From Anaerocolumna sp. (GTDB taxonomy: Bacteria > Bacillota > Clostridia > Lachnospirales > Lachnospiraceae): a stretch of DNA of 64,000 bases. The notes under the pieces were generated by a model that saw only the letters and a list, made by a program, of their open reading frames with translations, searched no databases and had not been told where the DNA came from. Shown here piece by piece: positions 1 through 64,000 of this stretch (position 1 is the stretch's first letter; each line of letters starts with the position of its first letter). The stretch spans positions 24,581-88,580 of the forward strand of contig JARBTX010000009.1 of the NCBI GenBank assembly GCA_029239975.1. The letters are read 5' to 3'. Made by a program: the position numbers and the translations under genes.

Positions 1-232
1 CATTTTTTTCAACAATATGTGATTTGGCATCTATATGTAATATTTCATTTGCATCAACCTCTAATATGTTACAGATTCCATACAATAATCCTAAATCTGG
101 TAAACTTTGACCTCGTTCCCATTTTGAAACAGCTTGAGCAGTTACACCTATTCTTGATGCAAATTCTTCTTGTGTCAAATTTTTATTTTGACGATAGATT
201 GTTATTCTCTCTCCAAATTTATTCATATCCAT
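1..232 (-). CDS. XRE-family HTH transcriptional regulator, partial (runs off left edge)
   Basis: Reverse translation from ATG at 232: MDMNKFGERITIYRQNKNLTQEEFASRIGVTAQAVSKWERGQSLPDLGLL..., a canonical HTH_3; not in the ORF track because it is truncated by the window edge. Confidence 0.85.
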   Translation of the reverse strand, partial: MDMNKFGERITIYRQNKNLTQEEFASRIGVTAQAVSKWERGQSLPDLGLLYGICNILEVDANEILHIDAKSHIVEKN

Positions 233-265
233 ACTTTTCTCCTATAGTTTATTCTTATAAACTAT

Positions 266-415
266 GCAATTGCGAAACATCGTAGAAATACTTATTGATT
301 ATACAATATATACGTGTTTTTAGTTAATCTTACCCCTAATGGCTACTGAAGCTAGAAAATTCGTATATATTATATAATCAATTTGAAAAACTATAGAGTT
401 TCATAATCACCTAAT
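266..415. repeat. Dispersed intergenic element, copy 1
   Basis: Shares exact gcaattgcgaaacat (266-280) and an equally spaced block (323-362) with copy 2; internal inverted repeat attgattatacaatatatacg / cgtatatattatataatcaat. Confidence 0.6.
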
Positions 416-644
416 TTAATAAGTAATATTCCAGTTATTTACCAATACGTACAACAACTAATTGTTTATCTTTCTCTCAACTACAGATTAGATTAACAAT
501 TTATAATCATTAGTAAACTTAATAATCCTATAAGTTTATATACTTATTCCTATTATCTCCATAAAAAGTTATTATTTGGATAAAAAACATTTGACATCAT
601 ATAATATATTGTGTTATAACCTATTAAAATAAATCATGTAAATA

Positions 645-880
645 CAATGAATCAGAGAAGTACAGATAAATCACTTGAAACAGCGAATCAAGGTATGGTG
701 AAAGCTTGATATCAATATTGGTCTGGAAAAGAGCTGTGGAGTAATCTCATAAAAATTGCTTATGCAAACATTGAGATCGTATATCTGCGTTAAAGATTTA
801 AGTGGCAATGTTGTATTTTTAATGTTGCAATTAGAGTGGTACCGCGAAACTTCGTCTCTTCTTAGAGACGGAGTTTTTTT
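645..880 (+). promoter_or_regulatory. T-box riboswitch leader of argS
   Basis: T-box core 'TTAGAGTGGTACCGCG' at about 832-846, followed by terminator hairpin cttcgtctc-ttct-tagagacggag + T run, directly upstream of argS. Confidence 0.85.
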
Positions 881-909
881 TTATTCGTTTATACAGAAAG
901 GAGCATGTT

Positions 910-2583
910 ATGTTACATTTTAAAGAAGTAATCAAAAAAGAAATAGTAAGTAACTATCCGGATTTGGATGTTTTATTTTCAGAGTCTCCTGACATTGAAA
1001 TTGGACACCTATCAATTCCCTGTTTTCAATTTTCAAAAGTATTAAAAAGAGCTCCAAAAGAAATCGCAGAGACAATAGCAAACCTAATTAGACCGCTACC
1101 TTTTATAGACAAGGTTGTAATAACTGGTGGATACCTTAATTGTTTTATCAAAAATGATATCTTATTTGAAACTATCGTCACAGATGTACTATTAAAAAAA
1201 GAATCCTATGGCTCTAATAACAGTGGGAAAAATAAAACTGCTCTCATCGAACATACCAGTATTAATCCCAATGCTTCTCCACATGTTGGCAGAGCTAGGA
1301 ATGCTATCATCGGTGATACTATCGTTCGATTATTAAAATTTGAAGGTTATAAAACTGAAGTACATTACTTTGTAAATGATATCGGTAAGCAAATTGCAAT
1401 GCTTTTGCTTGGAACAAACCAGAAAGAAAATGTTACGTTTCAAGATCTACTAAACATTTATATTGAAATAAATAATAGGTTAAAAGAAAATCCTGAACTG
1501 GAAGACGATATCTTTACACTTTTATATCAATTAGAAAATGGAGACAAAACCGTAAAAGAACAATTTAGAGCTTTGGTTAACACTTGTATTCATGGGCAAA
1601 CGAGTATTTTAAAAGAGTTAGGTATAAATTATGACACCTTTGATTACGAATCCGATTATCTTTTTAATGATAGGTTAAATATTCTATTAAATGATTTAAA
1701 AGAAACAGGATATTTAGAAGAAGATTCTGAAGGACGTTTTGTTTTAAACCAATCAAAGTATAACTTACCAATGAAAGCTCCATATCTTGTACTAACAAGA
1801 AAAGATAAGACATCTTTGTACCCTCTTAGGGACATTGCTTATACTATTGATAAAGCAAAAAAGAACACGGATCGAAATATTATTATATTAGGAGAAGATC
1901 AAAAACTATACTTTAAGCAAATTGCTGCAGTTTTAGATCTTTTGGGTTACACGGCTCCTGAAGTAGTTCATTATTCTTTTGTATTATTATCGGAAGGTAA
2001 AATGGCGACTAGAAATGGTACGGTTGTCTTATTAGAAGATTTTATGAAGGAAGCATATGAAAAAGCAAAATCTGAAATTAAGAAACGTAGAGACACTGTA
2101 GATGAGTATTCTGCAAAAGCAATTGCTTATGGTGCAGTAAAATACTCCATATTAAAAACTTCCAATGATAAAAATGTAACTTTTGAATGGGAAAATGCTC
2201 TAAGCTTTGAAGGTGATTCTGGCCCTTATTTACAATATAGCCTTGCTAGAATATTTTCAATTTTACGAAATTGCAGTGATTCAGATCTTAAAAATCCTGA
2301 TTTTTCAAACTTAAATCAAAAGGAAGAAATTGAACTAATATTAGAAATTGCTAAAATGAATGAAATCGTTGAGTTAGCTACTAAAACCTTAAGCCCACAC
2401 ATTATAGCAAATTATTTGTATGGATTAACACAAAAATTTTCTCGTTTTTATCATCAACATTCTATTATTAATGCACCTAGTGATGAAATAAAAAACGCTA
2501 GACTACATCTGATTATGGCTGTAAAGCAAGTTTTAATCAATTGTTTTTATATACTTGGAATTGATTATGTGGAAACCATGTAG
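910..2583 (+). CDS. argS: Arginyl-tRNA synthetase
   Basis: 557 aa; class I motif 'NASPHVGRARNAIIGDTIVR' (HIGH-like HVGR), 'EGDSGPYLQYSLARI', DALR C-terminus; T-box leader. Confidence 0.95.
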   Translation: MLHFKEVIKKEIVSNYPDLDVLFSESPDIEIGHLSIPCFQFSKVLKRAPKEIAETIANLIRPLPFIDKVVITGGYLNCFIKNDILFETIVTDVLLKKESYGSNNSGKNKTALIEHTSINPNASPHVGRARNAIIGDTIVRLLKFEGYKTEVHYFVNDIGKQIAMLLLGTNQKENVTFQDLLNIYIEINNRLKENPELEDDIFTLLYQLENGDKTVKEQFRALVNTCIHGQTSILKELGINYDTFDYESDYLFNDRLNILLNDLKETGYLEEDSEGRFVLNQSKYNLPMKAPYLVLTRKDKTSLYPLRDIAYTIDKAKKNTDRNIIILGEDQKLYFKQIAAVLDLLGYTAPEVVHYSFVLLSEGKMATRNGTVVLLEDFMKEAYEKAKSEIKKRRDTVDEYSAKAIAYGAVKYSILKTSNDKNVTFEWENALSFEGDSGPYLQYSLARIFSILRNCSDSDLKNPDFSNLNQKEEIELILEIAKMNEIVELATKTLSPHIIANYLYGLTQKFSRFYHQHSIINAPSDEIKNARLHLIMAVKQVLINCFYILGIDYVETM

Positions 2584-2710
2584 TAAGTAGCACTAGAATT
2601 TGTTCCCTAATTAACTAATTAGTTAGTTAATAAAATCAAAAGACATAAATAGGTTTACAATTAATCTTAATTTATTTATTAGGTTTAGTACACCTTAATA
2701 TAAATAAAAA

Positions 2711-2761
2711 AATTCCTATCAAAAACGCAATAGCACTAACTTGCATTCTTGATAGGAATTT
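2711..2761. terminator. Bidirectional intrinsic terminator between convergent genes
   Basis: Inverted repeat aaattcctatcaa ... ttgataggaattt. Confidence 0.7.
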
Positions 2762-2774
2762 ATAAGTATTATGA

Positions 2775-3092
2775 TTAGCAATTACCTTTACCATCAATCG
2801 AGCAAGCATTTACAACTGGCTCTCTATCTGTTTCATCAACTTCCATAAAATCTGTTAAATCAAAAGTTTTTGTTCCATCTTCTAGAATAAAAAATGGAAT
2901 ACCAATTCTACCACCTTCTATAACTGGTTCAAATACTTTATCGTGATCACGGTATGATAAAAATTCTTTTAATATTGTTGTACTTTCCGTAATATTTCTA
3001 TAGTCTAATTCTATATCTAGATTATTTTTCATAAGTTCTTTTGCTTCAACACAATCTGGACATATCTCAGCACCATACATAATAACTTTCAT
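2775..3092 (-). CDS. Glutaredoxin-related protein
   Basis: MKVIMYGAEICPDCVEAKELM (CPDC redox motif), GIPFFILEDG cis-Pro region. Confidence 0.8.
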   Translation of the reverse strand: MKVIMYGAEICPDCVEAKELMKNNLDIELDYRNITESTTILKEFLSYRDHDKVFEPVIEGGRIGIPFFILEDGTKTFDLTDFMEVDETDREPVVNACSIDGKGNC

Positions 3093-3180
3093 AAGTGTCT
3101 CCTTCTTTCCGTCTAAGTATTGTATCTATTTATTAGATATAGAGATTATAACCTATATTCATAGAAAATGCTATGTATAA

Positions 3181-4131
3181 TTAATGCTCTACAAGATATT
3201 GCTCTAATTCATTATTACTTTCCATTAAAACATCAAATGCTTTTGCTTTTACATCATCTATTTTTTTTACCCATTCTTTTTCATTATCCATATACTCACA
3301 TTCAAATATTTTACTAGACAATGTATTTATAATTCGATATGCAGCTACAGAATGACTATTGTCTGGATTACTATTATCAGCTTCCATAAGTATATACTTT
3401 ATTTTTTCTGCGTCAGGCCAGTATATTAATTCTACCAATTTAGCCCGGTATTCCAATTGGGTTGATGATATATCTTTATACTTATTTTTATCATAGGCAT
3501 GTTGCGCTTCATGCTTTAAAAAAGAGATTTGAAATACATTTTCCTCCTTATTATCATATGAGCTTTTTACACAGTACAACATTCCATTGTCATCTGCCCA
3601 ACCACCAACTCCAGAATTTCCAAAGGATAAAAAATCCAACCAGCTTCTTGATATAAAACCATCCATCATAACGATAGTATATGGTTGTATACCTGTTGGT
3701 AACTCTACATCATAAGTTACCTTTGTTGAGCTTTTCCATATATATGGACCAAAAAAGCCTTGCGTACTTCCGCCTAAGAATTCATATCCTTCTGCATTTA
3801 CAATCTTAGCAATCTCATCTTCAATTGTTTCATCTTTTTGTAACTCAGGGTTTGAACCACAATGTACCCATAACTCATTAAAAAGCTGATATTCTGCTTC
3901 CTTATCAGAAACTTCATTCCAAAATATATTTCTATAATATTTCTGATATATATTATCAATTAAACCTAATACTTCATTGTCTGTTCTTGGATAATATTCA
4001 CCATTTTCAAAAATATTAATATAACCTTCAAGCCACTCTTTCTTTTCAGGACAACTTTTAAGATAATTCATTGCTTCACGTAATTGTCCTTTTAATAAGT
4101 ATGAACCAAATTCTTTTTTATCATAATTCAT
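3181..4131 (-). CDS. Uncharacterised protein with HEXXH-type motif (HEAQH)
   Basis: 316 aa ORF; 'SFLKHEAQHAYDKNKYKD' resembles a zinc metallopeptidase helix. Confidence 0.5.
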   Translation of the reverse strand: MNYDKKEFGSYLLKGQLREAMNYLKSCPEKKEWLEGYINIFENGEYYPRTDNEVLGLIDNIYQKYYRNIFWNEVSDKEAEYQLFNELWVHCGSNPELQKDETIEDEIAKIVNAEGYEFLGGSTQGFFGPYIWKSSTKVTYDVELPTGIQPYTIVMMDGFISRSWLDFLSFGNSGVGGWADDNGMLYCVKSSYDNKEENVFQISFLKHEAQHAYDKNKYKDISSTQLEYRAKLVELIYWPDAEKIKYILMEADNSNPDNSHSVAAYRIINTLSSKIFECEYMDNEKEWVKKIDDVKAKAFDVLMESNNELEQYLVEH

Positions 4132-4221
4132 AATGAATTTCTCCTTTTTTACTTAAGTAACAGATGAATATTATACTCAATTTATTGTCTAATTTAGTTT
4201 TAATACTTTATACCTATTTCA

Positions 4222-5010
4222 TTACTCAAAAAACTTCAGTACACTACCATCAATAGTAGTAATACAACAAGACTTAGTACCCCATGGTTCCGTTACAACT
4301 TCCGTAATTTGGTTCCAACCATTCTTTTTTACATATTGATATAACTGTTCGACACCTTGTACTAACATAAATCCAACCATTATTTGCTGTGGTTCCCCAC
4401 GAAACATATGAATTCCTGTAAAGGGAGCAATATGGAGTGCTTCAATCTCTATTGGAATATTATTAACACAACCATAATCACCATTACCATTTTCGTCTCT
4501 CGCTTCAATTTGGCCATACCAGCCAAGTATCTCAGTAAACCACTTTAATGTCTTATCCATATCCAACGTATAATATACTGCTCCTGTTTCCTTTACTACA
4601 TAACCTCTTTCACTAAAATCGCTCATAAATGCTTTTCCTCCTGATAGATTTGATTTTACAATTATTCGCGAGAATGCATTTAAATTGGAATGATTTTTTC
4701 TAGCATCCGATGGCGTTATACCATGAAATCTAGTAAATGCCCTTGTAAAGCTCTCATTCGTTTCATAACCATACTTAACCGCTATATCCAAGATATTAAT
4801 GTCTGTGTCTACTACATCATACCCAGATAATGTCATTCTTCGATTTCTAATATATTCACTAACCGTACAATCGCAAAGCATGGTAAATACTTTTTGAAAG
4901 TAGAACTGAGACGAAAAAACCCTTTTCGCAAGGAAATCAATTGTTAAATCATCTTGAATATGGTTTTCAATATAATCAATGGTTTCTTGAATGCTTTTTA
5001 CCCAATTCAC
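4222..5010 (-). CDS. AraC-family regulator with C-terminal VOC/glyoxalase-like domain
   Basis: N-term AraC HTHs (IQDDLTIDFLAKRVFSSQFYFQKVF, RAFTRFHGITPSDARK); C-term VOC-like repeat. Confidence 0.8.
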   Translation of the reverse strand: MNWVKSIQETIDYIENHIQDDLTIDFLAKRVFSSQFYFQKVFTMLCDCTVSEYIRNRRMTLSGYDVVDTDINILDIAVKYGYETNESFTRAFTRFHGITPSDARKNHSNLNAFSRIIVKSNLSGGKAFMSDFSERGYVVKETGAVYYTLDMDKTLKWFTEILGWYGQIEARDENGNGDYGCVNNIPIEIEALHIAPFTGIHMFRGEPQQIMVGFMLVQGVEQLYQYVKKNGWNQITEVVTEPWGTKSCCITTIDGSVLKFFE

Positions 5011-5123
5011 ATTCTCACCTCCTTACAATCAAAATGATACCAGATACATTCCTTCGTTTCTTGATAAACCATGCACAGTTTTGTTCTATAACTATTAGAA
5101 TTAATAAAAGATTTATTTATTTA

Positions 5124-5848
5124 TTATTTATTTATCTCTTTTAAACATATATCCAAAGCTTCTTCTGATTTACATGTGGTATCAGGACGTGCACCAGAAA
5201 CACCGTTACAAGACCCATCACTATTTAAACCATAAAATAAATCAAATCGGAATATAAATCCACTATTTGGAGTAGCAAACAATGCAGGATCTCCATAACA
5301 CTGGTCACCACCAGTTGCTTCACCAATTAACTTGAGGATAGCTGTGATTCAATCTTATTTGGTGATTCTCCCATTACAGGTACACTATCAGTGGGTGTAG
5401 CCAACTCAAAGATTCCTTTATAAGGATTCATTGCTCCGTACATGGCCTTTGCACTCGGATTTTTAAATACTTTATCCCATGGTTTATAATCTATATAGAT
5501 ATCTTTTAAGTTTATAAATGCACCCGGGCTAAGATAACTAAGGTGTCCATATGAATTGCCTAAATCTTTAAGATACTGGCTAATTAAATTTAAAAACTCT
5601 ATGGTATCGTGAGACGAAGTAACCTTATCCATATATTCATCTTGCAACGCTTTTCTATCGATTCCATCTGCTTCTAACTCAGCCCAATATGGATAAAGTT
5701 CATCCATTGTATTAATTATATAATTAAAATCTTCTAATTTTTCTTCTTTTGTCATTGATGCTATGTCATCAACATAAGTGATTTTCTTGCATCCAGTGAG
5801 TGTCATAAGTAAGATTATAAAACTACATACAATTATTAATTTCTTCAT
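5124..5848 (-). pseudogene. Decayed S41-type (tricorn/CtpA-like) peptidase lipoprotein
   Basis: N-term lipoprotein ORF 5327..5848 ends in 'ESQLSSS*'; immediately downstream in another frame: LKLIGEATGGDQCYGDPALFATPNSGFIFRFDLFYGLNSDGSCNGVSGARPDTTCKSEEALDICLKE, an S41-like C-terminus; the middle is missing. Confidence 0.65.
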
Positions 5849-6083
5849 TATAATCCCCTCTACCTATATTAATTACCCTGTTGCATCTTTGATTTATGGC
5901 TAAGTCCAAACTTTAAATTTAAAACTTAAAGTGGAAGTTTGAAACGCTTTATTATAAACCTTTGTTAATTACATTTGAATATGCATAATCTTAATTTCAT
6001 CTGCACATTACCAATTACTTTATCTTCGAGTTGATATTTAATACTCTCCATATACACAAATAAATTATATAAATGCTGCTTAT

Positions 6084-6932
6084 CTATAGAATCATACTAT
6101 CTTCCATATTAAAATGCATTCTTCCGTCTTTCGTAGAAACATACGGCTTCCGATTTTCTATATACTTGTAATCATCTAATTTTGATAAACAATTTCTCAT
6201 AACATAAACGCCAAATGGTGTTGCATATTTGTCATGATCACTATTTAAAATATAAGATTTTCTTAGTAAGTTAGGTAAGGCAATCTTTTCTGTCTCAGTG
6301 GTACAATTGGTTGAATATCGCTCGATTTCTCTTTTTGAGATTCCAATCGGAAGCTCAGATAACGTCAACCAATAATAGAACAAAGTACCAGAATGTCTCT
6401 TTTTCGTATGCATATTAACTTTTATTCCATTTATGAGTTTCTCCATCCACTGAACTTCAAGTGGAAATGCAGTATTTAGAAATCTTAAAGTTACAATTGA
6501 TAAATCAAAACACTCTCCAGTTGGACAAAATCTACCAAAACAAGTATTTTTTAATCTATCATAAGTCACTTTCAGCATATCTCCTACCATTTCATCTTCG
6601 CTACAGAATAGTGCTAATAGTCTGAGTATTTCTAATTCATAAGAATTTCCTGATAATAATTGTGTCTTTGGTGTGACAGTTGATACTGTTACTAACTTTT
6701 CTGCAGTATGATAGAAAATCGGATTCATGTTAGCAGATTTTTCATGATTTACTTGTTTTAACTTTGCTAAATCTGCATTGTTAATAAAGTTATTACAAAT
6801 TAAGTTGATATCTGCATCTGTAAATTTACCGCCAGTAATGATATCCAAATTAGCTTTCATCATCATTTCATAAACAGACAATCCATGATACCCATTCCAA
6901 ATACTTTTTAACATTTCAGTATATGCACTCAT
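6084..6932 (-). CDS. Hypothetical protein
   Basis: 288-aa ORF, likely start at MSAYTEM; no family recognised. Confidence 0.55.
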   Translation of the reverse strand: MSAYTEMLKSIWNGYHGLSVYEMMMKANLDIITGGKFTDADINLICNNFINNADLAKLKQVNHEKSANMNPIFYHTAEKLVTVSTVTPKTQLLSGNSYELEILRLLALFCSEDEMVGDMLKVTYDRLKNTCFGRFCPTGECFDLSIVTLRFLNTAFPLEVQWMEKLINGIKVNMHTKKRHSGTLFYYWLTLSELPIGISKREIERYSTNCTTETEKIALPNLLRKSYILNSDHDKYATPFGVYVMRNCLSKLDDYKYIENRKPYVSTKDGRMHFNMEDSMIL

Positions 6933-7132
6933 AATATTTCTCCTGTACAATTTATTTCATTTATTATGTTTAACGATGTACATAACACCTTATTTTACCA
7001 TATTAGTACATTTAATTCTACCATTTATTACCTATTCAAATTATCAGATGTCCATAAATTAATGTACGTAACTTTGTACATTTTTAGCTCGTCGAAACGT
7101 AATAGTAAAAGATTTGCTACCACTATTATAAT

Positions 7133-7158
7133 AAAAGCGGACCATTCGGTCCGCTTTT
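7133..7158. terminator. Intrinsic terminator
   Basis: aaaagcggaccattcggtccgctttt palindrome. Confidence 0.8.
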
Positions 7159-7197
7159 AACAATATAAATAAATAAATTCATCGTAAATATCTACGC

Positions 7198-8109
7198 TTA
7201 GATTATATTTAAAACATGATATTCCCTTCCTAATTTTTCTGGGAACTGATGGCGTAAATCCTGCTGCCAAGTAATATTTACCTTTACATCATTTTTCTTC
7301 ATGTTATCATATAATTTTGCAGCCATCTCTTTGCAATCCAAGTCTAGTTCTCCACAATAAATGTTCACACCTATTTGTTTCTCTTTGCATCTATCAATGA
7401 TTCGTTGTAGATTCTCATTGATAAAAGGAATCCATGGTGATTGTAATAGTATCTCGTCACATGTTATATCTGTCAATGTAATAGCTCTTAATATCATATC
7501 GCAACCAGCAGAAAATCCTGCAAGGTATTTATGCTTATAATCATTCCACTGGATTTGACTGATACAATCATTTACTTGTTTGTAATCTACATCATCATAA
7601 TTCCAACGAAATCTTTCAAAGGAATCTACTGTATGAGATTGTAGTGTCTCAATCTGAAGATCACTATGCTCTAACTGTTTCCATGTATTTTTCGATATTT
7701 CTGCTGTTTGTCCATTTCCATGTAAACTAAGTAATATGTTATTCTTCTCTTTACTTTTCCATGTCCATGAAGTTTTTGATTGATTCAATGCTTCATTATA
7801 TCGATTGTCCGAAATATTTTTAAGTCTTATAAATTCCTGATTCTCCATAATTGGAATTAAATCATCATCTTCTAATACTTCTGGTCGATACCAATATCCG
7901 TGCTCTTCTACTGAATTTCCCAGATGGCCAATTGCTGCTTCATAATCACCAGCACCGGATGCCAAACAACATAAAAAATACCATACTGCCTGATAGTCTC
8001 CTTTACCTAATGCATCTTGGTTATCCAACAGGTATTCATATGCCAGTTTATAACCTTGATTTTCCGCTATTTCTAAAGTCTTTTCTAATAAAATATCTTC
8101 GTTCATCAA
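7198..8109 (-). CDS. Alpha/beta-hydrolase-like protein with N-terminal helical (TPR-like) region
   Basis: 'LSLHGNGQTAE' oxyanion loop and 'LAGFSAGCDMIL' nucleophile elbow. Confidence 0.7.
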   Translation of the reverse strand: MMNEDILLEKTLEIAENQGYKLAYEYLLDNQDALGKGDYQAVWYFLCCLASGAGDYEAAIGHLGNSVEEHGYWYRPEVLEDDDLIPIMENQEFIRLKNISDNRYNEALNQSKTSWTWKSKEKNNILLSLHGNGQTAEISKNTWKQLEHSDLQIETLQSHTVDSFERFRWNYDDVDYKQVNDCISQIQWNDYKHKYLAGFSAGCDMILRAITLTDITCDEILLQSPWIPFINENLQRIIDRCKEKQIGVNIYCGELDLDCKEMAAKLYDNMKKNDVKVNITWQQDLRHQFPEKLGREYHVLNII

Positions 8110-8126
8110 ATTCCCCTTTATATCAT

Positions 8127-8864
8127 TTATACAAACATTGCATAACTAAAGTCCATAATAGTATGTGTAACTATAGGCGCAATGAGATTATTGCTTTTTC
8201 TATATATAAATACTAAATAAATATGTATAACACAGGTTGTAATTAAGTGACTCATATCAGATAGAATAAAATCTACAAAAGACATATTGGCTTTTAACAT
8301 TTGAAACGGGATGTGCATGAATCCAAATAATAAACCAACGACTACCATCCCTAGCCATTTATTAATAATAAGTCCTTGAATCCTCGTTTGTAAGAATCCA
8401 CGAAATGCTAATTCTTCTGAGAATGCAATACAGATAAAAAAGTATAAAAAAGTCCATAACAAATCAAAAAAATTAGGATTAATCTTCATACCACCACTAA
8501 TTGGACCTATCATATTTAAAATGGTAAATGGAATGGAACCTATTACTCCTATTAAAATTGAACGGATAGTGCTATTAGCATTTAACCCTATACTACTTAT
8601 ACTATGTTTTCTAATCTTTAAAATAATAAATATGGGTAATATTTCAATTATTACAAATGGAATATAAAATAAAAACCGAAAAAAAGGTTTGCTACTAAAA
8701 TTACTCCCTAAGTTTTCATATATCTGTGTTTTAAATAATAGTAATCCAAATAAGAAAATTGTTAGCATATAATAAAGAAAGTAAATAATGCTATAAATTC
8801 CATCCTTTTTCTTAATCTGTTGTTTTAGATTTGTATCAAAACTTACTTTAAAAAATCCATTCAA
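8127..8864 (-). CDS. CPBP family intramembrane metalloprotease (CAAX-like)
   Basis: 'FSEELAFRGFLQTRIQ' (EExxxR) and 'LLFGFMHIPFQML' motifs in a multi-TM protein. Confidence 0.85.
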   Translation of the reverse strand: MNGFFKVSFDTNLKQQIKKKDGIYSIIYFLYYMLTIFLFGLLLFKTQIYENLGSNFSSKPFFRFLFYIPFVIIEILPIFIILKIRKHSISSIGLNANSTIRSILIGVIGSIPFTILNMIGPISGGMKINPNFFDLLWTFLYFFICIAFSEELAFRGFLQTRIQGLIINKWLGMVVVGLLFGFMHIPFQMLKANMSFVDFILSDMSHLITTCVIHIYLVFIYRKSNNLIAPIVTHTIMDFSYAMFV

Positions 8865-9045
8865 AATATAGCCCCCTAATTATTTTATTCATTTTGATTA
8901 TTTAATTTGTTACTTACATAGTAATGTATATGTTATAATGTGTCAATTTTAATTACAGTTAATATTTTAAGGTAAATCTATAAATGTCATACTCCCCTCC
9001 CCCTATGTTAATTATACAAAATAGTATAAAAGGATAATATATATA

Positions 9046-9095
9046 AATGGATAGTAGCTAAGTGCAAGATACACACGTTATCTACTATCCATTTT
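9046..9095 (-). terminator. Intrinsic terminator of sensor gene copy 1
   Basis: atggatagtagctaa ... ttatctactatccat. Confidence 0.7.
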
Positions 9096-9097
9096 AT

Positions 9098-12000
9098 TTA
9101 CAATACATTATGAACAAATACATCAACTATATGAGGATCAAATTGAGTTCCTGCGTTATTAATTAGTTCTTCTATAGCTTCTTCTTTTGTTTTTGTTTTT
9201 TGGTATGACCTGTTTGCTGTCATTGCCTCATATGAATCAGCAACGGATATGATTCTTGCATACAACGGTATTTTTTCTCCTACTAATCCTTCTGGATATC
9301 CTTTACCGTCATATCTTTCATGATGATAAAGTACCGCTTCCGCTAAAGAAGCATATTCATCAACCGACTTTAATATTTGATAACTTGTTTCCGTATGGCG
9401 CTTTATAATTTCAAACTCTTCATCGGTTAATTTCTCAGTTTTGTTTAGTAATATTGGCGATATCATTACTTTTCCAATGTCATGAAGAACTCCTGCTGTT
9501 TTTACTTCTTGAATAGATTTATCATCCATTTGTAAAGCACGTGCAATATGTTCACAGTACCCAGACACTCTTTCCGTATGGATTTGTTCCTGATCATACT
9601 TTAGATTTATATTCTTTAATACTGTTTCAATTGTTTGACTTCTCATAAGCTTTCCATATTTAATCTTATCTTTATACATATTATTATCAGCTAATGTTAG
9701 AATTTCATCAATATCTTTACCTTTATCTTCCTTGATAGCATAACCCACGGCCAAAGAAACAATAATTGAATCTATTTTCTTCTTTGATGCCATTTCACTA
9801 ATTCTATTTTTTATACTACATGCTTTCGCATTATTGGTATTAGGCATAAGAATTATAAATTCATCACCACCCATTCTACCGATAACATCATTCACAGTAC
9901 ATAGTTCTTTTAATAATTCAGTGACACAATATATTAACTGATCTCCCGCTTTATGACCAAAAGCATCATTCGTGAGTTTTAACCCATTTATGTCTACAAT
10001 AAAGACAGCAAGTGGCATATTCCTTTCTATATCTATTTTAGAAATTGCATCTTCAATATACCTTCTGTTATAGAGCCCTGTGGAATGATCATGGAAAGAA
10101 AGATATTCAATTTGTTCTATTTTTTCTTTTTTTTCTGTAAAATCTCTAAATACAATTACTACTCCCTTAATATTGCCATCTTCATCTTTTATTGGTGCAG
10201 CACTATCTTCAATCGGAATTTCGTGACCATTTTTTGCAATTAGTATTGTATGATTGGCTAATTCATATATTTCACCAGTATCTAGAACTTTTTTAACAGG
10301 ATTTTCACATTGTTCTCCAGAAAATTCATTCATTATGTTAAATATACATTCAAATGGTTGATTAATTGCATCTCTCTGTTTCCATCCAGTCATTTTTTCT
10401 GCAACGGAGTTCATAACTTTTATTTTACCGTTATTATCTGTTGAAATGACTGCATCTCCAACGGAAAGAAGTGTAGTTCGAAATTGCTCTTTTTCTGCAT
10501 ATAACAATTTCTCCATTTTTTTCTTTAAGGAATTATCAATAAATGTTACAACCCCACCTATAATTTCACCGTTCTTATATTGTGGGTAAGCATTGTATTC
10601 TACATCAAAGTAAGAACCATCCTTTTTCCAAAAAATCTCACTCTCAACATGAATACCTTTCCCCAATTTTATGGAATTTAAAATATTACAATCATCAACT
10701 GGTGATAATTGTCCATTTAAGTAATGATGGTGTATTTTTATGTGTATATTCTCACCAACAATTTCATCTTGGGATTCATAATCTAATAATCGTATACCGC
10801 TTTGGTTGATAAATGTACAAAAACCATTTAGATCAATACCATATATGCCTTCTGCAGTTGAATCAAGTAGGATTTGTAATTCATTTTTTTTCTGCATTAT
10901 TTCAATGTTTGTTTCTTCTAAAATTACTTTTTGCTTTCTTCTTTCGACATTACTCCATATTCCGGTCATAAAAGCAGAAATCTGTTGTATATCTGTTTCG
11001 CTATAATCAATATTTTTATTTGATAAACATACTATAGATACAATTTGGCTATCTATCATAATAGGAACTATAATCATCCTATGTAACTTAATACAATCTC
11101 TCGATTCTTCTGCCTGGTCATATATAATATCTGTTTCATTATTAACGATAGATTTTTTATTCATAATTACTTTTTGCAAAATTTCTGTATTTTCAATAAA
11201 ATTTTTTAAGTAATTTATATCTTTTAAGCTATCTGTTATTCCATTAAGACAGGTTGCAGCAAGCGAAACTTCTTTCCTATCATAATTACAGAAATATATA
11301 ATTCCGTATAAGCTTTCTGTTAACATCAATAATTGTTGTAATACATAGTTCATATGGTCATCTAAATTAAGAAAATCTCTATGAAAAACATCAACCATAA
11401 TCGTATTTCTAAGAAGAATCTGTTCTACTTCACGAACATGTTTTATTTCATCCGTTATATCTTCGATGATTGCTCCGACACCATATTTATCATTTAGTAA
11501 CTTTATAGGAAACTTATTTGTTTTATAAATTCGACCGTTCCAGTTTACTTCAGCTATACTATTATCATTCTTTTTTAAAACCGCTTCATCTGTTTGCCTT
11601 TTTTGAGTAGCAAAACTACCTTCGCTAATCTCATAATCATCTTTGCCAAGTATATCATTTGAATCTAAGTTATAGAATTTTTCTAAAGATTTATTAATAA
11701 ATACATATTTAAAATTTTCATCCTTTAAATAAATCAGACGATTATCAGCATTTATAAAATTAGTAATTAACTCGTTTGAATTACGAAGCATTTTTGTCAA
11801 ATAAACTAACCTTTTATTTTTTTTAAAAAATAAGACTAAAAATATTAAAGTTATAAATAATGCTATTCCAATACTTATTATCAATATAGATGTAATTTTT
11901 TTATTTATTGTTTCTAACCTAACTCGGATCGTAACATCATGAATAATTGAAAATAGCATTTCTTTTGTACCTATTTTATATGGATAAGAATATACTTCTA

Positions 12001-12361
12001 CATTACGGATTTCACCGGAAGCTAACTTATGTTTAAACTCAAAAAAATTGCGTTTTTGTTTTATAGCCAATTGCATCTCGTTCGCAATTTCTACACTACT
12101 TAGTACATTAAGATTTGCAATATTCATTTTTGTTAATTCTTCCATTGAATATCCATAGAATTCTGCTGATGCTTGATTCGCATATACAATCTCACCAGTA
12201 CTTGGATCAACTAAAAGCATACTAGAGCCATGATTATCAAATATATTATAAAAATTTGGTTCTATTGATTCAGCTTGTACATATCTGCTAGATGATAAGA
12301 AAATAAGTATACCAAGAATACCTTTGATATAATTCCATTTCCTTATATATTTTTTTGTCAT
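9098..12361 (-). CDS. PAS/GAF sensor with GGDEF and HD-GYP domains (c-di-GMP), copy 1
   Basis: GRMGGDEFIILM; HDIGKV; HHERYDGKGYPEGL; several PAS blocks; N-term signal/TM. Confidence 0.93.
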   Translation of the reverse strand: MTKKYIRKWNYIKGILGILIFLSSSRYVQAESIEPNFYNIFDNHGSSMLLVDPSTGEIVYANQASAEFYGYSMEELTKMNIANLNVLSSVEIANEMQLAIKQKRNFFEFKHKLASGEIRNVEVYSYPYKIGTKEMLFSIIHDVTIRVRLETINKKITSILIISIGIALFITLIFLVLFFKKNKRLVYLTKMLRNSNELITNFINADNRLIYLKDENFKYVFINKSLEKFYNLDSNDILGKDDYEISEGSFATQKRQTDEAVLKKNDNSIAEVNWNGRIYKTNKFPIKLLNDKYGVGAIIEDITDEIKHVREVEQILLRNTIMVDVFHRDFLNLDDHMNYVLQQLLMLTESLYGIIYFCNYDRKEVSLAATCLNGITDSLKDINYLKNFIENTEILQKVIMNKKSIVNNETDIIYDQAEESRDCIKLHRMIIVPIMIDSQIVSIVCLSNKNIDYSETDIQQISAFMTGIWSNVERRKQKVILEETNIEIMQKKNELQILLDSTAEGIYGIDLNGFCTFINQSGIRLLDYESQDEIVGENIHIKIHHHYLNGQLSPVDDCNILNSIKLGKGIHVESEIFWKKDGSYFDVEYNAYPQYKNGEIIGGVVTFIDNSLKKKMEKLLYAEKEQFRTTLLSVGDAVISTDNNGKIKVMNSVAEKMTGWKQRDAINQPFECIFNIMNEFSGEQCENPVKKVLDTGEIYELANHTILIAKNGHEIPIEDSAAPIKDEDGNIKGVVIVFRDFTEKKEKIEQIEYLSFHDHSTGLYNRRYIEDAISKIDIERNMPLAVFIVDINGLKLTNDAFGHKAGDQLIYCVTELLKELCTVNDVIGRMGGDEFIILMPNTNNAKACSIKNRISEMASKKKIDSIIVSLAVGYAIKEDKGKDIDEILTLADNNMYKDKIKYGKLMRSQTIETVLKNINLKYDQEQIHTERVSGYCEHIARALQMDDKSIQEVKTAGVLHDIGKVMISPILLNKTEKLTDEEFEIIKRHTETSYQILKSVDEYASLAEAVLYHHERYDGKGYPEGLVGEKIPLYARIISVADSYEAMTANRSYQKTKTKEEAIEELINNAGTQFDPHIVDVFVHNVL

Positions 12362-12559
12362 ATAACACTTCCTTATAAGTACTGATTTTCAATTATATTC
12401 ACCTTTTTAGATCATATTAAACTATTATTTTTACCAATATTAGTACATATTATTTAAACATCCTTAAGCATGATTAAATAAACCCATTTTGGTCTTGCTA
12501 CATAGACTTCCATTCTATACCTATTAATATTAGAATGTTACGCTAAATTTAGATCGAAA

Positions 12560-12754
12560 CTAACTTCTATTGTAAAATTTATCTTCATGGTATTCTACAA
12601 TCAACACATCTAATATTCTACTTATTTTTGCTACTTCTTCATGATTAATATTTCCATTATAAAAACTAATCGTGTTATTAAGCTCACGTTTCATCTGATC
12701 AATCTTTTGTAACATATTATTTCGTGATTCAAAATCTGCAGTTATTTTTTGCAT
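12560..12754 (-). CDS. Spo0E-like aspartyl-phosphate phosphatase family small protein, copy 1
   Basis: 64 aa with 'ISRILDVLIVEYHE', matching the Spo0E SxxLDxLI signature; RBS ggagga upstream. Confidence 0.75.
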   Translation of the reverse strand: MQKITADFESRNNMLQKIDQMKRELNNTISFYNGNINHEEVAKISRILDVLIVEYHEDKFYNRS

Positions 12755-12900
12755 AGTTCTCCTCCTTCTACTTCTTCAACTGTTCATAAACTGATATATA
12801 TTTAGGCCAAATGTATGTTAAGTGTGTTAATCATACTATATCTGAATGACTAAATAATGACAAATTCAGACAAATTACTACTAATTTCAGTTATAAATTA

Positions 12901-12926
12901 AAAAAGACCGCATAAGCAGTCTTTTT
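12901..12926 (-). terminator. Intrinsic terminator after response regulator
   Basis: aaaaagaccgcataagcagtcttttt. Confidence 0.7.
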
Positions 12927-14064
12927 AAGTATTTATATCCTTTAATAACATATGATATATATTTATCGTTGTAATTGATGGGGTTACATCCAGCTCTCTT
13001 TTAAGTCTTTCTTGAAATATTTTAAACTGTCTTTTTAGTCCTGATTTATCATTTTTTACAAAATATGCTTGCATCAACAGACAATTAATTTCTTCATTAT
13101 ATTCATCTATTTTTTCAAGTTTTTTTAAGATAGTCAAAGCGATATAGTAATTTTTCTCCATAAGAAATTTATTACTTAATTCTTTTGCATAACTACAATA
13201 CATTGCAGTAAACCGTTCCTTTTCTGATAAAGACCATTGATATGCTTTATCTCCAAATAAATCACCTGTATACATAATCTCAATTTCAATTGCATCTTTT
13301 GTAACTAGATTATTAAAATCATCATTTAGATTAGTTACTTTATTTTCAAAATCAATAAAATCCACATAAATATTATTTAGCTCTAATTTATAGCATTGAT
13401 TACTGCTCTGTATAGCTTCTTTTAATCCATATGGTTGTAAAGATTTTCTTAACTTATAAATTGTTGTATTCAAATACATTTCTGCATTGCTTATCCCTAA
13501 ATCAGAAAATAAGTCTTCAATTATTTTCCACTTTGAAACAAACTTTCCTCTGTTAATTAATAAATACGACAGTAATTCTAAAGATTTTGAGGTAGGTAAT
13601 TTTATTACTTCTCCTTTGGGATTACGAATATCTAACCCACCAAAACATGAAATAGATATCAAATATTCCATTTGTTTTGGTTCTTGCAACATATTTATAT
13701 AATCTAGTTTTCTTCTAATTTTTTCTATTGTATCAATTAATCTCCTACTATTAACAGGTTTTAAGATGTAATCAAATGCATAAACCTCAAATGCATCCAA
13801 TGCATATTCCTTATGAGAAGTAATAAAAACAACTTTTATGCATTCCCTGTCTTTTAATACTCGCTTGACAAAATCAATGCCATTTTCTTCAGGCATATTA
13901 ACATCTATTAGTATAATATCTACATTGTTATCAGACAGCAAAAACTTTTCTGCCTCTTGGGAACATTGAAATGCACCTAGAATTTGAATATCTGAAATAC
14001 TATCAAGCATTCTTCTTAAATAAATTAACATGAATTCATCGTCGTCTATTATTACTACTTTCAT
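12925..14064 (-). CDS. Response regulator with SARP/BTAD-type output
   Basis: Receiver (VVIIDDDE, IILIDVNMPEENG, FITSHK, LKPVN), wHTH, then BTAD-like helical domain. Confidence 0.88.
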   Translation of the reverse strand: MKVVIIDDDEFMLIYLRRMLDSISDIQILGAFQCSQEAEKFLLSDNNVDIILIDVNMPEENGIDFVKRVLKDRECIKVVFITSHKEYALDAFEVYAFDYILKPVNSRRLIDTIEKIRRKLDYINMLQEPKQMEYLISISCFGGLDIRNPKGEVIKLPTSKSLELLSYLLINRGKFVSKWKIIEDLFSDLGISNAEMYLNTTIYKLRKSLQPYGLKEAIQSSNQCYKLELNNIYVDFIDFENKVTNLNDDFNNLVTKDAIEIEIMYTGDLFGDKAYQWSLSEKERFTAMYCSYAKELSNKFLMEKNYYIALTILKKLEKIDEYNEEINCLLMQAYFVKNDKSGLKRQFKIFQERLKRELDVTPSITTINIYHMLLKDINT

Positions 14065-14088
14065 AATACCTCCTGGTATTTTTTACTT

Positions 14089-15477
14089 TTAAGTAATCTT
14101 CTCAGATGGTACTGAAATATAAAATGTACTTCCTTTGCCTACAACACTCTCAGCCCATATTTGTCCATCAATTCTTTGTATAAAATCCAATGATAAATGA
14201 AGTCCTATCCCTAATCCTTTTTCGCCTTCTGTCCCTAGAGATGATTTTACTTCTTTTTGATTAAATAGGTTTTGTAACTTACTAGGGCTAATTCCTATTC
14301 CATTATCTTGAATCGATATTATTATCCTTTTATTTTTTTTTTCAGTACTGATAGTAATAGTTCCTTCTTGTTTTGTAAATTTTATTGCATTATTAATAAT
14401 ATTTCTTAATCCTAATTCAAATAAATCTCGGTCTATAAATACACATATTTCCTGATCAACATCATTAACTACAATGAGTTTTTTAGCATTTATCTTACTG
14501 CGAAATGTATCAAGCATATCATAAACGATATCATATAATTCCCAATTACAACGATTGATAGTTAATCCTTTACTTTGGTTTTTACACCAATCTAAAAGAC
14601 CGTCTAACATGTAATATGTATTATTCATTTGACTTTTTACAGATTTAATAACTTTTACAGCGTCATTATTTAAGGGATCAAGATCGTATTCCAATAATTC
14701 CATCAAACTAATCATTGTTGACATCGGTTCCCGGACATCATGTGTGATTATCGTAAATAATTTATCTTTCATTTTATTAAGTTCAGATAATCTTAGATTT
14801 GATTCTTCTAGATCGAATTGCTGTAACTCAAGAACTCTTCTTTGTCTGGTATAAATCACTTTATTTTTCCATAAAATGACAGATAATCCAAAACCTATTC
14901 CTACTGCTGTTAATCCATTTACTCTGTTAGATAATAAAATTTTATCATTAAGTTGAGTGAATTGTAATGCATAATAATATAAACCATAAGCACTACTAAA
15001 AGCAATAGCAGCAAAGTAAGGTCTCATAAGGAATACAGCTGCATTAATAACACAAACAATTAAAAAAGGTGTTATATTTGACGTTACAAGTTGATCAATC
15101 ATAGTGATAATGATTCCTGAAAGGAAAATTATAGTAATAGTAATTGTTATTAACAATTTTATAAAAAAAAATGACTTTTTCTTAAAAAAAAAGCAAAATA
15201 CTAATAACAACCCCATATAAATTAGAATAGTTACGTGCGAAATCATAATTCCTGTTCGCCATCTCATCCCATTTGTAGTTATTATAGAATTATTACACCA
15301 AAAAATAAATATATGAAATAAGCTAACTGGTATTGCTATAAACGCAATACTGTGGAGTCGTTTGAAATTTTGAAAAATAATTTCGTTACAGATAGAACTA
15401 TTTTCTTTCATTATTTTCTCTAATTTCATTATTGCTAAAATGAACCAATTTACTTTTTGCTTTCTTTTCCATCTCAT
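14089..15477 (-). CDS. Membrane sensor histidine kinase
   Basis: HDVREPMSTMISL H-box, NNAIKFTKQ N-box, DNGIGISPSKL, GEKGLGIGLHLS; hydrophobic N-term. Confidence 0.93.
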   Translation of the reverse strand: MRWKRKQKVNWFILAIMKLEKIMKENSSICNEIIFQNFKRLHSIAFIAIPVSLFHIFIFWCNNSIITTNGMRWRTGIMISHVTILIYMGLLLVFCFFFKKKSFFFIKLLITITITIIFLSGIIITMIDQLVTSNITPFLIVCVINAAVFLMRPYFAAIAFSSAYGLYYYALQFTQLNDKILLSNRVNGLTAVGIGFGLSVILWKNKVIYTRQRRVLELQQFDLEESNLRLSELNKMKDKLFTIITHDVREPMSTMISLMELLEYDLDPLNNDAVKVIKSVKSQMNNTYYMLDGLLDWCKNQSKGLTINRCNWELYDIVYDMLDTFRSKINAKKLIVVNDVDQEICVFIDRDLFELGLRNIINNAIKFTKQEGTITISTEKKNKRIIISIQDNGIGISPSKLQNLFNQKEVKSSLGTEGEKGLGIGLHLSLDFIQRIDGQIWAESVVGKGSTFYISVPSEKIT

Positions 15478-15777
15478 AATCTAAAATCCTTCTTATACAA
15501 TATTAAATCTCTACCGTTCAAACCAAACTAACAAGGGTACATGCTATCCTTTATGGTAATCAAAATAACTGGACCCAGCAGAAATAATTTATTTTCTCTG
15601 TCCCAGTTCAACATAATTCCATTTATAACTATTTATTCTTTTACGACTATAGAGTGACCATTTCATAAACCTTTTATTTTATATATTATCCATAAATTGT
15701 AATAAATGTAATAATATTATATCTTCTATTCTTACAATTTACAAGAACATTTTATATTACATATAGTAAAATCATTA

Positions 15778-15845
15778 AAAAATCCTAATATGTACTGAGA
15801 AATGAATTTTTCGTTACTACTCATTACATGATAGGATTTTCTCAT
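15778..15845 (-). terminator. Terminator-like hairpin associated with hemerythrin remnant
   Basis: aatcctaatatgta ... tacatgataggatt; resembles hairpin at 19672-19738. Confidence 0.55.
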
Positions 15846-15861
15846 ATTTTTTTGTATTATC

Positions 15862-15900
15862 GAAATTAATTTGACCCTAAAGATATCAGAAAATCCTTAT
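15862..15900 (-). pseudogene. C-terminal remnant of hemerythrin-like gene
   Basis: Reverse translation HKDFLISLGSN* matches C-term YKDFLISLGSK* of the intact hemerythrin at 19760. Confidence 0.7.
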
Positions 15901-15942
15901 GAATTCATGCAAAATAGTATAAATAGATTGGTAACTATAAAT

Positions 15943-15981
15943 AGATATTAGCTAAGTACTCGTATGCATTTAGCTAATATC
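15943..15981 (-). terminator. Intrinsic terminator of sensor gene copy 2
   Basis: gatattagctaa ... tttagctaatatc. Confidence 0.7.
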
Positions 15982-15989
15982 CATTTTAT

Positions 15990-18947
15990 TTACAGTACAT
16001 TATGAACAAAGACATCTACAATCTTAGGGTCAAATTGAGTACCTGCGTTATTAATCAATTCAGCTATTGCTTCATCTTTTGTTTTGATTTTTTGATATGA
16101 CCTATTTGCAGTCATCGCTTCATACGCATCAGCAACTGAAATAATCCTTGCATACAATGGTATTTGTTCTCCAACTAGCCCTTCCGGATAACCTTTTCCG
16201 TCATATCTTTCATGATGATAAAGAACCGCTTCTGCTATAGTGGCATATTCATCAACGGATTTTAATATTTGATAACTAGTTTCTGGATGGCTCTTTATTA
16301 TTTCGAATTCTTCATTGGTTAATTTTTCGTTCTTATTTAATAATGTCGGAGATATGGTTATCTTTCCAATGTCATGAAGAACTCCTGCTGTTTTTACATC
16401 TTGAATGGATTTTTCATCCAACTTTAAGGCTCGTGCGATACGTTCACAGTATCCAGACACCCTTTCAGCATGGATTTGTTCCTGATTATACTTTAGATTT
16501 ATATTTTTTAATACTGTTTCTATTGTCTTACTTCGCATAAGCTTACCGAATTTTATCTTATCTTTATACATTTCATTATCAGCTAGTGTAATAATTTCAT
16601 CAATATCTTTACTTACATCGTCCTTAACAGCATAACCTACTGCTATAGATACAATGATAGAATCAATTTTTTTCCTTGATGCCATTTTAACGATTCTATT
16701 CTTTACCTTGTTCGCTTTCGCGCCATTTGTATTAGGCATTAGGATTATAAATTCGTCTCCACCCATTCTACCGATAATATCATCTTCTGTACAATTCTCC
16801 TTTATTAGTTCAGCTACACAAAATATCAATTCATCGCCCATTTTATGACCAAAGGCATCATTTGTAAGTTTTAACCCATTTATATCTATGATAAAGACAG
16901 CAAGTGGCAAATTCCTTTCTATGTCTAATTTAGGGATTGCATCTTCGATATACCTTCTATTGTAGAGCCCTGTGAAATGATCATGAAAAGATAAAAATTG
17001 AATTTGCTCTATTTTTTCCTTTCTTTCAGTAAAATCTCGGAATACAATTACTACTCCCTTTATATTGCCATCTTCATCTTTAATTGGTGCAGCACTATCC
17101 TCAATTGGAATTTCACGACCATTTTTTGAAATTAGAATAGTATTATTGGCCAGTTCGAATGTTTCGCCTGTTTCTAGAACTTTTAAAGCAGGGTTTTCAC
17201 ATTGTACTTTAGTAAATTCATTCATAATGTTAAATACAGCATCAAATGGTTGATTCAATGCTTCCCTTTGCGTCCAACCGGTCATTTTCTCTGCAACGGA
17301 ATTCATAACCTTTATTTTACCATTATTATCTGTTGAAATGACAGCATCCCCAACTGAAAGAAGTGTAGTTCGAAATTGTTCTTTTTCTGCATATAATAAT
17401 TTTTCCATTTTTTTCTTTAAAGAGTTATCAATAAATGTTACAACCCCACCGATTATTTCATCATTCTTGTATTGTGGGTAAGCATTGTATTCCACATCAA
17501 AATATGAACCATCTTTTCTCCAAAATATATCATCTTCAACATGAATTCCTTCTCCCACTTTAATAGCATTTAAAATATTACAATCTTCTATCGGTGAAGT
17601 ACGTCCATCCATGTAATGGTGATGTATTTTTTTGTGAATGTTCTCACCAACTATATCATCTTGAGTTTCATAAGCTAATAACCTTATACCGCTTTGGTTG
17701 ATAAATGTACATAAACCATTAAGATCAATACCATATATCCCCTCTGCGGTTGAATCAAGAAGAGTTTGCAATTCATTTTTTCTTTGCATTATTTCTATGT
17801 TTGTTTCTTCTAAGATTACTTTTTGTTTTCTTCTTTCCACATCACTCCATATACCAGTCATAAAAGCAGAAATCTGTTGTATGTCATTCTCGGTATAATC
17901 AATGCCTTTATTCGATAAACAAACAATGGAAACGATCTGATTCTCTATCATGATAGGAACTATAATAATCTTGTGTAACTTAATACATTCGTTAGAAATT
18001 TTTTCTTGATCATCTAAAATTTCTGCTTCATTAATAACTATTGGTTTTTTATTCAAAATTACTTTCTGTATAATTTCTGTTTTATCAATAAAATTTTCTA
18101 ATGATTTGATATCTTTTAAGTTTTCCTTAATTCCATGAAAACAGGTTGCAGTAAGCGAAATCTCATTCTTATCATAATTGCAAAAATATATGATTCCATA
18201 CAAGCTTTCCGTTAACATTAATAATTGTTGTAATACATAGTCCATATGGTCAGATAAACTCTGAAAATCTCTCTGGAAAACATCAACCATAATCGTATTC
18301 CTAAGAAGGGTCTGCTCAACTTCACGGACATGTTTTACTTCATCGGTTATATCTTCTATAAATGCTCCTATACCATAATTTTCATTTAGTAATTTTATAG
18401 GAAACTTGTTTGTTTTATAAATTCTACCTCCTCTATTTACTTCAGCGATACGTTTGTCATTATTTTTTAAAACCGCTTCATCCGTTTGCCTTTTAAGAGT
18501 AGCAAAATAATCTTCACTAAACTCATAATCATCTTTACCAAGAATATCATCAGATTCTAAATCATAAAATTTTTCTAACGCTTTATTAACAAAAACGTAT
18601 TTATAATTCTCATCCTTTAAATAAATCAAGCGATCATCGGCATTAATAAAATTAGTGATTAACTCATTTGTATTATGAAGCATTTTAGTCAACAAAGTTA
18701 TTTTTTTGTTTTTTCTTAACATTATTGTTATAAATATTATTATGATAATTGCTCCGAAACAAATATATATTATATCTTTATTCATTGCTTCTAGCTTAGA
18801 TTGAATCGCAACATCATGATTATCGTATATATTATATAAATTTGTTTCACTTGATTCTGCTTGTACACGTTTCATGGTAGATAAAAAAAACATTATACCA
18901 ATAATACCTATAATAAATTTTATCTTTCGTATATTTTTGCTTGTCAT
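15990..18947 (-). CDS. PAS/GAF-GGDEF-HD-GYP sensor, copy 2 (paralogue of 9098..12361 lacking the first PAS)
   Basis: Near-identical motif series; start chosen at MTSKNIRKIKF (aa 18 of track ORF), matching copy 1. Confidence 0.93.
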   Translation of the reverse strand: MTSKNIRKIKFIIGIIGIMFFLSTMKRVQAESSETNLYNIYDNHDVAIQSKLEAMNKDIIYICFGAIIIIIFITIMLRKNKKITLLTKMLHNTNELITNFINADDRLIYLKDENYKYVFVNKALEKFYDLESDDILGKDDYEFSEDYFATLKRQTDEAVLKNNDKRIAEVNRGGRIYKTNKFPIKLLNENYGIGAFIEDITDEVKHVREVEQTLLRNTIMVDVFQRDFQSLSDHMDYVLQQLLMLTESLYGIIYFCNYDKNEISLTATCFHGIKENLKDIKSLENFIDKTEIIQKVILNKKPIVINEAEILDDQEKISNECIKLHKIIIVPIMIENQIVSIVCLSNKGIDYTENDIQQISAFMTGIWSDVERRKQKVILEETNIEIMQRKNELQTLLDSTAEGIYGIDLNGLCTFINQSGIRLLAYETQDDIVGENIHKKIHHHYMDGRTSPIEDCNILNAIKVGEGIHVEDDIFWRKDGSYFDVEYNAYPQYKNDEIIGGVVTFIDNSLKKKMEKLLYAEKEQFRTTLLSVGDAVISTDNNGKIKVMNSVAEKMTGWTQREALNQPFDAVFNIMNEFTKVQCENPALKVLETGETFELANNTILISKNGREIPIEDSAAPIKDEDGNIKGVVIVFRDFTERKEKIEQIQFLSFHDHFTGLYNRRYIEDAIPKLDIERNLPLAVFIIDINGLKLTNDAFGHKMGDELIFCVAELIKENCTEDDIIGRMGGDEFIILMPNTNGAKANKVKNRIVKMASRKKIDSIIVSIAVGYAVKDDVSKDIDEIITLADNEMYKDKIKFGKLMRSKTIETVLKNINLKYNQEQIHAERVSGYCERIARALKLDEKSIQDVKTAGVLHDIGKITISPTLLNKNEKLTNEEFEIIKSHPETSYQILKSVDEYATIAEAVLYHHERYDGKGYPEGLVGEQIPLYARIISVADAYEAMTANRSYQKIKTKDEAIAELINNAGTQFDPKIVDVFVHNVL

Positions 18948-18966
18948 AAAGAACACTTCCTTACAT

Positions 18967-19155
18967 TCAATTGCTGATTCTACCTTCATGATATTCAATG
19001 ATCAACATATCCAAAGATCTACTGATACTTACAATCTCATCATTACTAATATTTCCATTATAATAGCTTATCTTGTTATTAAGTTCATGTTTTAATTGAT
19101 TAATTCTGTGTAACATATTATTTTGTGATTCAAATTCTGTAGTTAGTTTTTGCAT
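18967..19155 (-). CDS. Spo0E-like small protein, copy 2
   Basis: 62 aa 'ISRSLDMLIIEYHE', paralogue of 12560..12754; strong RBS aggagga. Confidence 0.75.
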   Translation of the reverse strand: MQKLTTEFESQNNMLHRINQLKHELNNKISYYNGNISNDEIVSISRSLDMLIIEYHEGRISN

Positions 19156-19257
19156 AGGTTTCCTCCTTCAAATTTCACGTTAGTAGTAAAATAAGGTTTC
19201 ATAGTAAATGTAACTGCAAAATAATTTATACAATAAGTGGTAATACATAGGATTTAT

Positions 19258-19400
19258 AAATTGATCTATAGTTGTAATTGAGATTCTAGGCAATAATTAT
19301 AGTAATAGTAATTATTATTAATAAATTCATAAAAAAAAAGTTTCTTTTTTTTAGAAAATTTTTTTTATAATAAGAATCCCATAGATTTAGAGAACGAATC
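19258..19400 (-). pseudogene. Remnant of histidine-kinase gene (TM region)
   Basis: Collinear nucleotide match to 15088-15230 inside the intact kinase, including exact 'attatagtaatagtaatt', 'ttattaa', 'ataaaaaaaa', 'cccata'. Confidence 0.55.
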
Positions 19401-19671
19401 AAATCAAATTTTGAATTTTCCACTTAATAATTCTCAAAATCTGTCTTTTCAACAATAGATATCAGTTTTATTCTGTTTATTAATATGTATTTATTTATAA
19501 ATCAAAAATATATCCATTTATTGTCATTAAATATATTCATATTATATCCATATTTCTAACAATTTACAAGAACTTTTTATCATATAATTGTTTTTTTTTA
19601 TTTTTATATCAATAATGAATAATTCCCCTATTAATTCTCTTGATATATTGCACATTTGGAATAAACAATAT

Positions 19672-19738
19672 AAAAATCCTCCTATATAATGATAACGATT
19701 ATTCTATCGCTGCAACTCATTACATAAGAGGATTTCAC
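19672..19738 (-). terminator. Terminator hairpin downstream of hemerythrin
   Basis: aaatcctc ... gaggattt stem. Confidence 0.6.
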
Positions 19739-19759
19739 TATGATTCAAACTTATTTTAT

Positions 19760-20179
19760 TTACTTTGATCCTAAGGATATCAAAAAATCCTTATACATAT
19801 AATCTTCCGTTATGATGTGGTAAAATACCCAGTTCACTATCTTATTAAGTAATTCATTTAAAAATTCACTTTGATTTACTACAGCTGAATTAAGATTTAC
19901 GGAATCTATATCAGCTATAAACTTATCATGTGCTTCTTTATGTTCGTCAAAGTTTGGATAGTTGTATTTTTTTAAAAGCTTCTCTTCGGTTGTAAAATGA
20001 TAAACCGTATAATCTTTTAATTCCCCCATAACTTCAATGATTTCATCGAAATTGTCAATACCATCAGTACTAAGTGATAAAAGATCATTGATTCTATTAC
20101 CTATCTCTATCAGTTTTTTGTGCTGATTATCTATTGATGAAATCCCTAATTCAAACTCTTTTTGCCAGATAAACATAAA
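19760..20179 (-). CDS. Bacteriohemerythrin
   Basis: MFIWQKEFELGISSIDNQHKKLIEIGN, YHFTTEEKLLKKYNYPNFDEHKEAHDKF, HIITEDYMYKDF iron-ligand pattern; start placed at aa 27 of track ORF. Confidence 0.92.
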   Translation of the reverse strand, partial: FMFIWQKEFELGISSIDNQHKKLIEIGNRINDLLSLSTDGIDNFDEIIEVMGELKDYTVYHFTTEEKLLKKYNYPNFDEHKEAHDKFIADIDSVNLNSAVVNQSEFLNELLNKIVNWVFYHIITEDYMYKDFLISLGSK

Positions 20180-20439
20180 ATAGTCTCCTTTGTTATTCGA
20201 TTGACTTACATTCACATAAGAATTAAAAATATATTCATATAAGATAATATTAGTCAATTCAGTTACATTTGTCTACCCTAACCTTCTAAATAACCAACCA
20301 AGAACAATCATATTTATCTAATAAAATTAATTTAACTTCCATAACCCCCCATATATTGAACTCTTCATTATTAAAGCTTAGGCATATGGGGGGGATATAA
20401 TGACACGATACACTTCTACACTTTTTAAACAATTATATC

Positions 20440-22071
20440 CTAATTATTAGGCATCAAAAGAGTAGATAATGATAATCTCTGCGCATTTGCTGGAATCTGT
20501 AATTTACCACACTCAAGTAGCTCTTTTACTGTGTATAATAAGAACCAACCATCCGAGTGTAAGATATATTGCAACCCGTGGGCTTGCATTTTTTGTATAT
20601 GTTTTGGTTTGCTCTCAATTATAGCTTTACAATAGCGTTCAATCATAGGCTCTAATTTATTTTTATGCTTCTTTTTAATTTTATCACATAATTCTAGAAA
20701 TTGTTTTTTAATAGCTTCATCTTTTAACCAAATGATAGCAAGTTCAAATTTATCATCTTTTTTCTTAATATATCCTTTTTGAAGCATAAAGGTATATTCA
20801 TCAATCGATAGTGCTTTTCCTGTTATAAAACGATTAAGAAGCTTTAAATCTCGTGCTATATCTTTACTATAATCATCTATTGATACATCACGGTCTGACC
20901 ACTCAGAATTAATTTGCCATAATAAAATATTTTCCTCATCATTTTCAATACCGTTCCACATAGGACCGAACCATTTTTTCATGCTATCAAAATATTTCTG
21001 ATTTGATCCATTTGTACTCTCTAAGCCTGCAAGAGCTATGTTTATCCCACCATCTTTTCGAATCGTAGCAACTTCATCAAATCTAATTTTAGTTTTAGCA
21101 TTCTCATTACTCCAGGCAAGTAAATATAATAGAAGTCCCCATGCTAGAAAATTTTTATCATTATCAGGATAATATAGTTTATCAGACTTAAGTAAGTCAC
21201 TTTTCATTAGCTCATCAAAAAGTTCGTTTGAAATCAACTTTGCAGCTTTTGAATATATTTCTTCCTGTAATTTAAAAATTTCATGAGCATCATCTGGTTC
21301 ATCAATAATCATATTTGTAAGGTATTTACCATCTTTTTTAATTAAAAAACCATACTCCTCTAAAAAATCAACTTCACTTTCAATATAAACCGGAGAAACA
21401 CCAAGGTTTTCTGCAATCTCATGAATTGTTTTTGCTTCGTGATATGCACAATATGCTATATTTTGAGATAATGTGCTTCTAAAAAAGTTTGAAGTACCTC
21501 CCATTGTACCAACGGATCCAATAAACCCCATTATATTAAATTTTATTGGGTTGAATTTTAATTCACTTACATTTCTCATTGTTTCCATCCCTTTCTTCAT
21601 TTTCTGTTTTGCATTAAATAAGTGCCATTTAACAGTGCCAACTGGTATGGATAAAATCTCAGCAATTTCTCCTTGTTTTTTTCCTTCATAATAGTATAAA
21701 ATGATTATTCGTCTCTGTATTTTGGAGAGATAAGCAATTTCATTCTGTAATTGCTTAATCATTTCAGCTTCCACAAAGTTTTCAACAGGGTCATCACTTC
21801 CACTTAGCATATCCTCCAGTTCGCTAAACGGGATACCAACACTTCTCTTTGCCTTACCCCTATAATAATTAACTAGGGTATTATGGGCAATACACCATAC
21901 AAATGCGTTGATATTATCTACATCCTTAATCAGTAATGAACTATAAAGCTTTAAGGTAATATCCTGAGCCAAGTCCTCAGCATCCTGTAAGTTAACAGTT
22001 TTTTTAAGTGCAAAACCATAAATTTTTTTTACATATTCAGTTACTATTTTTTCAGCTTGTTGTGTATTCAT
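20440..22071 (-). CDS. ECF-type sigma-70 factor with about 370-aa C-terminal extension
   Basis: Region 2 'DAEDLAQDITLKLYSSL', region 4 'SKIQRRIIILYYYEGKKQGEIAEILSIPVGTVKWHLFNAKQKMK'; C-term with HTH-like 'TIHEIAENLGVSPVYIESEVDFLEEYGFL'. Confidence 0.85.
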   Translation of the reverse strand: MNTQQAEKIVTEYVKKIYGFALKKTVNLQDAEDLAQDITLKLYSSLLIKDVDNINAFVWCIAHNTLVNYYRGKAKRSVGIPFSELEDMLSGSDDPVENFVEAEMIKQLQNEIAYLSKIQRRIIILYYYEGKKQGEIAEILSIPVGTVKWHLFNAKQKMKKGMETMRNVSELKFNPIKFNIMGFIGSVGTMGGTSNFFRSTLSQNIAYCAYHEAKTIHEIAENLGVSPVYIESEVDFLEEYGFLIKKDGKYLTNMIIDEPDDAHEIFKLQEEIYSKAAKLISNELFDELMKSDLLKSDKLYYPDNDKNFLAWGLLLYLLAWSNENAKTKIRFDEVATIRKDGGINIALAGLESTNGSNQKYFDSMKKWFGPMWNGIENDEENILLWQINSEWSDRDVSIDDYSKDIARDLKLLNRFITGKALSIDEYTFMLQKGYIKKKDDKFELAIIWLKDEAIKKQFLELCDKIKKKHKNKLEPMIERYCKAIIESKPKHIQKMQAHGLQYILHSDGWFLLYTVKELLECGKLQIPANAQRLSLSTLLMPNN

Positions 22072-22209
22072 GTTTAGCTCCTTGTAAAACGTTTTACACT
22101 TATATAGACACCAGAATAGAAAAAAGGTTGGAAATTAATTAAAAATAGGGACTTTATTTTTACATTCTAACAGTTGCTCCTATTGTTCAATAGGAAAGCA
22201 GCGCAATGA

Positions 22210-24807
22210 TTAATACTTCAATAATTCAAACGCAGATAAAATTCTTTCATTCACTTTACCAATTTCTCTTATTTTGTCTGCAATCTGTTTTCGATTTTGC
22301 TTATCTTGCAAAGCTTTTAGGGTGATGTTAAATGCACCACCAATATCACTTAACTGTTGATACAAAGTATTCATCTCAGAAGTAATCAAATTCATTTCAT
22401 TCAGGAAGGATTCATAGTTTTCACACTTATGCTCTTTATAATATAAATTTGGTAAATCATTTGGACGGTCAAAACCAAACTTTACTCCACTCACATTTGT
22501 TGCTATATTAACGATATAAACAGTATAATACTCCCATACATCGAAGTTTTTCTTTGTAAAGTTATCATATTTACCGTTTTCGATATCATCAGCCCATTTA
22601 TATAACCCTTTGTGTCCAAAATAAACACCCTCCTTTTCCATACAATAAATATTAGGTATTCCTGTAATTGCTTTTATACACAACTCATCAAGTGAAACTT
22701 CTCTTTTCTTATCTCCAATAAATAGTAACCCGTCAATTTCTTGTTCCGTATTAAATTTAACAGGTTCTAAACTGTCCCATTCCAGTGTTAATAAGGTTTT
22801 CCCGTTATCTTCATATCCGCATATTGCACGAACAAACCCTGCAGTGATTACTGGTATGCCCTTATCGATATAATTCATTACCATATCAATAAAAAGTTGC
22901 TTATTTTCATTAATTTGCTTTTTTGTAATATAGGTACATTCATAACCGTAAATCTGAAAGATAGATTTAATATAAGTTTCATCTTCATCACTGAACAAAC
23001 GCTCTGTTACGCAAGTATCCCCACCACCACCTTTATATGGTGAATATACAAAGGTATAAGCATCTCCGTTTACATGTGCTGATAACCAGTAGTCGGATAA
23101 ATCATCTCTTCCGATGCATTCCATTAAATATCTCATACTTCCGTTAAATGGATAGTTTTCACCTAAATACCCAATGTTTTGTGGACGAAGCTTTGGTAAA
23201 ATATTATTACTTTGTCTTTGCATAATAGTTAATGCTCCTTTTTTTATATGTATTTTTGTTTTTTGCATTAGCTTTGATATCTTTAAAGATTTGACTCGCA
23301 AAACAAAGGAGGTATAAAGGTCCTTAGAATTACTCCCTATGCGAATTGTATTTGATAAATCAAGGCTTCTTAACGTCCTTGTATACGGATACTTTTTACC
23401 GATATGTCGGATTTCATCATTAACGATAACTGCTAAATATTCGTTTCCAACAATCCAGGTTAATTTTACGTATTCTCCTATTGGAATTCCACCTTTATTC
23501 TGAAAACCATATTGTCTACCAGTGAAGGGATCCTGAACACGTAGCTCGCTCTCATTATTTTCCCAGTTTAATATAACAGCACCTTTTCCCCAATACAATC
23601 GAATACTGTTATCAGTTTCAGCTTTTATAACTACATCTACACGAAAAGGAATTTTATATTTTTGTGGTGTGATTGACCCTTGGAAATCCATATTGGCTAA
23701 TATATGAAGTTCGCCAATATCATTCATATTATGTTCCCAAGCCTCTGAAACCATTGTATTTAAATCAATATTTTCAGTAGTTAAAATTGATTCACACTTC
23801 TCAAGTTCAGATATGGTTATATTCTCTATTTCACTCATATCATCAAGTGTTTCATCTATATTTACCCGTCTTTTTACAGGCATATAAAGTTCATACCTTG
23901 CTTTGTCATCATATAGTGACAGCACTTCTTCACCTAGACAATCGATATGTGTTTGATTGATATAAGGGTAATCAATCATAAAACTTTCAGACTTGTTTTC
24001 AATATAACTTTTAAGGTTGTCGTATGCCTGTCCCATATCATCCCCTTGGTAAGCACCAACTCCTGCAAATAACTCTCCTACAAAGGTGAAATCTACAAAT
24101 GGACTATCAAGATCAAAATCATCTGTTATTTTTAATATACAGACATATTCATTGGTTTCTGTATCGATATAATCAAATCGCTCATGTTTACCTATGTCAC
24201 CATTACTAGTACCAACTGTTAATATATTGTTTTGTGCTAACCATTTCTGAAAAAGGTCAGTATCGGATTTTCGTTTATTCTCATGGAGATAGGAAGATAG
24301 AACTCTCATTGTTGGTAATTCCATAATTCTTATGTCAAGTGGCTTAGTCAGTTTTTCATCTACTGCTTTAAGTTCTTCAAAGGTAATCGGTTTATGTTCT
24401 TCCAAAATTTCGTATTCTTTACCCATCTCATCAAAAATTAAAGGGAGAGCAGATATTTTCTTAATTCCGTTTCTTATCATAATCTGCAAAAACTCGTTTA
24501 CAATTCGTTTCAGTTCAGACAACGCAGTAACTTCATCATCTATTACTTTAATACGGTTTACGAATGTCTCAACGATAACACTCATATCATCACTTTCATA
24601 AATGCGTATAATATCTTTGATTGGAATTTGCATTTTTCGTAAAACCATAATTTGTTTGAGCCGTTCAATCGTATCTGCATCGTAATAACGATATTTCTCA
24701 AAATCTGGTCGAATACTTTGTATTAGACCCATTTGTTCATAATAACGCAAACTTCTAGAAGAAATATCAAGTTGTGTCGTCAAGTCAGTAATCTTGATTA
24801 AGTCCAT
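22210..24807 (-). CDS. MerR-family regulator fused to GyrI/LamG-like and BtrH/C39-like regions
   Basis: N-term LIKITDLTTQLDISSRSLRYYEQMGLIQS is MerR; about 865 aa total; downstream regions assigned by resemblance only. Confidence 0.7.
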   Translation of the reverse strand: MDLIKITDLTTQLDISSRSLRYYEQMGLIQSIRPDFEKYRYYDADTIERLKQIMVLRKMQIPIKDIIRIYESDDMSVIVETFVNRIKVIDDEVTALSELKRIVNEFLQIMIRNGIKKISALPLIFDEMGKEYEILEEHKPITFEELKAVDEKLTKPLDIRIMELPTMRVLSSYLHENKRKSDTDLFQKWLAQNNILTVGTSNGDIGKHERFDYIDTETNEYVCILKITDDFDLDSPFVDFTFVGELFAGVGAYQGDDMGQAYDNLKSYIENKSESFMIDYPYINQTHIDCLGEEVLSLYDDKARYELYMPVKRRVNIDETLDDMSEIENITISELEKCESILTTENIDLNTMVSEAWEHNMNDIGELHILANMDFQGSITPQKYKIPFRVDVVIKAETDNSIRLYWGKGAVILNWENNESELRVQDPFTGRQYGFQNKGGIPIGEYVKLTWIVGNEYLAVIVNDEIRHIGKKYPYTRTLRSLDLSNTIRIGSNSKDLYTSFVLRVKSLKISKLMQKTKIHIKKGALTIMQRQSNNILPKLRPQNIGYLGENYPFNGSMRYLMECIGRDDLSDYWLSAHVNGDAYTFVYSPYKGGGGDTCVTERLFSDEDETYIKSIFQIYGYECTYITKKQINENKQLFIDMVMNYIDKGIPVITAGFVRAICGYEDNGKTLLTLEWDSLEPVKFNTEQEIDGLLFIGDKKREVSLDELCIKAITGIPNIYCMEKEGVYFGHKGLYKWADDIENGKYDNFTKKNFDVWEYYTVYIVNIATNVSGVKFGFDRPNDLPNLYYKEHKCENYESFLNEMNLITSEMNTLYQQLSDIGGAFNITLKALQDKQNRKQIADKIREIGKVNERILSAFELLKY

Positions 24808-24874
24808 GTAACCACCTCCCTTTTTACATATTGTACCACTTGACCTTGCGTCAATGTCAACCTGATTAAATAAA

Positions 24875-24908
24875 AATATTGGCATAGCTATTTAGCTATG
24901 CCAATATT
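24875..24908. terminator. Intrinsic terminator (perfect palindrome)
   Basis: aatattggcatagctatttagctatgccaatatt. Confidence 0.75.
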
Positions 24909-25007
24909 GAGTAAAAAGATCAGCAATATCAACCCAATATGATCCAGAGTAACCAACTTCAATATAATCACATTTCCCTATAGATACAAATATAATTATT
25001 ACAAATT

Positions 25008-25502
25008 TTATCTGTTTAACATACTCTCAGCTAAAATATATCTAGAAGGCCAAAATTCATATAGATACAACTTTTCTACTCTACCTTTAAATTTCGTAAA
25101 GGAACTTGATAAAACCTGCGCTGCCTTAAAAATTTCGGCTGGCTCATCGATTAACATAGTAACATGTGGAGTCCAATCATAACTTTCACCGAAATTCTCT
25201 TTCAATTTTAATAATTCTCTATTAATATCTGGTGCAATAAATAAAACTTCAGAGCCCCCAAAAATACCGATATGATTAAAAGTAACATCAAAAGATTCTG
25301 TATTAGATGAAACCATTTTCACTAATGTAGATATCATTTTCTCTTCTGACACATCAAATATCCCCAATGTAATATGTAGTGGAATGTTTTTTGTATGAAT
25401 TCCTACGAATTCCCTCTGATAAAGTTCTTTTTGTAATTCCTCAAGATGCTTTTCTGTTTGATCGTCAAACCCTGCCATTACACATAGAAATTGTTCACTC
25501 AT
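25008..25502 (-). CDS. 2H phosphoesterase / 2'-5' RNA ligase-like protein
   Basis: Paired H-x-T/S motifs: 'PLHITLGIF' and 'TPHVTMLID'. Confidence 0.85.
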   Translation of the reverse strand: MSEQFLCVMAGFDDQTEKHLEELQKELYQREFVGIHTKNIPLHITLGIFDVSEEKMISTLVKMVSSNTESFDVTFNHIGIFGGSEVLFIAPDINRELLKLKENFGESYDWTPHVTMLIDEPAEIFKAAQVLSSSFTKFKGRVEKLYLYEFWPSRYILAESMLNR

Positions 25503-25536
25503 AATTCTCTCCTTTTTCATTTAACTATAATTATAG

Positions 25537-25690
25537 GCAATTGCGAAACATTATAGACTTCATTATTTAGCTTACTATTTTTAAAATTTTCTAACTGAAT
25601 CTTGCCCGCCTAGGGCAACCAATGCTAGAATATTCATATTAAAGATATGTTAAATTCTATAAATTAAAGAGTTGGCAATTGACTATAAAC
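25537..25690. repeat. Dispersed intergenic element, copy 2
   Basis: gcaattgcgaaacat (25537-25551) and ctgaatcttgcccgcctagggcaaccaatgctagaatattc (25594-25634), collinear with copy 1. Confidence 0.6.
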
Positions 25691-25700
25691 TATAATAGGA

Positions 25701-25771
25701 TTAGGGTAAAAGGTGTAAATGAATATATACATCAATTCTCATTTCAATTTCACCTTTTATCACCCTAACCG
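25701..25771 (-). terminator. Terminator downstream of thrS
   Basis: ttagggtaaaaggtg ... caccttttatcaccctaa. Confidence 0.75.
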
Positions 25772-25793
25772 TATTCGTCAATTAACTGTTAAA

Positions 25794-27551
25794 TCACTGC
25801 TCTAATTCATCCATAATTAATTGTTTAAAGTCACAAATACGAATAGTTCCCTTATCACCCATATCACGACTACGTACTGAAACCGCATTACTATCAATCT
25901 CATTTTGACCTATGACCAACATGTATGGAATCTTATCAAGTTGTGCTTCTCTGATTTTATAACCAATCTTCTCATCTCTAGTATCTAACTCACATCGTAT
26001 TCCTATTTGTTTTAACTCATTCATTACGGAGATGGCATAATCAGAGAATTTAACTGAAATTGGAAGTATCTTAACTTGCACTGGTGCTAACCATAATGGG
26101 AACTTTCCTTCAAAATGTTCAATCAGTATACCGATAAAACGCTCGATGGAACCAAATACCACGCGGTGAATCATAATTGGCCTATGCTTTTCTCCGTCGG
26201 CTCCTATATATTTAGCTTCAAATCTTAATGGTAATTGAAAATCTAATTGTATCGTACCACATTGCCATGTTCTCCCAATGGAATCTTCTAGATGAAAATC
26301 AATCTTTGGTCCATAGAAGGCACCATCACCTTCATTAACAATATACGGCATTCTAAGGTCATCCAATGCTTTTCTTAATCCATCTGTTGCAAGAATCCAA
26401 TCTTCATCGCTACCAATACTATTTTCTGGGCGAGTTGATAGTTCAACATGATATTTAAATCCGAATTTGCTGTATACTTCATCAATTAATCGAATAACAC
26501 CTTTGATTTCATCTGGAATCTGTTCCTTTGTCATAAAGATATGAGCATCATCTTGTGTAAAACTACGAACACGCATTAATCCATGCAATGTTCCAGATTT
26601 TTCATGTCTGTGAACTACTCCAAGCTCTCCCATTCGAATCGGTAAATCACGATAAGAATGTGGTTTCAGCTTATATACCAACATCCCACCAGGGCAATTC
26701 ATAGGTTTGATTGCATATTCAGTTTCATCGATAATAGATGTATACATATTTTCACGGTAATGATCCCAATGACCGGAAGTTTCCCACAGTTCTCTGTTAA
26801 GCATGATAGGAGTAGCTATTTCTACATATCCTTCTCTTGTGTGGATTTTTCTCCAATAATCCACTAATAAGTTTTTTAAAACCATTCCTTTTGGTAAGAA
26901 AAATGGAAAACCTGGTCCTTCATCCATAATAGTAAATAACTCCAATTCTTTACCCAGTCTTCTATGGTCTCTTTTCTTTATTTCTTCTAATCGTTTCAGA
27001 TATTCATCTAGTTCACTACTCTTTGGAAATGATGTTCCATAGATACGAGTTAACATTTTATTCGTTTCATTCCCTCTCCAATAAGCACCTGCAATTACAG
27101 TTAACTTAAATGCTTTAATAAGGTTTGTATTTAGAACATGGGGGCCAGCACAAAGGTCCACATATTCTCCTTGTTGATAAAAACTAATCTCTGCGTTCTC
27201 TGGTAAATCACGAATTAATTCTACCTTATACGGCTCATTTTTTTGACTCATTAAAGTAATTGCTTCTTCTCGGTCTAATGTAAATCGTTTGAGTGGAATA
27301 CTTTCCTTTACTATTCTTCTCATTTCATTCTCTAGTTCGTTAAGATGAGATAAAGTAAAATCAAATTCAAAATCAAAATCATAATAAAAACCGTCTTCTA
27401 CTGCAGGACCGATCCCGCATTTTGTATTTGGATATAATCTTTTTACTGCCTGCGCTAAAACATGTGCAGTTGTATGTCTGAAGGCTTCCTTTCCCTCTGC
27501 TTCTTCAAACACATACTCTTTTACTGAACCATCTTTCATACTTATTTTCAT
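25794..27551 (-). CDS. thrS: Threonyl-tRNA synthetase
   Basis: Class II synthetase motifs, 'RHTTAHVLAQAVKRLYP', 'MNCPGGMLVYK', 'GSIERFIGILIEHFEGKFPLWLAPVQV'. Confidence 0.95.
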   Translation of the reverse strand: MKISMKDGSVKEYVFEEAEGKEAFRHTTAHVLAQAVKRLYPNTKCGIGPAVEDGFYYDFDFEFDFTLSHLNELENEMRRIVKESIPLKRFTLDREEAITLMSQKNEPYKVELIRDLPENAEISFYQQGEYVDLCAGPHVLNTNLIKAFKLTVIAGAYWRGNETNKMLTRIYGTSFPKSSELDEYLKRLEEIKKRDHRRLGKELELFTIMDEGPGFPFFLPKGMVLKNLLVDYWRKIHTREGYVEIATPIMLNRELWETSGHWDHYRENMYTSIIDETEYAIKPMNCPGGMLVYKLKPHSYRDLPIRMGELGVVHRHEKSGTLHGLMRVRSFTQDDAHIFMTKEQIPDEIKGVIRLIDEVYSKFGFKYHVELSTRPENSIGSDEDWILATDGLRKALDDLRMPYIVNEGDGAFYGPKIDFHLEDSIGRTWQCGTIQLDFQLPLRFEAKYIGADGEKHRPIMIHRVVFGSIERFIGILIEHFEGKFPLWLAPVQVKILPISVKFSDYAISVMNELKQIGIRCELDTRDEKIGYKIREAQLDKIPYMLVIGQNEIDSNAVSVRSRDMGDKGTIRICDFKQLIMDELEQ

Positions 27552-27582
27552 TTCTTATAGTCTCCTTTAATTAAAAATTAAC

Positions 27583-27845
27583 ATAAGAAAAGCACCCTAA
27601 AATAAATGACATAACTGTCACTTATCTAAGGGTGCATAGATACAAAAATGCACGGTTCCACCTTAACTTTTCACTTCGGATTCTATCAAATCCTATCCTT
27701 TAACGCAGGCATACGGAAGTACTTACTTAAACTTTCAGTACTACAGCTCAGGAATGGTTTTCAAAAATACTCTTTCATAAAGAACTTCCACCAAATGTTC
27801 TTCTCTCTGTATGATTCATATAATTTACTCGTTTCCGTCTAGGCT
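27583..27845 (-). promoter_or_regulatory. T-box riboswitch leader of thrS
   Basis: Minus strand 'TTAAGGTGGAACCGTGCA' T-box core and terminator gcacccttag...tttagggtgc + T run. Confidence 0.85.
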
Positions 27846-27955
27846 TTTCCTATGTTATTGACTTTATTATATGCTTTAAATAAATATTGTCAACTTAAAA
27901 ATTACATTTTAAAAATAAAAATGGCTTAAATTAAAACATTTAAATTTACTCATTA

Positions 27956-29266
27956 TTAAGTTAACGATTCATCATTATTAATTTTTTCAATCTCATATTG
28001 AGAATTTATAACAACCCACATTTGTGCAAAATAGTACATAATATTCCAGATTGCAGTTTGATTCAAACCATACCGCTCTAATTTTTGAAGTGATGAATTA
28101 ATACCCCTTGCATCTTTAAACCATACCAAATGCAGAACTGGTTCTCCTATTATTTGTATGTCATAATAATAATAATATGATGATGATGTATTTTCATCAT
28201 ATTCAATAACTGCATTAACTTGCCCTGCTAGTGCAATTGCAGAATCAAAATTTAATGAATTTGCCCTTGTAAAACCTGCTATAAAAGGTAATTGCCAATT
28301 ATATCCTAAAGTTGGCATTCCTATTCCTATGTTCTCTGGAGACATAGTCGATACCAAATATTCTAAAAAAGATACTGTTGTTATAACTGAAATCTGTGAA
28401 GGTGGCCCTATTGAAAAACCCCAGTCATATGATAAAAATGTGATATTATCTGCAATTTTCTCAAGTGCTGAATAATCAACTTTTTCAAATGTGATCTCAC
28501 CATCTGTATATTCGAGCTTAGGATTAATTGTGAGAAATACCAGAAAACCCTCTGCATGTAATCGATTTACTAATAGTGTTACTAAATTTACATAAAGATA
28601 AAGATTTGCTATATTTACATATAAAAATGTAACATCAATACCATATAATCCTTTGGTTCTAAGTATTCTAAGGATATTTTCCACATATTTTTCTTGAACA
28701 TTTTGATCAAGTAAAATGGAATAAACAGCCTCCATATTTGGAGTTCCCTGGGCTGTTAGCGTTGTTAACAACATTAATGGGGCAACTCCATAAGATTTTG
28801 CTATACGAATCATTTCCGTATCATCGTCACTTTCGATAATTTGCCCATCTTTATTGACACGATAATTAAAAATAGTTAAGTAAGTTAAATATGGCAATGT
28901 TTTTTTTAGCAAATCTTCTCTTATATACGGATAAGCAACGCCAATAATCATGAACTTTCCTTTATTGTTTTCATAACTTATTGTAATTGTCTCTCCAGGA
29001 TAAATAAATTCTCTATTAGAAAGTTCTGGGTTATTTCTTAATAATTGCATCACTGATATTTGAAATGAATCTGCTATACTCTGTAATGTATCACCTTCCT
29101 GTACTGTATAACTCAGTTTTGGATAAGCAATTACTATAGTTTGCCCAACTACAAGACTATATGGTTCTACTAATCCATTATCAGATATCAATTTAGATAA
29201 TAGAATTCCGAATTTCTCAGCTATTGAATTAATAGTATCGCCCTCTTGAACGATATAAATTTCCAT
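27956..29266 (-). CDS. LysM-repeat protein with GH18-like domain (YaaH/spore germination type)
   Basis: Two LysM (YIVQEGDTINSIAEKFGI; YTVQEGDTLQSIADSFQI) then GH18-like barrel 'GLYGIDVTFLYV'. Confidence 0.85.
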   Translation of the reverse strand: MEIYIVQEGDTINSIAEKFGILLSKLISDNGLVEPYSLVVGQTIVIAYPKLSYTVQEGDTLQSIADSFQISVMQLLRNNPELSNREFIYPGETITISYENNKGKFMIIGVAYPYIREDLLKKTLPYLTYLTIFNYRVNKDGQIIESDDDTEMIRIAKSYGVAPLMLLTTLTAQGTPNMEAVYSILLDQNVQEKYVENILRILRTKGLYGIDVTFLYVNIANLYLYVNLVTLLVNRLHAEGFLVFLTINPKLEYTDGEITFEKVDYSALEKIADNITFLSYDWGFSIGPPSQISVITTVSFLEYLVSTMSPENIGIGMPTLGYNWQLPFIAGFTRANSLNFDSAIALAGQVNAVIEYDENTSSSYYYYYDIQIIGEPVLHLVWFKDARGINSSLQKLERYGLNQTAIWNIMYYFAQMWVVINSQYEIEKINNDESLT

Positions 29267-29374
29267 GTTTAACCTCAATACAGTCACTATATCAATTTAT
29301 ATAACATATGCCATAAAATAATAATTGTTGCATATAATTTGTACCAATACCAAATCGTAATACTTTTACACCAA

Positions 29375-30475
29375 TTACTGTACTATATTTAATTCATAAT
29401 CTGTATTATATGTTCTTACATATAATGTATTTTCTCTTTTAATTAAGTAATAAGGGGAGGAAGCTAGACTAATTTTATCTAATACTTCACCATTATTAAT
29501 ACTAATTTGGTATAAATAATCGTCTTCCTCTGTAAAACCATAGCCACTTATAATAACATCATCCATGATTAAAAAATTATTGGAATTACTAACTAATGCT
29601 TCCGTTCTCCACAATATACTCATATCAGTTAAATCTATAGCAGTTATATAAGCATTCATGTTATTAGAACTTTTCGCATAAGTCATGTGACTATGTGAAA
29701 CATATAAAATATTATCTTTTAAGATTGCCCAATTAATTTTTTGTTGAATAAAGTCATAATCTTCTAGGATGAAATCCGGTGAATATCTATAATTAGAGAA
29801 GTCAAATGTTGCTATAAGCGCAAGTGATTTAATATCATATATATTTAAAATATAACCCTCTGAAAAATCTGCACCATAAGTACTATAGATATAAGAATCA
29901 TCATAAAAGGCTTTAGTGATTATTAATTCATCGAAAGATTCATCAATGCCTTCTGGTAGTATTTCTCCACTATTTTGGCTTGTATTAGGAATTTGATAGG
30001 TGTTCATAGAGAGATTATTATTAAGTAACCATTCTGCTTCATCTGTAATCTGATTTGTTTTACTTGATGTTATCTCTAGGTTTTTAGGTTCACTTTTTTT
30101 ATTTGATGCATTCTCTGATAAATAATAGTTAAATGGTGGTGTAGACAAAACAACTGGATTTGTGAATACATCACCTTCTATTGTACTATCTACATTCTCA
30201 GTTCCCTCTGTATTTCCCATATTGCTTGTATCTTCAGACTTATCTTCAGTCTCATTTGTAATTACATCTGTATTGTTATTCTCATCTGTGCTTATTGATG
30301 AATTATCGGATTCAGTAGGTTCACTAGTACTATTTGGTTCACTCGTTTGTATCTCTTCACTAAGCGTTGGTTCTACTTCTTTAATTGAATTTTCTGTTTT
30401 GGGTTTCATACCACATGCATTCATTGTTATGGCTAAAAACAATGTAAGTATAATCATTAATATTTTTTCTTTCAT
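29375..30475 (-). CDS. Lipoprotein with PQQ/beta-propeller-like C-terminus
   Basis: Signal peptide with LTLFLAITMNACG lipobox, Ser/Thr/Glu-rich linker, repeat-like 'AIDLTDMSILWRTEALV'. Confidence 0.65.
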   Translation of the reverse strand: MKEKILMIILTLFLAITMNACGMKPKTENSIKEVEPTLSEEIQTSEPNSTSEPTESDNSSISTDENNNTDVITNETEDKSEDTSNMGNTEGTENVDSTIEGDVFTNPVVLSTPPFNYYLSENASNKKSEPKNLEITSSKTNQITDEAEWLLNNNLSMNTYQIPNTSQNSGEILPEGIDESFDELIITKAFYDDSYIYSTYGADFSEGYILNIYDIKSLALIATFDFSNYRYSPDFILEDYDFIQQKINWAILKDNILYVSHSHMTYAKSSNNMNAYITAIDLTDMSILWRTEALVSNSNNFLIMDDVIISGYGFTEEDDYLYQISINNGEVLDKISLASSPYYLIKRENTLYVRTYNTDYELNIVQ

Positions 30476-30703
30476 ATATTCCTCCTTGTTACAAACACCT
30501 TATTAAACTCATATTAATCTTAATAAAAATGGAAGCATTTTTATTTTAACATAACAATTAACTATATGCACCATAATTTTCCACTTAAATATATTATACA
30601 ACAGTACTACTTCATTTTGAATAATATTCTTATTAAAATGATTATAGTTGATTATTCATAAGTAACATAACTACTAGATAGCTGCACTTTATACTATGTA
30701 ATA

Positions 30704-30745
30704 AAAAACACACAAACCCTTGTTAAAAGACTTGTGTGTTTTTTT
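30704..30745 (-). terminator. Intrinsic terminator after GH43 gene
   Basis: aaaaaacacacaa ... ttgtgtgttttttt. Confidence 0.75.
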
Positions 30746-30778
30746 CGCTATGATGTGAATACTCACTATTTGAAGAAT

Positions 30779-32302
30779 CTATTGATTTTCTTTTTGATCC
30801 CAATTTAGTTTAGTAAATTCTGCATACTCTTTACTATCTTCTTTTGACGACACTGCATACATTGCCATAACAACTCCAGTAAAACCACCTGCAACTTCAG
30901 AAGATAAGTATTTTGCTTGCGCACTTCCCAAAAAGATTTCTTCATTGCCTACTAGACAGTAAAAATAATAGTTAATTGGATCAGAAACTATTTTTAATAC
31001 AATAGAATCATCTTCACTTATTATCCTTGTCTGGTTAACAATTGCGTTTATATCACCAATACATAATCTTAACATAACTTTTCTTTCGTTATTCTCATTC
31101 GTTACCGCAAGATCATAATGGTGATTTTCATCCATATAGAAAGTCGCGCCAGCTTCTTTTGCATTACTATTTATATTAACTTTAAGATTCGTGTAAAATT
31201 CTGATTGGCGTATTCCTATAAAGGTTGGTGTATCTCTGTCATTGATAGAAACCGTTGTTCCTTTAAGACGAATACCGTCTTCAATAAATTCATAATTTTC
31301 TTTTTTAGGATCTCTTAAATATACCCATCTTAATTCATTGTCTCCTAACGTGCTAGAGGAAACGTTATAATTCATCGCAGATTGAGCACTTGTGGTTTTT
31401 ATATCCATTTCCATAACTTGTTCTACAGTACCATTTATACCAGCTTCAAACCAGCCATCATCTCTCCACTTTACAGGCACTAAAAATACTTCTCTTCCCA
31501 AATGATGATATGGTACCCACATCCCCGCCTGACGGAATCCTAAGCATACCATAAAAGTATTACCATACTCATCTTCTACTAAGTCCGCATGTCCAATTCC
31601 TTGAATGACACTTTGATGGCCCCCAAGATTACGATTCGTTACTACTGGGTTATTTTCATAAGGCGTAAATGGACCATAAGGAGTTGTTCCCCTTGCATAA
31701 GTAATCATGTGACCATATTCTGTACCACCTTCTGCTGCCATCAGATAATACCATTCTCCGAATCGATATAAATGTGGAGATTCTAAGTAACGACCACCAC
31801 TACCCTTCCATATAGGACGGCTATCTGTTAATCGCTCTCCAGTTTTTATATCTATCTCGCATTGAAAAATGCATCCCTTGCCATCATCATCACTACCATT
31901 ACTCATAAAATAAGCTTTACCATTTTCAAAAAATAAAGATGGATCAATTCCGCCTTGATCTACGAAAATTGGCTCAGACCACTCACCATATATATCAGTT
32001 GTACTAACATAGAAATTCTTATGGTAGGTATCGTTAGTTGTAACCATATAAAAAGTTCCTTCGTGAAAACGAATGGTAGGTGCAAATACTCCACCAGAAC
32101 TATTAATTTTGTGTAGGTTTACTTGGCTATTTCTCGTAAAACAATGTCCAATTTGTTTCCAATGAACTAAGTTATCACTCTCAAATATAGGTACTCCAGG
32201 AAAGAACTGAAATGAACTGCACACCATATAATATTTGCCATTTGCTTTGCATATACTTGGGTCTGGATAAAAACCACGAATTATTGGATTATTTACTAAC
32301 AT
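30779..32302 (-). CDS. Glycoside hydrolase family 43 (beta-xylosidase/arabinofuranosidase type)
   Basis: NPIIRGFYPDPSICKANGKYYMVCSSF, GVFAPTIRFHEGTFYMV, GGIDPSLFFENGKAYFM, ESPHLYRFGEWYYLMAAEGGT. Confidence 0.92.
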   Translation of the reverse strand: MLVNNPIIRGFYPDPSICKANGKYYMVCSSFQFFPGVPIFESDNLVHWKQIGHCFTRNSQVNLHKINSSGGVFAPTIRFHEGTFYMVTTNDTYHKNFYVSTTDIYGEWSEPIFVDQGGIDPSLFFENGKAYFMSNGSDDDGKGCIFQCEIDIKTGERLTDSRPIWKGSGGRYLESPHLYRFGEWYYLMAAEGGTEYGHMITYARGTTPYGPFTPYENNPVVTNRNLGGHQSVIQGIGHADLVEDEYGNTFMVCLGFRQAGMWVPYHHLGREVFLVPVKWRDDGWFEAGINGTVEQVMEMDIKTTSAQSAMNYNVSSSTLGDNELRWVYLRDPKKENYEFIEDGIRLKGTTVSINDRDTPTFIGIRQSEFYTNLKVNINSNAKEAGATFYMDENHHYDLAVTNENNERKVMLRLCIGDINAIVNQTRIISEDDSIVLKIVSDPINYYFYCLVGNEEIFLGSAQAKYLSSEVAGGFTGVVMAMYAVSSKEDSKEYAEFTKLNWDQKENQ

Positions 32303-32598
32303 GCTATCTCCTTTCAAATATACGTATAATATAGACAATTACAGCACGATACAGATAAGGCATAGAATCTATTATAAAAATTTAATAGTATAACTGTAAT
32401 TTTGTAATTGCCTAAACTATAAAACATTTTATATCTATATTATACATATGATAATTCGGATTTCCTTAAATATACTGACATATATCAGCACATTTTGGAC
32501 ATGAATTTCTTGAGATATGTATTTCATCTCTCAAAGATTTTTTATTTATAAAAATCTGAAATAACTTGTCCTTCTACCAACTTGTGCATATATTTTAA

Positions 32599-33408
32599 TT
32601 ACATATTTTGAATAAAATTATATAACCAATCTCTTTCCCTTCTAGAAATCTCATTATCATTTTGATTGTTATCATAGAGTCTTCTGGTTGCTACGATTGG
32701 CATACACATTAGAATCAAATCTTTACTGATTCCCGCTAATGTACAATAGTTATTTATGTAGTCATTATTAAAATTAGTAAACAACTCTGCAACTTTTTCG
32801 CCAAGTAAATGAGAAACAACTGGCGAATTTAACGTCATATAACTCCAGGCTACATCAAAGATAGGATTACCAGAACAAGCTCCATTCCAGTCAATTACGA
32901 TATATTTTCCATTACTATTAAGTATATTTAGTGGTTGATAATCGCCATGACAGAGTTTATTATCCTTTGGGAAACTATCAAGAAGATCTAGTAATAATTC
33001 TCTTTTTTCTTTTGATATATTTTCTAATTCGAGAATACGATTTTTTAGAAAATCATATTGAGATGGTAATTCTATTATACTTTTCTTATGTATATCTATA
33101 TGTAATTTAGCATATAAATACCCCATCTCTGTTTCATAACAGCCATTTAATAGTGGATCTGCTAACACCTTACCTTCTACACGTTCATAGATTAATGCTT
33201 TTTTCCCATTTAGATCTATTGAGCCAATAAGTTCAGGTATATCAAGGGACGTTTTATTTAATAACTCCCCGATATATTTTTCATTATGAATAACTCCGTC
33301 AGATATATGGGGTTTATAAATCTTTATAACTGCATTATCACCATACTCATATACATTGGATGTTCCACCATTACCAATTTCTTTTCCTATCATAATATCT
33401 ACATTCAT
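32599..33408 (-). CDS. Aminoglycoside phosphotransferase-family kinase
   Basis: LCHGDYQPLNIL catalytic loop, VIDWNGACSGNPIFDVAW. Confidence 0.85.
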   Translation of the reverse strand: MNVDIMIGKEIGNGGTSNVYEYGDNAVIKIYKPHISDGVIHNEKYIGELLNKTSLDIPELIGSIDLNGKKALIYERVEGKVLADPLLNGCYETEMGYLYAKLHIDIHKKSIIELPSQYDFLKNRILELENISKEKRELLLDLLDSFPKDNKLCHGDYQPLNILNSNGKYIVIDWNGACSGNPIFDVAWSYMTLNSPVVSHLLGEKVAELFTNFNNDYINNYCTLAGISKDLILMCMPIVATRRLYDNNQNDNEISRRERDWLYNFIQNM

Positions 33409-33416
33409 CTTCTTGG

Positions 33417-33668
33417 CTACCCTTGTAGACCATTTGCTTGGCGTTCCATATTTTCAACGACGATATCATGAATATCTCCTAAAGATGCACAATATTCAAG
33501 TAACTTCCATGGTGTATTTGTGTGAAAATGTATTTTTATCATTTCATCGTCACCAACTGCAAGCAAGCAATCGCCTTCGATATTGCTTGTGATGTAATCA
33601 TTGATTGTGTCTTCTGATAAGTCATGTCCTTCAATTAATAATTGAGTATCAAATTTAAATTCTAGCAT
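33417..33668 (-). CDS. Stand-alone domain resembling the C-terminal domain of DAK/FakA (YloV)-family proteins
   Basis: 83 aa: FDTQLLIEGHDL...GDCLLAVGDDEMIKIHFHTNTPWKLLEYCASLGDIHDIVVENMERQ. Confidence 0.6.
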   Translation of the reverse strand: MLEFKFDTQLLIEGHDLSEDTINDYITSNIEGDCLLAVGDDEMIKIHFHTNTPWKLLEYCASLGDIHDIVVENMERQANGLQG

Positions 33669-33689
33669 AATAAAATCTCCTTTTCGTTA

Positions 33690-34601
33690 TTAAAAATGAT
33701 TTTTTAAAGCTTGGTTCCATGCAAGATGAAACTCTGTTATAGTTTTAAAACGATTATCTCTTTCTAAGTTCACCGCTTTTAAAGCAACTTCAAACACATG
33801 TTTATCCAAATTCCAATTATCTATAGAACACGGAAAAAATGAATTTCTTAGGTATCTTTCCTTTATATCATTCTCACTAAATTGTCCAAAAAAATGAAAT
33901 ATCAAAGCTCCTAGAGTATAAATATTAGTTATTTCATCGATACATGCACCATAAACATATTCTTCCGGAGCTTTCAATCTCTTAGTTCCGAAAAAGCACT
34001 CACCCATATCATTAACAGCTGGTTTTTTCCTATAAAAATCTATATCACAAATCGTTGTGGTATCTGTATCAAAATTATACATTATACTTCCATCATAAAA
34101 GTCCACTGCAACATAATTATTCATAGCTACAGTTTCAAAAAATGAAAATATTGTATCAACAGTCTTTAATTTCTTATAATTTGGCAAATCTTTAAATCTA
34201 CTAGATGGCTTTTTAAAATTAGGATTTTTAGAATAATATTCAAAATTCCAATGATCAAATAAACACTCTCCATCAACCCACTCAAATACAGCAACATAAT
34301 AATATTCAAATGGATAATGTTCAATTAATTTGACTAAATTCTGATGATTCAATTTTTTATATATCTCTGCTGCATTTTTTAGAATTTTAATGGATTCATC
34401 GGGTGTTATTTCAGCTTCGGTAGTTTTTGCACCTGCAATTTTTATAAAATACTTTTTATTCTTGTTCATTAACCCAAAGCATATACACCCAGAACCTGTT
34501 TGGTCAATTACCTTAAAAATTGTTCCATACTTTTTAATCCATGAAAAATCTTGATATTCTTTTAATCTAAATTCTACATTATCAAGCTTTACAACTATCA
34601 T
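33690..34601 (-). CDS. Atypical Ser/Thr protein kinase-like protein
   Basis: Kinase-like layout: 'AVDFYDGSIMYN' catalytic-loop-like, 'ICDIDFYRK' DFG-like, 'KAPEEYVYG' APE, 'TNIYTLGALIFHFF'. Confidence 0.7.
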   Translation of the reverse strand: MIVVKLDNVEFRLKEYQDFSWIKKYGTIFKVIDQTGSGCICFGLMNKNKKYFIKIAGAKTTEAEITPDESIKILKNAAEIYKKLNHQNLVKLIEHYPFEYYYVAVFEWVDGECLFDHWNFEYYSKNPNFKKPSSRFKDLPNYKKLKTVDTIFSFFETVAMNNYVAVDFYDGSIMYNFDTDTTTICDIDFYRKKPAVNDMGECFFGTKRLKAPEEYVYGACIDEITNIYTLGALIFHFFGQFSENDIKERYLRNSFFPCSIDNWNLDKHVFEVALKAVNLERDNRFKTITEFHLAWNQALKNHF

Positions 34602-34862
34602 ATTGTCTCCTATGGTTTATACTCTTTGCTAATGGCACTTATTGTAATCATTTTTATTCTCCGTAATTTATGCCTCACTTAACATGTCTTAATAGTTAAT
34701 CCACTTCACCTATAATGCACTAAACTATGATTTATTATTTTAAACTTAGTTCTGCTTTCTTATATTGAATCAAGTTATTTCGTCTTATTATACTCTTCCA
34801 CATTTTGGTAAGTCAATGTATAATACTTAAAAATATCTGTTCAAGTATTATTTTTATAAAAA

Positions 34863-34888
34863 AGAGCTCATCTTTATAGATGAACTCC
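34863..34888 (-). terminator. Intrinsic terminator
   Basis: agagctcatcttta/tagatgaactc hairpin. Confidence 0.55.
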
Positions 34889-34909
34889 TTCTTAATATGA
34901 CTTTGAATA

Positions 34910-35688
34910 TTATAAAAACTTCTCTATAATATATTGTGATAACATATGTTTATCTAAGAAAGGTGCAATAGGACTGATAGACTTTATACCATCTTTTTGT
35001 ATTGCCTTTTCAGCTAATGAGTTAAGATAATCTTTATCCACAAACGGTGCTATTTCTTCAAAATGCTTAAAACCAGATTCAGCATATTCTCTCTCAGCAA
35101 TTTGTTGCAAAGTACTTTTAGCGATAAAAGGAATAATGTGAATCAATACTGAGAGACCTTTTTTTTCGTATATATTGAATGCAAGTTCACTTAGGAAATC
35201 ATTTTTTACAAATGGTGCAACAACTTCTAATAAATCATAATTTTCTGACTTCACTGCTTTCGAAACTATTTCATGAACAATATCTTGCTAACAAACGGTA
35301 GAATTCCCTCAATCTCTGACAAATCATCTGACAGATTTGAATGTTTAAATATCTGATCTGCTTGTTCTGGTTTAATGATAGGAGCAATTTTTTTAAATTC
35401 ATTTGTATCTAAGATGTTATGGTTTAAAAATTCTACTGTATTATTTGTTATAACACTTTCAAGAAGATTAGAATTTTCCCCCAACAATTCATCAATAGTA
35501 ACTTCGAATAATTGAACCAATTCAGGAAGTTTTGATATATCAGGCATAGATATTCCCCGCTCCCAATTTGATACCGCTTGAAAGCTAATATTCATTTTAT
35601 CTGCTAATTCCATTTGTGTCATATTTTTTGATTTACGAAGCTCTGAGATATTCTTCCCTATGTTTTCCATATTAAACATAACTTTCAT
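34910..35688 (-). pseudogene. XRE regulator with C-terminal 'APFVxKxxL' repeats, split by a -1 frameshift
   Basis: ORFs 35266..35688 and 34910..35254 rejoin as ...LPFVSK-DIVHEIVSKAVKSENYDLLEVVAPFV if one base is restored near 35284-35287. Confidence 0.65.
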
Positions 35689-35829
35689 CCTTTCTACAAG
35701 AAGTATTCAACCCGGGTTTTTCTTGTAAATTAATAGTAATCTAAATACGACCAATTTTCTAACAATTGCTAATTGAATAGAATATTCTTCTAATTCAATT
35801 TATAGTTGAATTTTGTAAAAGTGATTTAA

Positions 35830-36615
35830 CTACTTTCTGCAAATTAATATTGCATGGTTAGCTAATCCTGCACAATATTCACTACCCATAATTATATCAG
35901 CATAATGAAACCATACTTTTCGTTGTTCTAAATTAAAATTTTCAATAATATCATCGGTTAGAAGAAAGTCCAATCCAGCCAATCTTTCGTGAGATAACCC
36001 CACTTTTTTTGCTTCTGCTATCATCTCTTCGGGCATTGAATAGAAAAAAATATCTGGATTTACATCATCAATGCTTTTAGTCAACACATTTTCATCTATC
36101 TTAGCTGTTAGAACTTTATCCCAACCAAACGCGGGCGCAAATTTTGCAATCACTCCAGTTTTATTTATAAAGGCAAATGCTACTATTCCGTCAGGTTTAC
36201 AAATTCTCTCACATTCTGCCATACATTTAGCACGACCTTCTGGATTTAGATGATACATTGGTCCAAGACATAATACAACGTCAAAAGAATTATCACCTAT
36301 ATTATTTAAATCAGTAGCATCTCCGACTTCTGCTTTTACATTATGGTATCCACTTTCTTGTATCAATTCCTGAAACACTTGAATATTAGCAGGTGATAAA
36401 TCAATGCCCACATATTCTTTACATGAGTCAGCAAAATGCATACCATAATATCCACCGCCACAGCCCATTTCTAGAATTTTCTTATCTTTTGATATATACT
36501 GTTTTAATATCTTCTTAGTATTTATAAACTCCATTCCATAGAGTCCAGCTTCTTTCGCTCTATTAATTTCATTCCCTGATGCGTATGCGTTTATTACCAT
36601 TTGTTTATTATCCAT
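35830..36615 (-). CDS. Class I SAM-dependent methyltransferase
   Basis: KKILEMGCGGGYYGMHFADS motif I; FDVVLCLGPMYHL. Confidence 0.88.
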   Translation of the reverse strand: MDNKQMVINAYASGNEINRAKEAGLYGMEFINTKKILKQYISKDKKILEMGCGGGYYGMHFADSCKEYVGIDLSPANIQVFQELIQESGYHNVKAEVGDATDLNNIGDNSFDVVLCLGPMYHLNPEGRAKCMAECERICKPDGIVAFAFINKTGVIAKFAPAFGWDKVLTAKIDENVLTKSIDDVNPDIFFYSMPEEMIAEAKKVGLSHERLAGLDFLLTDDIIENFNLEQRKVWFHYADIIMGSEYCAGLANHAILICRK

Positions 36616-36745
36616 ATCCTGCTTCCCCCATATGTATGAATCATAACAGTTGCGAGTAAGTAAAAACTCATTTTTTTATTTTGATTAAGTATTTCGTTTC
36701 ATTATACTTTCCACATTTTGGTAAGTCAATCCAAATGTAATAAAA

Positions 36746-36782
36746 CTCCCTTAATGGTAGATGGCTAAAACCATTAAGGGAG
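36746..36782. terminator. Intrinsic terminator
   Basis: ctcccttaatgg ... ccattaagggag. Confidence 0.75.
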
Positions 36783-36859
36783 AAATTATTTACTAGATTT
36801 ATGATTTTTATTAAGTTTTTTCTGTGATTTTATCGGTAATCATAATTTTTAAAGCCAAC

Positions 36860-36888
36860 AAAGAACTCTACATTCTGAAGAGTTCTTT
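36860..36888. terminator. Intrinsic terminator-like hairpin
   Basis: aaagaactct ... agagttcttt. Confidence 0.6.
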
Positions 36889-36996
36889 GTTTGTAATTTA
36901 GTCAATTTGGATTTCTATTGTTTCATTGATAAATGCAATCATAATTCTATGTTAGAACAGAATTTATTATTCGACAATTGATCAATAATGCAATTC

Positions 36997-37257
36997 TTAA
37001 GTAATCTTTCTCCATCTTTTTAGATTTGGGAAATAGTCCATCATTTTTCTTCTGGCAACTTCTTCATCAGGACAATCTGTATCATTTATTCTAAAAGGAA
37101 TACAACTTTCAATCATTTCTTCCATAGTTTCGTTTTTTCCAAAAGAACCATTTGGAAAACAGTAACGGCAATAATCTTTATTTTCGCTACCATCTTCATT
37201 TTTTCCATAGTTATTTACTTCCATAATCATTCCACAACTTTGACATACATCACTCAT
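36997..37257 (-). CDS. Zinc-ribbon domain protein
   Basis: CQSCGM ... DYCRYCFPNG. Confidence 0.8.
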   Translation of the reverse strand: MSDVCQSCGMIMEVNNYGKNEDGSENKDYCRYCFPNGSFGKNETMEEMIESCIPFRINDTDCPDEEVARRKMMDYFPNLKRWRKIT

Positions 37258-37867
37258 TTTTTACTGTTTCCCCTTCACTCTCGTAATTACCTGTTATTTC
37301 AATTACATTGTTATCGGGGTCACGTAGATGAATGTAGTAATAAGCATCATGTACCTTAGTGATTTCTGTCATTTCACCAATATTTAGATGTTTTAATCTC
37401 CTAAATTCTAACAATAAATCTTCTACCCAAAAGTTAAGTACAAATTTGTAGTTTCTATCGTCTGAATAGATATGTCCTGGAAGATTATTTAGATTCATTA
37501 ATGCTAAGCATTTATTATCAAAGAAAAATTCTGCAAATTTATCACCACAATTTCTAGTAGAAACTTTCATTGACAATAACTTCTCGTAATATTTTATGGA
37601 TTTCTCAAAATCTTTTACAACCAAATAAACACTTCCTAAATGTAGCTGTTGGTTGTTTCTCTTCCTTTCTTCGGCATCTAAGAGTAATTCATCTGTACTA
37701 ATATTAAATAACTTACTCATAGTAATAATTATCTCTAATTCAGGAACAGATTGACCAAGTTCCCACTTTGAAACGGATTGACGAGAGACTGATAATTTTT
37801 CAGCTAGTTGTTCTTGTGTTAGGTTATTATCTTGTCTTAATTTTTGAATTTGATTTCCGACTTCCAT
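37250..37867 (-). CDS. XRE HTH regulator fused to VOC (glyoxalase-like) domain
   Basis: MEVGNQIQKLRQDNNLTQEQLAEKLSVSRQSVSKWELGQ + LGSVYLVVKDFEKSIKYYEKLL...IHLRDPDNNVIEITG. Confidence 0.85.
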   Translation of the reverse strand: MEVGNQIQKLRQDNNLTQEQLAEKLSVSRQSVSKWELGQSVPELEIIITMSKLFNISTDELLLDAEERKRNNQQLHLGSVYLVVKDFEKSIKYYEKLLSMKVSTRNCGDKFAEFFFDNKCLALMNLNNLPGHIYSDDRNYKFVLNFWVEDLLLEFRRLKHLNIGEMTEITKVHDAYYYIHLRDPDNNVIEITGNYESEGETVKNE

Positions 37868-38102
37868 GTACTCCCTCCGATAATTTGATATTTGAATTAT
37901 ATCAATTATCAAACCGATACACCACCAATTATACTTTGAATTTACGCAACTAACAGTTGCTATATCATCCAATATAATTTATTAGTTGGCAGTGAAAAAA
38001 ATTATTGTACATCTTTTCCATCTAGAAAATTATTAAAATCAGTAATTAGCTAAGAGCTTCAATTATAACAACTTTGCTTCCATTTCAAAATGATATCTCC
38101 TT

Positions 38103-38864
38103 CTACCATTGATTAACAGCATATTGAATGGCTAATCTTTGTTGTTTTAATAATTCTTCCGATAATTCATTATAAAGCGAATCAAGACCTTTCTCATGTG
38201 CCATGTAAGGTGGTGAATCATTCCAAGAACCCATAGCACCAAAAACATCTGCAGTACTTGCAGCCATAAATAAATTATAATTTTTTATAGGCAATGAAAT
38301 CCCTATTTCTGATGTTTCATCTGTGCCGTCAATCAAAATAGATTGCGCATTAGCAAAAATATCTGCAAACTCAACACAATTAATTTCATGAGCTAATATT
38401 TTAATTTTTTCAAAAACTTTTATAAAACCATCTGTATTATCATCAAAAATAGGAATCCCTTGTGGTGGATTTTCCCAAAGGTGTTCCGTATAAGTGCAAT
38501 CCCAAAGCCCTGATGAACTATCATATTCCCAATATGATGTAAAATAAGTTACCATTCCATTTTTATAAAAGCATACTAACGTATTTTGTGACGAATTAGA
38601 AAATCCAAGTACACCTCTATCTTTCACCATTAAAGGCATTAATAATTTTATATCAACTAATTCCCTAGAGAGACACTCTTGAAACCACTCATTTACATCA
38701 AAAGCTTTCCTAGATTTCTCGGTAAATGTTGTTTTCATCGGTAAAAATTCAAAAACAACACTATTTTCATATTTTATTAAATTGAATTTAATTGGTTTCT
38801 TTTCTTTTAAAGCATGCCTTGCTGCAATAACAATTCTACATGCTTGTAATGTTTCTCCATTCAT
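38103..38864 (-). CDS. Hypothetical protein
   Basis: 253-aa ORF, no family recognised. Confidence 0.55.
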   Translation of the reverse strand: MNGETLQACRIVIAARHALKEKKPIKFNLIKYENSVVFEFLPMKTTFTEKSRKAFDVNEWFQECLSRELVDIKLLMPLMVKDRGVLGFSNSSQNTLVCFYKNGMVTYFTSYWEYDSSSGLWDCTYTEHLWENPPQGIPIFDDNTDGFIKVFEKIKILAHEINCVEFADIFANAQSILIDGTDETSEIGISLPIKNYNLFMAASTADVFGAMGSWNDSPPYMAHEKGLDSLYNELSEELLKQQRLAIQYAVNQW

Positions 38865-38911
38865 AAAATTATTTCTCCATATTTCTTTCTTAAGATATTT
38901 TAATTACAAGT

Positions 38912-39565
38912 TTAGATATTCATTTCAAATTCTAATTCATCATTAAGTGGTATATTATCCATACCTTTTTTGGGTACATCAGGCTTTATTTTTCTTACAG
39001 TATCCATAGCTTTTACATATAAATTAACTAAATGAAACCCTCTTTTTTGGAAAAACCCTATCGCTTTTAAATTATCATTTGTAGTAACAACACGACATAA
39101 GCTACATTGGTTATTTTTTGCATGTTCTTTCACTTTTTCTACTAACCCAGTTCCAATCCCCTTATTTTCAATTTTGGAATCCAGAGATAAAATCTCACAT
39201 CTATTATTGGTTATTCTATATGTTATTAGACCTATTATATTATCTTTATCGTAAATAACAAAACCATCCTCATCCTTCAAATCAAATACTTCCCCTTCTC
39301 TAAGCACCATTATTGTACTGCCCCATTCCATTCGTAGAAAATCAATAATTTTCTTTTTATCTTCATCTTTTATTTTTTTAATAGTATCCATCATTGCATC
39401 ATTCTTCATATATTTTTTATTTAGTTTCCCTATTTCTAGTTCAATGGTAGTTTTACCTTCATCTATATCTCTTATCCTATTTTTATCTTCTTCAGTTAAT
39501 GACATCCCTTCAAGAGCCATTGAACCATTAATTTTACGTATAGTTGATTCAATACTTTTTTTCAT
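38912..39565 (-). CDS. GNAT family N-acetyltransferase
   Basis: 'IENKGIGTGLVEKVKEHAKNNQCSLCRVVTTNDNLKAIGFFQKRGFHLV'. Confidence 0.85.
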   Translation of the reverse strand: MKKSIESTIRKINGSMALEGMSLTEEDKNRIRDIDEGKTTIELEIGKLNKKYMKNDAMMDTIKKIKDEDKKKIIDFLRMEWGSTIMVLREGEVFDLKDEDGFVIYDKDNIIGLITYRITNNRCEILSLDSKIENKGIGTGLVEKVKEHAKNNQCSLCRVVTTNDNLKAIGFFQKRGFHLVNLYVKAMDTVRKIKPDVPKKGMDNIPLNDELEFEMNI

Positions 39566-39933
39566 GTTATACCACTTTCCTTCCATCCAAAAATAATATA
39601 TCTCTTTTTTTAATATATTGATTTCGAATTTTTGCCGACTTATCTAATAATTCAATGCTTTATCTATATTTTTCCATATTATTACCACCTAAATAGATAT
39701 TACCTAATTATTATTGAGCGTTATCATTTTTGAAAATCAATCAACTTATTTTAATATCTACAATACTTTATTTAATTGTATCATATATGTTTTAATAAAT
39801 TAACTAATATTTCCATTAATTCAATTAATATATTATCTCTTTTACTACCTTGTAATGTAACTTGCATTTTAACCAACTAATGAATACTTATATTATTCAT
39901 CTTAAACCACTACAAAATTATATCTAAATCAAA

Positions 39934-39972
39934 AAGGACTGTACACTTATCAATCTGATTCGTGACAGTCCA
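39934..39972 (-). terminator. Intrinsic terminator
   Basis: ggactgtacac ... gtgacagtcc. Confidence 0.65.
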
Positions 39973-39986
39973 GTATATGAATTTTG

Positions 39987-41342
39987 TTAAGCTTTATCTT
40001 CTAAAACAAAGCTTTCAAAAGCTTTTATTGCTTTATCCCTCATAGTAAAATCATAGATTCCATTATTGATTAACCTTAAAGTAAAGAACATATTCTCCGC
40101 AATTGAAAGTTTATAGTCATTTAAAAATACTTCGTATGGATAATCCTTTACCTTCTCACTGAGACATTGGTAGTAATAATCAAGTAAAGGTTTTGCTTTT
40201 GTTTTGTCTGACTCAATATGAAGAGCCAAAAGCATTGCTAAATCTTCCGTGCATAGACCTACTCTTACTGCTTGCATTCCAGTAAATTTTATTGATCTAT
40301 CTTTCGTTTTTGACATATAGGTTTGCCCTGGATGAAGATCTCCATGAATTATTGTAATATTTTTTCCGGATTGAACCCTTTCATTAATGAATTTTGGATA
40401 ATTGGCTTTCAGATACTCTATAGCCAATCTAAAATAATCAAGTTTTTTTGCTTCAAGGTTATTTTCAAAGTTCATCCAGACCTTTGGTATTTTTCCAGCT
40501 TCTTCATTTTTTCTATATTTTTGATATTCCTTTTCCATACCTTTAATATGTGCAAGAAGGTTCTCTTGTGACTCTAATCTCCAGTCATACCCGATATTTT
40601 CAAATGATTCTGATTTTGCCCAAAAAAGTGAGTGAAACTTTGCTGTTGCAGATAATATAGAATTATAATTCTGTCTGATAATTTCACCATTTTCATTGTT
40701 TTCATCAAAATCATATCCCCTAATATAATCATCGGATAAATCATCCATTAAAACAATTTTCTTATCTAAGTCTATATGGTATATCCTTGGAATATCCATG
40801 GTATACTCTCTTAGAAAATTTAATCGATAAAGCTCCGTATCATGTTTGTTATAAATTCTTTCAAGTAACTTCAGTTCTTTTTGTGGTGTAGAAATTGTAA
40901 TGCCTATGATGGTATTACCGTCTTTTTTCACCGGTTTACTTTTGGTTACGGTGCAGTATCCTATATTAGGGTATGCTGTATACACAGACTGAATAATTGT
41001 TTCGCTATCTAACCCGATTCTTTCTTTCGATGTTATCTTATTATCCATATTTTGAATTACAAACTTTGCTATATATTCTGCTTGTTGTTCTAAAAGTGTT
41101 GGCTTTTCTGCTTCAATTTTCTCATCAAATGAATAAGCAGGCATAATAATATCATCGATAGAACATCGAAATATTTGTGCTAATATTGGCAATAACGTGG
41201 TTTCTGGTAAGGTGTGGCCATTTTCCCATTTACTGATTGCTTGTGGGGAAATTATAAGCATTTCTGCAAGCTTTTCTTGCGATAATCCAATGCTTTTGCG
41301 TAGTGAAGTTATCTTAATTCCTACTTTTTTTGTATCAAGCAT
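39987..41342 (-). CDS. XRE HTH fused to APH/choline-kinase-like phosphotransferase
   Basis: N-term LRKSIGLSQEKLAEMLIISPQAISKWENGHTLP; C-term 'ITIIHGDLHPGQTYMSK'. Confidence 0.8.
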   Translation of the reverse strand: MLDTKKVGIKITSLRKSIGLSQEKLAEMLIISPQAISKWENGHTLPETTLLPILAQIFRCSIDDIIMPAYSFDEKIEAEKPTLLEQQAEYIAKFVIQNMDNKITSKERIGLDSETIIQSVYTAYPNIGYCTVTKSKPVKKDGNTIIGITISTPQKELKLLERIYNKHDTELYRLNFLREYTMDIPRIYHIDLDKKIVLMDDLSDDYIRGYDFDENNENGEIIRQNYNSILSATAKFHSLFWAKSESFENIGYDWRLESQENLLAHIKGMEKEYQKYRKNEEAGKIPKVWMNFENNLEAKKLDYFRLAIEYLKANYPKFINERVQSGKNITIIHGDLHPGQTYMSKTKDRSIKFTGMQAVRVGLCTEDLAMLLALHIESDKTKAKPLLDYYYQCLSEKVKDYPYEVFLNDYKLSIAENMFFTLRLINNGIYDFTMRDKAIKAFESFVLEDKA

Positions 41343-41514
41343 ATGATCTCTCCTAAATTTTTTATTCAACGTTGATAACATTATTATAATTGTAATACAT
41401 AAGTGAAACCATATGAAATACAGGAAGATAACTTAACTGTAAGTTAACCTCTATTGTGGTTCAACTGGAGTCCAAATTTCACCACTGGGTTTATCTGCTT
41501 TTCCATTATACATT

Positions 41515-41703
41515 TTATTCTTTTTTGTTCAGACTTGCCGAAATAGAAATTCCAAGTCCCAAAAGACCTAAAAGTAAAGCAAATGTATCTAATCCAGACG
41601 AACATAATTTAAATAAAATAGCAAAAAGTATTATAGCAATGCCTAGACATAACATTTTCAATGTTCTTTTCTCCTCTTTTATATGTAAAGTGTAAATAAT
41701 CAA
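41515..41703 (-). CDS. Small membrane protein
   Basis: 62-aa ORF with two hydrophobic segments, overlapping the end of the methyltransferase ORF upstream. Confidence 0.45.
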   Translation of the reverse strand: MIIYTLHIKEEKRTLKMLCLGIAIILFAILFKLCSSGLDTFALLLGLLGLGISISASLNKKE

Positions 41704-42482
41704 GGTTTCCTTGCCAACTGTAAATCAATGGTATCATAAATAGTAATTTTACCACCTAAATTATTGATAGCATCTTTTATTTCATTAAAAAATTTAACTC
41801 GCTTTTCATCATCAATAGCTCTATGGTCGGAGTAAGTATTTAGAAGAGAGACATATTCATCTGCATTAAATGTTCTAGTTCGTTGATACATTTTATAACA
41901 TATATCAATAAATCCATATCGGCTACTAATATTTGCTCTCTCTCTACACTGTTCCACACTATATTCCAGTGATTCTAACGAGTTTGGCATATATTTTGCA
42001 TATACCTTTTGCATAGCTGCATGAATCTCTTCCTTACCTTTATCTTTGTATGGATGATTTGCAAAACGTGCAAATATACCCCCACTTTTTAATAACTTAT
42101 AGACCTTTGAATAACCAATTTCTTCAGGTATCCAATGAAAAGCAGATGCAGAGTAAATCATATCATATGTATTATCAGGACAATCAAAATCTTGGAATGA
42201 CATATTTTTTACTTCAAATTTTTCGTAATCTATAAATTTCTGCTTTGAAAACTCAGCTAAATTATTACCTAATTCAATCGCTGTAAGGTGACAATTAGTA
42301 TTAAGAATAGGTAAAGTCGCTTGACCTGTTCCAATTCCAATTTCAAGTACTTTACTTAATTGATTAATCTCCTTGTAGTTAAAAATATCAGTGTATAACT
42401 CAGGAACATAAGTTGGTCTCCACTTATCATATTCATATGGTACTTCATTAAATTTCGTTTCTAACCCCATTATTATTGCCAT
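41700..42482 (-). CDS. Class I SAM-dependent methyltransferase
   Basis: SKVLEIGIGTGQATLPIL; YDMIYSASAFHWI. Confidence 0.88.
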   Translation of the reverse strand: MAIIMGLETKFNEVPYEYDKWRPTYVPELYTDIFNYKEINQLSKVLEIGIGTGQATLPILNTNCHLTAIELGNNLAEFSKQKFIDYEKFEVKNMSFQDFDCPDNTYDMIYSASAFHWIPEEIGYSKVYKLLKSGGIFARFANHPYKDKGKEEIHAAMQKVYAKYMPNSLESLEYSVEQCRERANISSRYGFIDICYKMYQRTRTFNADEYVSLLNTYSDHRAIDDEKRVKFFNEIKDAINNLGGKITIYDTIDLQLARKP

Positions 42483-42775
42483 TACATAACCTACCTTTCC
42501 CCACAGATAACGGTGTAATTTTATTCCAATTATATCATTTCATTATATAAGCTCTTATTTCAGAAGTCAATTCGTACCACTTTTATAATCTTAAAATTAA
42601 AATACTAACTAAGGAAACTTCTTATGAGTTCCCATAATGTACATCATGTTATCAGTCAGGTCTTAAACCAAACCATATAAAAAGGAACTATACTTTTGCA
42701 TAATTCCTACAAATGATATGAGTGGTTTAAATTTCATTTACATCACTTTAATTTAAAATCTTAAAAAATCATATG

Positions 42776-43180
42776 TTATTTCATTTCCAATATTTTATAC
42801 ATATCTTGAATTGATACTGTACTCCCTTTGAAATCTGGCCATGCATCAATACCATCATCTTTTTGTCTAGGTATAATATGAATGTGAAAATGTCCCACAG
42901 ACTGTCCAGCACTCTCATCACTTGCATTAAGTAAATTAACCCCATGAAAACCACACTTATCAACACAATGATTCGATACCAACTTAACTGTTTTAATTAA
43001 GTGCTCTAAAGTATCATTGTCACAATCTAAAATATTTTTCACATGTTTTTTTGGTACTGCAACCATATGACCATTTACATCCCCTGCAATGTCCATGAAA
43101 ACAATTGTATACTCATCTTCATATAGTTTCATACTTGGTATTTTCCCATCAATTATTTTACAAAAAACGCAATCGTCCAT
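42776..43180 (-). CDS. HIT family protein
   Basis: CVFCKIIDGKIPS ... GQSVGHFHIHIIPR (HxHxH). Confidence 0.92.
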   Translation of the reverse strand: MDDCVFCKIIDGKIPSMKLYEDEYTIVFMDIAGDVNGHMVAVPKKHVKNILDCDNDTLEHLIKTVKLVSNHCVDKCGFHGVNLLNASDESAGQSVGHFHIHIIPRQKDDGIDAWPDFKGSTVSIQDMYKILEMK

Positions 43181-43253
43181 TTTTACTCCTCCACATTTAT
43201 AATGATAGTCTATTTGTTACAACTAGTTAATTTCATTTTTTCAATCTTTAATT

Positions 43254-43451
43254 TTAATCTGTAAATTCAAATAAATCTTCCACACTGACTTCAAATACCT
43301 TAGCCAAATCCATTGCTAGTTTTAACGAAGGATTATACTGACCTTTTTCTAATCGTATAATAGTTTCTCGCCTAACGCCAACCAAATCAGCTAATTCATC
43401 CTGTTTCATATTTTTCAAAGCTCTATATTCTTTTAGTTTCGTTAATAGCAT
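43254..43451 (-). CDS. Small XRE HTH regulator
   Basis: LKEYRALKNMKQDELADLVGVRRETIIRLEKGQYNPSLKLAM. Confidence 0.88.
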   Translation of the reverse strand: MLLTKLKEYRALKNMKQDELADLVGVRRETIIRLEKGQYNPSLKLAMDLAKVFEVSVEDLFEFTD

Positions 43452-43453
43452 TA

Positions 43454-43825
43454 CTATTCCCCTAAGTCCATCTTAACATTTCCATCAAAGTAAATGAATA
43501 AAATACTTCTAATTCCTACCGCAATACATGCTGCACTCGCATAAGCATTTGCAGGAATTCTCACATTGTTATTACTAAGCAAAGAAAAAATGATTAATGT
43601 GATTAATAAAAATATCATTGTATATTTATTTGCTATACTTAGATTATTTTCTACTAACTCGTCTATTTTTTCATATGGTCCACAAAAAAGTGCAATCGGT
43701 AATACTTCCATAATTGTTATCATAAAATTAGAAAAATGAAAAGGCATAACTATCAACCCGCCTAATATAATTGCTAGATATGCAATTAAAATATGTTTTT
43801 GCCTGTAATTTTTCTTTTTAGACAT
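43454..43825 (-). CDS. Membrane protein co-encoded with small XRE regulator
   Basis: Start at MSKKKNYRQKH; 4 hydrophobic segments. Confidence 0.6.
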   Translation of the reverse strand: MSKKKNYRQKHILIAYLAIILGGLIVMPFHFSNFMITIMEVLPIALFCGPYEKIDELVENNLSIANKYTMIFLLITLIIFSLLSNNNVRIPANAYASAACIAVGIRSILFIYFDGNVKMDLGE

Positions 43826-44023
43826 ATATAACCCTCCTATAAAAATAACATTATTTAACATCCATGTGACAATAATATCACTTTCATAGGTAGGTGTCAA
43901 TCTAAATGTGATAAAAATATCACTTTTATAGTTTCATTCAAGATTAATCACGTAGTTTAATCCACTGATTCCACCATTCATTGCATATTCTTTGATTCAT
44001 TTATTCAATAAAAATGCGAATCA

Positions 44024-44632
44024 TTACTCTGCAATTTTTGAAGCCTTAATAAATCGCATAATTTCTAGTTGATAACGGATCACTGGTAATAAGAACAGAA
44101 AACCAATTAAACTAAATATTATTACTTCTTTCGAGATAGTGTTATTACGAATCAGGCTCCAAATAGATAATACGATGAATACAATTGAAATCGATAACCA
44201 TGAATTTCTTATTGGTTTATAATAATAAGCTTTATCTGAATTAGTTGTGTGTAGAATAAAAGGCTTCCCATCATTTTTCTTTTCTACAAGAAACAATTCT
44301 TTATTATAACTACCAGGATTACTAGAAATCTGTCCAGCTCCACTTCCATATGGCCTCCAGACTAACTTATACCTAGAAAAATTTAAATTAATATTCTTAT
44401 AAAATACGGTATAACCCATTTCTTCAAGGAAACTACGATATTCTTTCTCACTTTTAAAAGATTTATTTGCTACAAATTCTACGATATATTGATATTCGTC
44501 TGGCTGGCATTCTTCAAATTCATAAGTTATTTTTCCAGTTTTAAATAACCGATAACCATTGTGCGCCATTTTGTTTAGCCATTTTTCTTGTGTACTAATT
44601 AATCCTCCAAAAAAACGAATATATTTTTTCAT
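44024..44632 (-). CDS. DUF2812-type membrane protein
   Basis: MKKYIRFFGGLISTQEKWLNKMAHNGYRLFKTGKITYEF..., overlapping a PadR gene. Confidence 0.7.
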   Translation of the reverse strand: MKKYIRFFGGLISTQEKWLNKMAHNGYRLFKTGKITYEFEECQPDEYQYIVEFVANKSFKSEKEYRSFLEEMGYTVFYKNINLNFSRYKLVWRPYGSGAGQISSNPGSYNKELFLVEKKNDGKPFILHTTNSDKAYYYKPIRNSWLSISIVFIVLSIWSLIRNNTISKEVIIFSLIGFLFLLPVIRYQLEIMRFIKASKIAE

Positions 44633-44967
44633 TTCTCTTCCCCTTTCATTATGTTTGAAGCTGTTATAATCAACTGCTTCAACCTTATTAATTCACTTTC
44701 TGCCACTTTTTTTCCTGCTTCTGTAATCATATATTCTTTTTTACGTACTGTACCGTCACTATCACTATCATTCACTGGAGAAATCCATCTCTTTTCCTGT
44801 AATGAATTAATTGCTCCATACAAGGAACCGGCTCCTAAATTAAGGCGACCCCCTGTTTCCTTCTCCACAAATTGCATGATTCCGTAGCCATGCTTAGGTT
44901 CATACAATGCTAACAAAATGAAAAAAGTTACTTCAGTCAGAGCCCCGCCTTTAACATTATCTCTCAT
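44629..44967 (-). CDS. PadR family transcriptional regulator
   Basis: LTEVTFFILLALYEPKHGYGIMQFVEKETGGRLNLGAGSLYGAINSLQEKRWI. Confidence 0.92.
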   Translation of the reverse strand: MRDNVKGGALTEVTFFILLALYEPKHGYGIMQFVEKETGGRLNLGAGSLYGAINSLQEKRWISPVNDSDSDGTVRKKEYMITEAGKKVAESELIRLKQLIITASNIMKGEEK

Positions 44968-45477
44968 ACTATTCCTCCATGCTGCCTAAACTGGCAAATC
45001 CCAACATCAGCACAAATTATGTGTAAAAATTATTGATTAATCATACTCTATTCTTAACATATTACGTTTACTGTAATAACTATATCACTAAACGTAACAA
45101 CAATCAATAGGAATTAGAAAAATTTACTAAAATTTATGTATTCCGTATTTAAACTGATCAAGATACTAAATTACATTACACAAAGAATTCAAAGCAAAAA
45201 AAAAGCTAATCCTAAAGTGAACCCTTTCTTTATATCTTCGTCTAACAAAAGGGTTTACTTCTGAATTAACTATTTCTTTATTACTACAATCAATGTAAAT
45301 TATTATAACATCGAGTATCCAAGATTCGTGAAAACTCCTATCGTTCATCATACCTACGTACTTCAACATCAAAGGATCCTTTAATATCATCATCAATACG
45401 AATATTAAGGTTCCCGTTTCTAAGAAAAAGTTTCTTTCTGTGAACATTTTATATTAAATGTATATATTATTTCATTA

Positions 45478-46029
45478 TTATTCTGTATCAATTTTAACTC
45501 TTAATAAGTTATTTTTTACCTTGACTGCATATTGTAAATCATATGCAGGTATGCCACTTTTAATCGCTTCTGCAATTTCATCCATTTCTCTCTTAATACT
45601 TTCTTCATTGGCGTACCAACCTAATACTATTGATTTTTCACCCCAAAATGCTCCACTGTTTACTCCAATTAACCAATATTGTGGTTCATCATTTTTTGCT
45701 TTATAGATGACATGTGATGCCAGCACTTTATAACAATTTACAATTGATTTTCCATCATATGATTTAATAGTAATTTTTCCAGTTGGAGTAATTACATTCT
45801 GAGTTATAAAATTGCTATTTGCATTGGTTCTAGTTTCGCCTAACATCAAAAAATCTAGGGATACATTAAGTTCTTGAGATAGCACAAGTAATTTTTCAGT
45901 CTCTGGATAGCCACTACCTTGTTCCCATTTAGAAATTGCTTGACGACTTACTCCTAATCGTTCTGCTAACTCCTCTTGTGAAATTTGTCTCTCTTTTCTA
46001 ATTTCTCTTAAATTATCCGCAAAGCTCAT
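45478..46029 (-). CDS. XRE HTH regulator with C-terminal domain
   Basis: FADNLREIRKERQISQEELAERLGVSRQAISKWEQGSGYP. Confidence 0.88.
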   Translation of the reverse strand: MSFADNLREIRKERQISQEELAERLGVSRQAISKWEQGSGYPETEKLLVLSQELNVSLDFLMLGETRTNANSNFITQNVITPTGKITIKSYDGKSIVNCYKVLASHVIYKAKNDEPQYWLIGVNSGAFWGEKSIVLGWYANEESIKREMDEIAEAIKSGIPAYDLQYAVKVKNNLLRVKIDTE

Positions 46030-46145
46030 ATTTAATTACCTCTTTTCTAAGTTTCTATCATAAATTATAATATGCTTTGCGTATATTACCACCAATCTAA
46101 AGTTGCAAAACCGCAATTTGAATTTGCATTTATAGATTGTCATAT

Positions 46146-47414
46146 CTATTCTACGGTTACACCACTATTATAGCTCATCCATGCCCTGGCGTAATGATTT
46201 TGCAATTCTCTCTTATTTAAATACTTTGTTTCGATAATCGGATCATAGAATGTGAAATTGTCCCAATTACCTGTAGTTAATTGTATGCCCAACTTTTCTT
46301 TATTCATATAAACAGGAGTTCCAGGTAAAGGTGTAAGTAGTGAAAATGTAGATGAAGCACTATCATTTATAGATGATTTTTTATGCTTTAGGGCTAATTT
46401 AATGGTTTTATCGATGGTTTCTTTTGTATCTTCAGGGTTACCAATTATAAAGGAACAAGTTACTAAAACACCATGTGCAAGAAGTGTTTTAACAGCCTTG
46501 TCAATGGTTTGAACTGTAATATTTTTTCCTGCGTGGATACATCCAGCTTTTACCATTTCGCTAACAACAAAGTCATTGACCGTATTGGCTCTTGTTTCAG
46601 CCGCCCATTTAATTTTTAAATTTCTATTTCGTATCTCCCTACATATTTCAACACAGTGTTTTTCTTCTGCTGTAAATGTATCATCTATAAATACAAAATA
46701 TGTAATATTGTACTTCTTATTTAAAAATTCTATTTCATCAACTACATTTTTTGCACTTCTCATTCTATATCTTGCTCCAGAGATTACGCTTGCTGCACAA
46801 AAAATACATTTATACGGACAACCTCTTCCAGTTAGAATAGAACCTGGAAAATTATATCTGTCCATTTTAAACAAATCCCAAGCAGGGCTGTCTATTGTAT
46901 TAATATCTTCTATTAGAGGTCTAGGAGGTGTTGATGTAAATTTACCGTCCTTAGTGTAGCTAATTCCCAAAATATCATCTATCGGTTTTTTATTAATAAA
47001 TGCATCAACTAATAGTGGAACAGTTTCTTCTCCCTCGAACATTGACACAACATCTATATATCCTGAATTAAGAACTTCTTCGGGTATGAAAGACGCATGA
47101 GGTCCACCCATTATTATTTTAATATCTGGAAACTGTTCTTTTATCTGTTTCGCAATTTTTATTCCATTACCATAGTTGGAAATAAATGAACTAATACCGA
47201 TAACCTTGGCTTGTTGCGTTTCAATTTCGTTCAAAATATCCTTTATTGATAATCTTTCAGGTCCTACATCTATGATACTAACTGAAAATCCTTTATTTCT
47301 TATTGCAGAAGCTAGATAACCTAATCCCAGTGGAGGCGTACTATAGGAAATCTTTTCAGCAAAATAATTTTTCAAAACTACAGGCTGTGGATATATTAGA
47401 ATCACTTGTTTCAT
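46146..47414 (-). CDS. Cobalamin-binding-type radical SAM enzyme, paralogue D (degenerate)
   Basis: MKQVILIYPQPVVLKNYFAEKISYSTPPLGLGYLASAIR; GRGCPYKCIFCAAS (CxxxCxxC); lacks the QIGAESGDNNILKTI block present in paralogues. Confidence 0.85.
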   Translation of the reverse strand: MKQVILIYPQPVVLKNYFAEKISYSTPPLGLGYLASAIRNKGFSVSIIDVGPERLSIKDILNEIETQQAKVIGISSFISNYGNGIKIAKQIKEQFPDIKIIMGGPHASFIPEEVLNSGYIDVVSMFEGEETVPLLVDAFINKKPIDDILGISYTKDGKFTSTPPRPLIEDINTIDSPAWDLFKMDRYNFPGSILTGRGCPYKCIFCAASVISGARYRMRSAKNVVDEIEFLNKKYNITYFVFIDDTFTAEEKHCVEICREIRNRNLKIKWAAETRANTVNDFVVSEMVKAGCIHAGKNITVQTIDKAVKTLLAHGVLVTCSFIIGNPEDTKETIDKTIKLALKHKKSSINDSASSTFSLLTPLPGTPVYMNKEKLGIQLTTGNWDNFTFYDPIIETKYLNKRELQNHYARAWMSYNSGVTVE

Positions 47415-47449
47415 AAAGCATCCCTCCAATAAGTATATTAATAGATTTT

Positions 47450-48793
47450 TTATTGTACACAACTGCTAAGTAATGCACTGTTTAATTCTTGACTAAATCT
47501 ACATCTTTCATCATCAGGTTCGCCATACCAGTCACCATGGTTCGCTAAGGCAAATGCTCTACAACTTCCATCACACAAAATATTTTCTGCGCAGTCCTTA
47601 CACTTTTCTACAGAACTAATTTCTAAACTTCTTATTTTCTTTAATAATTCTGAATTATTCCATATGTAATCCAGACTATTCTCTCTGATATTACCAGCTA
47701 TTTCATTGATTTCATACAGTCTCCAACATGAAGTCATATCTCCATTTGCAAGTATTATCAAAGTGGAAAGACATGAACCACAAGCTTTATTTAAATGTTC
47801 ATCTTCAATTATATCCTTATAAATAAGTGCAAATATATGTGCACCTAAAATAACATCTCCATGTTTTGGAAACAACGACCTATAGTAAGTATTAAATTCG
47901 AGTTTTTCCTCATAGGTAAGGCCTATATCTTGCCAGTTAGTTGAAGCCCTTCCAATTTTTCTAATTGTGTCTATACAAAGCACTTTTACTTTAAGTTCAT
48001 TTGCTTTTTCGATTATTTTCTTATACTCATGGAAGTTAAATCTAGATATTACTGTATTTAAACAAACTGGGACCTTCGCGTCCACTAATTTATGGATTTG
48101 AGGTATAAGTTTATCATACTTACCTTTTCCCCTACAACTGTCATGGGTTTCAGCACTAGCTCCATCCATGCTTACCTCTACTGCTCCCAGTGCACATTTT
48201 GATAATCGGCTTATATCTTCATCCTTTACCAGGGATGTATTAGTGCAGACACTTACTATGATACCTTTTGAATTGGCATACTCTACTATATCCAGTAAGT
48301 TTTTATTAAGAAATGGTTCTCCCCCCGTTAATGTTAAGTGTAAAACCTTGTATTTTGCTAATTCAGTTATAATATCAATTATCTCTTCGTAGGTTAGATC
48401 GCTCTTATTTTGAATACTTGAATTAGGAAAACAGTGTTTGCAAGAAAAATTACATGAATTGGTTATTCGCATATTTACTAAATCTATCGGAGGTGTCTTT
48501 TGTTCTAATTCAGGAAGTTTCCCATTCTCTATATTCGTAGTTAAAATATCATTTACTAATAAATACTTTAGTATTTCTTTAGCATGAAATCCTTCGATGG
48601 GTTCATAATTTTGTTCATCATATCTTGTAGCTAATTCTTCAATTGTGCGCTTACCATCTATGTCTTCTAGAAGTCGACTTACAGCTAAATGCATTTTTAA
48701 TCTTGATTCATAATCATAAATATTGTATAAAATAACAACACCCTGTGTCTTCTTAAAAAATACATGCTTATGCAAATATATCTGTTCTCCCAT
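47450..48793 (-). CDS. SPASM radical SAM peptide-maturase with N-terminal PqqD-like domain
   Basis: ITNSCNFSCKHC cluster; C-term CGSCLSTL...CWRLYE...CKDCAENILCDGSCRAFA SPASM Cys pattern. Confidence 0.88.
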   Translation of the reverse strand: MGEQIYLHKHVFFKKTQGVVILYNIYDYESRLKMHLAVSRLLEDIDGKRTIEELATRYDEQNYEPIEGFHAKEILKYLLVNDILTTNIENGKLPELEQKTPPIDLVNMRITNSCNFSCKHCFPNSSIQNKSDLTYEEIIDIITELAKYKVLHLTLTGGEPFLNKNLLDIVEYANSKGIIVSVCTNTSLVKDEDISRLSKCALGAVEVSMDGASAETHDSCRGKGKYDKLIPQIHKLVDAKVPVCLNTVISRFNFHEYKKIIEKANELKVKVLCIDTIRKIGRASTNWQDIGLTYEEKLEFNTYYRSLFPKHGDVILGAHIFALIYKDIIEDEHLNKACGSCLSTLIILANGDMTSCWRLYEINEIAGNIRENSLDYIWNNSELLKKIRSLEISSVEKCKDCAENILCDGSCRAFALANHGDWYGEPDDERCRFSQELNSALLSSCVQ

Positions 48794-48826
48794 TAAGATA
48801 TCCCCCTAAACTCTTAAATTATTTAA

Positions 48827-49762
48827 TTAATTGGTTTGCAATCTCTTTACCCTCTTATAAAAATAAATGTAAGTTGTAAATAAAACTATTATTAAAACCA
48901 ACAAGGTTATTACTTGAATTGCTGGAAACCTATTATATACCAATATTTCTCTAAAACCAGATTGAATTGGTAGATAGTCTACTTTACCCATCTCATATAA
49001 TAGTGTTTCTGCGAGTACTACTATCAATGACAACGGTGTAGTAAAAACCACCATCTGCTCTAATGTTTTAAATGGTAATGTAATAATAGCTGCTACAACA
49101 GTAGTAAAAAGGGCAGTAATTATTATAAGACAAGTTAATCCTAAAAAATTATTTTGTTGTTGATCGGTGATAAATAGAAACACAAATATAGCTATTATAA
49201 CACTTAAAAACCCGCTTAACGCCTTACTTATTATTAATTCAACATGTGAAACTGGCGAAAGCAGCAACGCCGACATTGTATCATTTTTTCTTTCACTTAC
49301 AAAAAGAACTGGATTTCCCGCTATACCAATCATTAAAATTAATAATGTACATAGAAAAGCATTATACGCTATTTTACTAGACTGACCATTTACTATGTTT
49401 ATATTAACTGATTCATTAGAGCCCGATACTAGGCCACTTTTTATTTTCCCCAAAACGGAAGGATCAGTCGTATAGGTTACAACCTCTTTTGTCTGTGGGT
49501 TTATTACTGCATCCACTTTTTTGTTATTTAACAACTTCATTGCTTTTTCACTTGAGCTCTCATATATTATACTGTTATCCGCAAATCCCATGAAAGATGT
49601 ATCTTCAGTTGAGCTTAAGATACATACTTTCACATCACCACTTAATAAACTTGGTGCAAATAGCCCAATAAGCGGGAGTAGCATCGCTATAATAATAATC
49701 ATACTGCTCTCTTTTAAATCTTTTATAAAAATGGTTAAAATTCTACTTATTGAATTCAGCAT
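48827..49762 (-). CDS. ABC-2 type transporter permease
   Basis: NatB-like topology; LFVSERKNDTMSALLLSPVSHVELIISKAL. Confidence 0.8.
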   Translation of the reverse strand: MLNSISRILTIFIKDLKESSMIIIIAMLLPLIGLFAPSLLSGDVKVCILSSTEDTSFMGFADNSIIYESSSEKAMKLLNNKKVDAVINPQTKEVVTYTTDPSVLGKIKSGLVSGSNESVNINIVNGQSSKIAYNAFLCTLLILMIGIAGNPVLFVSERKNDTMSALLLSPVSHVELIISKALSGFLSVIIAIFVFLFITDQQQNNFLGLTCLIIITALFTTVVAAIITLPFKTLEQMVVFTTPLSLIVVLAETLLYEMGKVDYLPIQSGFREILVYNRFPAIQVITLLVLIIVLFTTYIYFYKRVKRLQTN

Positions 49763-50694
49763 ATACGCTCTCTCCTTAAAGAAACCTTAAATATATTGTT
49801 CAAACATAAAAATAATACAAAAAAGATAATCAATTGAAATGATACGGTCATTAACAAGGTAATTACATTATTTTCGAGAGCATATATTATTTTTTTATAA
49901 TTCAACATTCTATTTATGAAAAAAGGAAGAAGTATTAATAATGCTGATATCGGATAAAAACTATATGAAATATACTTATTTTTACTTAAAATACCTGCAA
50001 GTAATCCAAAAACACTATAGATTGGACCAAGTAAAAATAAAACTATAAAGACGTTTATTGATAAATTGAATGAATAGGTAAAATACAAACATCCCACAAA
50101 ATAAATTAGACAAGTGGATATAATTTTAGCAGGCAAAATAGTACTGTTTTTGATAGGAGAGAGTACGATTGCTACCAGTGTATTTTTTTCATCGGTATAC
50201 ATCTTATGAGGAACAAATAAACACACAAACGTCAAAATAAAAGAAAAACTATTGAATATATTACGAAGATTATTATTTTCATCAGCTGAGTCTAATTCCT
50301 TATTTAATACCTTTAAACTATACTCTGTAGTATTTTTTAAGTTTTCAAATATCCCATTTACATCAACAGCTTTAGAACTCTTTGGGTTTAAAATAACCTG
50401 AAATGAGTTATTATCATTTTCATGAAAAATATATGCAACCATATCATTTGAATTGTTTATCTTAGTAAGACCCTCATTATGATCAGACACATTAACAATA
50501 CTTGCTTCTGGTATAGTATTGCTTAAGAGATCATTCGTCTTTTTATCATTTCCTACAGTTAATATATTTATAGATTCGCTTTTTACATCAACCAATACCG
50601 AATTGTATTTGCTAAGAAACATAACCATAATGATTGACATCAGCAAAAAACCATAGTATTTTAAAAACCCAAAATTTAACTCTTTCCAATACAT
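49756..50694 (-). CDS. ABC-2 type transporter permease
   Basis: MYTDEKNTLVAIVLSPIKNSTILPAKIIST; multi-TM C-terminal half. Confidence 0.8.
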   Translation of the reverse strand: MYWKELNFGFLKYYGFLLMSIIMVMFLSKYNSVLVDVKSESINILTVGNDKKTNDLLSNTIPEASIVNVSDHNEGLTKINNSNDMVAYIFHENDNNSFQVILNPKSSKAVDVNGIFENLKNTTEYSLKVLNKELDSADENNNLRNIFNSFSFILTFVCLFVPHKMYTDEKNTLVAIVLSPIKNSTILPAKIISTCLIYFVGCLYFTYSFNLSINVFIVLFLLGPIYSVFGLLAGILSKNKYISYSFYPISALLILLPFFINRMLNYKKIIYALENNVITLLMTVSFQLIIFFVLFLCLNNIFKVSLRRERIC

Positions 50695-50700
50695 ACTCTA

Positions 50701-51525
50701 TCATCCTTTCGTAACATCAAGAAATACTTTTTCAAGAGTAATTTCTTTGGAATGAATTGAAACTATTGTATCTAATGGTAATTGCGCTATCTCAGCTAAT
50801 TGAGTTATATTAAATTCTTTTTCGGACTCCTTGGTTTTTACAATTAATTTTTGTGAGCAGTTATCTGCTTTTAAAGAATTAATGTCTTCATGTACCATAA
50901 TTCTACCTTTGTCAATGATTGCAATATCGTCACAAAGTTCCTCTGCTTCATTCATATAATGTGTAGTCAAGAATATTGTTTTTCCTGCTTGCTTAAGCCT
51001 TCTAATCATTTCTCTTATTTCAACAGCAATATTAGGATCTAATCCTGATGTAGGTTCATCCATAAAAATCAGTTCAGGATCGTGTAACAAAGCCCTAGCA
51101 ATTAAAACTCTTTGTTTATAACCTTTTGAAAGTTTCTTTATAGGCATTTTAGAATGACTAACAAGTTCCAATTCCTTTATTACCTCTTGAACTCGCATTG
51201 TACCAACTCTATATAACTTTGAAAAAAATTTTAAGTTATTTTCTACAGACATATCTTCATATAAGCTTATCTGCTCTGGAACCACACCTATTTTTCTGGC
51301 TAGTTGTTTTTCATTTACAGTTGGATTTATTCCGCATACTAAAATATCTCCTTCACTTGGCAATAGAAGCCCAGTTAGCATTTTAATGGTAGTACTTTTT
51401 CCAGCTCCGTTAGTACCCAAAAATCCAAATACACTACCCTTTTCAACTGAAAATGAGATATTATTAACTGCGATTCTTTCTTTAAACCTTTTAGTCAAAT
51501 TTGATACTCTTATTATTTCGTTCAT
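50701..51525 (-). CDS. ABC transporter ATP-binding protein
   Basis: Walker A GTNGAGKSTT; LSKGYKQRVLIARALLHDPELIFMDEPTSGLDP. Confidence 0.95.
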   Translation of the reverse strand: MNEIIRVSNLTKRFKERIAVNNISFSVEKGSVFGFLGTNGAGKSTTIKMLTGLLLPSEGDILVCGINPTVNEKQLARKIGVVPEQISLYEDMSVENNLKFFSKLYRVGTMRVQEVIKELELVSHSKMPIKKLSKGYKQRVLIARALLHDPELIFMDEPTSGLDPNIAVEIREMIRRLKQAGKTIFLTTHYMNEAEELCDDIAIIDKGRIMVHEDINSLKADNCSQKLIVKTKESEKEFNITQLAEIAQLPLDTIVSIHSKEITLEKVFLDVTKG

Positions 51526-51724
51526 TGTTGCCGCACCCCTAGTAATTAAATTTTACTTATAACTTGTTAAATGAATTTCACAAAATAAGAATAGTTAAAC
51601 TACTCAAAATCTTATGCATTTTCTGGTGTATTGGCTAATCTTCTGAGACTTTAGAAATAAAAAGTATTTAATGATCTCCTATGGAAATTTTCGTAAAACT
51701 AATGTGTGAACTGTATTTTTTATC

Positions 51725-51982
51725 TTAAAAAGTTATCGATAATTTATCTTTTATTTCGATTATGGTTAATCCTTGCGCTTTTAAATTCTTAATTGTTTCT
51801 AAAGTTTTAACTGCATTTTCACGATTATATCTCCGAGTTAGTCTTTCTTCCACTTGCTCATATTGAAGTAACCCCACCTCAGTATAATATTTTAGAGTAC
51901 TATATCTTGTATCTGTTAACTTTACAAGCTCCCCTATAGTAACACTCTCTTTATTTTCGTCTGCATTACATCGCCTAGCCAA
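51725..51982 (-). CDS. Small MerR-like HTH protein
   Basis: TIGELVKLTDTRYSTLKYYTEVGLLQYEQVEERLTRRYNRENAVKTLETI. Confidence 0.75.
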   Translation of the reverse strand: MARRCNADENKESVTIGELVKLTDTRYSTLKYYTEVGLLQYEQVEERLTRRYNRENAVKTLETIKNLKAQGLTIIEIKDKLSITF

Positions 51983-52001
51983 AACACGTCCTCCACTCTT
52001 A

Positions 52002-52697
52002 CTAAACTATTCCAGCAATTACTGTTATTATTAAAACTGTATCTAATTCATCTACCACTTGCTTTACTAAAGAGGTGGTAGCCCAATTATCACTTTTCTT
52101 TATTTCATCAATCCGAGTCTTTAACTGGTCAACTTCGTGTTTAGAAAAATAATCTACAAGAATACCACTTTGATGCATTAAGGAAGCGAGTATTACAGTC
52201 TCAGCCATCATGGTTCCTGATTCAAGCAATTCTGCTCTAAGTTTTTCTATAATATGATTAACATCGGACATATTCGTATTGAATAGAATTTTATCTTTTA
52301 AAAAGCCATTCTTTATCTCTAGATTCAAACAATCCTTTTTATCAAGACTATCAATTACGCTCTCTACTATTCTTTTAATTGGTTTATTCGAATATCCAGC
52401 TAAATAGTGTTCCATCCATTTTTTAAGTGTCTTTGGTTTTTCATTGGATAAATCTGCATAGATAACATTCAAATACTCAACGTCACTATCAATTGGATTC
52501 TTAATAATTACTTTTTGCTTATCATCTAATGCTATTTTTTCTGACAGAAATAGCTCAAAAATAGCAGCTAGTGCGATACAGCCAGGATATTTCCCTTCAT
52601 AGAGATTCCCATTATTCTTCTTCACCTTGTTTAAAAGACAAAGTGTATACTCTTGGCATACAGTTAAATTCTTCAATATAGACCTCCTATTATTCAT
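52002..52697 (-). CDS. GPP34-like (Golgi phosphoprotein 3 family) protein
   Basis: EYTLCLLNKVKKNNGNLYEGKYPGCIALAAIFELFLSEKIALDDKQKVIIKN resembles GPP34 N-terminal layout; alpha-helical remainder. Confidence 0.5.
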   Translation of the reverse strand: MNNRRSILKNLTVCQEYTLCLLNKVKKNNGNLYEGKYPGCIALAAIFELFLSEKIALDDKQKVIIKNPIDSDVEYLNVIYADLSNEKPKTLKKWMEHYLAGYSNKPIKRIVESVIDSLDKKDCLNLEIKNGFLKDKILFNTNMSDVNHIIEKLRAELLESGTMMAETVILASLMHQSGILVDYFSKHEVDQLKTRIDEIKKSDNWATTSLVKQVVDELDTVLIITVIAGIV

Positions 52698-52727
52698 TTT
52701 ATTATTTATTATGATATGCTACATATT

Positions 52728-52893
52728 ACTTACTACTTTTTACTTACTACTTTTTACTTACTACTTTTTATTTACTACTTTTTACTTACTACTTACATTA
52801 TATGATTATTACTTACTACTTATTACTTATTACTTATTACTTATTACTTATTACTTATTACTTACTACTTACTACTTACTACTTACTTTTTAC
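52728..52893. repeat. 7-bp-period tandem array (ACTTACT / ACTTTTT / ACTTATT units)
   Basis: Four consecutive 14-bp units acttactacttttt from 52728 to 52783 (fourth with one substitution), then runs of ACTTATT and ACTTACT heptamers after a short interruption. Confidence 0.9.
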
Positions 52894-52953
52894 AAATATT
52901 ACTACAGTTTACTTTATTTGTCAATTGTAATTAGTAAAAAAATAGAAACTTTT

Positions 52954-54300
52954 TTATTGATTCATATTTACTAGATTATTTTGCTCATCCACTACTAATC
53001 TTCCTGCTGTGTAGGACGTCCAAGCTCTGGCATATTCATTTTGTAGATCTCTCTTAGTTAAGTGTTTTGTTTCAATTATTGGATCATAAAAAGTGAATTT
53101 GTCCCAGTTAGAAGTGATAAGCTTTACTCCTAATTTTTCTCTATCGGTGTATACTGGTGTTCCTGGTAATGGTGTTAATAAAGCATATTTTAAAGAGCAA
53201 TATTTATTTGGAGCTAAATTTTTAAGTTTTAGTGAAAACTCAATAGTTTTAGATATTGTCTCTTTTGTATCATCCGGATTACCAATAATAAATGAGCAAA
53301 CTACTGAGATACCATGAGCTAAGAAAGTTTTAACCGCTTTCTCAATAGTTTTAGTCGTAATATTTTTACCTATCGTTTTTAGTATATTGTTATCTCCTGA
53401 TTCTGCACCAATTTGTACGTGCATACAACCGGCCTTTGCCATTTCAGATACCACTCTGTCATTAACAGTGTTAGCTCTTGCTTCCGCTTCCCACTTTATT
53501 TTTAAACCTCTTCTTCGTATCTCTCTGCATATATCAATACAATGGTTCTCATCTGCTGTGAAGGTATCATCTGCGAAAAAAAAGTTCTTCAAATTATATA
53601 CATTATGTAAATATTCAATTTCATCCACTACATTTTTAGTGCTTCGAATTCTATATCTAGCACCTGAAACCACACTTGCAGCACAAAAGATACATTTATA
53701 AGGGCAACCTCTACCCGTAAGTATAATTCCAGGCTGAACATACTTATCTATTTTAATTAAATCCCAAGCCGGAAAATCAATGTGATCAATATTTTCGATC
53801 ACTGTTCTAGGGGCAGTTTTAACAAACTCCCCATCCTTTATGAAACATATACCGGTTATATCATCTAAAGGTTTATCATTAATAAATGCATCTATAATCT
53901 CTGGTAGAGTTACTTCTCCCTCAAAAAGTGACACTACATCAATACATCCTGATTTTAATACTTCTTCCGGAATAAAAGATGCTTGTGGTCCACCCATTAC
54001 TATTTTTATATAAGGAAGTTTTTCTTTTATATGTTTGGCTATTCTGATTCCATTGCCATGATTTGCTATAAAAGAACTGATACCTACTACTTTAACTTGA
54101 TTCTCTTCTATTTTTTTTAGTAAATCAGTAATTAACATTCTTTCTGGGCCAATATCACATAAGTCAACCGTGAAGCCTTTTTTTCTGATTGCTGACGCTA
54201 AATATCCCAATCCTAGTGGAGGATTATGATACATTATACTTTCAGCAAATATATCTTTAAGTACCACGGGTTGAGGATTAATTAACAATACTTGTTTCAT
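52954..54300 (-). CDS. Cobalamin-binding-type radical SAM enzyme, paralogue C
   Basis: MKQVLLINPQPVVLKDIFAESIMYHNPPLGLGYLASAIR; GRGCPYKCIFCAAS; QIGAESGDNNILKTI. Confidence 0.9.
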   Translation of the reverse strand: MKQVLLINPQPVVLKDIFAESIMYHNPPLGLGYLASAIRKKGFTVDLCDIGPERMLITDLLKKIEENQVKVVGISSFIANHGNGIRIAKHIKEKLPYIKIVMGGPQASFIPEEVLKSGCIDVVSLFEGEVTLPEIIDAFINDKPLDDITGICFIKDGEFVKTAPRTVIENIDHIDFPAWDLIKIDKYVQPGIILTGRGCPYKCIFCAASVVSGARYRIRSTKNVVDEIEYLHNVYNLKNFFFADDTFTADENHCIDICREIRRRGLKIKWEAEARANTVNDRVVSEMAKAGCMHVQIGAESGDNNILKTIGKNITTKTIEKAVKTFLAHGISVVCSFIIGNPDDTKETISKTIEFSLKLKNLAPNKYCSLKYALLTPLPGTPVYTDREKLGVKLITSNWDKFTFYDPIIETKHLTKRDLQNEYARAWTSYTAGRLVVDEQNNLVNMNQ

Positions 54301-54662
54301 TCAACACTCCTCCATTTAGTATCAATAATATCAACGGAATCACAGAATTTAATAAATTCTTGAAAATCAATAGCCAATTCATCCTTCTGGATGTTAAAAT
54401 CTTGAGATAAAATATCTAGTATATCATCAACTGTATTTATACCATCGCACTGCTCCCAGATTTTTGTTCCAGTTAAATTTAAATTTATACAAATACCACC
54501 AACGCCCAAACCATCTGTATCTTTATTGTAGTCGGATTGATGTTCTAATGTTTTCATTAACTTATCTGTTAGAATTGCTGTTACTCTTGCTGTTCCATCA
54601 TCTTGGTAATTCCAAACAATTGACTTCCTTTTGGGTGTAAACTCTAAAAATTCTTGTTCCAT
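54297..54662 (-). CDS. PqqD-like RiPP recognition element protein, C
   Basis: 'LNLTGTKIWEQCDGINTVDDILDILSQDFNIQKDELAIDFQEFI' PqqD-type pattern; overlaps next gene start by 4 nt. Confidence 0.85.
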   Translation of the reverse strand: MEQEFLEFTPKRKSIVWNYQDDGTARVTAILTDKLMKTLEHQSDYNKDTDGLGVGGICINLNLTGTKIWEQCDGINTVDDILDILSQDFNIQKDELAIDFQEFIKFCDSVDIIDTKWRSVE

Positions 54663-54729
54663 AAGTTACCTTTAACTATGTATTAATATCAAATACATTG
54701 TTTTTTCCTTTCTTAATTTGTATGTTTAA

Positions 54730-56025
54730 CTAAACCACTAAGCAACATGCTCTTGAAAATTCGTTCTGAAGCTCCTTAACTGTTAAATACTTTGTTTCAA
54801 TAACCGGATCATGAAATGTGAATTTGTCCCATTTATTAGTAGTAAGTCTTATACCCAACTTTTCTCTATTGATATAAACAGGAGTACCAGGCAATGGTGT
54901 TAGTAACGAAAATTTCATGACGGTGCAATTTTTAGGTGCTAATTTTTTTAGTTTAATTGCAAAATCAATTGTTTTATTAATTGTTACCTTATCATCATTC
55001 GGATTTCCTATGATAAAGGAGCAAATTACAATAATTCCATGTCCAAGAAGAATCTTTGCAGCCTTTTCAATGGTTTGAGTTGTTACATTTTTACCAATTG
55101 TTTTTAATATATTATTATCACCTGATTCGGCACCGATTTGAGCGTGTGTGCAACCTGCCTTAACCATTTCAGATACTACTTTATCATTTACGGTATTGGC
55201 TCTTGTCTCTGCTGTCCATTTTATTTTCAGATTCCTTCTTCTTATTTCTCTGCATATATCAATACAATGTTTTTCATCTGCAGTGAAGGTATCGTCAGCA
55301 AAACAAAATGTAGAAATATTATACTCTTTATTTAAGAACTCAATTTCATCTACAACATTATTTGTACTTCTCATTCTATAGCTAGCTCCTGAAATAACGC
55401 TAGCTGCACAAAAAATACATTTGTAAGGACACCCGCGACCTGTTAAAATGATACCAGGTGTGGTGTAATTTTTTAATTTAAACAAGTCCCAAGCAGGAAA
55501 GTCAATTTCATCAATATTCTCGATTACAGGTCTGGCAGGAGTTTTAACAATACTTCCATCCTTAATAAATGCAATACCTAAAATTTCTTCAATTGACTTA
55601 TTATGAATAAAAGCTTCTACTAACTCCGGAAAAGTGATTTCACCTTCAAATATAGAGACAACATCTATACATCCTGTTTGTAAAACCTCATCTGGAATAA
55701 AGGAAGCCTGTGGTCCACCCATTATTATTTTAACGTTAGGAAACGTTTCTTTTATTTTATTTGCTATTTTAATTCCACTACTATAATTGGATATAAATGC
55801 ACTTATACCCACTACTTTAACTTTATGATGTTCAATTTCATCTAGAATATCTTGGATTAACAACCTTTCAGGACCCACATCAATAATGTCAACAGAGAAT
55901 CCCTTTTTCCTAACTGCCGATGCAAGATATCCCAATCCTAACGGTGGACTCACAAACATTACATTTTCAGCAAATGCATCTTTTAATACTACTGGCTGTG
56001 GATTAATAAGGATTACATCTTTCAT
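54730..56025 (-). CDS. Cobalamin-binding-type radical SAM enzyme, paralogue B
   Basis: Same motif set; C-terminus differs (RACCLVV) apparently by a terminal frameshift. Confidence 0.9.
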   Translation of the reverse strand: MKDVILINPQPVVLKDAFAENVMFVSPPLGLGYLASAVRKKGFSVDIIDVGPERLLIQDILDEIEHHKVKVVGISAFISNYSSGIKIANKIKETFPNVKIIMGGPQASFIPDEVLQTGCIDVVSIFEGEITFPELVEAFIHNKSIEEILGIAFIKDGSIVKTPARPVIENIDEIDFPAWDLFKLKNYTTPGIILTGRGCPYKCIFCAASVISGASYRMRSTNNVVDEIEFLNKEYNISTFCFADDTFTADEKHCIDICREIRRRNLKIKWTAETRANTVNDKVVSEMVKAGCTHAQIGAESGDNNILKTIGKNVTTQTIEKAAKILLGHGIIVICSFIIGNPNDDKVTINKTIDFAIKLKKLAPKNCTVMKFSLLTPLPGTPVYINREKLGIRLTTNKWDKFTFHDPVIETKYLTVKELQNEFSRACCLVV

Positions 56026-56387
56026 TCAACACTCCTCCAATTAATATCCAAAATAGTCAACGAATCACAATAATTTAAAAAACTAATAAAATCATCTAGT
56101 AATTCCTCTTTTTTGACCTGAAACTCCTGTGATAATTTATTTAATATATCTTCAACCGTATCAATACCATCACATAGTTCCCAAATTTTTGTTCCAGTAC
56201 TATTTAAACTTATACTTGCACTATCTCCTAAAGCAATATCAACATCCGATAACTCATCCTCATAAAACTTACTTAACTGTTCTTGCTTATCATTATTTAC
56301 AGCTATAATTTCAACATTTCCATCATCTTTGTAACTCCATAAAATTGCCATTCTTCTTGGCGTTAAACTTAAAATATTATTATCCAC
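56022..56387 (-). CDS. PqqD-like RiPP recognition element protein, B
   Basis: 'LNSTGTKIWELCDGIDTVEDILNKLSQEFQVKKEELLDDFISFL'; paralogue of 54297..54662. Confidence 0.85.
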   Translation of the reverse strand: MDNNILSLTPRRMAILWSYKDDGNVEIIAVNNDKQEQLSKFYEDELSDVDIALGDSASISLNSTGTKIWELCDGIDTVEDILNKLSQEFQVKKEELLDDFISFLNYCDSLTILDINWRSVE

Positions 56388-56440
56388 AATATACCCTCCT
56401 AATAAATATCCCTGTTAATTAAGACATTAATAATGTTCTA

Positions 56441-57796
56441 TTAAGATATATTGCGTTTTAATATGTAATCAAACTCTCCCTCGTCACGTCTTCTTACAAG
56501 ATTAATTGACGTACAGCAAAAGTTATTATCCATAGGACCATCCAATCTGTTTGACTGTGCATAGGCTATTGCTCTACAACCTCCTGGACAGGCTTCAAAA
56601 CATTCACATTTAACACAAGATTCAATGTCTGTCACTTTCAATTCTCTCATTCTCTCTAGCACTTGCGAACTTGTCCATATATCTGTAAAACTCTGTTCTC
56701 TAATATTACCTGCCTTAAATTCGTCAAAATCCTTAAAAAGCATACATGGATAAGCAGATCCCTCTGCATTTATATAACAGACTGAAACTCCAGCATTACA
56801 ACAGTGTTCACCCTTGCCATCTGTTTCGGCTAGTTCAGCAAGCCTATCGAATCCCATCCCTTTGCTTAATCTTTCATTTTGTGCTGCTACAACAAGGCTA
56901 TTTACTCTAAGTTGTTCCATTTGCTTTTGACTTAAGAGTAGATGCTTGTTAGTGGTTGCATTACCCTTCTCTTGGATTTCTGAAAGTTCTATTTCTTTCG
57001 CATCTAACTTAGTAACAAGATCTACAATCTTATGATATTGGTCAAAATTATGAGTTGTGATTGTGGTTGCTACGCCAATATCTATACCCTTTTCTTTACA
57101 AAGCTTCATTACTCCTATTGTCTTATCAAAGTTACCTTCTCCTCTGATCTCATCATGTGTTAAAGCATCTGCCCCATCAATGCTGAATCGTAGTAATACG
57201 TTGGTATCCTTAATTTGATCCAGAAGTTTTTCAGTTATTAGTGTTCCATTTGTAAACACAGTAACCCTAATATTCTTTTCAGTACATTTTTTAATAATAT
57301 CTACTATATCTTCTCTAACAAATGGTTCACCACCAGTAAGTACAATCCTATACACCTTCATCCAATGTAATTCATCTATTAGGTCGAAGATTTCTTTTGT
57401 GGTTAAATCGTTGATTTCTCTAGAACCACCTTCAAGGCAATGAATACAATTTAGATTACATTTAGAAGTTACCTCAAATATTACACTGTCTATTTGTGGG
57501 TCAATTTCTAATAAATTTACGTACCCTCTCTGCTCACAATCGTCTGTAACAAAATCCGAACTATAAATATCATTGAGTACTGATTTTACATCAGATAATA
57601 AGTCCTCATATTTCTCACCATTGAATTTTGCATGTAAACTACTTGCAATTTCTTCATCAGTTGCATACTTAACAAATTTTGATAGAAAAACCTGAGTACC
57701 AGTATCATTTAGAACTAACTTTCTCTCACTTCTAGTATCGTATAACATGGAACCTTTGGCACTATCCTTCCAGATAACCTGCTTCTTTAAATACAT
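56441..57796 (-). CDS. SPASM radical SAM peptide-maturase with N-terminal PqqD-like domain
   Basis: VTSKCNLNCIHC; C-term CCNAGVSVCYINAEGSAYPCMLF...CVKCECFEACPGGCRAIA. Confidence 0.9.
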   Translation of the reverse strand: MYLKKQVIWKDSAKGSMLYDTRSERKLVLNDTGTQVFLSKFVKYATDEEIASSLHAKFNGEKYEDLLSDVKSVLNDIYSSDFVTDDCEQRGYVNLLEIDPQIDSVIFEVTSKCNLNCIHCLEGGSREINDLTTKEIFDLIDELHWMKVYRIVLTGGEPFVREDIVDIIKKCTEKNIRVTVFTNGTLITEKLLDQIKDTNVLLRFSIDGADALTHDEIRGEGNFDKTIGVMKLCKEKGIDIGVATTITTHNFDQYHKIVDLVTKLDAKEIELSEIQEKGNATTNKHLLLSQKQMEQLRVNSLVVAAQNERLSKGMGFDRLAELAETDGKGEHCCNAGVSVCYINAEGSAYPCMLFKDFDEFKAGNIREQSFTDIWTSSQVLERMRELKVTDIESCVKCECFEACPGGCRAIAYAQSNRLDGPMDNNFCCTSINLVRRRDEGEFDYILKRNIS

Positions 57797-57817
57797 ATTT
57801 ATTCCTCCCTAGTATAT

Positions 57818-58156
57818 TCATTCATTTAAGAAAATTAATTTGCTAAAAAACTTTATTAAGTTATACTTCATTGTCCCTTTGCATAAACATAAACCATTCT
57901 TTTTTAGAAATAAGTAAATTTGAAATACATCATCTTTTACATCATTTGATTGTACATTGTATTTATTCGCAACACTATTTGCTATATCTTCTAAACTTTT
58001 CGTACCATCAATTTCAGAACATATTTCATAAGTTGTTTTATTAATATCATACTTTTGATCATTAATCTTGTCCCATAAAACATAGGAATCGTTATCTTCA
58101 ATAAATTCAATATGGGATAGTGATTCAATTATAATATCTTTTTTATTTTTTCGCAT
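57818..58156 (-). CDS. PqqD-like protein, A
   Basis: 'INKTTYEICSEIDGTKSLEDIANSVANKYNVQSNDVKDDVFQIYLFLKKNGL'. Confidence 0.8.
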   Translation of the reverse strand: MRKNKKDIIIESLSHIEFIEDNDSYVLWDKINDQKYDINKTTYEICSEIDGTKSLEDIANSVANKYNVQSNDVKDDVFQIYLFLKKNGLCLCKGTMKYNLIKFFSKLIFLNE

Positions 58157-59465
58157 TTTTCACTCCACCCATTGCATAACTAAGCCATACTTTTACATTA
58201 ATGTTTCTGAGTTCCTTTATTGATAGATATTTTGTTTCCACAATTGGATCATGAAATGTATATTGATCCCAATTATCTGAGATAAGCTTAAGACCCAATT
58301 TATCTCTATTTTTGTATATAGGAGTACCTGGTAAAGGAGTTAGCATGCCGAATTTACATGTAGAAAAATCATTAGAGAGTCTTTTTAATTTGATAGCAAA
58401 ATCAGCAGTTTTCGTTATAGTTTCTTCTGTATCCTCAGGATTACCAATTATAAATGAGGAAACTACTGTTATACCATGGGATAAAAATATCTTAACTGCT
58501 CTTTCAATGATTTGAGTAGTTATATTTTTACCTATAGTTTTAAGAATATAGTTATCACCTGACTCAGCACCAATTAAGACGTGTTTGCATCCCGCTTTTG
58601 CCATTTCAGATACGACCCTATCATTTACAGTATTTGCTCTTGCTTCAGCATCCCACTTTATTTTCAACCCTCTATTTCTTATCTCCCTACAGATGTCTAT
58701 ACAATGATTTTCATCAGCTGTAAATGTATCATCTGCAAAAAAGAAACTTGAAATATTATACTTCTGATTTAAAAATTCAATCTCATCAACCACATTTTTC
58801 GTATTTCTAATTCTATATCTTGCACCTGAGATTGCACTTGCAGCACAAAAAATGCACTTGTATGGGCACCCTCTTCCCGTCAATATGATTCCCGGTAGAG
58901 TATATTTTTCCATATTAAACAAATCCCACGCAGGAAATTCAATACTATTAATGTCTTCGATTAGTGGTCTAGGTGGAGTAGTAATAATCTCACCATCACT
59001 GTTAACATAAGCAATCCCTAGTATATTATCAATTGGTTTATTATTTATAAATGCATCGACTACCTCTGGTACAGTTATCTCTCCCTCAAACATTGTTACA
59101 ACATCAATGCAACCTGTTCTTAATACTTCTTCAGGGATAAATGATGCTTGTGGTCCCCCCATCATAATCTTTACATCTGGGTATTGTTCTTTTATTTGTT
59201 TTGCTATTTTTATTCCATTATAATGGTTGGATATAAATGAGCTAATTCCAACAACACTAACTTGGTGCTTTCCTATTTCATCTAATATATCTTTCATAAG
59301 TGCTCTTTCCGGTCCAACGTCAAGAATTTGAACAGTAAATCCCGCTTTTCTTATTGCAGAAGCCAAATAACCTAATCCCAAAGGGGGATTAGTATACATA
59401 ATTCTTTCTGCGAATGAACCTTTAAACACTACTGACTGAGGATTGATAAGAAAAACTTGTTTCAT
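58143..59465 (-). CDS. Cobalamin-binding-type radical SAM enzyme, paralogue A
   Basis: MKQVFLINPQSVVFKGSFAERIMYTNPPLGLGYLASAIR; GRGCPYKCIFCAAS; IGAESGDNYILKTI. Confidence 0.9.
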   Translation of the reverse strand: MKQVFLINPQSVVFKGSFAERIMYTNPPLGLGYLASAIRKAGFTVQILDVGPERALMKDILDEIGKHQVSVVGISSFISNHYNGIKIAKQIKEQYPDVKIMMGGPQASFIPEEVLRTGCIDVVTMFEGEITVPEVVDAFINNKPIDNILGIAYVNSDGEIITTPPRPLIEDINSIEFPAWDLFNMEKYTLPGIILTGRGCPYKCIFCAASAISGARYRIRNTKNVVDEIEFLNQKYNISSFFFADDTFTADENHCIDICREIRNRGLKIKWDAEARANTVNDRVVSEMAKAGCKHVLIGAESGDNYILKTIGKNITTQIIERAVKIFLSHGITVVSSFIIGNPEDTEETITKTADFAIKLKRLSNDFSTCKFGMLTPLPGTPIYKNRDKLGLKLISDNWDQYTFHDPIVETKYLSIKELRNINVKVWLSYAMGGVKNAKK

Positions 59466-59553
59466 TTTCTTCTTCCTTTCTTTATAAAACATTTTACAGA
59501 CTATATTGATGTCTCATTGAATTAATATTTTAGACAAATAGTATGGTAGCTCC

Positions 59554-60285
59554 TTACGAATTATTTCTATCATAGATTTTTTCAAATCCACTTCTAACAT
59601 AAAAATAATATCCTATCGTACCAAATAATATTTTCAAATATCTTGGATTTTTTAATATATATGCATATACTCTTTGTCCATCTGTTCCTTTAATTGGTAA
59701 AAGAGATAATAGGTCAATATACAAAAACATCACACAAACTGCAAATACACCTATTTGCATAACATCAATACCAATAATACGAAATATAATTTTTATAATA
59801 ATTGCTAAAAAGGCAACAATACAAATCGGTAAAGCTGGACCAGCAAAAAGTATTGCCATAAGATCATCAGGTGCAATTTTTCTATCTCTACTAAAATTAG
59901 TCCTTATTCCAGCAATTGTATACGGTTTGTATGAAACAGAAACTACCTCTACATCAAATATCTTTGCAAATGACATATGGCAAGCCTCATGAAAAGCAAT
60001 AGAAAAATAAAAAACTTCCATTAGCATTATCATGGCTAATGTAAATGTAAAATTCTTAATAATTAATCCAATAACACTAGCAATAATTGCTTCAAGTATA
60101 ATAATCGGAAAGTGATACCTATGTATTAGGCACGTAACCCAGATTGTAAATTTAAATCCATTATTTATATTTTTAGGTTTACTAATTATAAGTCCTCTTG
60201 ATATCAAAATAACATCCTTTCCTTTTCTTAAGATAATCAATACCAAATAATAATTTTCTTTACTCATAATGTAATAGTATGGCAA
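59554..60285 (-). CDS. M50-like membrane zinc metalloprotease
   Basis: FSIAFHEACHMSFAKIFDVEVVSVSY (HExxH) and SLLPIKGTDGQRV (LDG-like) in multi-TM protein. Confidence 0.75.
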   Translation of the reverse strand: MPYYYIMSKENYYLVLIILRKGKDVILISRGLIISKPKNINNGFKFTIWVTCLIHRYHFPIIILEAIIASVIGLIIKNFTFTLAMIMLMEVFYFSIAFHEACHMSFAKIFDVEVVSVSYKPYTIAGIRTNFSRDRKIAPDDLMAILFAGPALPICIVAFLAIIIKIIFRIIGIDVMQIGVFAVCVMFLYIDLLSLLPIKGTDGQRVYAYILKNPRYLKILFGTIGYYFYVRSGFEKIYDRNNS

Positions 60286-60349
60286 AAGCTTTATTATACA
60301 GAATTATTCGGTATTGATTATCATTTATTTTTTAGATTTTAATTCTATC

Positions 60350-60538
60350 TTACCAACAATGTTTTGTATAAATTGTACCGATAATACCAGCTCCAGCAGT
60401 AACTGCTGCTGCACCTACTGGTGCTGCTGCTGCACTATATGCATCTTCTCCTGCATTAATAGAAGTTTTTTGAATTGTTGCAGTTGGTTTTTCATATCTC
60501 ATACATTCGTTACTCATACCCTTAATTTCGTTTTCCAT
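60350..60538 (-). CDS. Candidate RiPP precursor peptide (62 aa)
   Basis: Strong RBS (agaaggaga) 8 nt before ATG; MENEIKGMSNECMRYEKPTATIQKTSINAGEDAYSAAAAPVGAAAVTAGAGIIGTIYTKHCW; sits between maturases and C39 exporter. Confidence 0.8.
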   Translation of the reverse strand: MENEIKGMSNECMRYEKPTATIQKTSINAGEDAYSAAAAPVGAAAVTAGAGIIGTIYTKHCW

Positions 60539-60638
60539 AATTAAATTCTCCTTCTCATTTTTATGTATTGTTATATGCTTTGGGCATACTATTACCGTTA
60601 TTGATATTCAGATCTTAATTCGTTTATTTCGCAATTAC

Positions 60639-62798
60639 CTATTCTATAGCCACTAACTCACTGTTATTCCAATTTGCTTCATACAATCTTGCATATTCTC
60701 CATTGTTTTTCATTAATTGGTCATGAGTACCACTTTCTATTAGCTCCCCATTATCGATTACAAATATTACATCTGAATCAATTACTGTAGATAAGCGATG
60801 TGCAATAATAATTCTTGTACAACCAATATCTCTTAAATATTCGGTCACTATTTTCTCATTGACGTTATCAAGCGAACTAGTTGCTTCATCTAAAATTATT
60901 ATTTTGGGCTCATTTATAATTGCTCTGGCAAGTGCTATTCTTTGCCTCTGTCCTCCAGAAAAGTTCATTCCCATCTCAGATACGATGGTATGATATCCCA
61001 TTGGTAAGTTCTGTATATCTTCTGATATTTGTGCTATTTTACAGGCTTTTTCTACTTCTTCTAGTGTTACCTCTTCACGATCCATTGATATATTATCCAA
61101 AATGGATTTATTAAATAGCATAATATCTTGAGGAACAATTCCAATCTGTCTTCTTAAATTTTTTGTATCTAATTGATCTAAAATAATGTCGTCATAATAA
61201 ATATTTCCTTCCGTGGGTTTATATAATCCAACAAGCAGCTTTGCTAATGTACTCTTACCACAACCTGATTTACCAACGATTGCAACCTTATCGCCACTTT
61301 TAATTTCTAAACTAATATTACGAATTACTTGCTTTGAAAGTTTCGTATATGAAAATGAAATATTCTCCAATTTAATATTTCCGTTAATGCTTTTTTGAAT
61401 TAAACCTTGTGTTTCATTCTCTTTTTGTGATAGTACAATATCACTTATTCGTTCAAGATATAAACTGCTATTAATAAAATTAACCCATGTATTAAAAATA
61501 GAATTGGCTAATGAAAAAAATGTACTACTAAGAGAAAAAAACGCAATCATTTGTCCTGTTGTAAGCTGTGATTTAACCACCAGGTACGTACTTACTGATA
61601 ATACGACTAATGGAGATATAACATGTATAAATGACATTAATGTATCTAAAAAATTACTTATTTTCTCTTTGTTGTAATATTTGTTTATATAATCTCTATA
61701 TTTTTTATACCAATTCCCATACACATCATCTTCAATGGCAGACATTTTAATGCTTAGTATGGAAAATATTGCTTCCACCTGAGTCCCTTGTACTTCTCCC
61801 TGTTTTGCTATCAAATATTTACTATATTCAGTAACATATCTTTGTACTAAAAATACCATTACCAAATTTATAATAAATAAAACAATTGAAGTACAAGCTA
61901 ATACAACTGATTGGTGAAGCATGTAAATTACAATAAAGCATACAGCCCCAAGATCAATAATTCCTTTTATCATTTGGTTTGCAAAAGTCTCACGTAATAC
62001 CATACTGCTATTTAAGGAATATATTAAATCGTATTTATTTCGTACATCAAAAAATTTGTATGGTACATTTAATAAATGTGAAAACAAATTTGAAGACAGC
62101 GCCTCATCAACATAAACTTTGAGCTTTACTAAACTTGTGCCTTTCAAATAATAAAAAATTATATATACAATAGAAAAGATTACTAATATAAGAAAATAAT
62201 TTGATATATATTTTATATCTTTGATGGATTTTATATTATCAATTAAATTTTGTATAAATATAGGCATTGCCAAGGTTAACAAATATGTAATTAAGGATAA
62301 TAAAATAATTTTTATAAATAATGTTCTTTTTTGTAATAATATTGGGATAAAATATTTCCAGGTTGCATAATCTTGCTTTTGTGGAATGAATTTCTCATTT
62401 GGGTAGCTACTTATTGCAAACCCAGAAAAAAACTCACTTAATTCCGGTTTTTCCAGTTTATATCCACCATATGCTGGATCAATAATATAAGCGTATTTTT
62501 TAGTCATTCTCTCTAATATTACAAAATGATTATTACCACAATAAAGAATAGCTGGTAATTGGATTTTTTCTAAATTCTCTGTTGAACATTTATAGATTTT
62601 AGTATCTAAATTAAATTTATTCATTAAACTGTTCAATTGCTTTAAGGTACTTCCATCCCTGCCTATTTCTAAATATTCACGAAGTTCCTTTAGTGTAACA
62701 TGACTCTTATAATACCTTAACATCATGCAAACACAGCTCAATCCACACTCTGTCTGTTGAAAAGCTTCAACGAACGGAACACTTTTTCTAAAACTCAT
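60639..62798 (-). CDS. Bifunctional C39 peptidase / ABC exporter (LanT/NHLP type)
   Basis: C39: QTECGLSCVCMML, NHFVIL, IDPAYGG; ABC: GKSGCGKSTL, FSGGQRQRIALARAIINEPKIIILDEATSSLD. Confidence 0.95.
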   Translation of the reverse strand: MSFRKSVPFVEAFQQTECGLSCVCMMLRYYKSHVTLKELREYLEIGRDGSTLKQLNSLMNKFNLDTKIYKCSTENLEKIQLPAILYCGNNHFVILERMTKKYAYIIDPAYGGYKLEKPELSEFFSGFAISSYPNEKFIPQKQDYATWKYFIPILLQKRTLFIKIILLSLITYLLTLAMPIFIQNLIDNIKSIKDIKYISNYFLILVIFSIVYIIFYYLKGTSLVKLKVYVDEALSSNLFSHLLNVPYKFFDVRNKYDLIYSLNSSMVLRETFANQMIKGIIDLGAVCFIVIYMLHQSVVLACTSIVLFIINLVMVFLVQRYVTEYSKYLIAKQGEVQGTQVEAIFSILSIKMSAIEDDVYGNWYKKYRDYINKYYNKEKISNFLDTLMSFIHVISPLVVLSVSTYLVVKSQLTTGQMIAFFSLSSTFFSLANSIFNTWVNFINSSLYLERISDIVLSQKENETQGLIQKSINGNIKLENISFSYTKLSKQVIRNISLEIKSGDKVAIVGKSGCGKSTLAKLLVGLYKPTEGNIYYDDIILDQLDTKNLRRQIGIVPQDIMLFNKSILDNISMDREEVTLEEVEKACKIAQISEDIQNLPMGYHTIVSEMGMNFSGGQRQRIALARAIINEPKIIILDEATSSLDNVNEKIVTEYLRDIGCTRIIIAHRLSTVIDSDVIFVIDNGELIESGTHDQLMKNNGEYARLYEANWNNSELVAIE

Positions 62799-62824
62799 AA
62801 TTTAAATACCCCTGTAAGTTTTAT

Positions 62825-62917
62825 TTACCTATAATCTCTTTTTTCTATTTCATCCAGAACTGTCTGTTTACTATACATTTTTGAAACTTTATCAACATTT
62901 AAAATGTTTTCTTTCAT
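62825..62917 (-). pseudogene. Truncated N-terminus resembling an ABC ATPase (30 aa)
   Basis: MKENILNVDKVSKMYSKQTVLDEIEKRDYR* preceded by AGGGGAA; first strand of an ABC NBD then stop. Confidence 0.45.
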
Positions 62918-62952
62918 GGTTCCCCTTATATCTTCATATCACTATATTTCCA

Positions 62953-64000
62953 TTACTCTATACATAATATATTAGGAAATACTTCTGGCTCGAACAACTG
63001 CAATAAACCATATCCAACACCTGATAATCCAATCATCAAACTCATATCTTCTGTTTGCTTTAGCTCCCCACTATCCCAGCTTTGTGTAAAAAATTTATCA
63101 ATGAAGTTTTCAACAGTTGCTAAACATTCTATTCTTAAGGTTTCATCATTTAAAATTAGTGAAGCATAATTTAATATAAGTAAATTGCCTATATCTCCAT
63201 GACATAAACAGTAATTATTACCAAATCCACTATTCTTTACTTCTTCTATCGCTATATAAATATCATGTTTAATATCTTCATTTATAAAACCATTTTTATA
63301 TAACAATAGTCTACTTAATAAAATGCCTGGAGCACCATGACACCATTTGGTATAATAGACTGCATCCTCCATCTGTTTTCGCCAATTATTTTTTTGTTTA
63401 TCAAACATGCTATTCTCATAGCAAAGTGAACTTGTTATAGTTTTAATTATGTCCTCATTTTTAGTTATTTCATATAACCGGATTAATTGAGAAATTACAC
63501 CAGCATTTCCATGTGAAAAACCTACATAACCTTCTTCACCCCAAGTAATCTGTTTGCCATCTTTTAATACAATTTCCTTTTGTTTTATTATCTTATAGAG
63601 TTCATTACAAGTATCTATTAGTAATTCTTTGGTTTCTATATTATCTGTATGCTCATATATAGATAAAAGCACACCTATCGTTCCTGAAACACCCGATACA
63701 ACATCATAACTTTGATCAGAATCACACAATTCTTTTATAATCCATACTTTTTCATATACAAAATTAATCAGTTCATTATTATTAAGAATTCTCCCTATAT
63801 GAAAAATGGAATATAAGCATCCGCTAATACCTGAGAATACACCAATTTTTGTAGTACCAAAATCTGAAATTTCATTGATAGAATTAATCACAACTGTTAT
63901 TGCTTCAAGACCTGCATTTTTTTAGTTTTCATCCCCTGTAATAGAACCCAAAGAAGATAAAAATAAAGATATACAACTATATCCAGAATATAAATCATTT
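62953..64000 (-). pseudogene. LanM/LanC-type lanthionine synthetase cyclase domain, interrupted by in-frame stop and running off the window
   Basis: GFSHGNAG, WCHGAPG, LCHGDIGN LanC zinc-ligand motifs; upstream in the same frame NDLYSGYSCISLFLSSLGSITGDEN*KNAGLEAITVV, with TAA at 63922-63924. Confidence 0.8.

Follow-up and report, generated by a model that had tools for sequence, protein, structure and literature searches.

Polytheonamide-type proteusins are modified by more than one B12-dependent radical SAM enzyme (B12-rSAM) acting on one peptide (PoyB/PoyC). Among other RiPP B12-rSAMs, PbsB forms an aryl crosslink that joins aryl side chains (PMC12257519), and ApyD forms beta-methyltyrosine, has its own RRE and is clustered with an MNIO and a P450 (PMC10635010). 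The epeXEPAB operon of Bacillus subtilis contains a precursor, a radical SAM enzyme, an M50 protease and an ABC immunity transporter (PMC12871923; PMC10885120); a single epimerase carries out the modification, and the M50 enzyme EpeP processes the radical SAM peptide (PMC10885120). The sactipeptide, ranthipeptide and Trp-Lys crosslink maturases StsB, PapB, WgkB, CteB and SkfB share a Radical SAM plus SPASM architecture with PqqE.

The window, a 64-kb stretch of DNA, ends on the right exactly where contig C127 ends, in a draft genome of 180 contigs (92% complete, 6.5% contamination). The rSAM and RiPP genes of Table 1 all lie on the minus strand of the 46-64 kb stretch, with transcription running from the right edge leftwards. 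Their order is LanC-domain ORF, C39-ABC exporter, the small ORF P0016, M50-like protease, B12-rSAM 1, PqqD 1 and SPASM 1, then PqqD 2, B12-rSAM 2, PqqD 3, B12-rSAM 3, GPP34-like protein and MerR, and lastly the ABC ATPase, two ABC-2 permeases, SPASM 2 and B12-rSAM 4. Every gene in the inventory of a preliminary description was found in place on the minus strand, and the domain calls were backed by Pfam; the GPP34-like, MerR, ABC ATPase and two ABC-2 permease genes were absent from that list. The explanation that we consider likely is that two adjacent RiPP systems are present, a standard class II lantibiotic operon and an RRE-dependent radical-SAM cluster that starts at P0016 and would work as proposed below.

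Table 1. Features of the two adjoining systems, listed in the direction of transcription.
Feature	Position	Strand	Evidence and remarks
lanM, C-terminal LanC part of class II lanthipeptide synthetase	62953..64000	-	LANC_like 3.1e-66, TIGR03897 tail; runs past contig end onto C37
In-frame TAA in lanM part	63922-63924		ORF from GTG after TAA = 62953-63891
30-aa ORF MKENILNVDKVSKMYSKQTVLDEIEKRDYR, likely remnant of lantibiotic-immunity ABC ATPase start	62825..62917	-	Ribosome-binding site and reading frame
lanT, C39-peptidase ABC exporter	60639..62798	-	Peptidase_C39 6.4e-32, ABC_membrane and ABC_tran; order lanA-lanM-lanT
P0016, candidate precursor, 62 aa, MENEIKGMSNECMRYEKPTATIQKTSINAGEDAYSAAAAPVGAAAVTAGAGIIGTIYTKHCW	60350..60538	-	AGGAG ribosome site; YxKP leader motif
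M50-like intramembrane metalloprotease, proposed leader protease	59554..60285	-	Peptidase_M50 9.2e-6, just below cut-off; HEACH, LPIKGTDG
B12-rSAM 1 (P0014)	58143..59492	-	PF02310 and PF04055; cluster motif CPYKCIFC; AlphaFold model
PqqD-like RRE 1 (P0013)	57818..58156	-	PF05402 25.4 bits, cut-off 23.4; overlaps B12-rSAM 1 end
SPASM rSAM 1 (P0012)	56441..57796	-	PF04055 and PF13186
PqqD-like RRE 2 (P0011)	56022..56387	-	PF05402 51.9 bits; overlaps B12-rSAM 2 start
B12-rSAM 2 (P0010)	54730..56025	-	PF02310 and PF04055
PqqD-like RRE 3 (P0009)	54297..54662	-	PF05402 44.6 bits; overlaps B12-rSAM 3 start
B12-rSAM 3 (P0008)	52954..54300	-	PF02310 and PF04055
GPP34-domain protein	52002..52697	-	PF05719 2.1e-17
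Small MerR-type regulator	51725..51982	-	PF13411 8.9e-13
ABC transporter ATPase, predicted export or self-immunity	50701..51525	-	ABC_tran 5.6e-32
ABC-2 type permease, second	49756-50694	-	No Pfam match; assigned by position and hydrophobicity
ABC-2 type permease, first	48827-49762	-	PF12698
SPASM rSAM 2 (P0002)	47450..48793	-	PF04055 and PF13186
B12-rSAM 4 (P0001), probably inactive	46146..47462	-	B12-binding and Radical_SAM; 45-nt in-frame deletion

The ORF previously listed as a LanC-domain protein does carry a LANC_like domain but is not a stand-alone cyclase; by its profile matches it represents the last third of a class II LanM whose gene is interrupted where the contig stops, and the remainder is on the abutting contig C37. 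Only two matches to the LanM model were found genome-wide, one over model positions 2-615 at the start of C37 (566 bits, cut-off 304) and one over positions 593-931 at the end of C127 (284.8 bits), and C37:1-1860 contains the complementary N-terminal part of lanM with a DUF4135 match. The ends of C37 and C127 overlap by 70 nt at 93% identity, with no comparable match to that end elsewhere in the genome, and from this overlap we infer that the contigs join within lanM. Upstream of lanM on C37, a 78-aa ORF with a GG leader site is the lanA candidate and scored 61.8 bits against the plantaricin C family model NF000539 (cut-off 29). Given complementary LanM halves and a LanA above cut-off, lanA-lanM-lanT is assigned as an ordinary class II lantibiotic operon that adjoins the rSAM cluster. 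With the plantaricin C family class II lantibiotics (NF000539, TIGR03897) it shares the LanA match, the LanM dehydratase and cyclase parts, the C39-ABC exporter and the gene order, and it differs in that the local genes are split over two contigs and contain a stop in a suspect contig tail. The plantaricin-C-type lan genes lie outside the rSAM system.

That stop, a TAA, sits within ~80 nt of the C127 end, adjacent to a tail whose mismatches form a pattern. Within the 70-nt overlap C127 differs from C37 at five sites; at each the plus strand has changed to A, and each is at lanM codon position 1. As the TAA fits this to-A pattern, it is likely an assembly or read artefact. A diversity-generating retroelement was considered as the source of the tail differences and was dropped, as the strand is the wrong one for it. 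Between lanM and lanT sits the 30-aa ORF of Table 1, which presumably resembles the start of a lantibiotic-immunity ABC ATPase; it had no Pfam match.

The preliminary description had read the whole locus as a single hybrid with a possibly lanthionine-bearing product. Such a hybrid would have LanM, the B12-rSAMs and the SPASM rSAMs all modify a single peptide, whether P0016 or LanA, to give a C-methylated lanthionine product, and we judge it unlikely. The genes do lie close together on one strand, the gap between lanT and P0016 is 100 nt with no terminator detected in it, so that both systems could share one transcript, and the Ser/Thr residues and one C-terminal Cys of P0016 could in principle form a ring. 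(No Rfam elements were found in 40-64 kb.) What weakens the hybrid is the separate LanA, since LanM is directly preceded by a precursor of its own, a plantaricin C family member with a GG leader. P0016, by contrast, lacks a GG or other lantibiotic-type leader and carries instead a YxKP motif of the RRE/PqqD type, and nothing favours cross-action of LanM on it.

The 62-aa P0016, already singled out as a candidate precursor, held up as the sole gap small ORF with a ribosome-binding site other than the 30-aa ABC-like remnant. It has a strong ribosome site, the leader motif YEKP and an Ala-rich core that ends in KHCW and contains one Cys. Within the window it is the only ribosome-site small ORF bearing YxKP. 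When the first 35 residues of ribosome-site small ORFs were scanned, YxKP was present in 5/111 at PqqD loci (fetched because a PqqD gene was present) and in 1/1047 in control loci (Fisher p=4e-5; 0.003 after collapsing related hits), an enrichment that counts as support rather than proof because P0016 had already been seen when the motif, the rules of the scan and its controls were picked, and because the PqqD loci were few. A second PqqD/radical-SAM locus, on contig C58 of the same genome, has a candidate precursor that starts MKEYVKPT. P0016 thus provides what is expected of an RRE-dependent RiPP, a small precursor with a recognisable leader beside the enzymes, and is the predicted substrate of the rSAM set.

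Four genes with B12-binding and Radical_SAM domains were found, in agreement with the earlier count, but only three are intact. P0001 carries an in-frame deletion of 45 nt (15 residues) that removes the conserved IGAESG (IGAESGDNNILKTI-type) strand; the G-x-E-S-G stretch is kept in 9/9 other aligned sequences, and B12-rSAM 4 is probably dead. Mutual identity among the four is 68-71%, and paralog dN/dS is 0.07-0.13, values that are rough because synonymous sites are near saturation. The B12-binding and rSAM domains, the CxxxCxxC motif and the fold all place the enzymes in the B12-dependent radical SAM superfamily, and the AlphaFold model of B12-rSAM 1 (mean pLDDT 79) returned Foldseek matches to TsrM, AprD4, OxsB, CysS, MgmA and TokK. 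The top NCBIfam model for B12-rSAM 1 was ApyD (NF050148), at 207.9 bits against a cut-off of 750, and none of the paralogs scored higher with this model. Scores of the B12-rSAMs were likewise below cut-off for the BchE model (<=204.5 bits, cut-off 481), HpnJ (best 199.8, cut-off 578), ladderane (best 161.6, cut-off 360), HpnR (best 151.3, cut-off 650) and the RiPP C-methyltransferase TIGR03975 (<=130.9, cut-off 281.85). As the ApyD, BchE and HpnJ scores are nearly tied, sequence does not distinguish methylation from alternative reactions.

Three PqqD proteins above the PF05402 gathering cut-off are interleaved with the rSAM genes; RRE 3 is 45% identical to RRE 2. The two SPASM enzymes have the Radical SAM plus SPASM architecture of the maturases introduced above, and PqqE, SkfB and CteB are their closest PDB relatives. 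Unlike the sactipeptide, ranthipeptide and Trp-Lys systems, all NCBIfam scores fell below cut-offs (157.7 bits against 625 for StsB, the top model for SPASM 2; 156.4 against 650 for WgkB; 199.3 against 265 for mycofactocin) and the P0016 core has a single Cys. SPASM 1 aligns to chain 5wgg, which we take to be CteB, over 18-412, covering the N-terminal region of 5wgg. An alignment that begins at residue 18 hints that the N-terminal ~100 aa of SPASM 1 are possibly a fused RRE; profile comparison for fused RREs on the SPASM enzymes was weak, and the AlphaFold N-terminus had pLDDT <50. With B12-rSAMs and SPASM enzymes under every curated cut-off examined, known members offer no basis for predicting their chemistry.

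Compared with ApyD aminopyruvatide clusters, the locus shares a B12-rSAM within an RRE-dependent RiPP setting, but tandem B12-rSAM paralogs and stand-alone PqqD proteins are present here and no MNIO or P450 was seen. It differs from polytheonamide proteusins in the lack of a nitrile-hydratase-like leader and in B12-rSAMs that fall under the TIGR03975 cut-off. With epeXEPAB it has gene types only in common (small precursor, radical SAM, M50 protease, ABC immunity transporter), and B12-rSAMs, SPASM rSAMs and PqqD proteins stand in place of the epimerase. For the M50-like protease the Pfam match (25.6 bits) is short of the cut-off of 27.2, but HEACH and LPIKGTDG motifs are present. The ABC ATPase gave drrA and gallidermin-protection-like matches below cut-off.

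No homologous cluster was found in any collection searched. A B12-rSAM search at 1e-70 in 98 relatives gave no close relative of the paralogs, and none was found at the thresholds used in a 399-genome phylum sample, the GTDB contig scan, plasmids (B12-rSAM) or IMG/VR. B12-rSAM and PqqD profiles in a sample of the phylum, P0016 in 299 family genomes and plasmids, and SPASM 1 in 391 class genomes likewise yielded no homologous cluster. The searches sampled these collections by means of short exact patterns or score limits and may have missed a relative; the B12-rSAM/SPASM gene set is apparently one-of-a-kind among the sequences covered. PqqD locus L145 has an opposite-strand B12-rSAM-like ORF that is weakly related (E 5e-21).

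These comparisons bear on a second alternative, equally improbable in our view, that the B12-rSAM and PqqD proteins act on a peptide other than P0016 or on a non-peptide substrate with BchE/HpnJ-like chemistry. ApyD has no clear lead in score over the BchE and HpnJ models, and the top outside match of the B12-rSAMs, at 36% identity in the GTDB contig scan, was to archaeal genomes. A B12-rSAM and a SPASM rSAM also occur together in several archaeal loci and on a Rhizobium plasmid, in no evident RiPP setting, so the pairing alone is not diagnostic, and none of the loci retrieved through B12-rSAM similarity, some of which span only ~4 kb, was found to contain a PqqD. Here, a peptide substrate is indicated by the presence of two SPASM rSAMs and of three PqqD proteins encoded in among the enzyme genes, and P0016 alone in the 64 kb combines a ribosome site with the leader motif. 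That the rSAM genes are in decay and yield no product is very improbable: a conserved strand is missing from B12-rSAM 4, lanM contains a stop and the ABC-like remnant sits in the lanM-lanT gap, but the other three B12-rSAMs are intact with low paralog dN/dS, and the stop falls within 80 nt of the contig end, next to artefact-like mismatches.

For the favoured arrangement of two adjacent systems, we propose that the PqqD proteins, perhaps together with the SPASM N-terminal domains, would bind P0016 through its YEKP leader. The B12-rSAM paralogs would act on the core of this peptide, which contains Ala, Val, Ile and Tyr, most likely as C-methyltransferases with different sites, and a crosslink, perhaps within the KHCW at the C-terminus, would come from the SPASM rSAMs; the most likely chemistry for this enzyme set combines C-methylation with a crosslink. 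Leader removal would be carried out within the membrane by the M50 protease, and export of the product or protection of the producer would fall to the MerR-linked ABC-2 transporter. The C39 exporter could also serve P0016.

The earlier reading of an rSAM RiPP locus with a candidate precursor is borne out, with a plausible P0016 and enzymes below every family cut-off examined. Once the lantibiotic operon is set apart, what remains is predicted to be a separate B12-rSAM/SPASM RiPP cluster that depends on RREs and whose precursor has motif support; it would be a variant of rSAM/RRE RiPP clusters. The gene content, the linkage of lanA, lanM and lanT, the association of YxKP with PqqD loci, the B12-rSAM domains and paralogy and the deletion in B12-rSAM 4 are observed, and the substrate and all of the chemistry are proposed. 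Only tentatively, and with the balance leaning slightly against it, do we suggest an undescribed RiPP class in which paralogous B12-rSAMs, two with their own stand-alone PqqD, would multiply C-methylate or rewire one Ala/Val/Ile-rich peptide that is also SPASM-crosslinked and possibly LanM-tailored. The locus illustrates that a contig end and an adjoining lantibiotic operon can mimic a hybrid cluster. If the proposal is true, it would provide a natural setting for asking how B12-rSAM duplicates that have dedicated stand-alone PqqD partners split the sites of one peptide.

Where the end of the contig overlaps the start of contig C37 within lanM, the class II lanthipeptide synthetase gene, the tail (63922-64000) departs from C37:1-70 at five sites. 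Each difference is a change to A in the tail, on the plus strand, and each falls at one and the same lanM codon position; these mismatches are probably an assembly or read artefact. The short ORF next to lanM (see table) resembles the truncated start of a lantibiotic-immunity ABC ATPase.

Additional features of the window
Feature	Position	Location
30-aa ORF	62825-62917	between lanM and lanT
GPP34 (Golgi phosphoprotein 3-like) domain protein	52002-52697	within the cluster

A promoter-like TTGACA-17-TAATAT (52924-52896) lies upstream of the GPP34 gene.

Among the comparison loci, a SPASM rSAM gene is directly followed by a B12-rSAM gene in archaea (L016, L017, L018, L020 and L022), where PqqD was not found beside the pairs, and also on a Rhizobium acidisoli plasmid (L048). 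At L145 1414-3176, from another phylum member, a B12-rSAM-like ORF on the opposite strand and two short ORFs with a YEKP leader lie near a PqqD gene; this locus looks lasso-like. The source genome of the window itself carries another PqqD and radical SAM locus (contig C58, ~8880-9700; L151, L155), with a small candidate precursor, MKEYVKPTFEFVELRAEERLATCFQPYKSPSAFIDWLFSFLGFCNSPCKRSSSGNKHCS.
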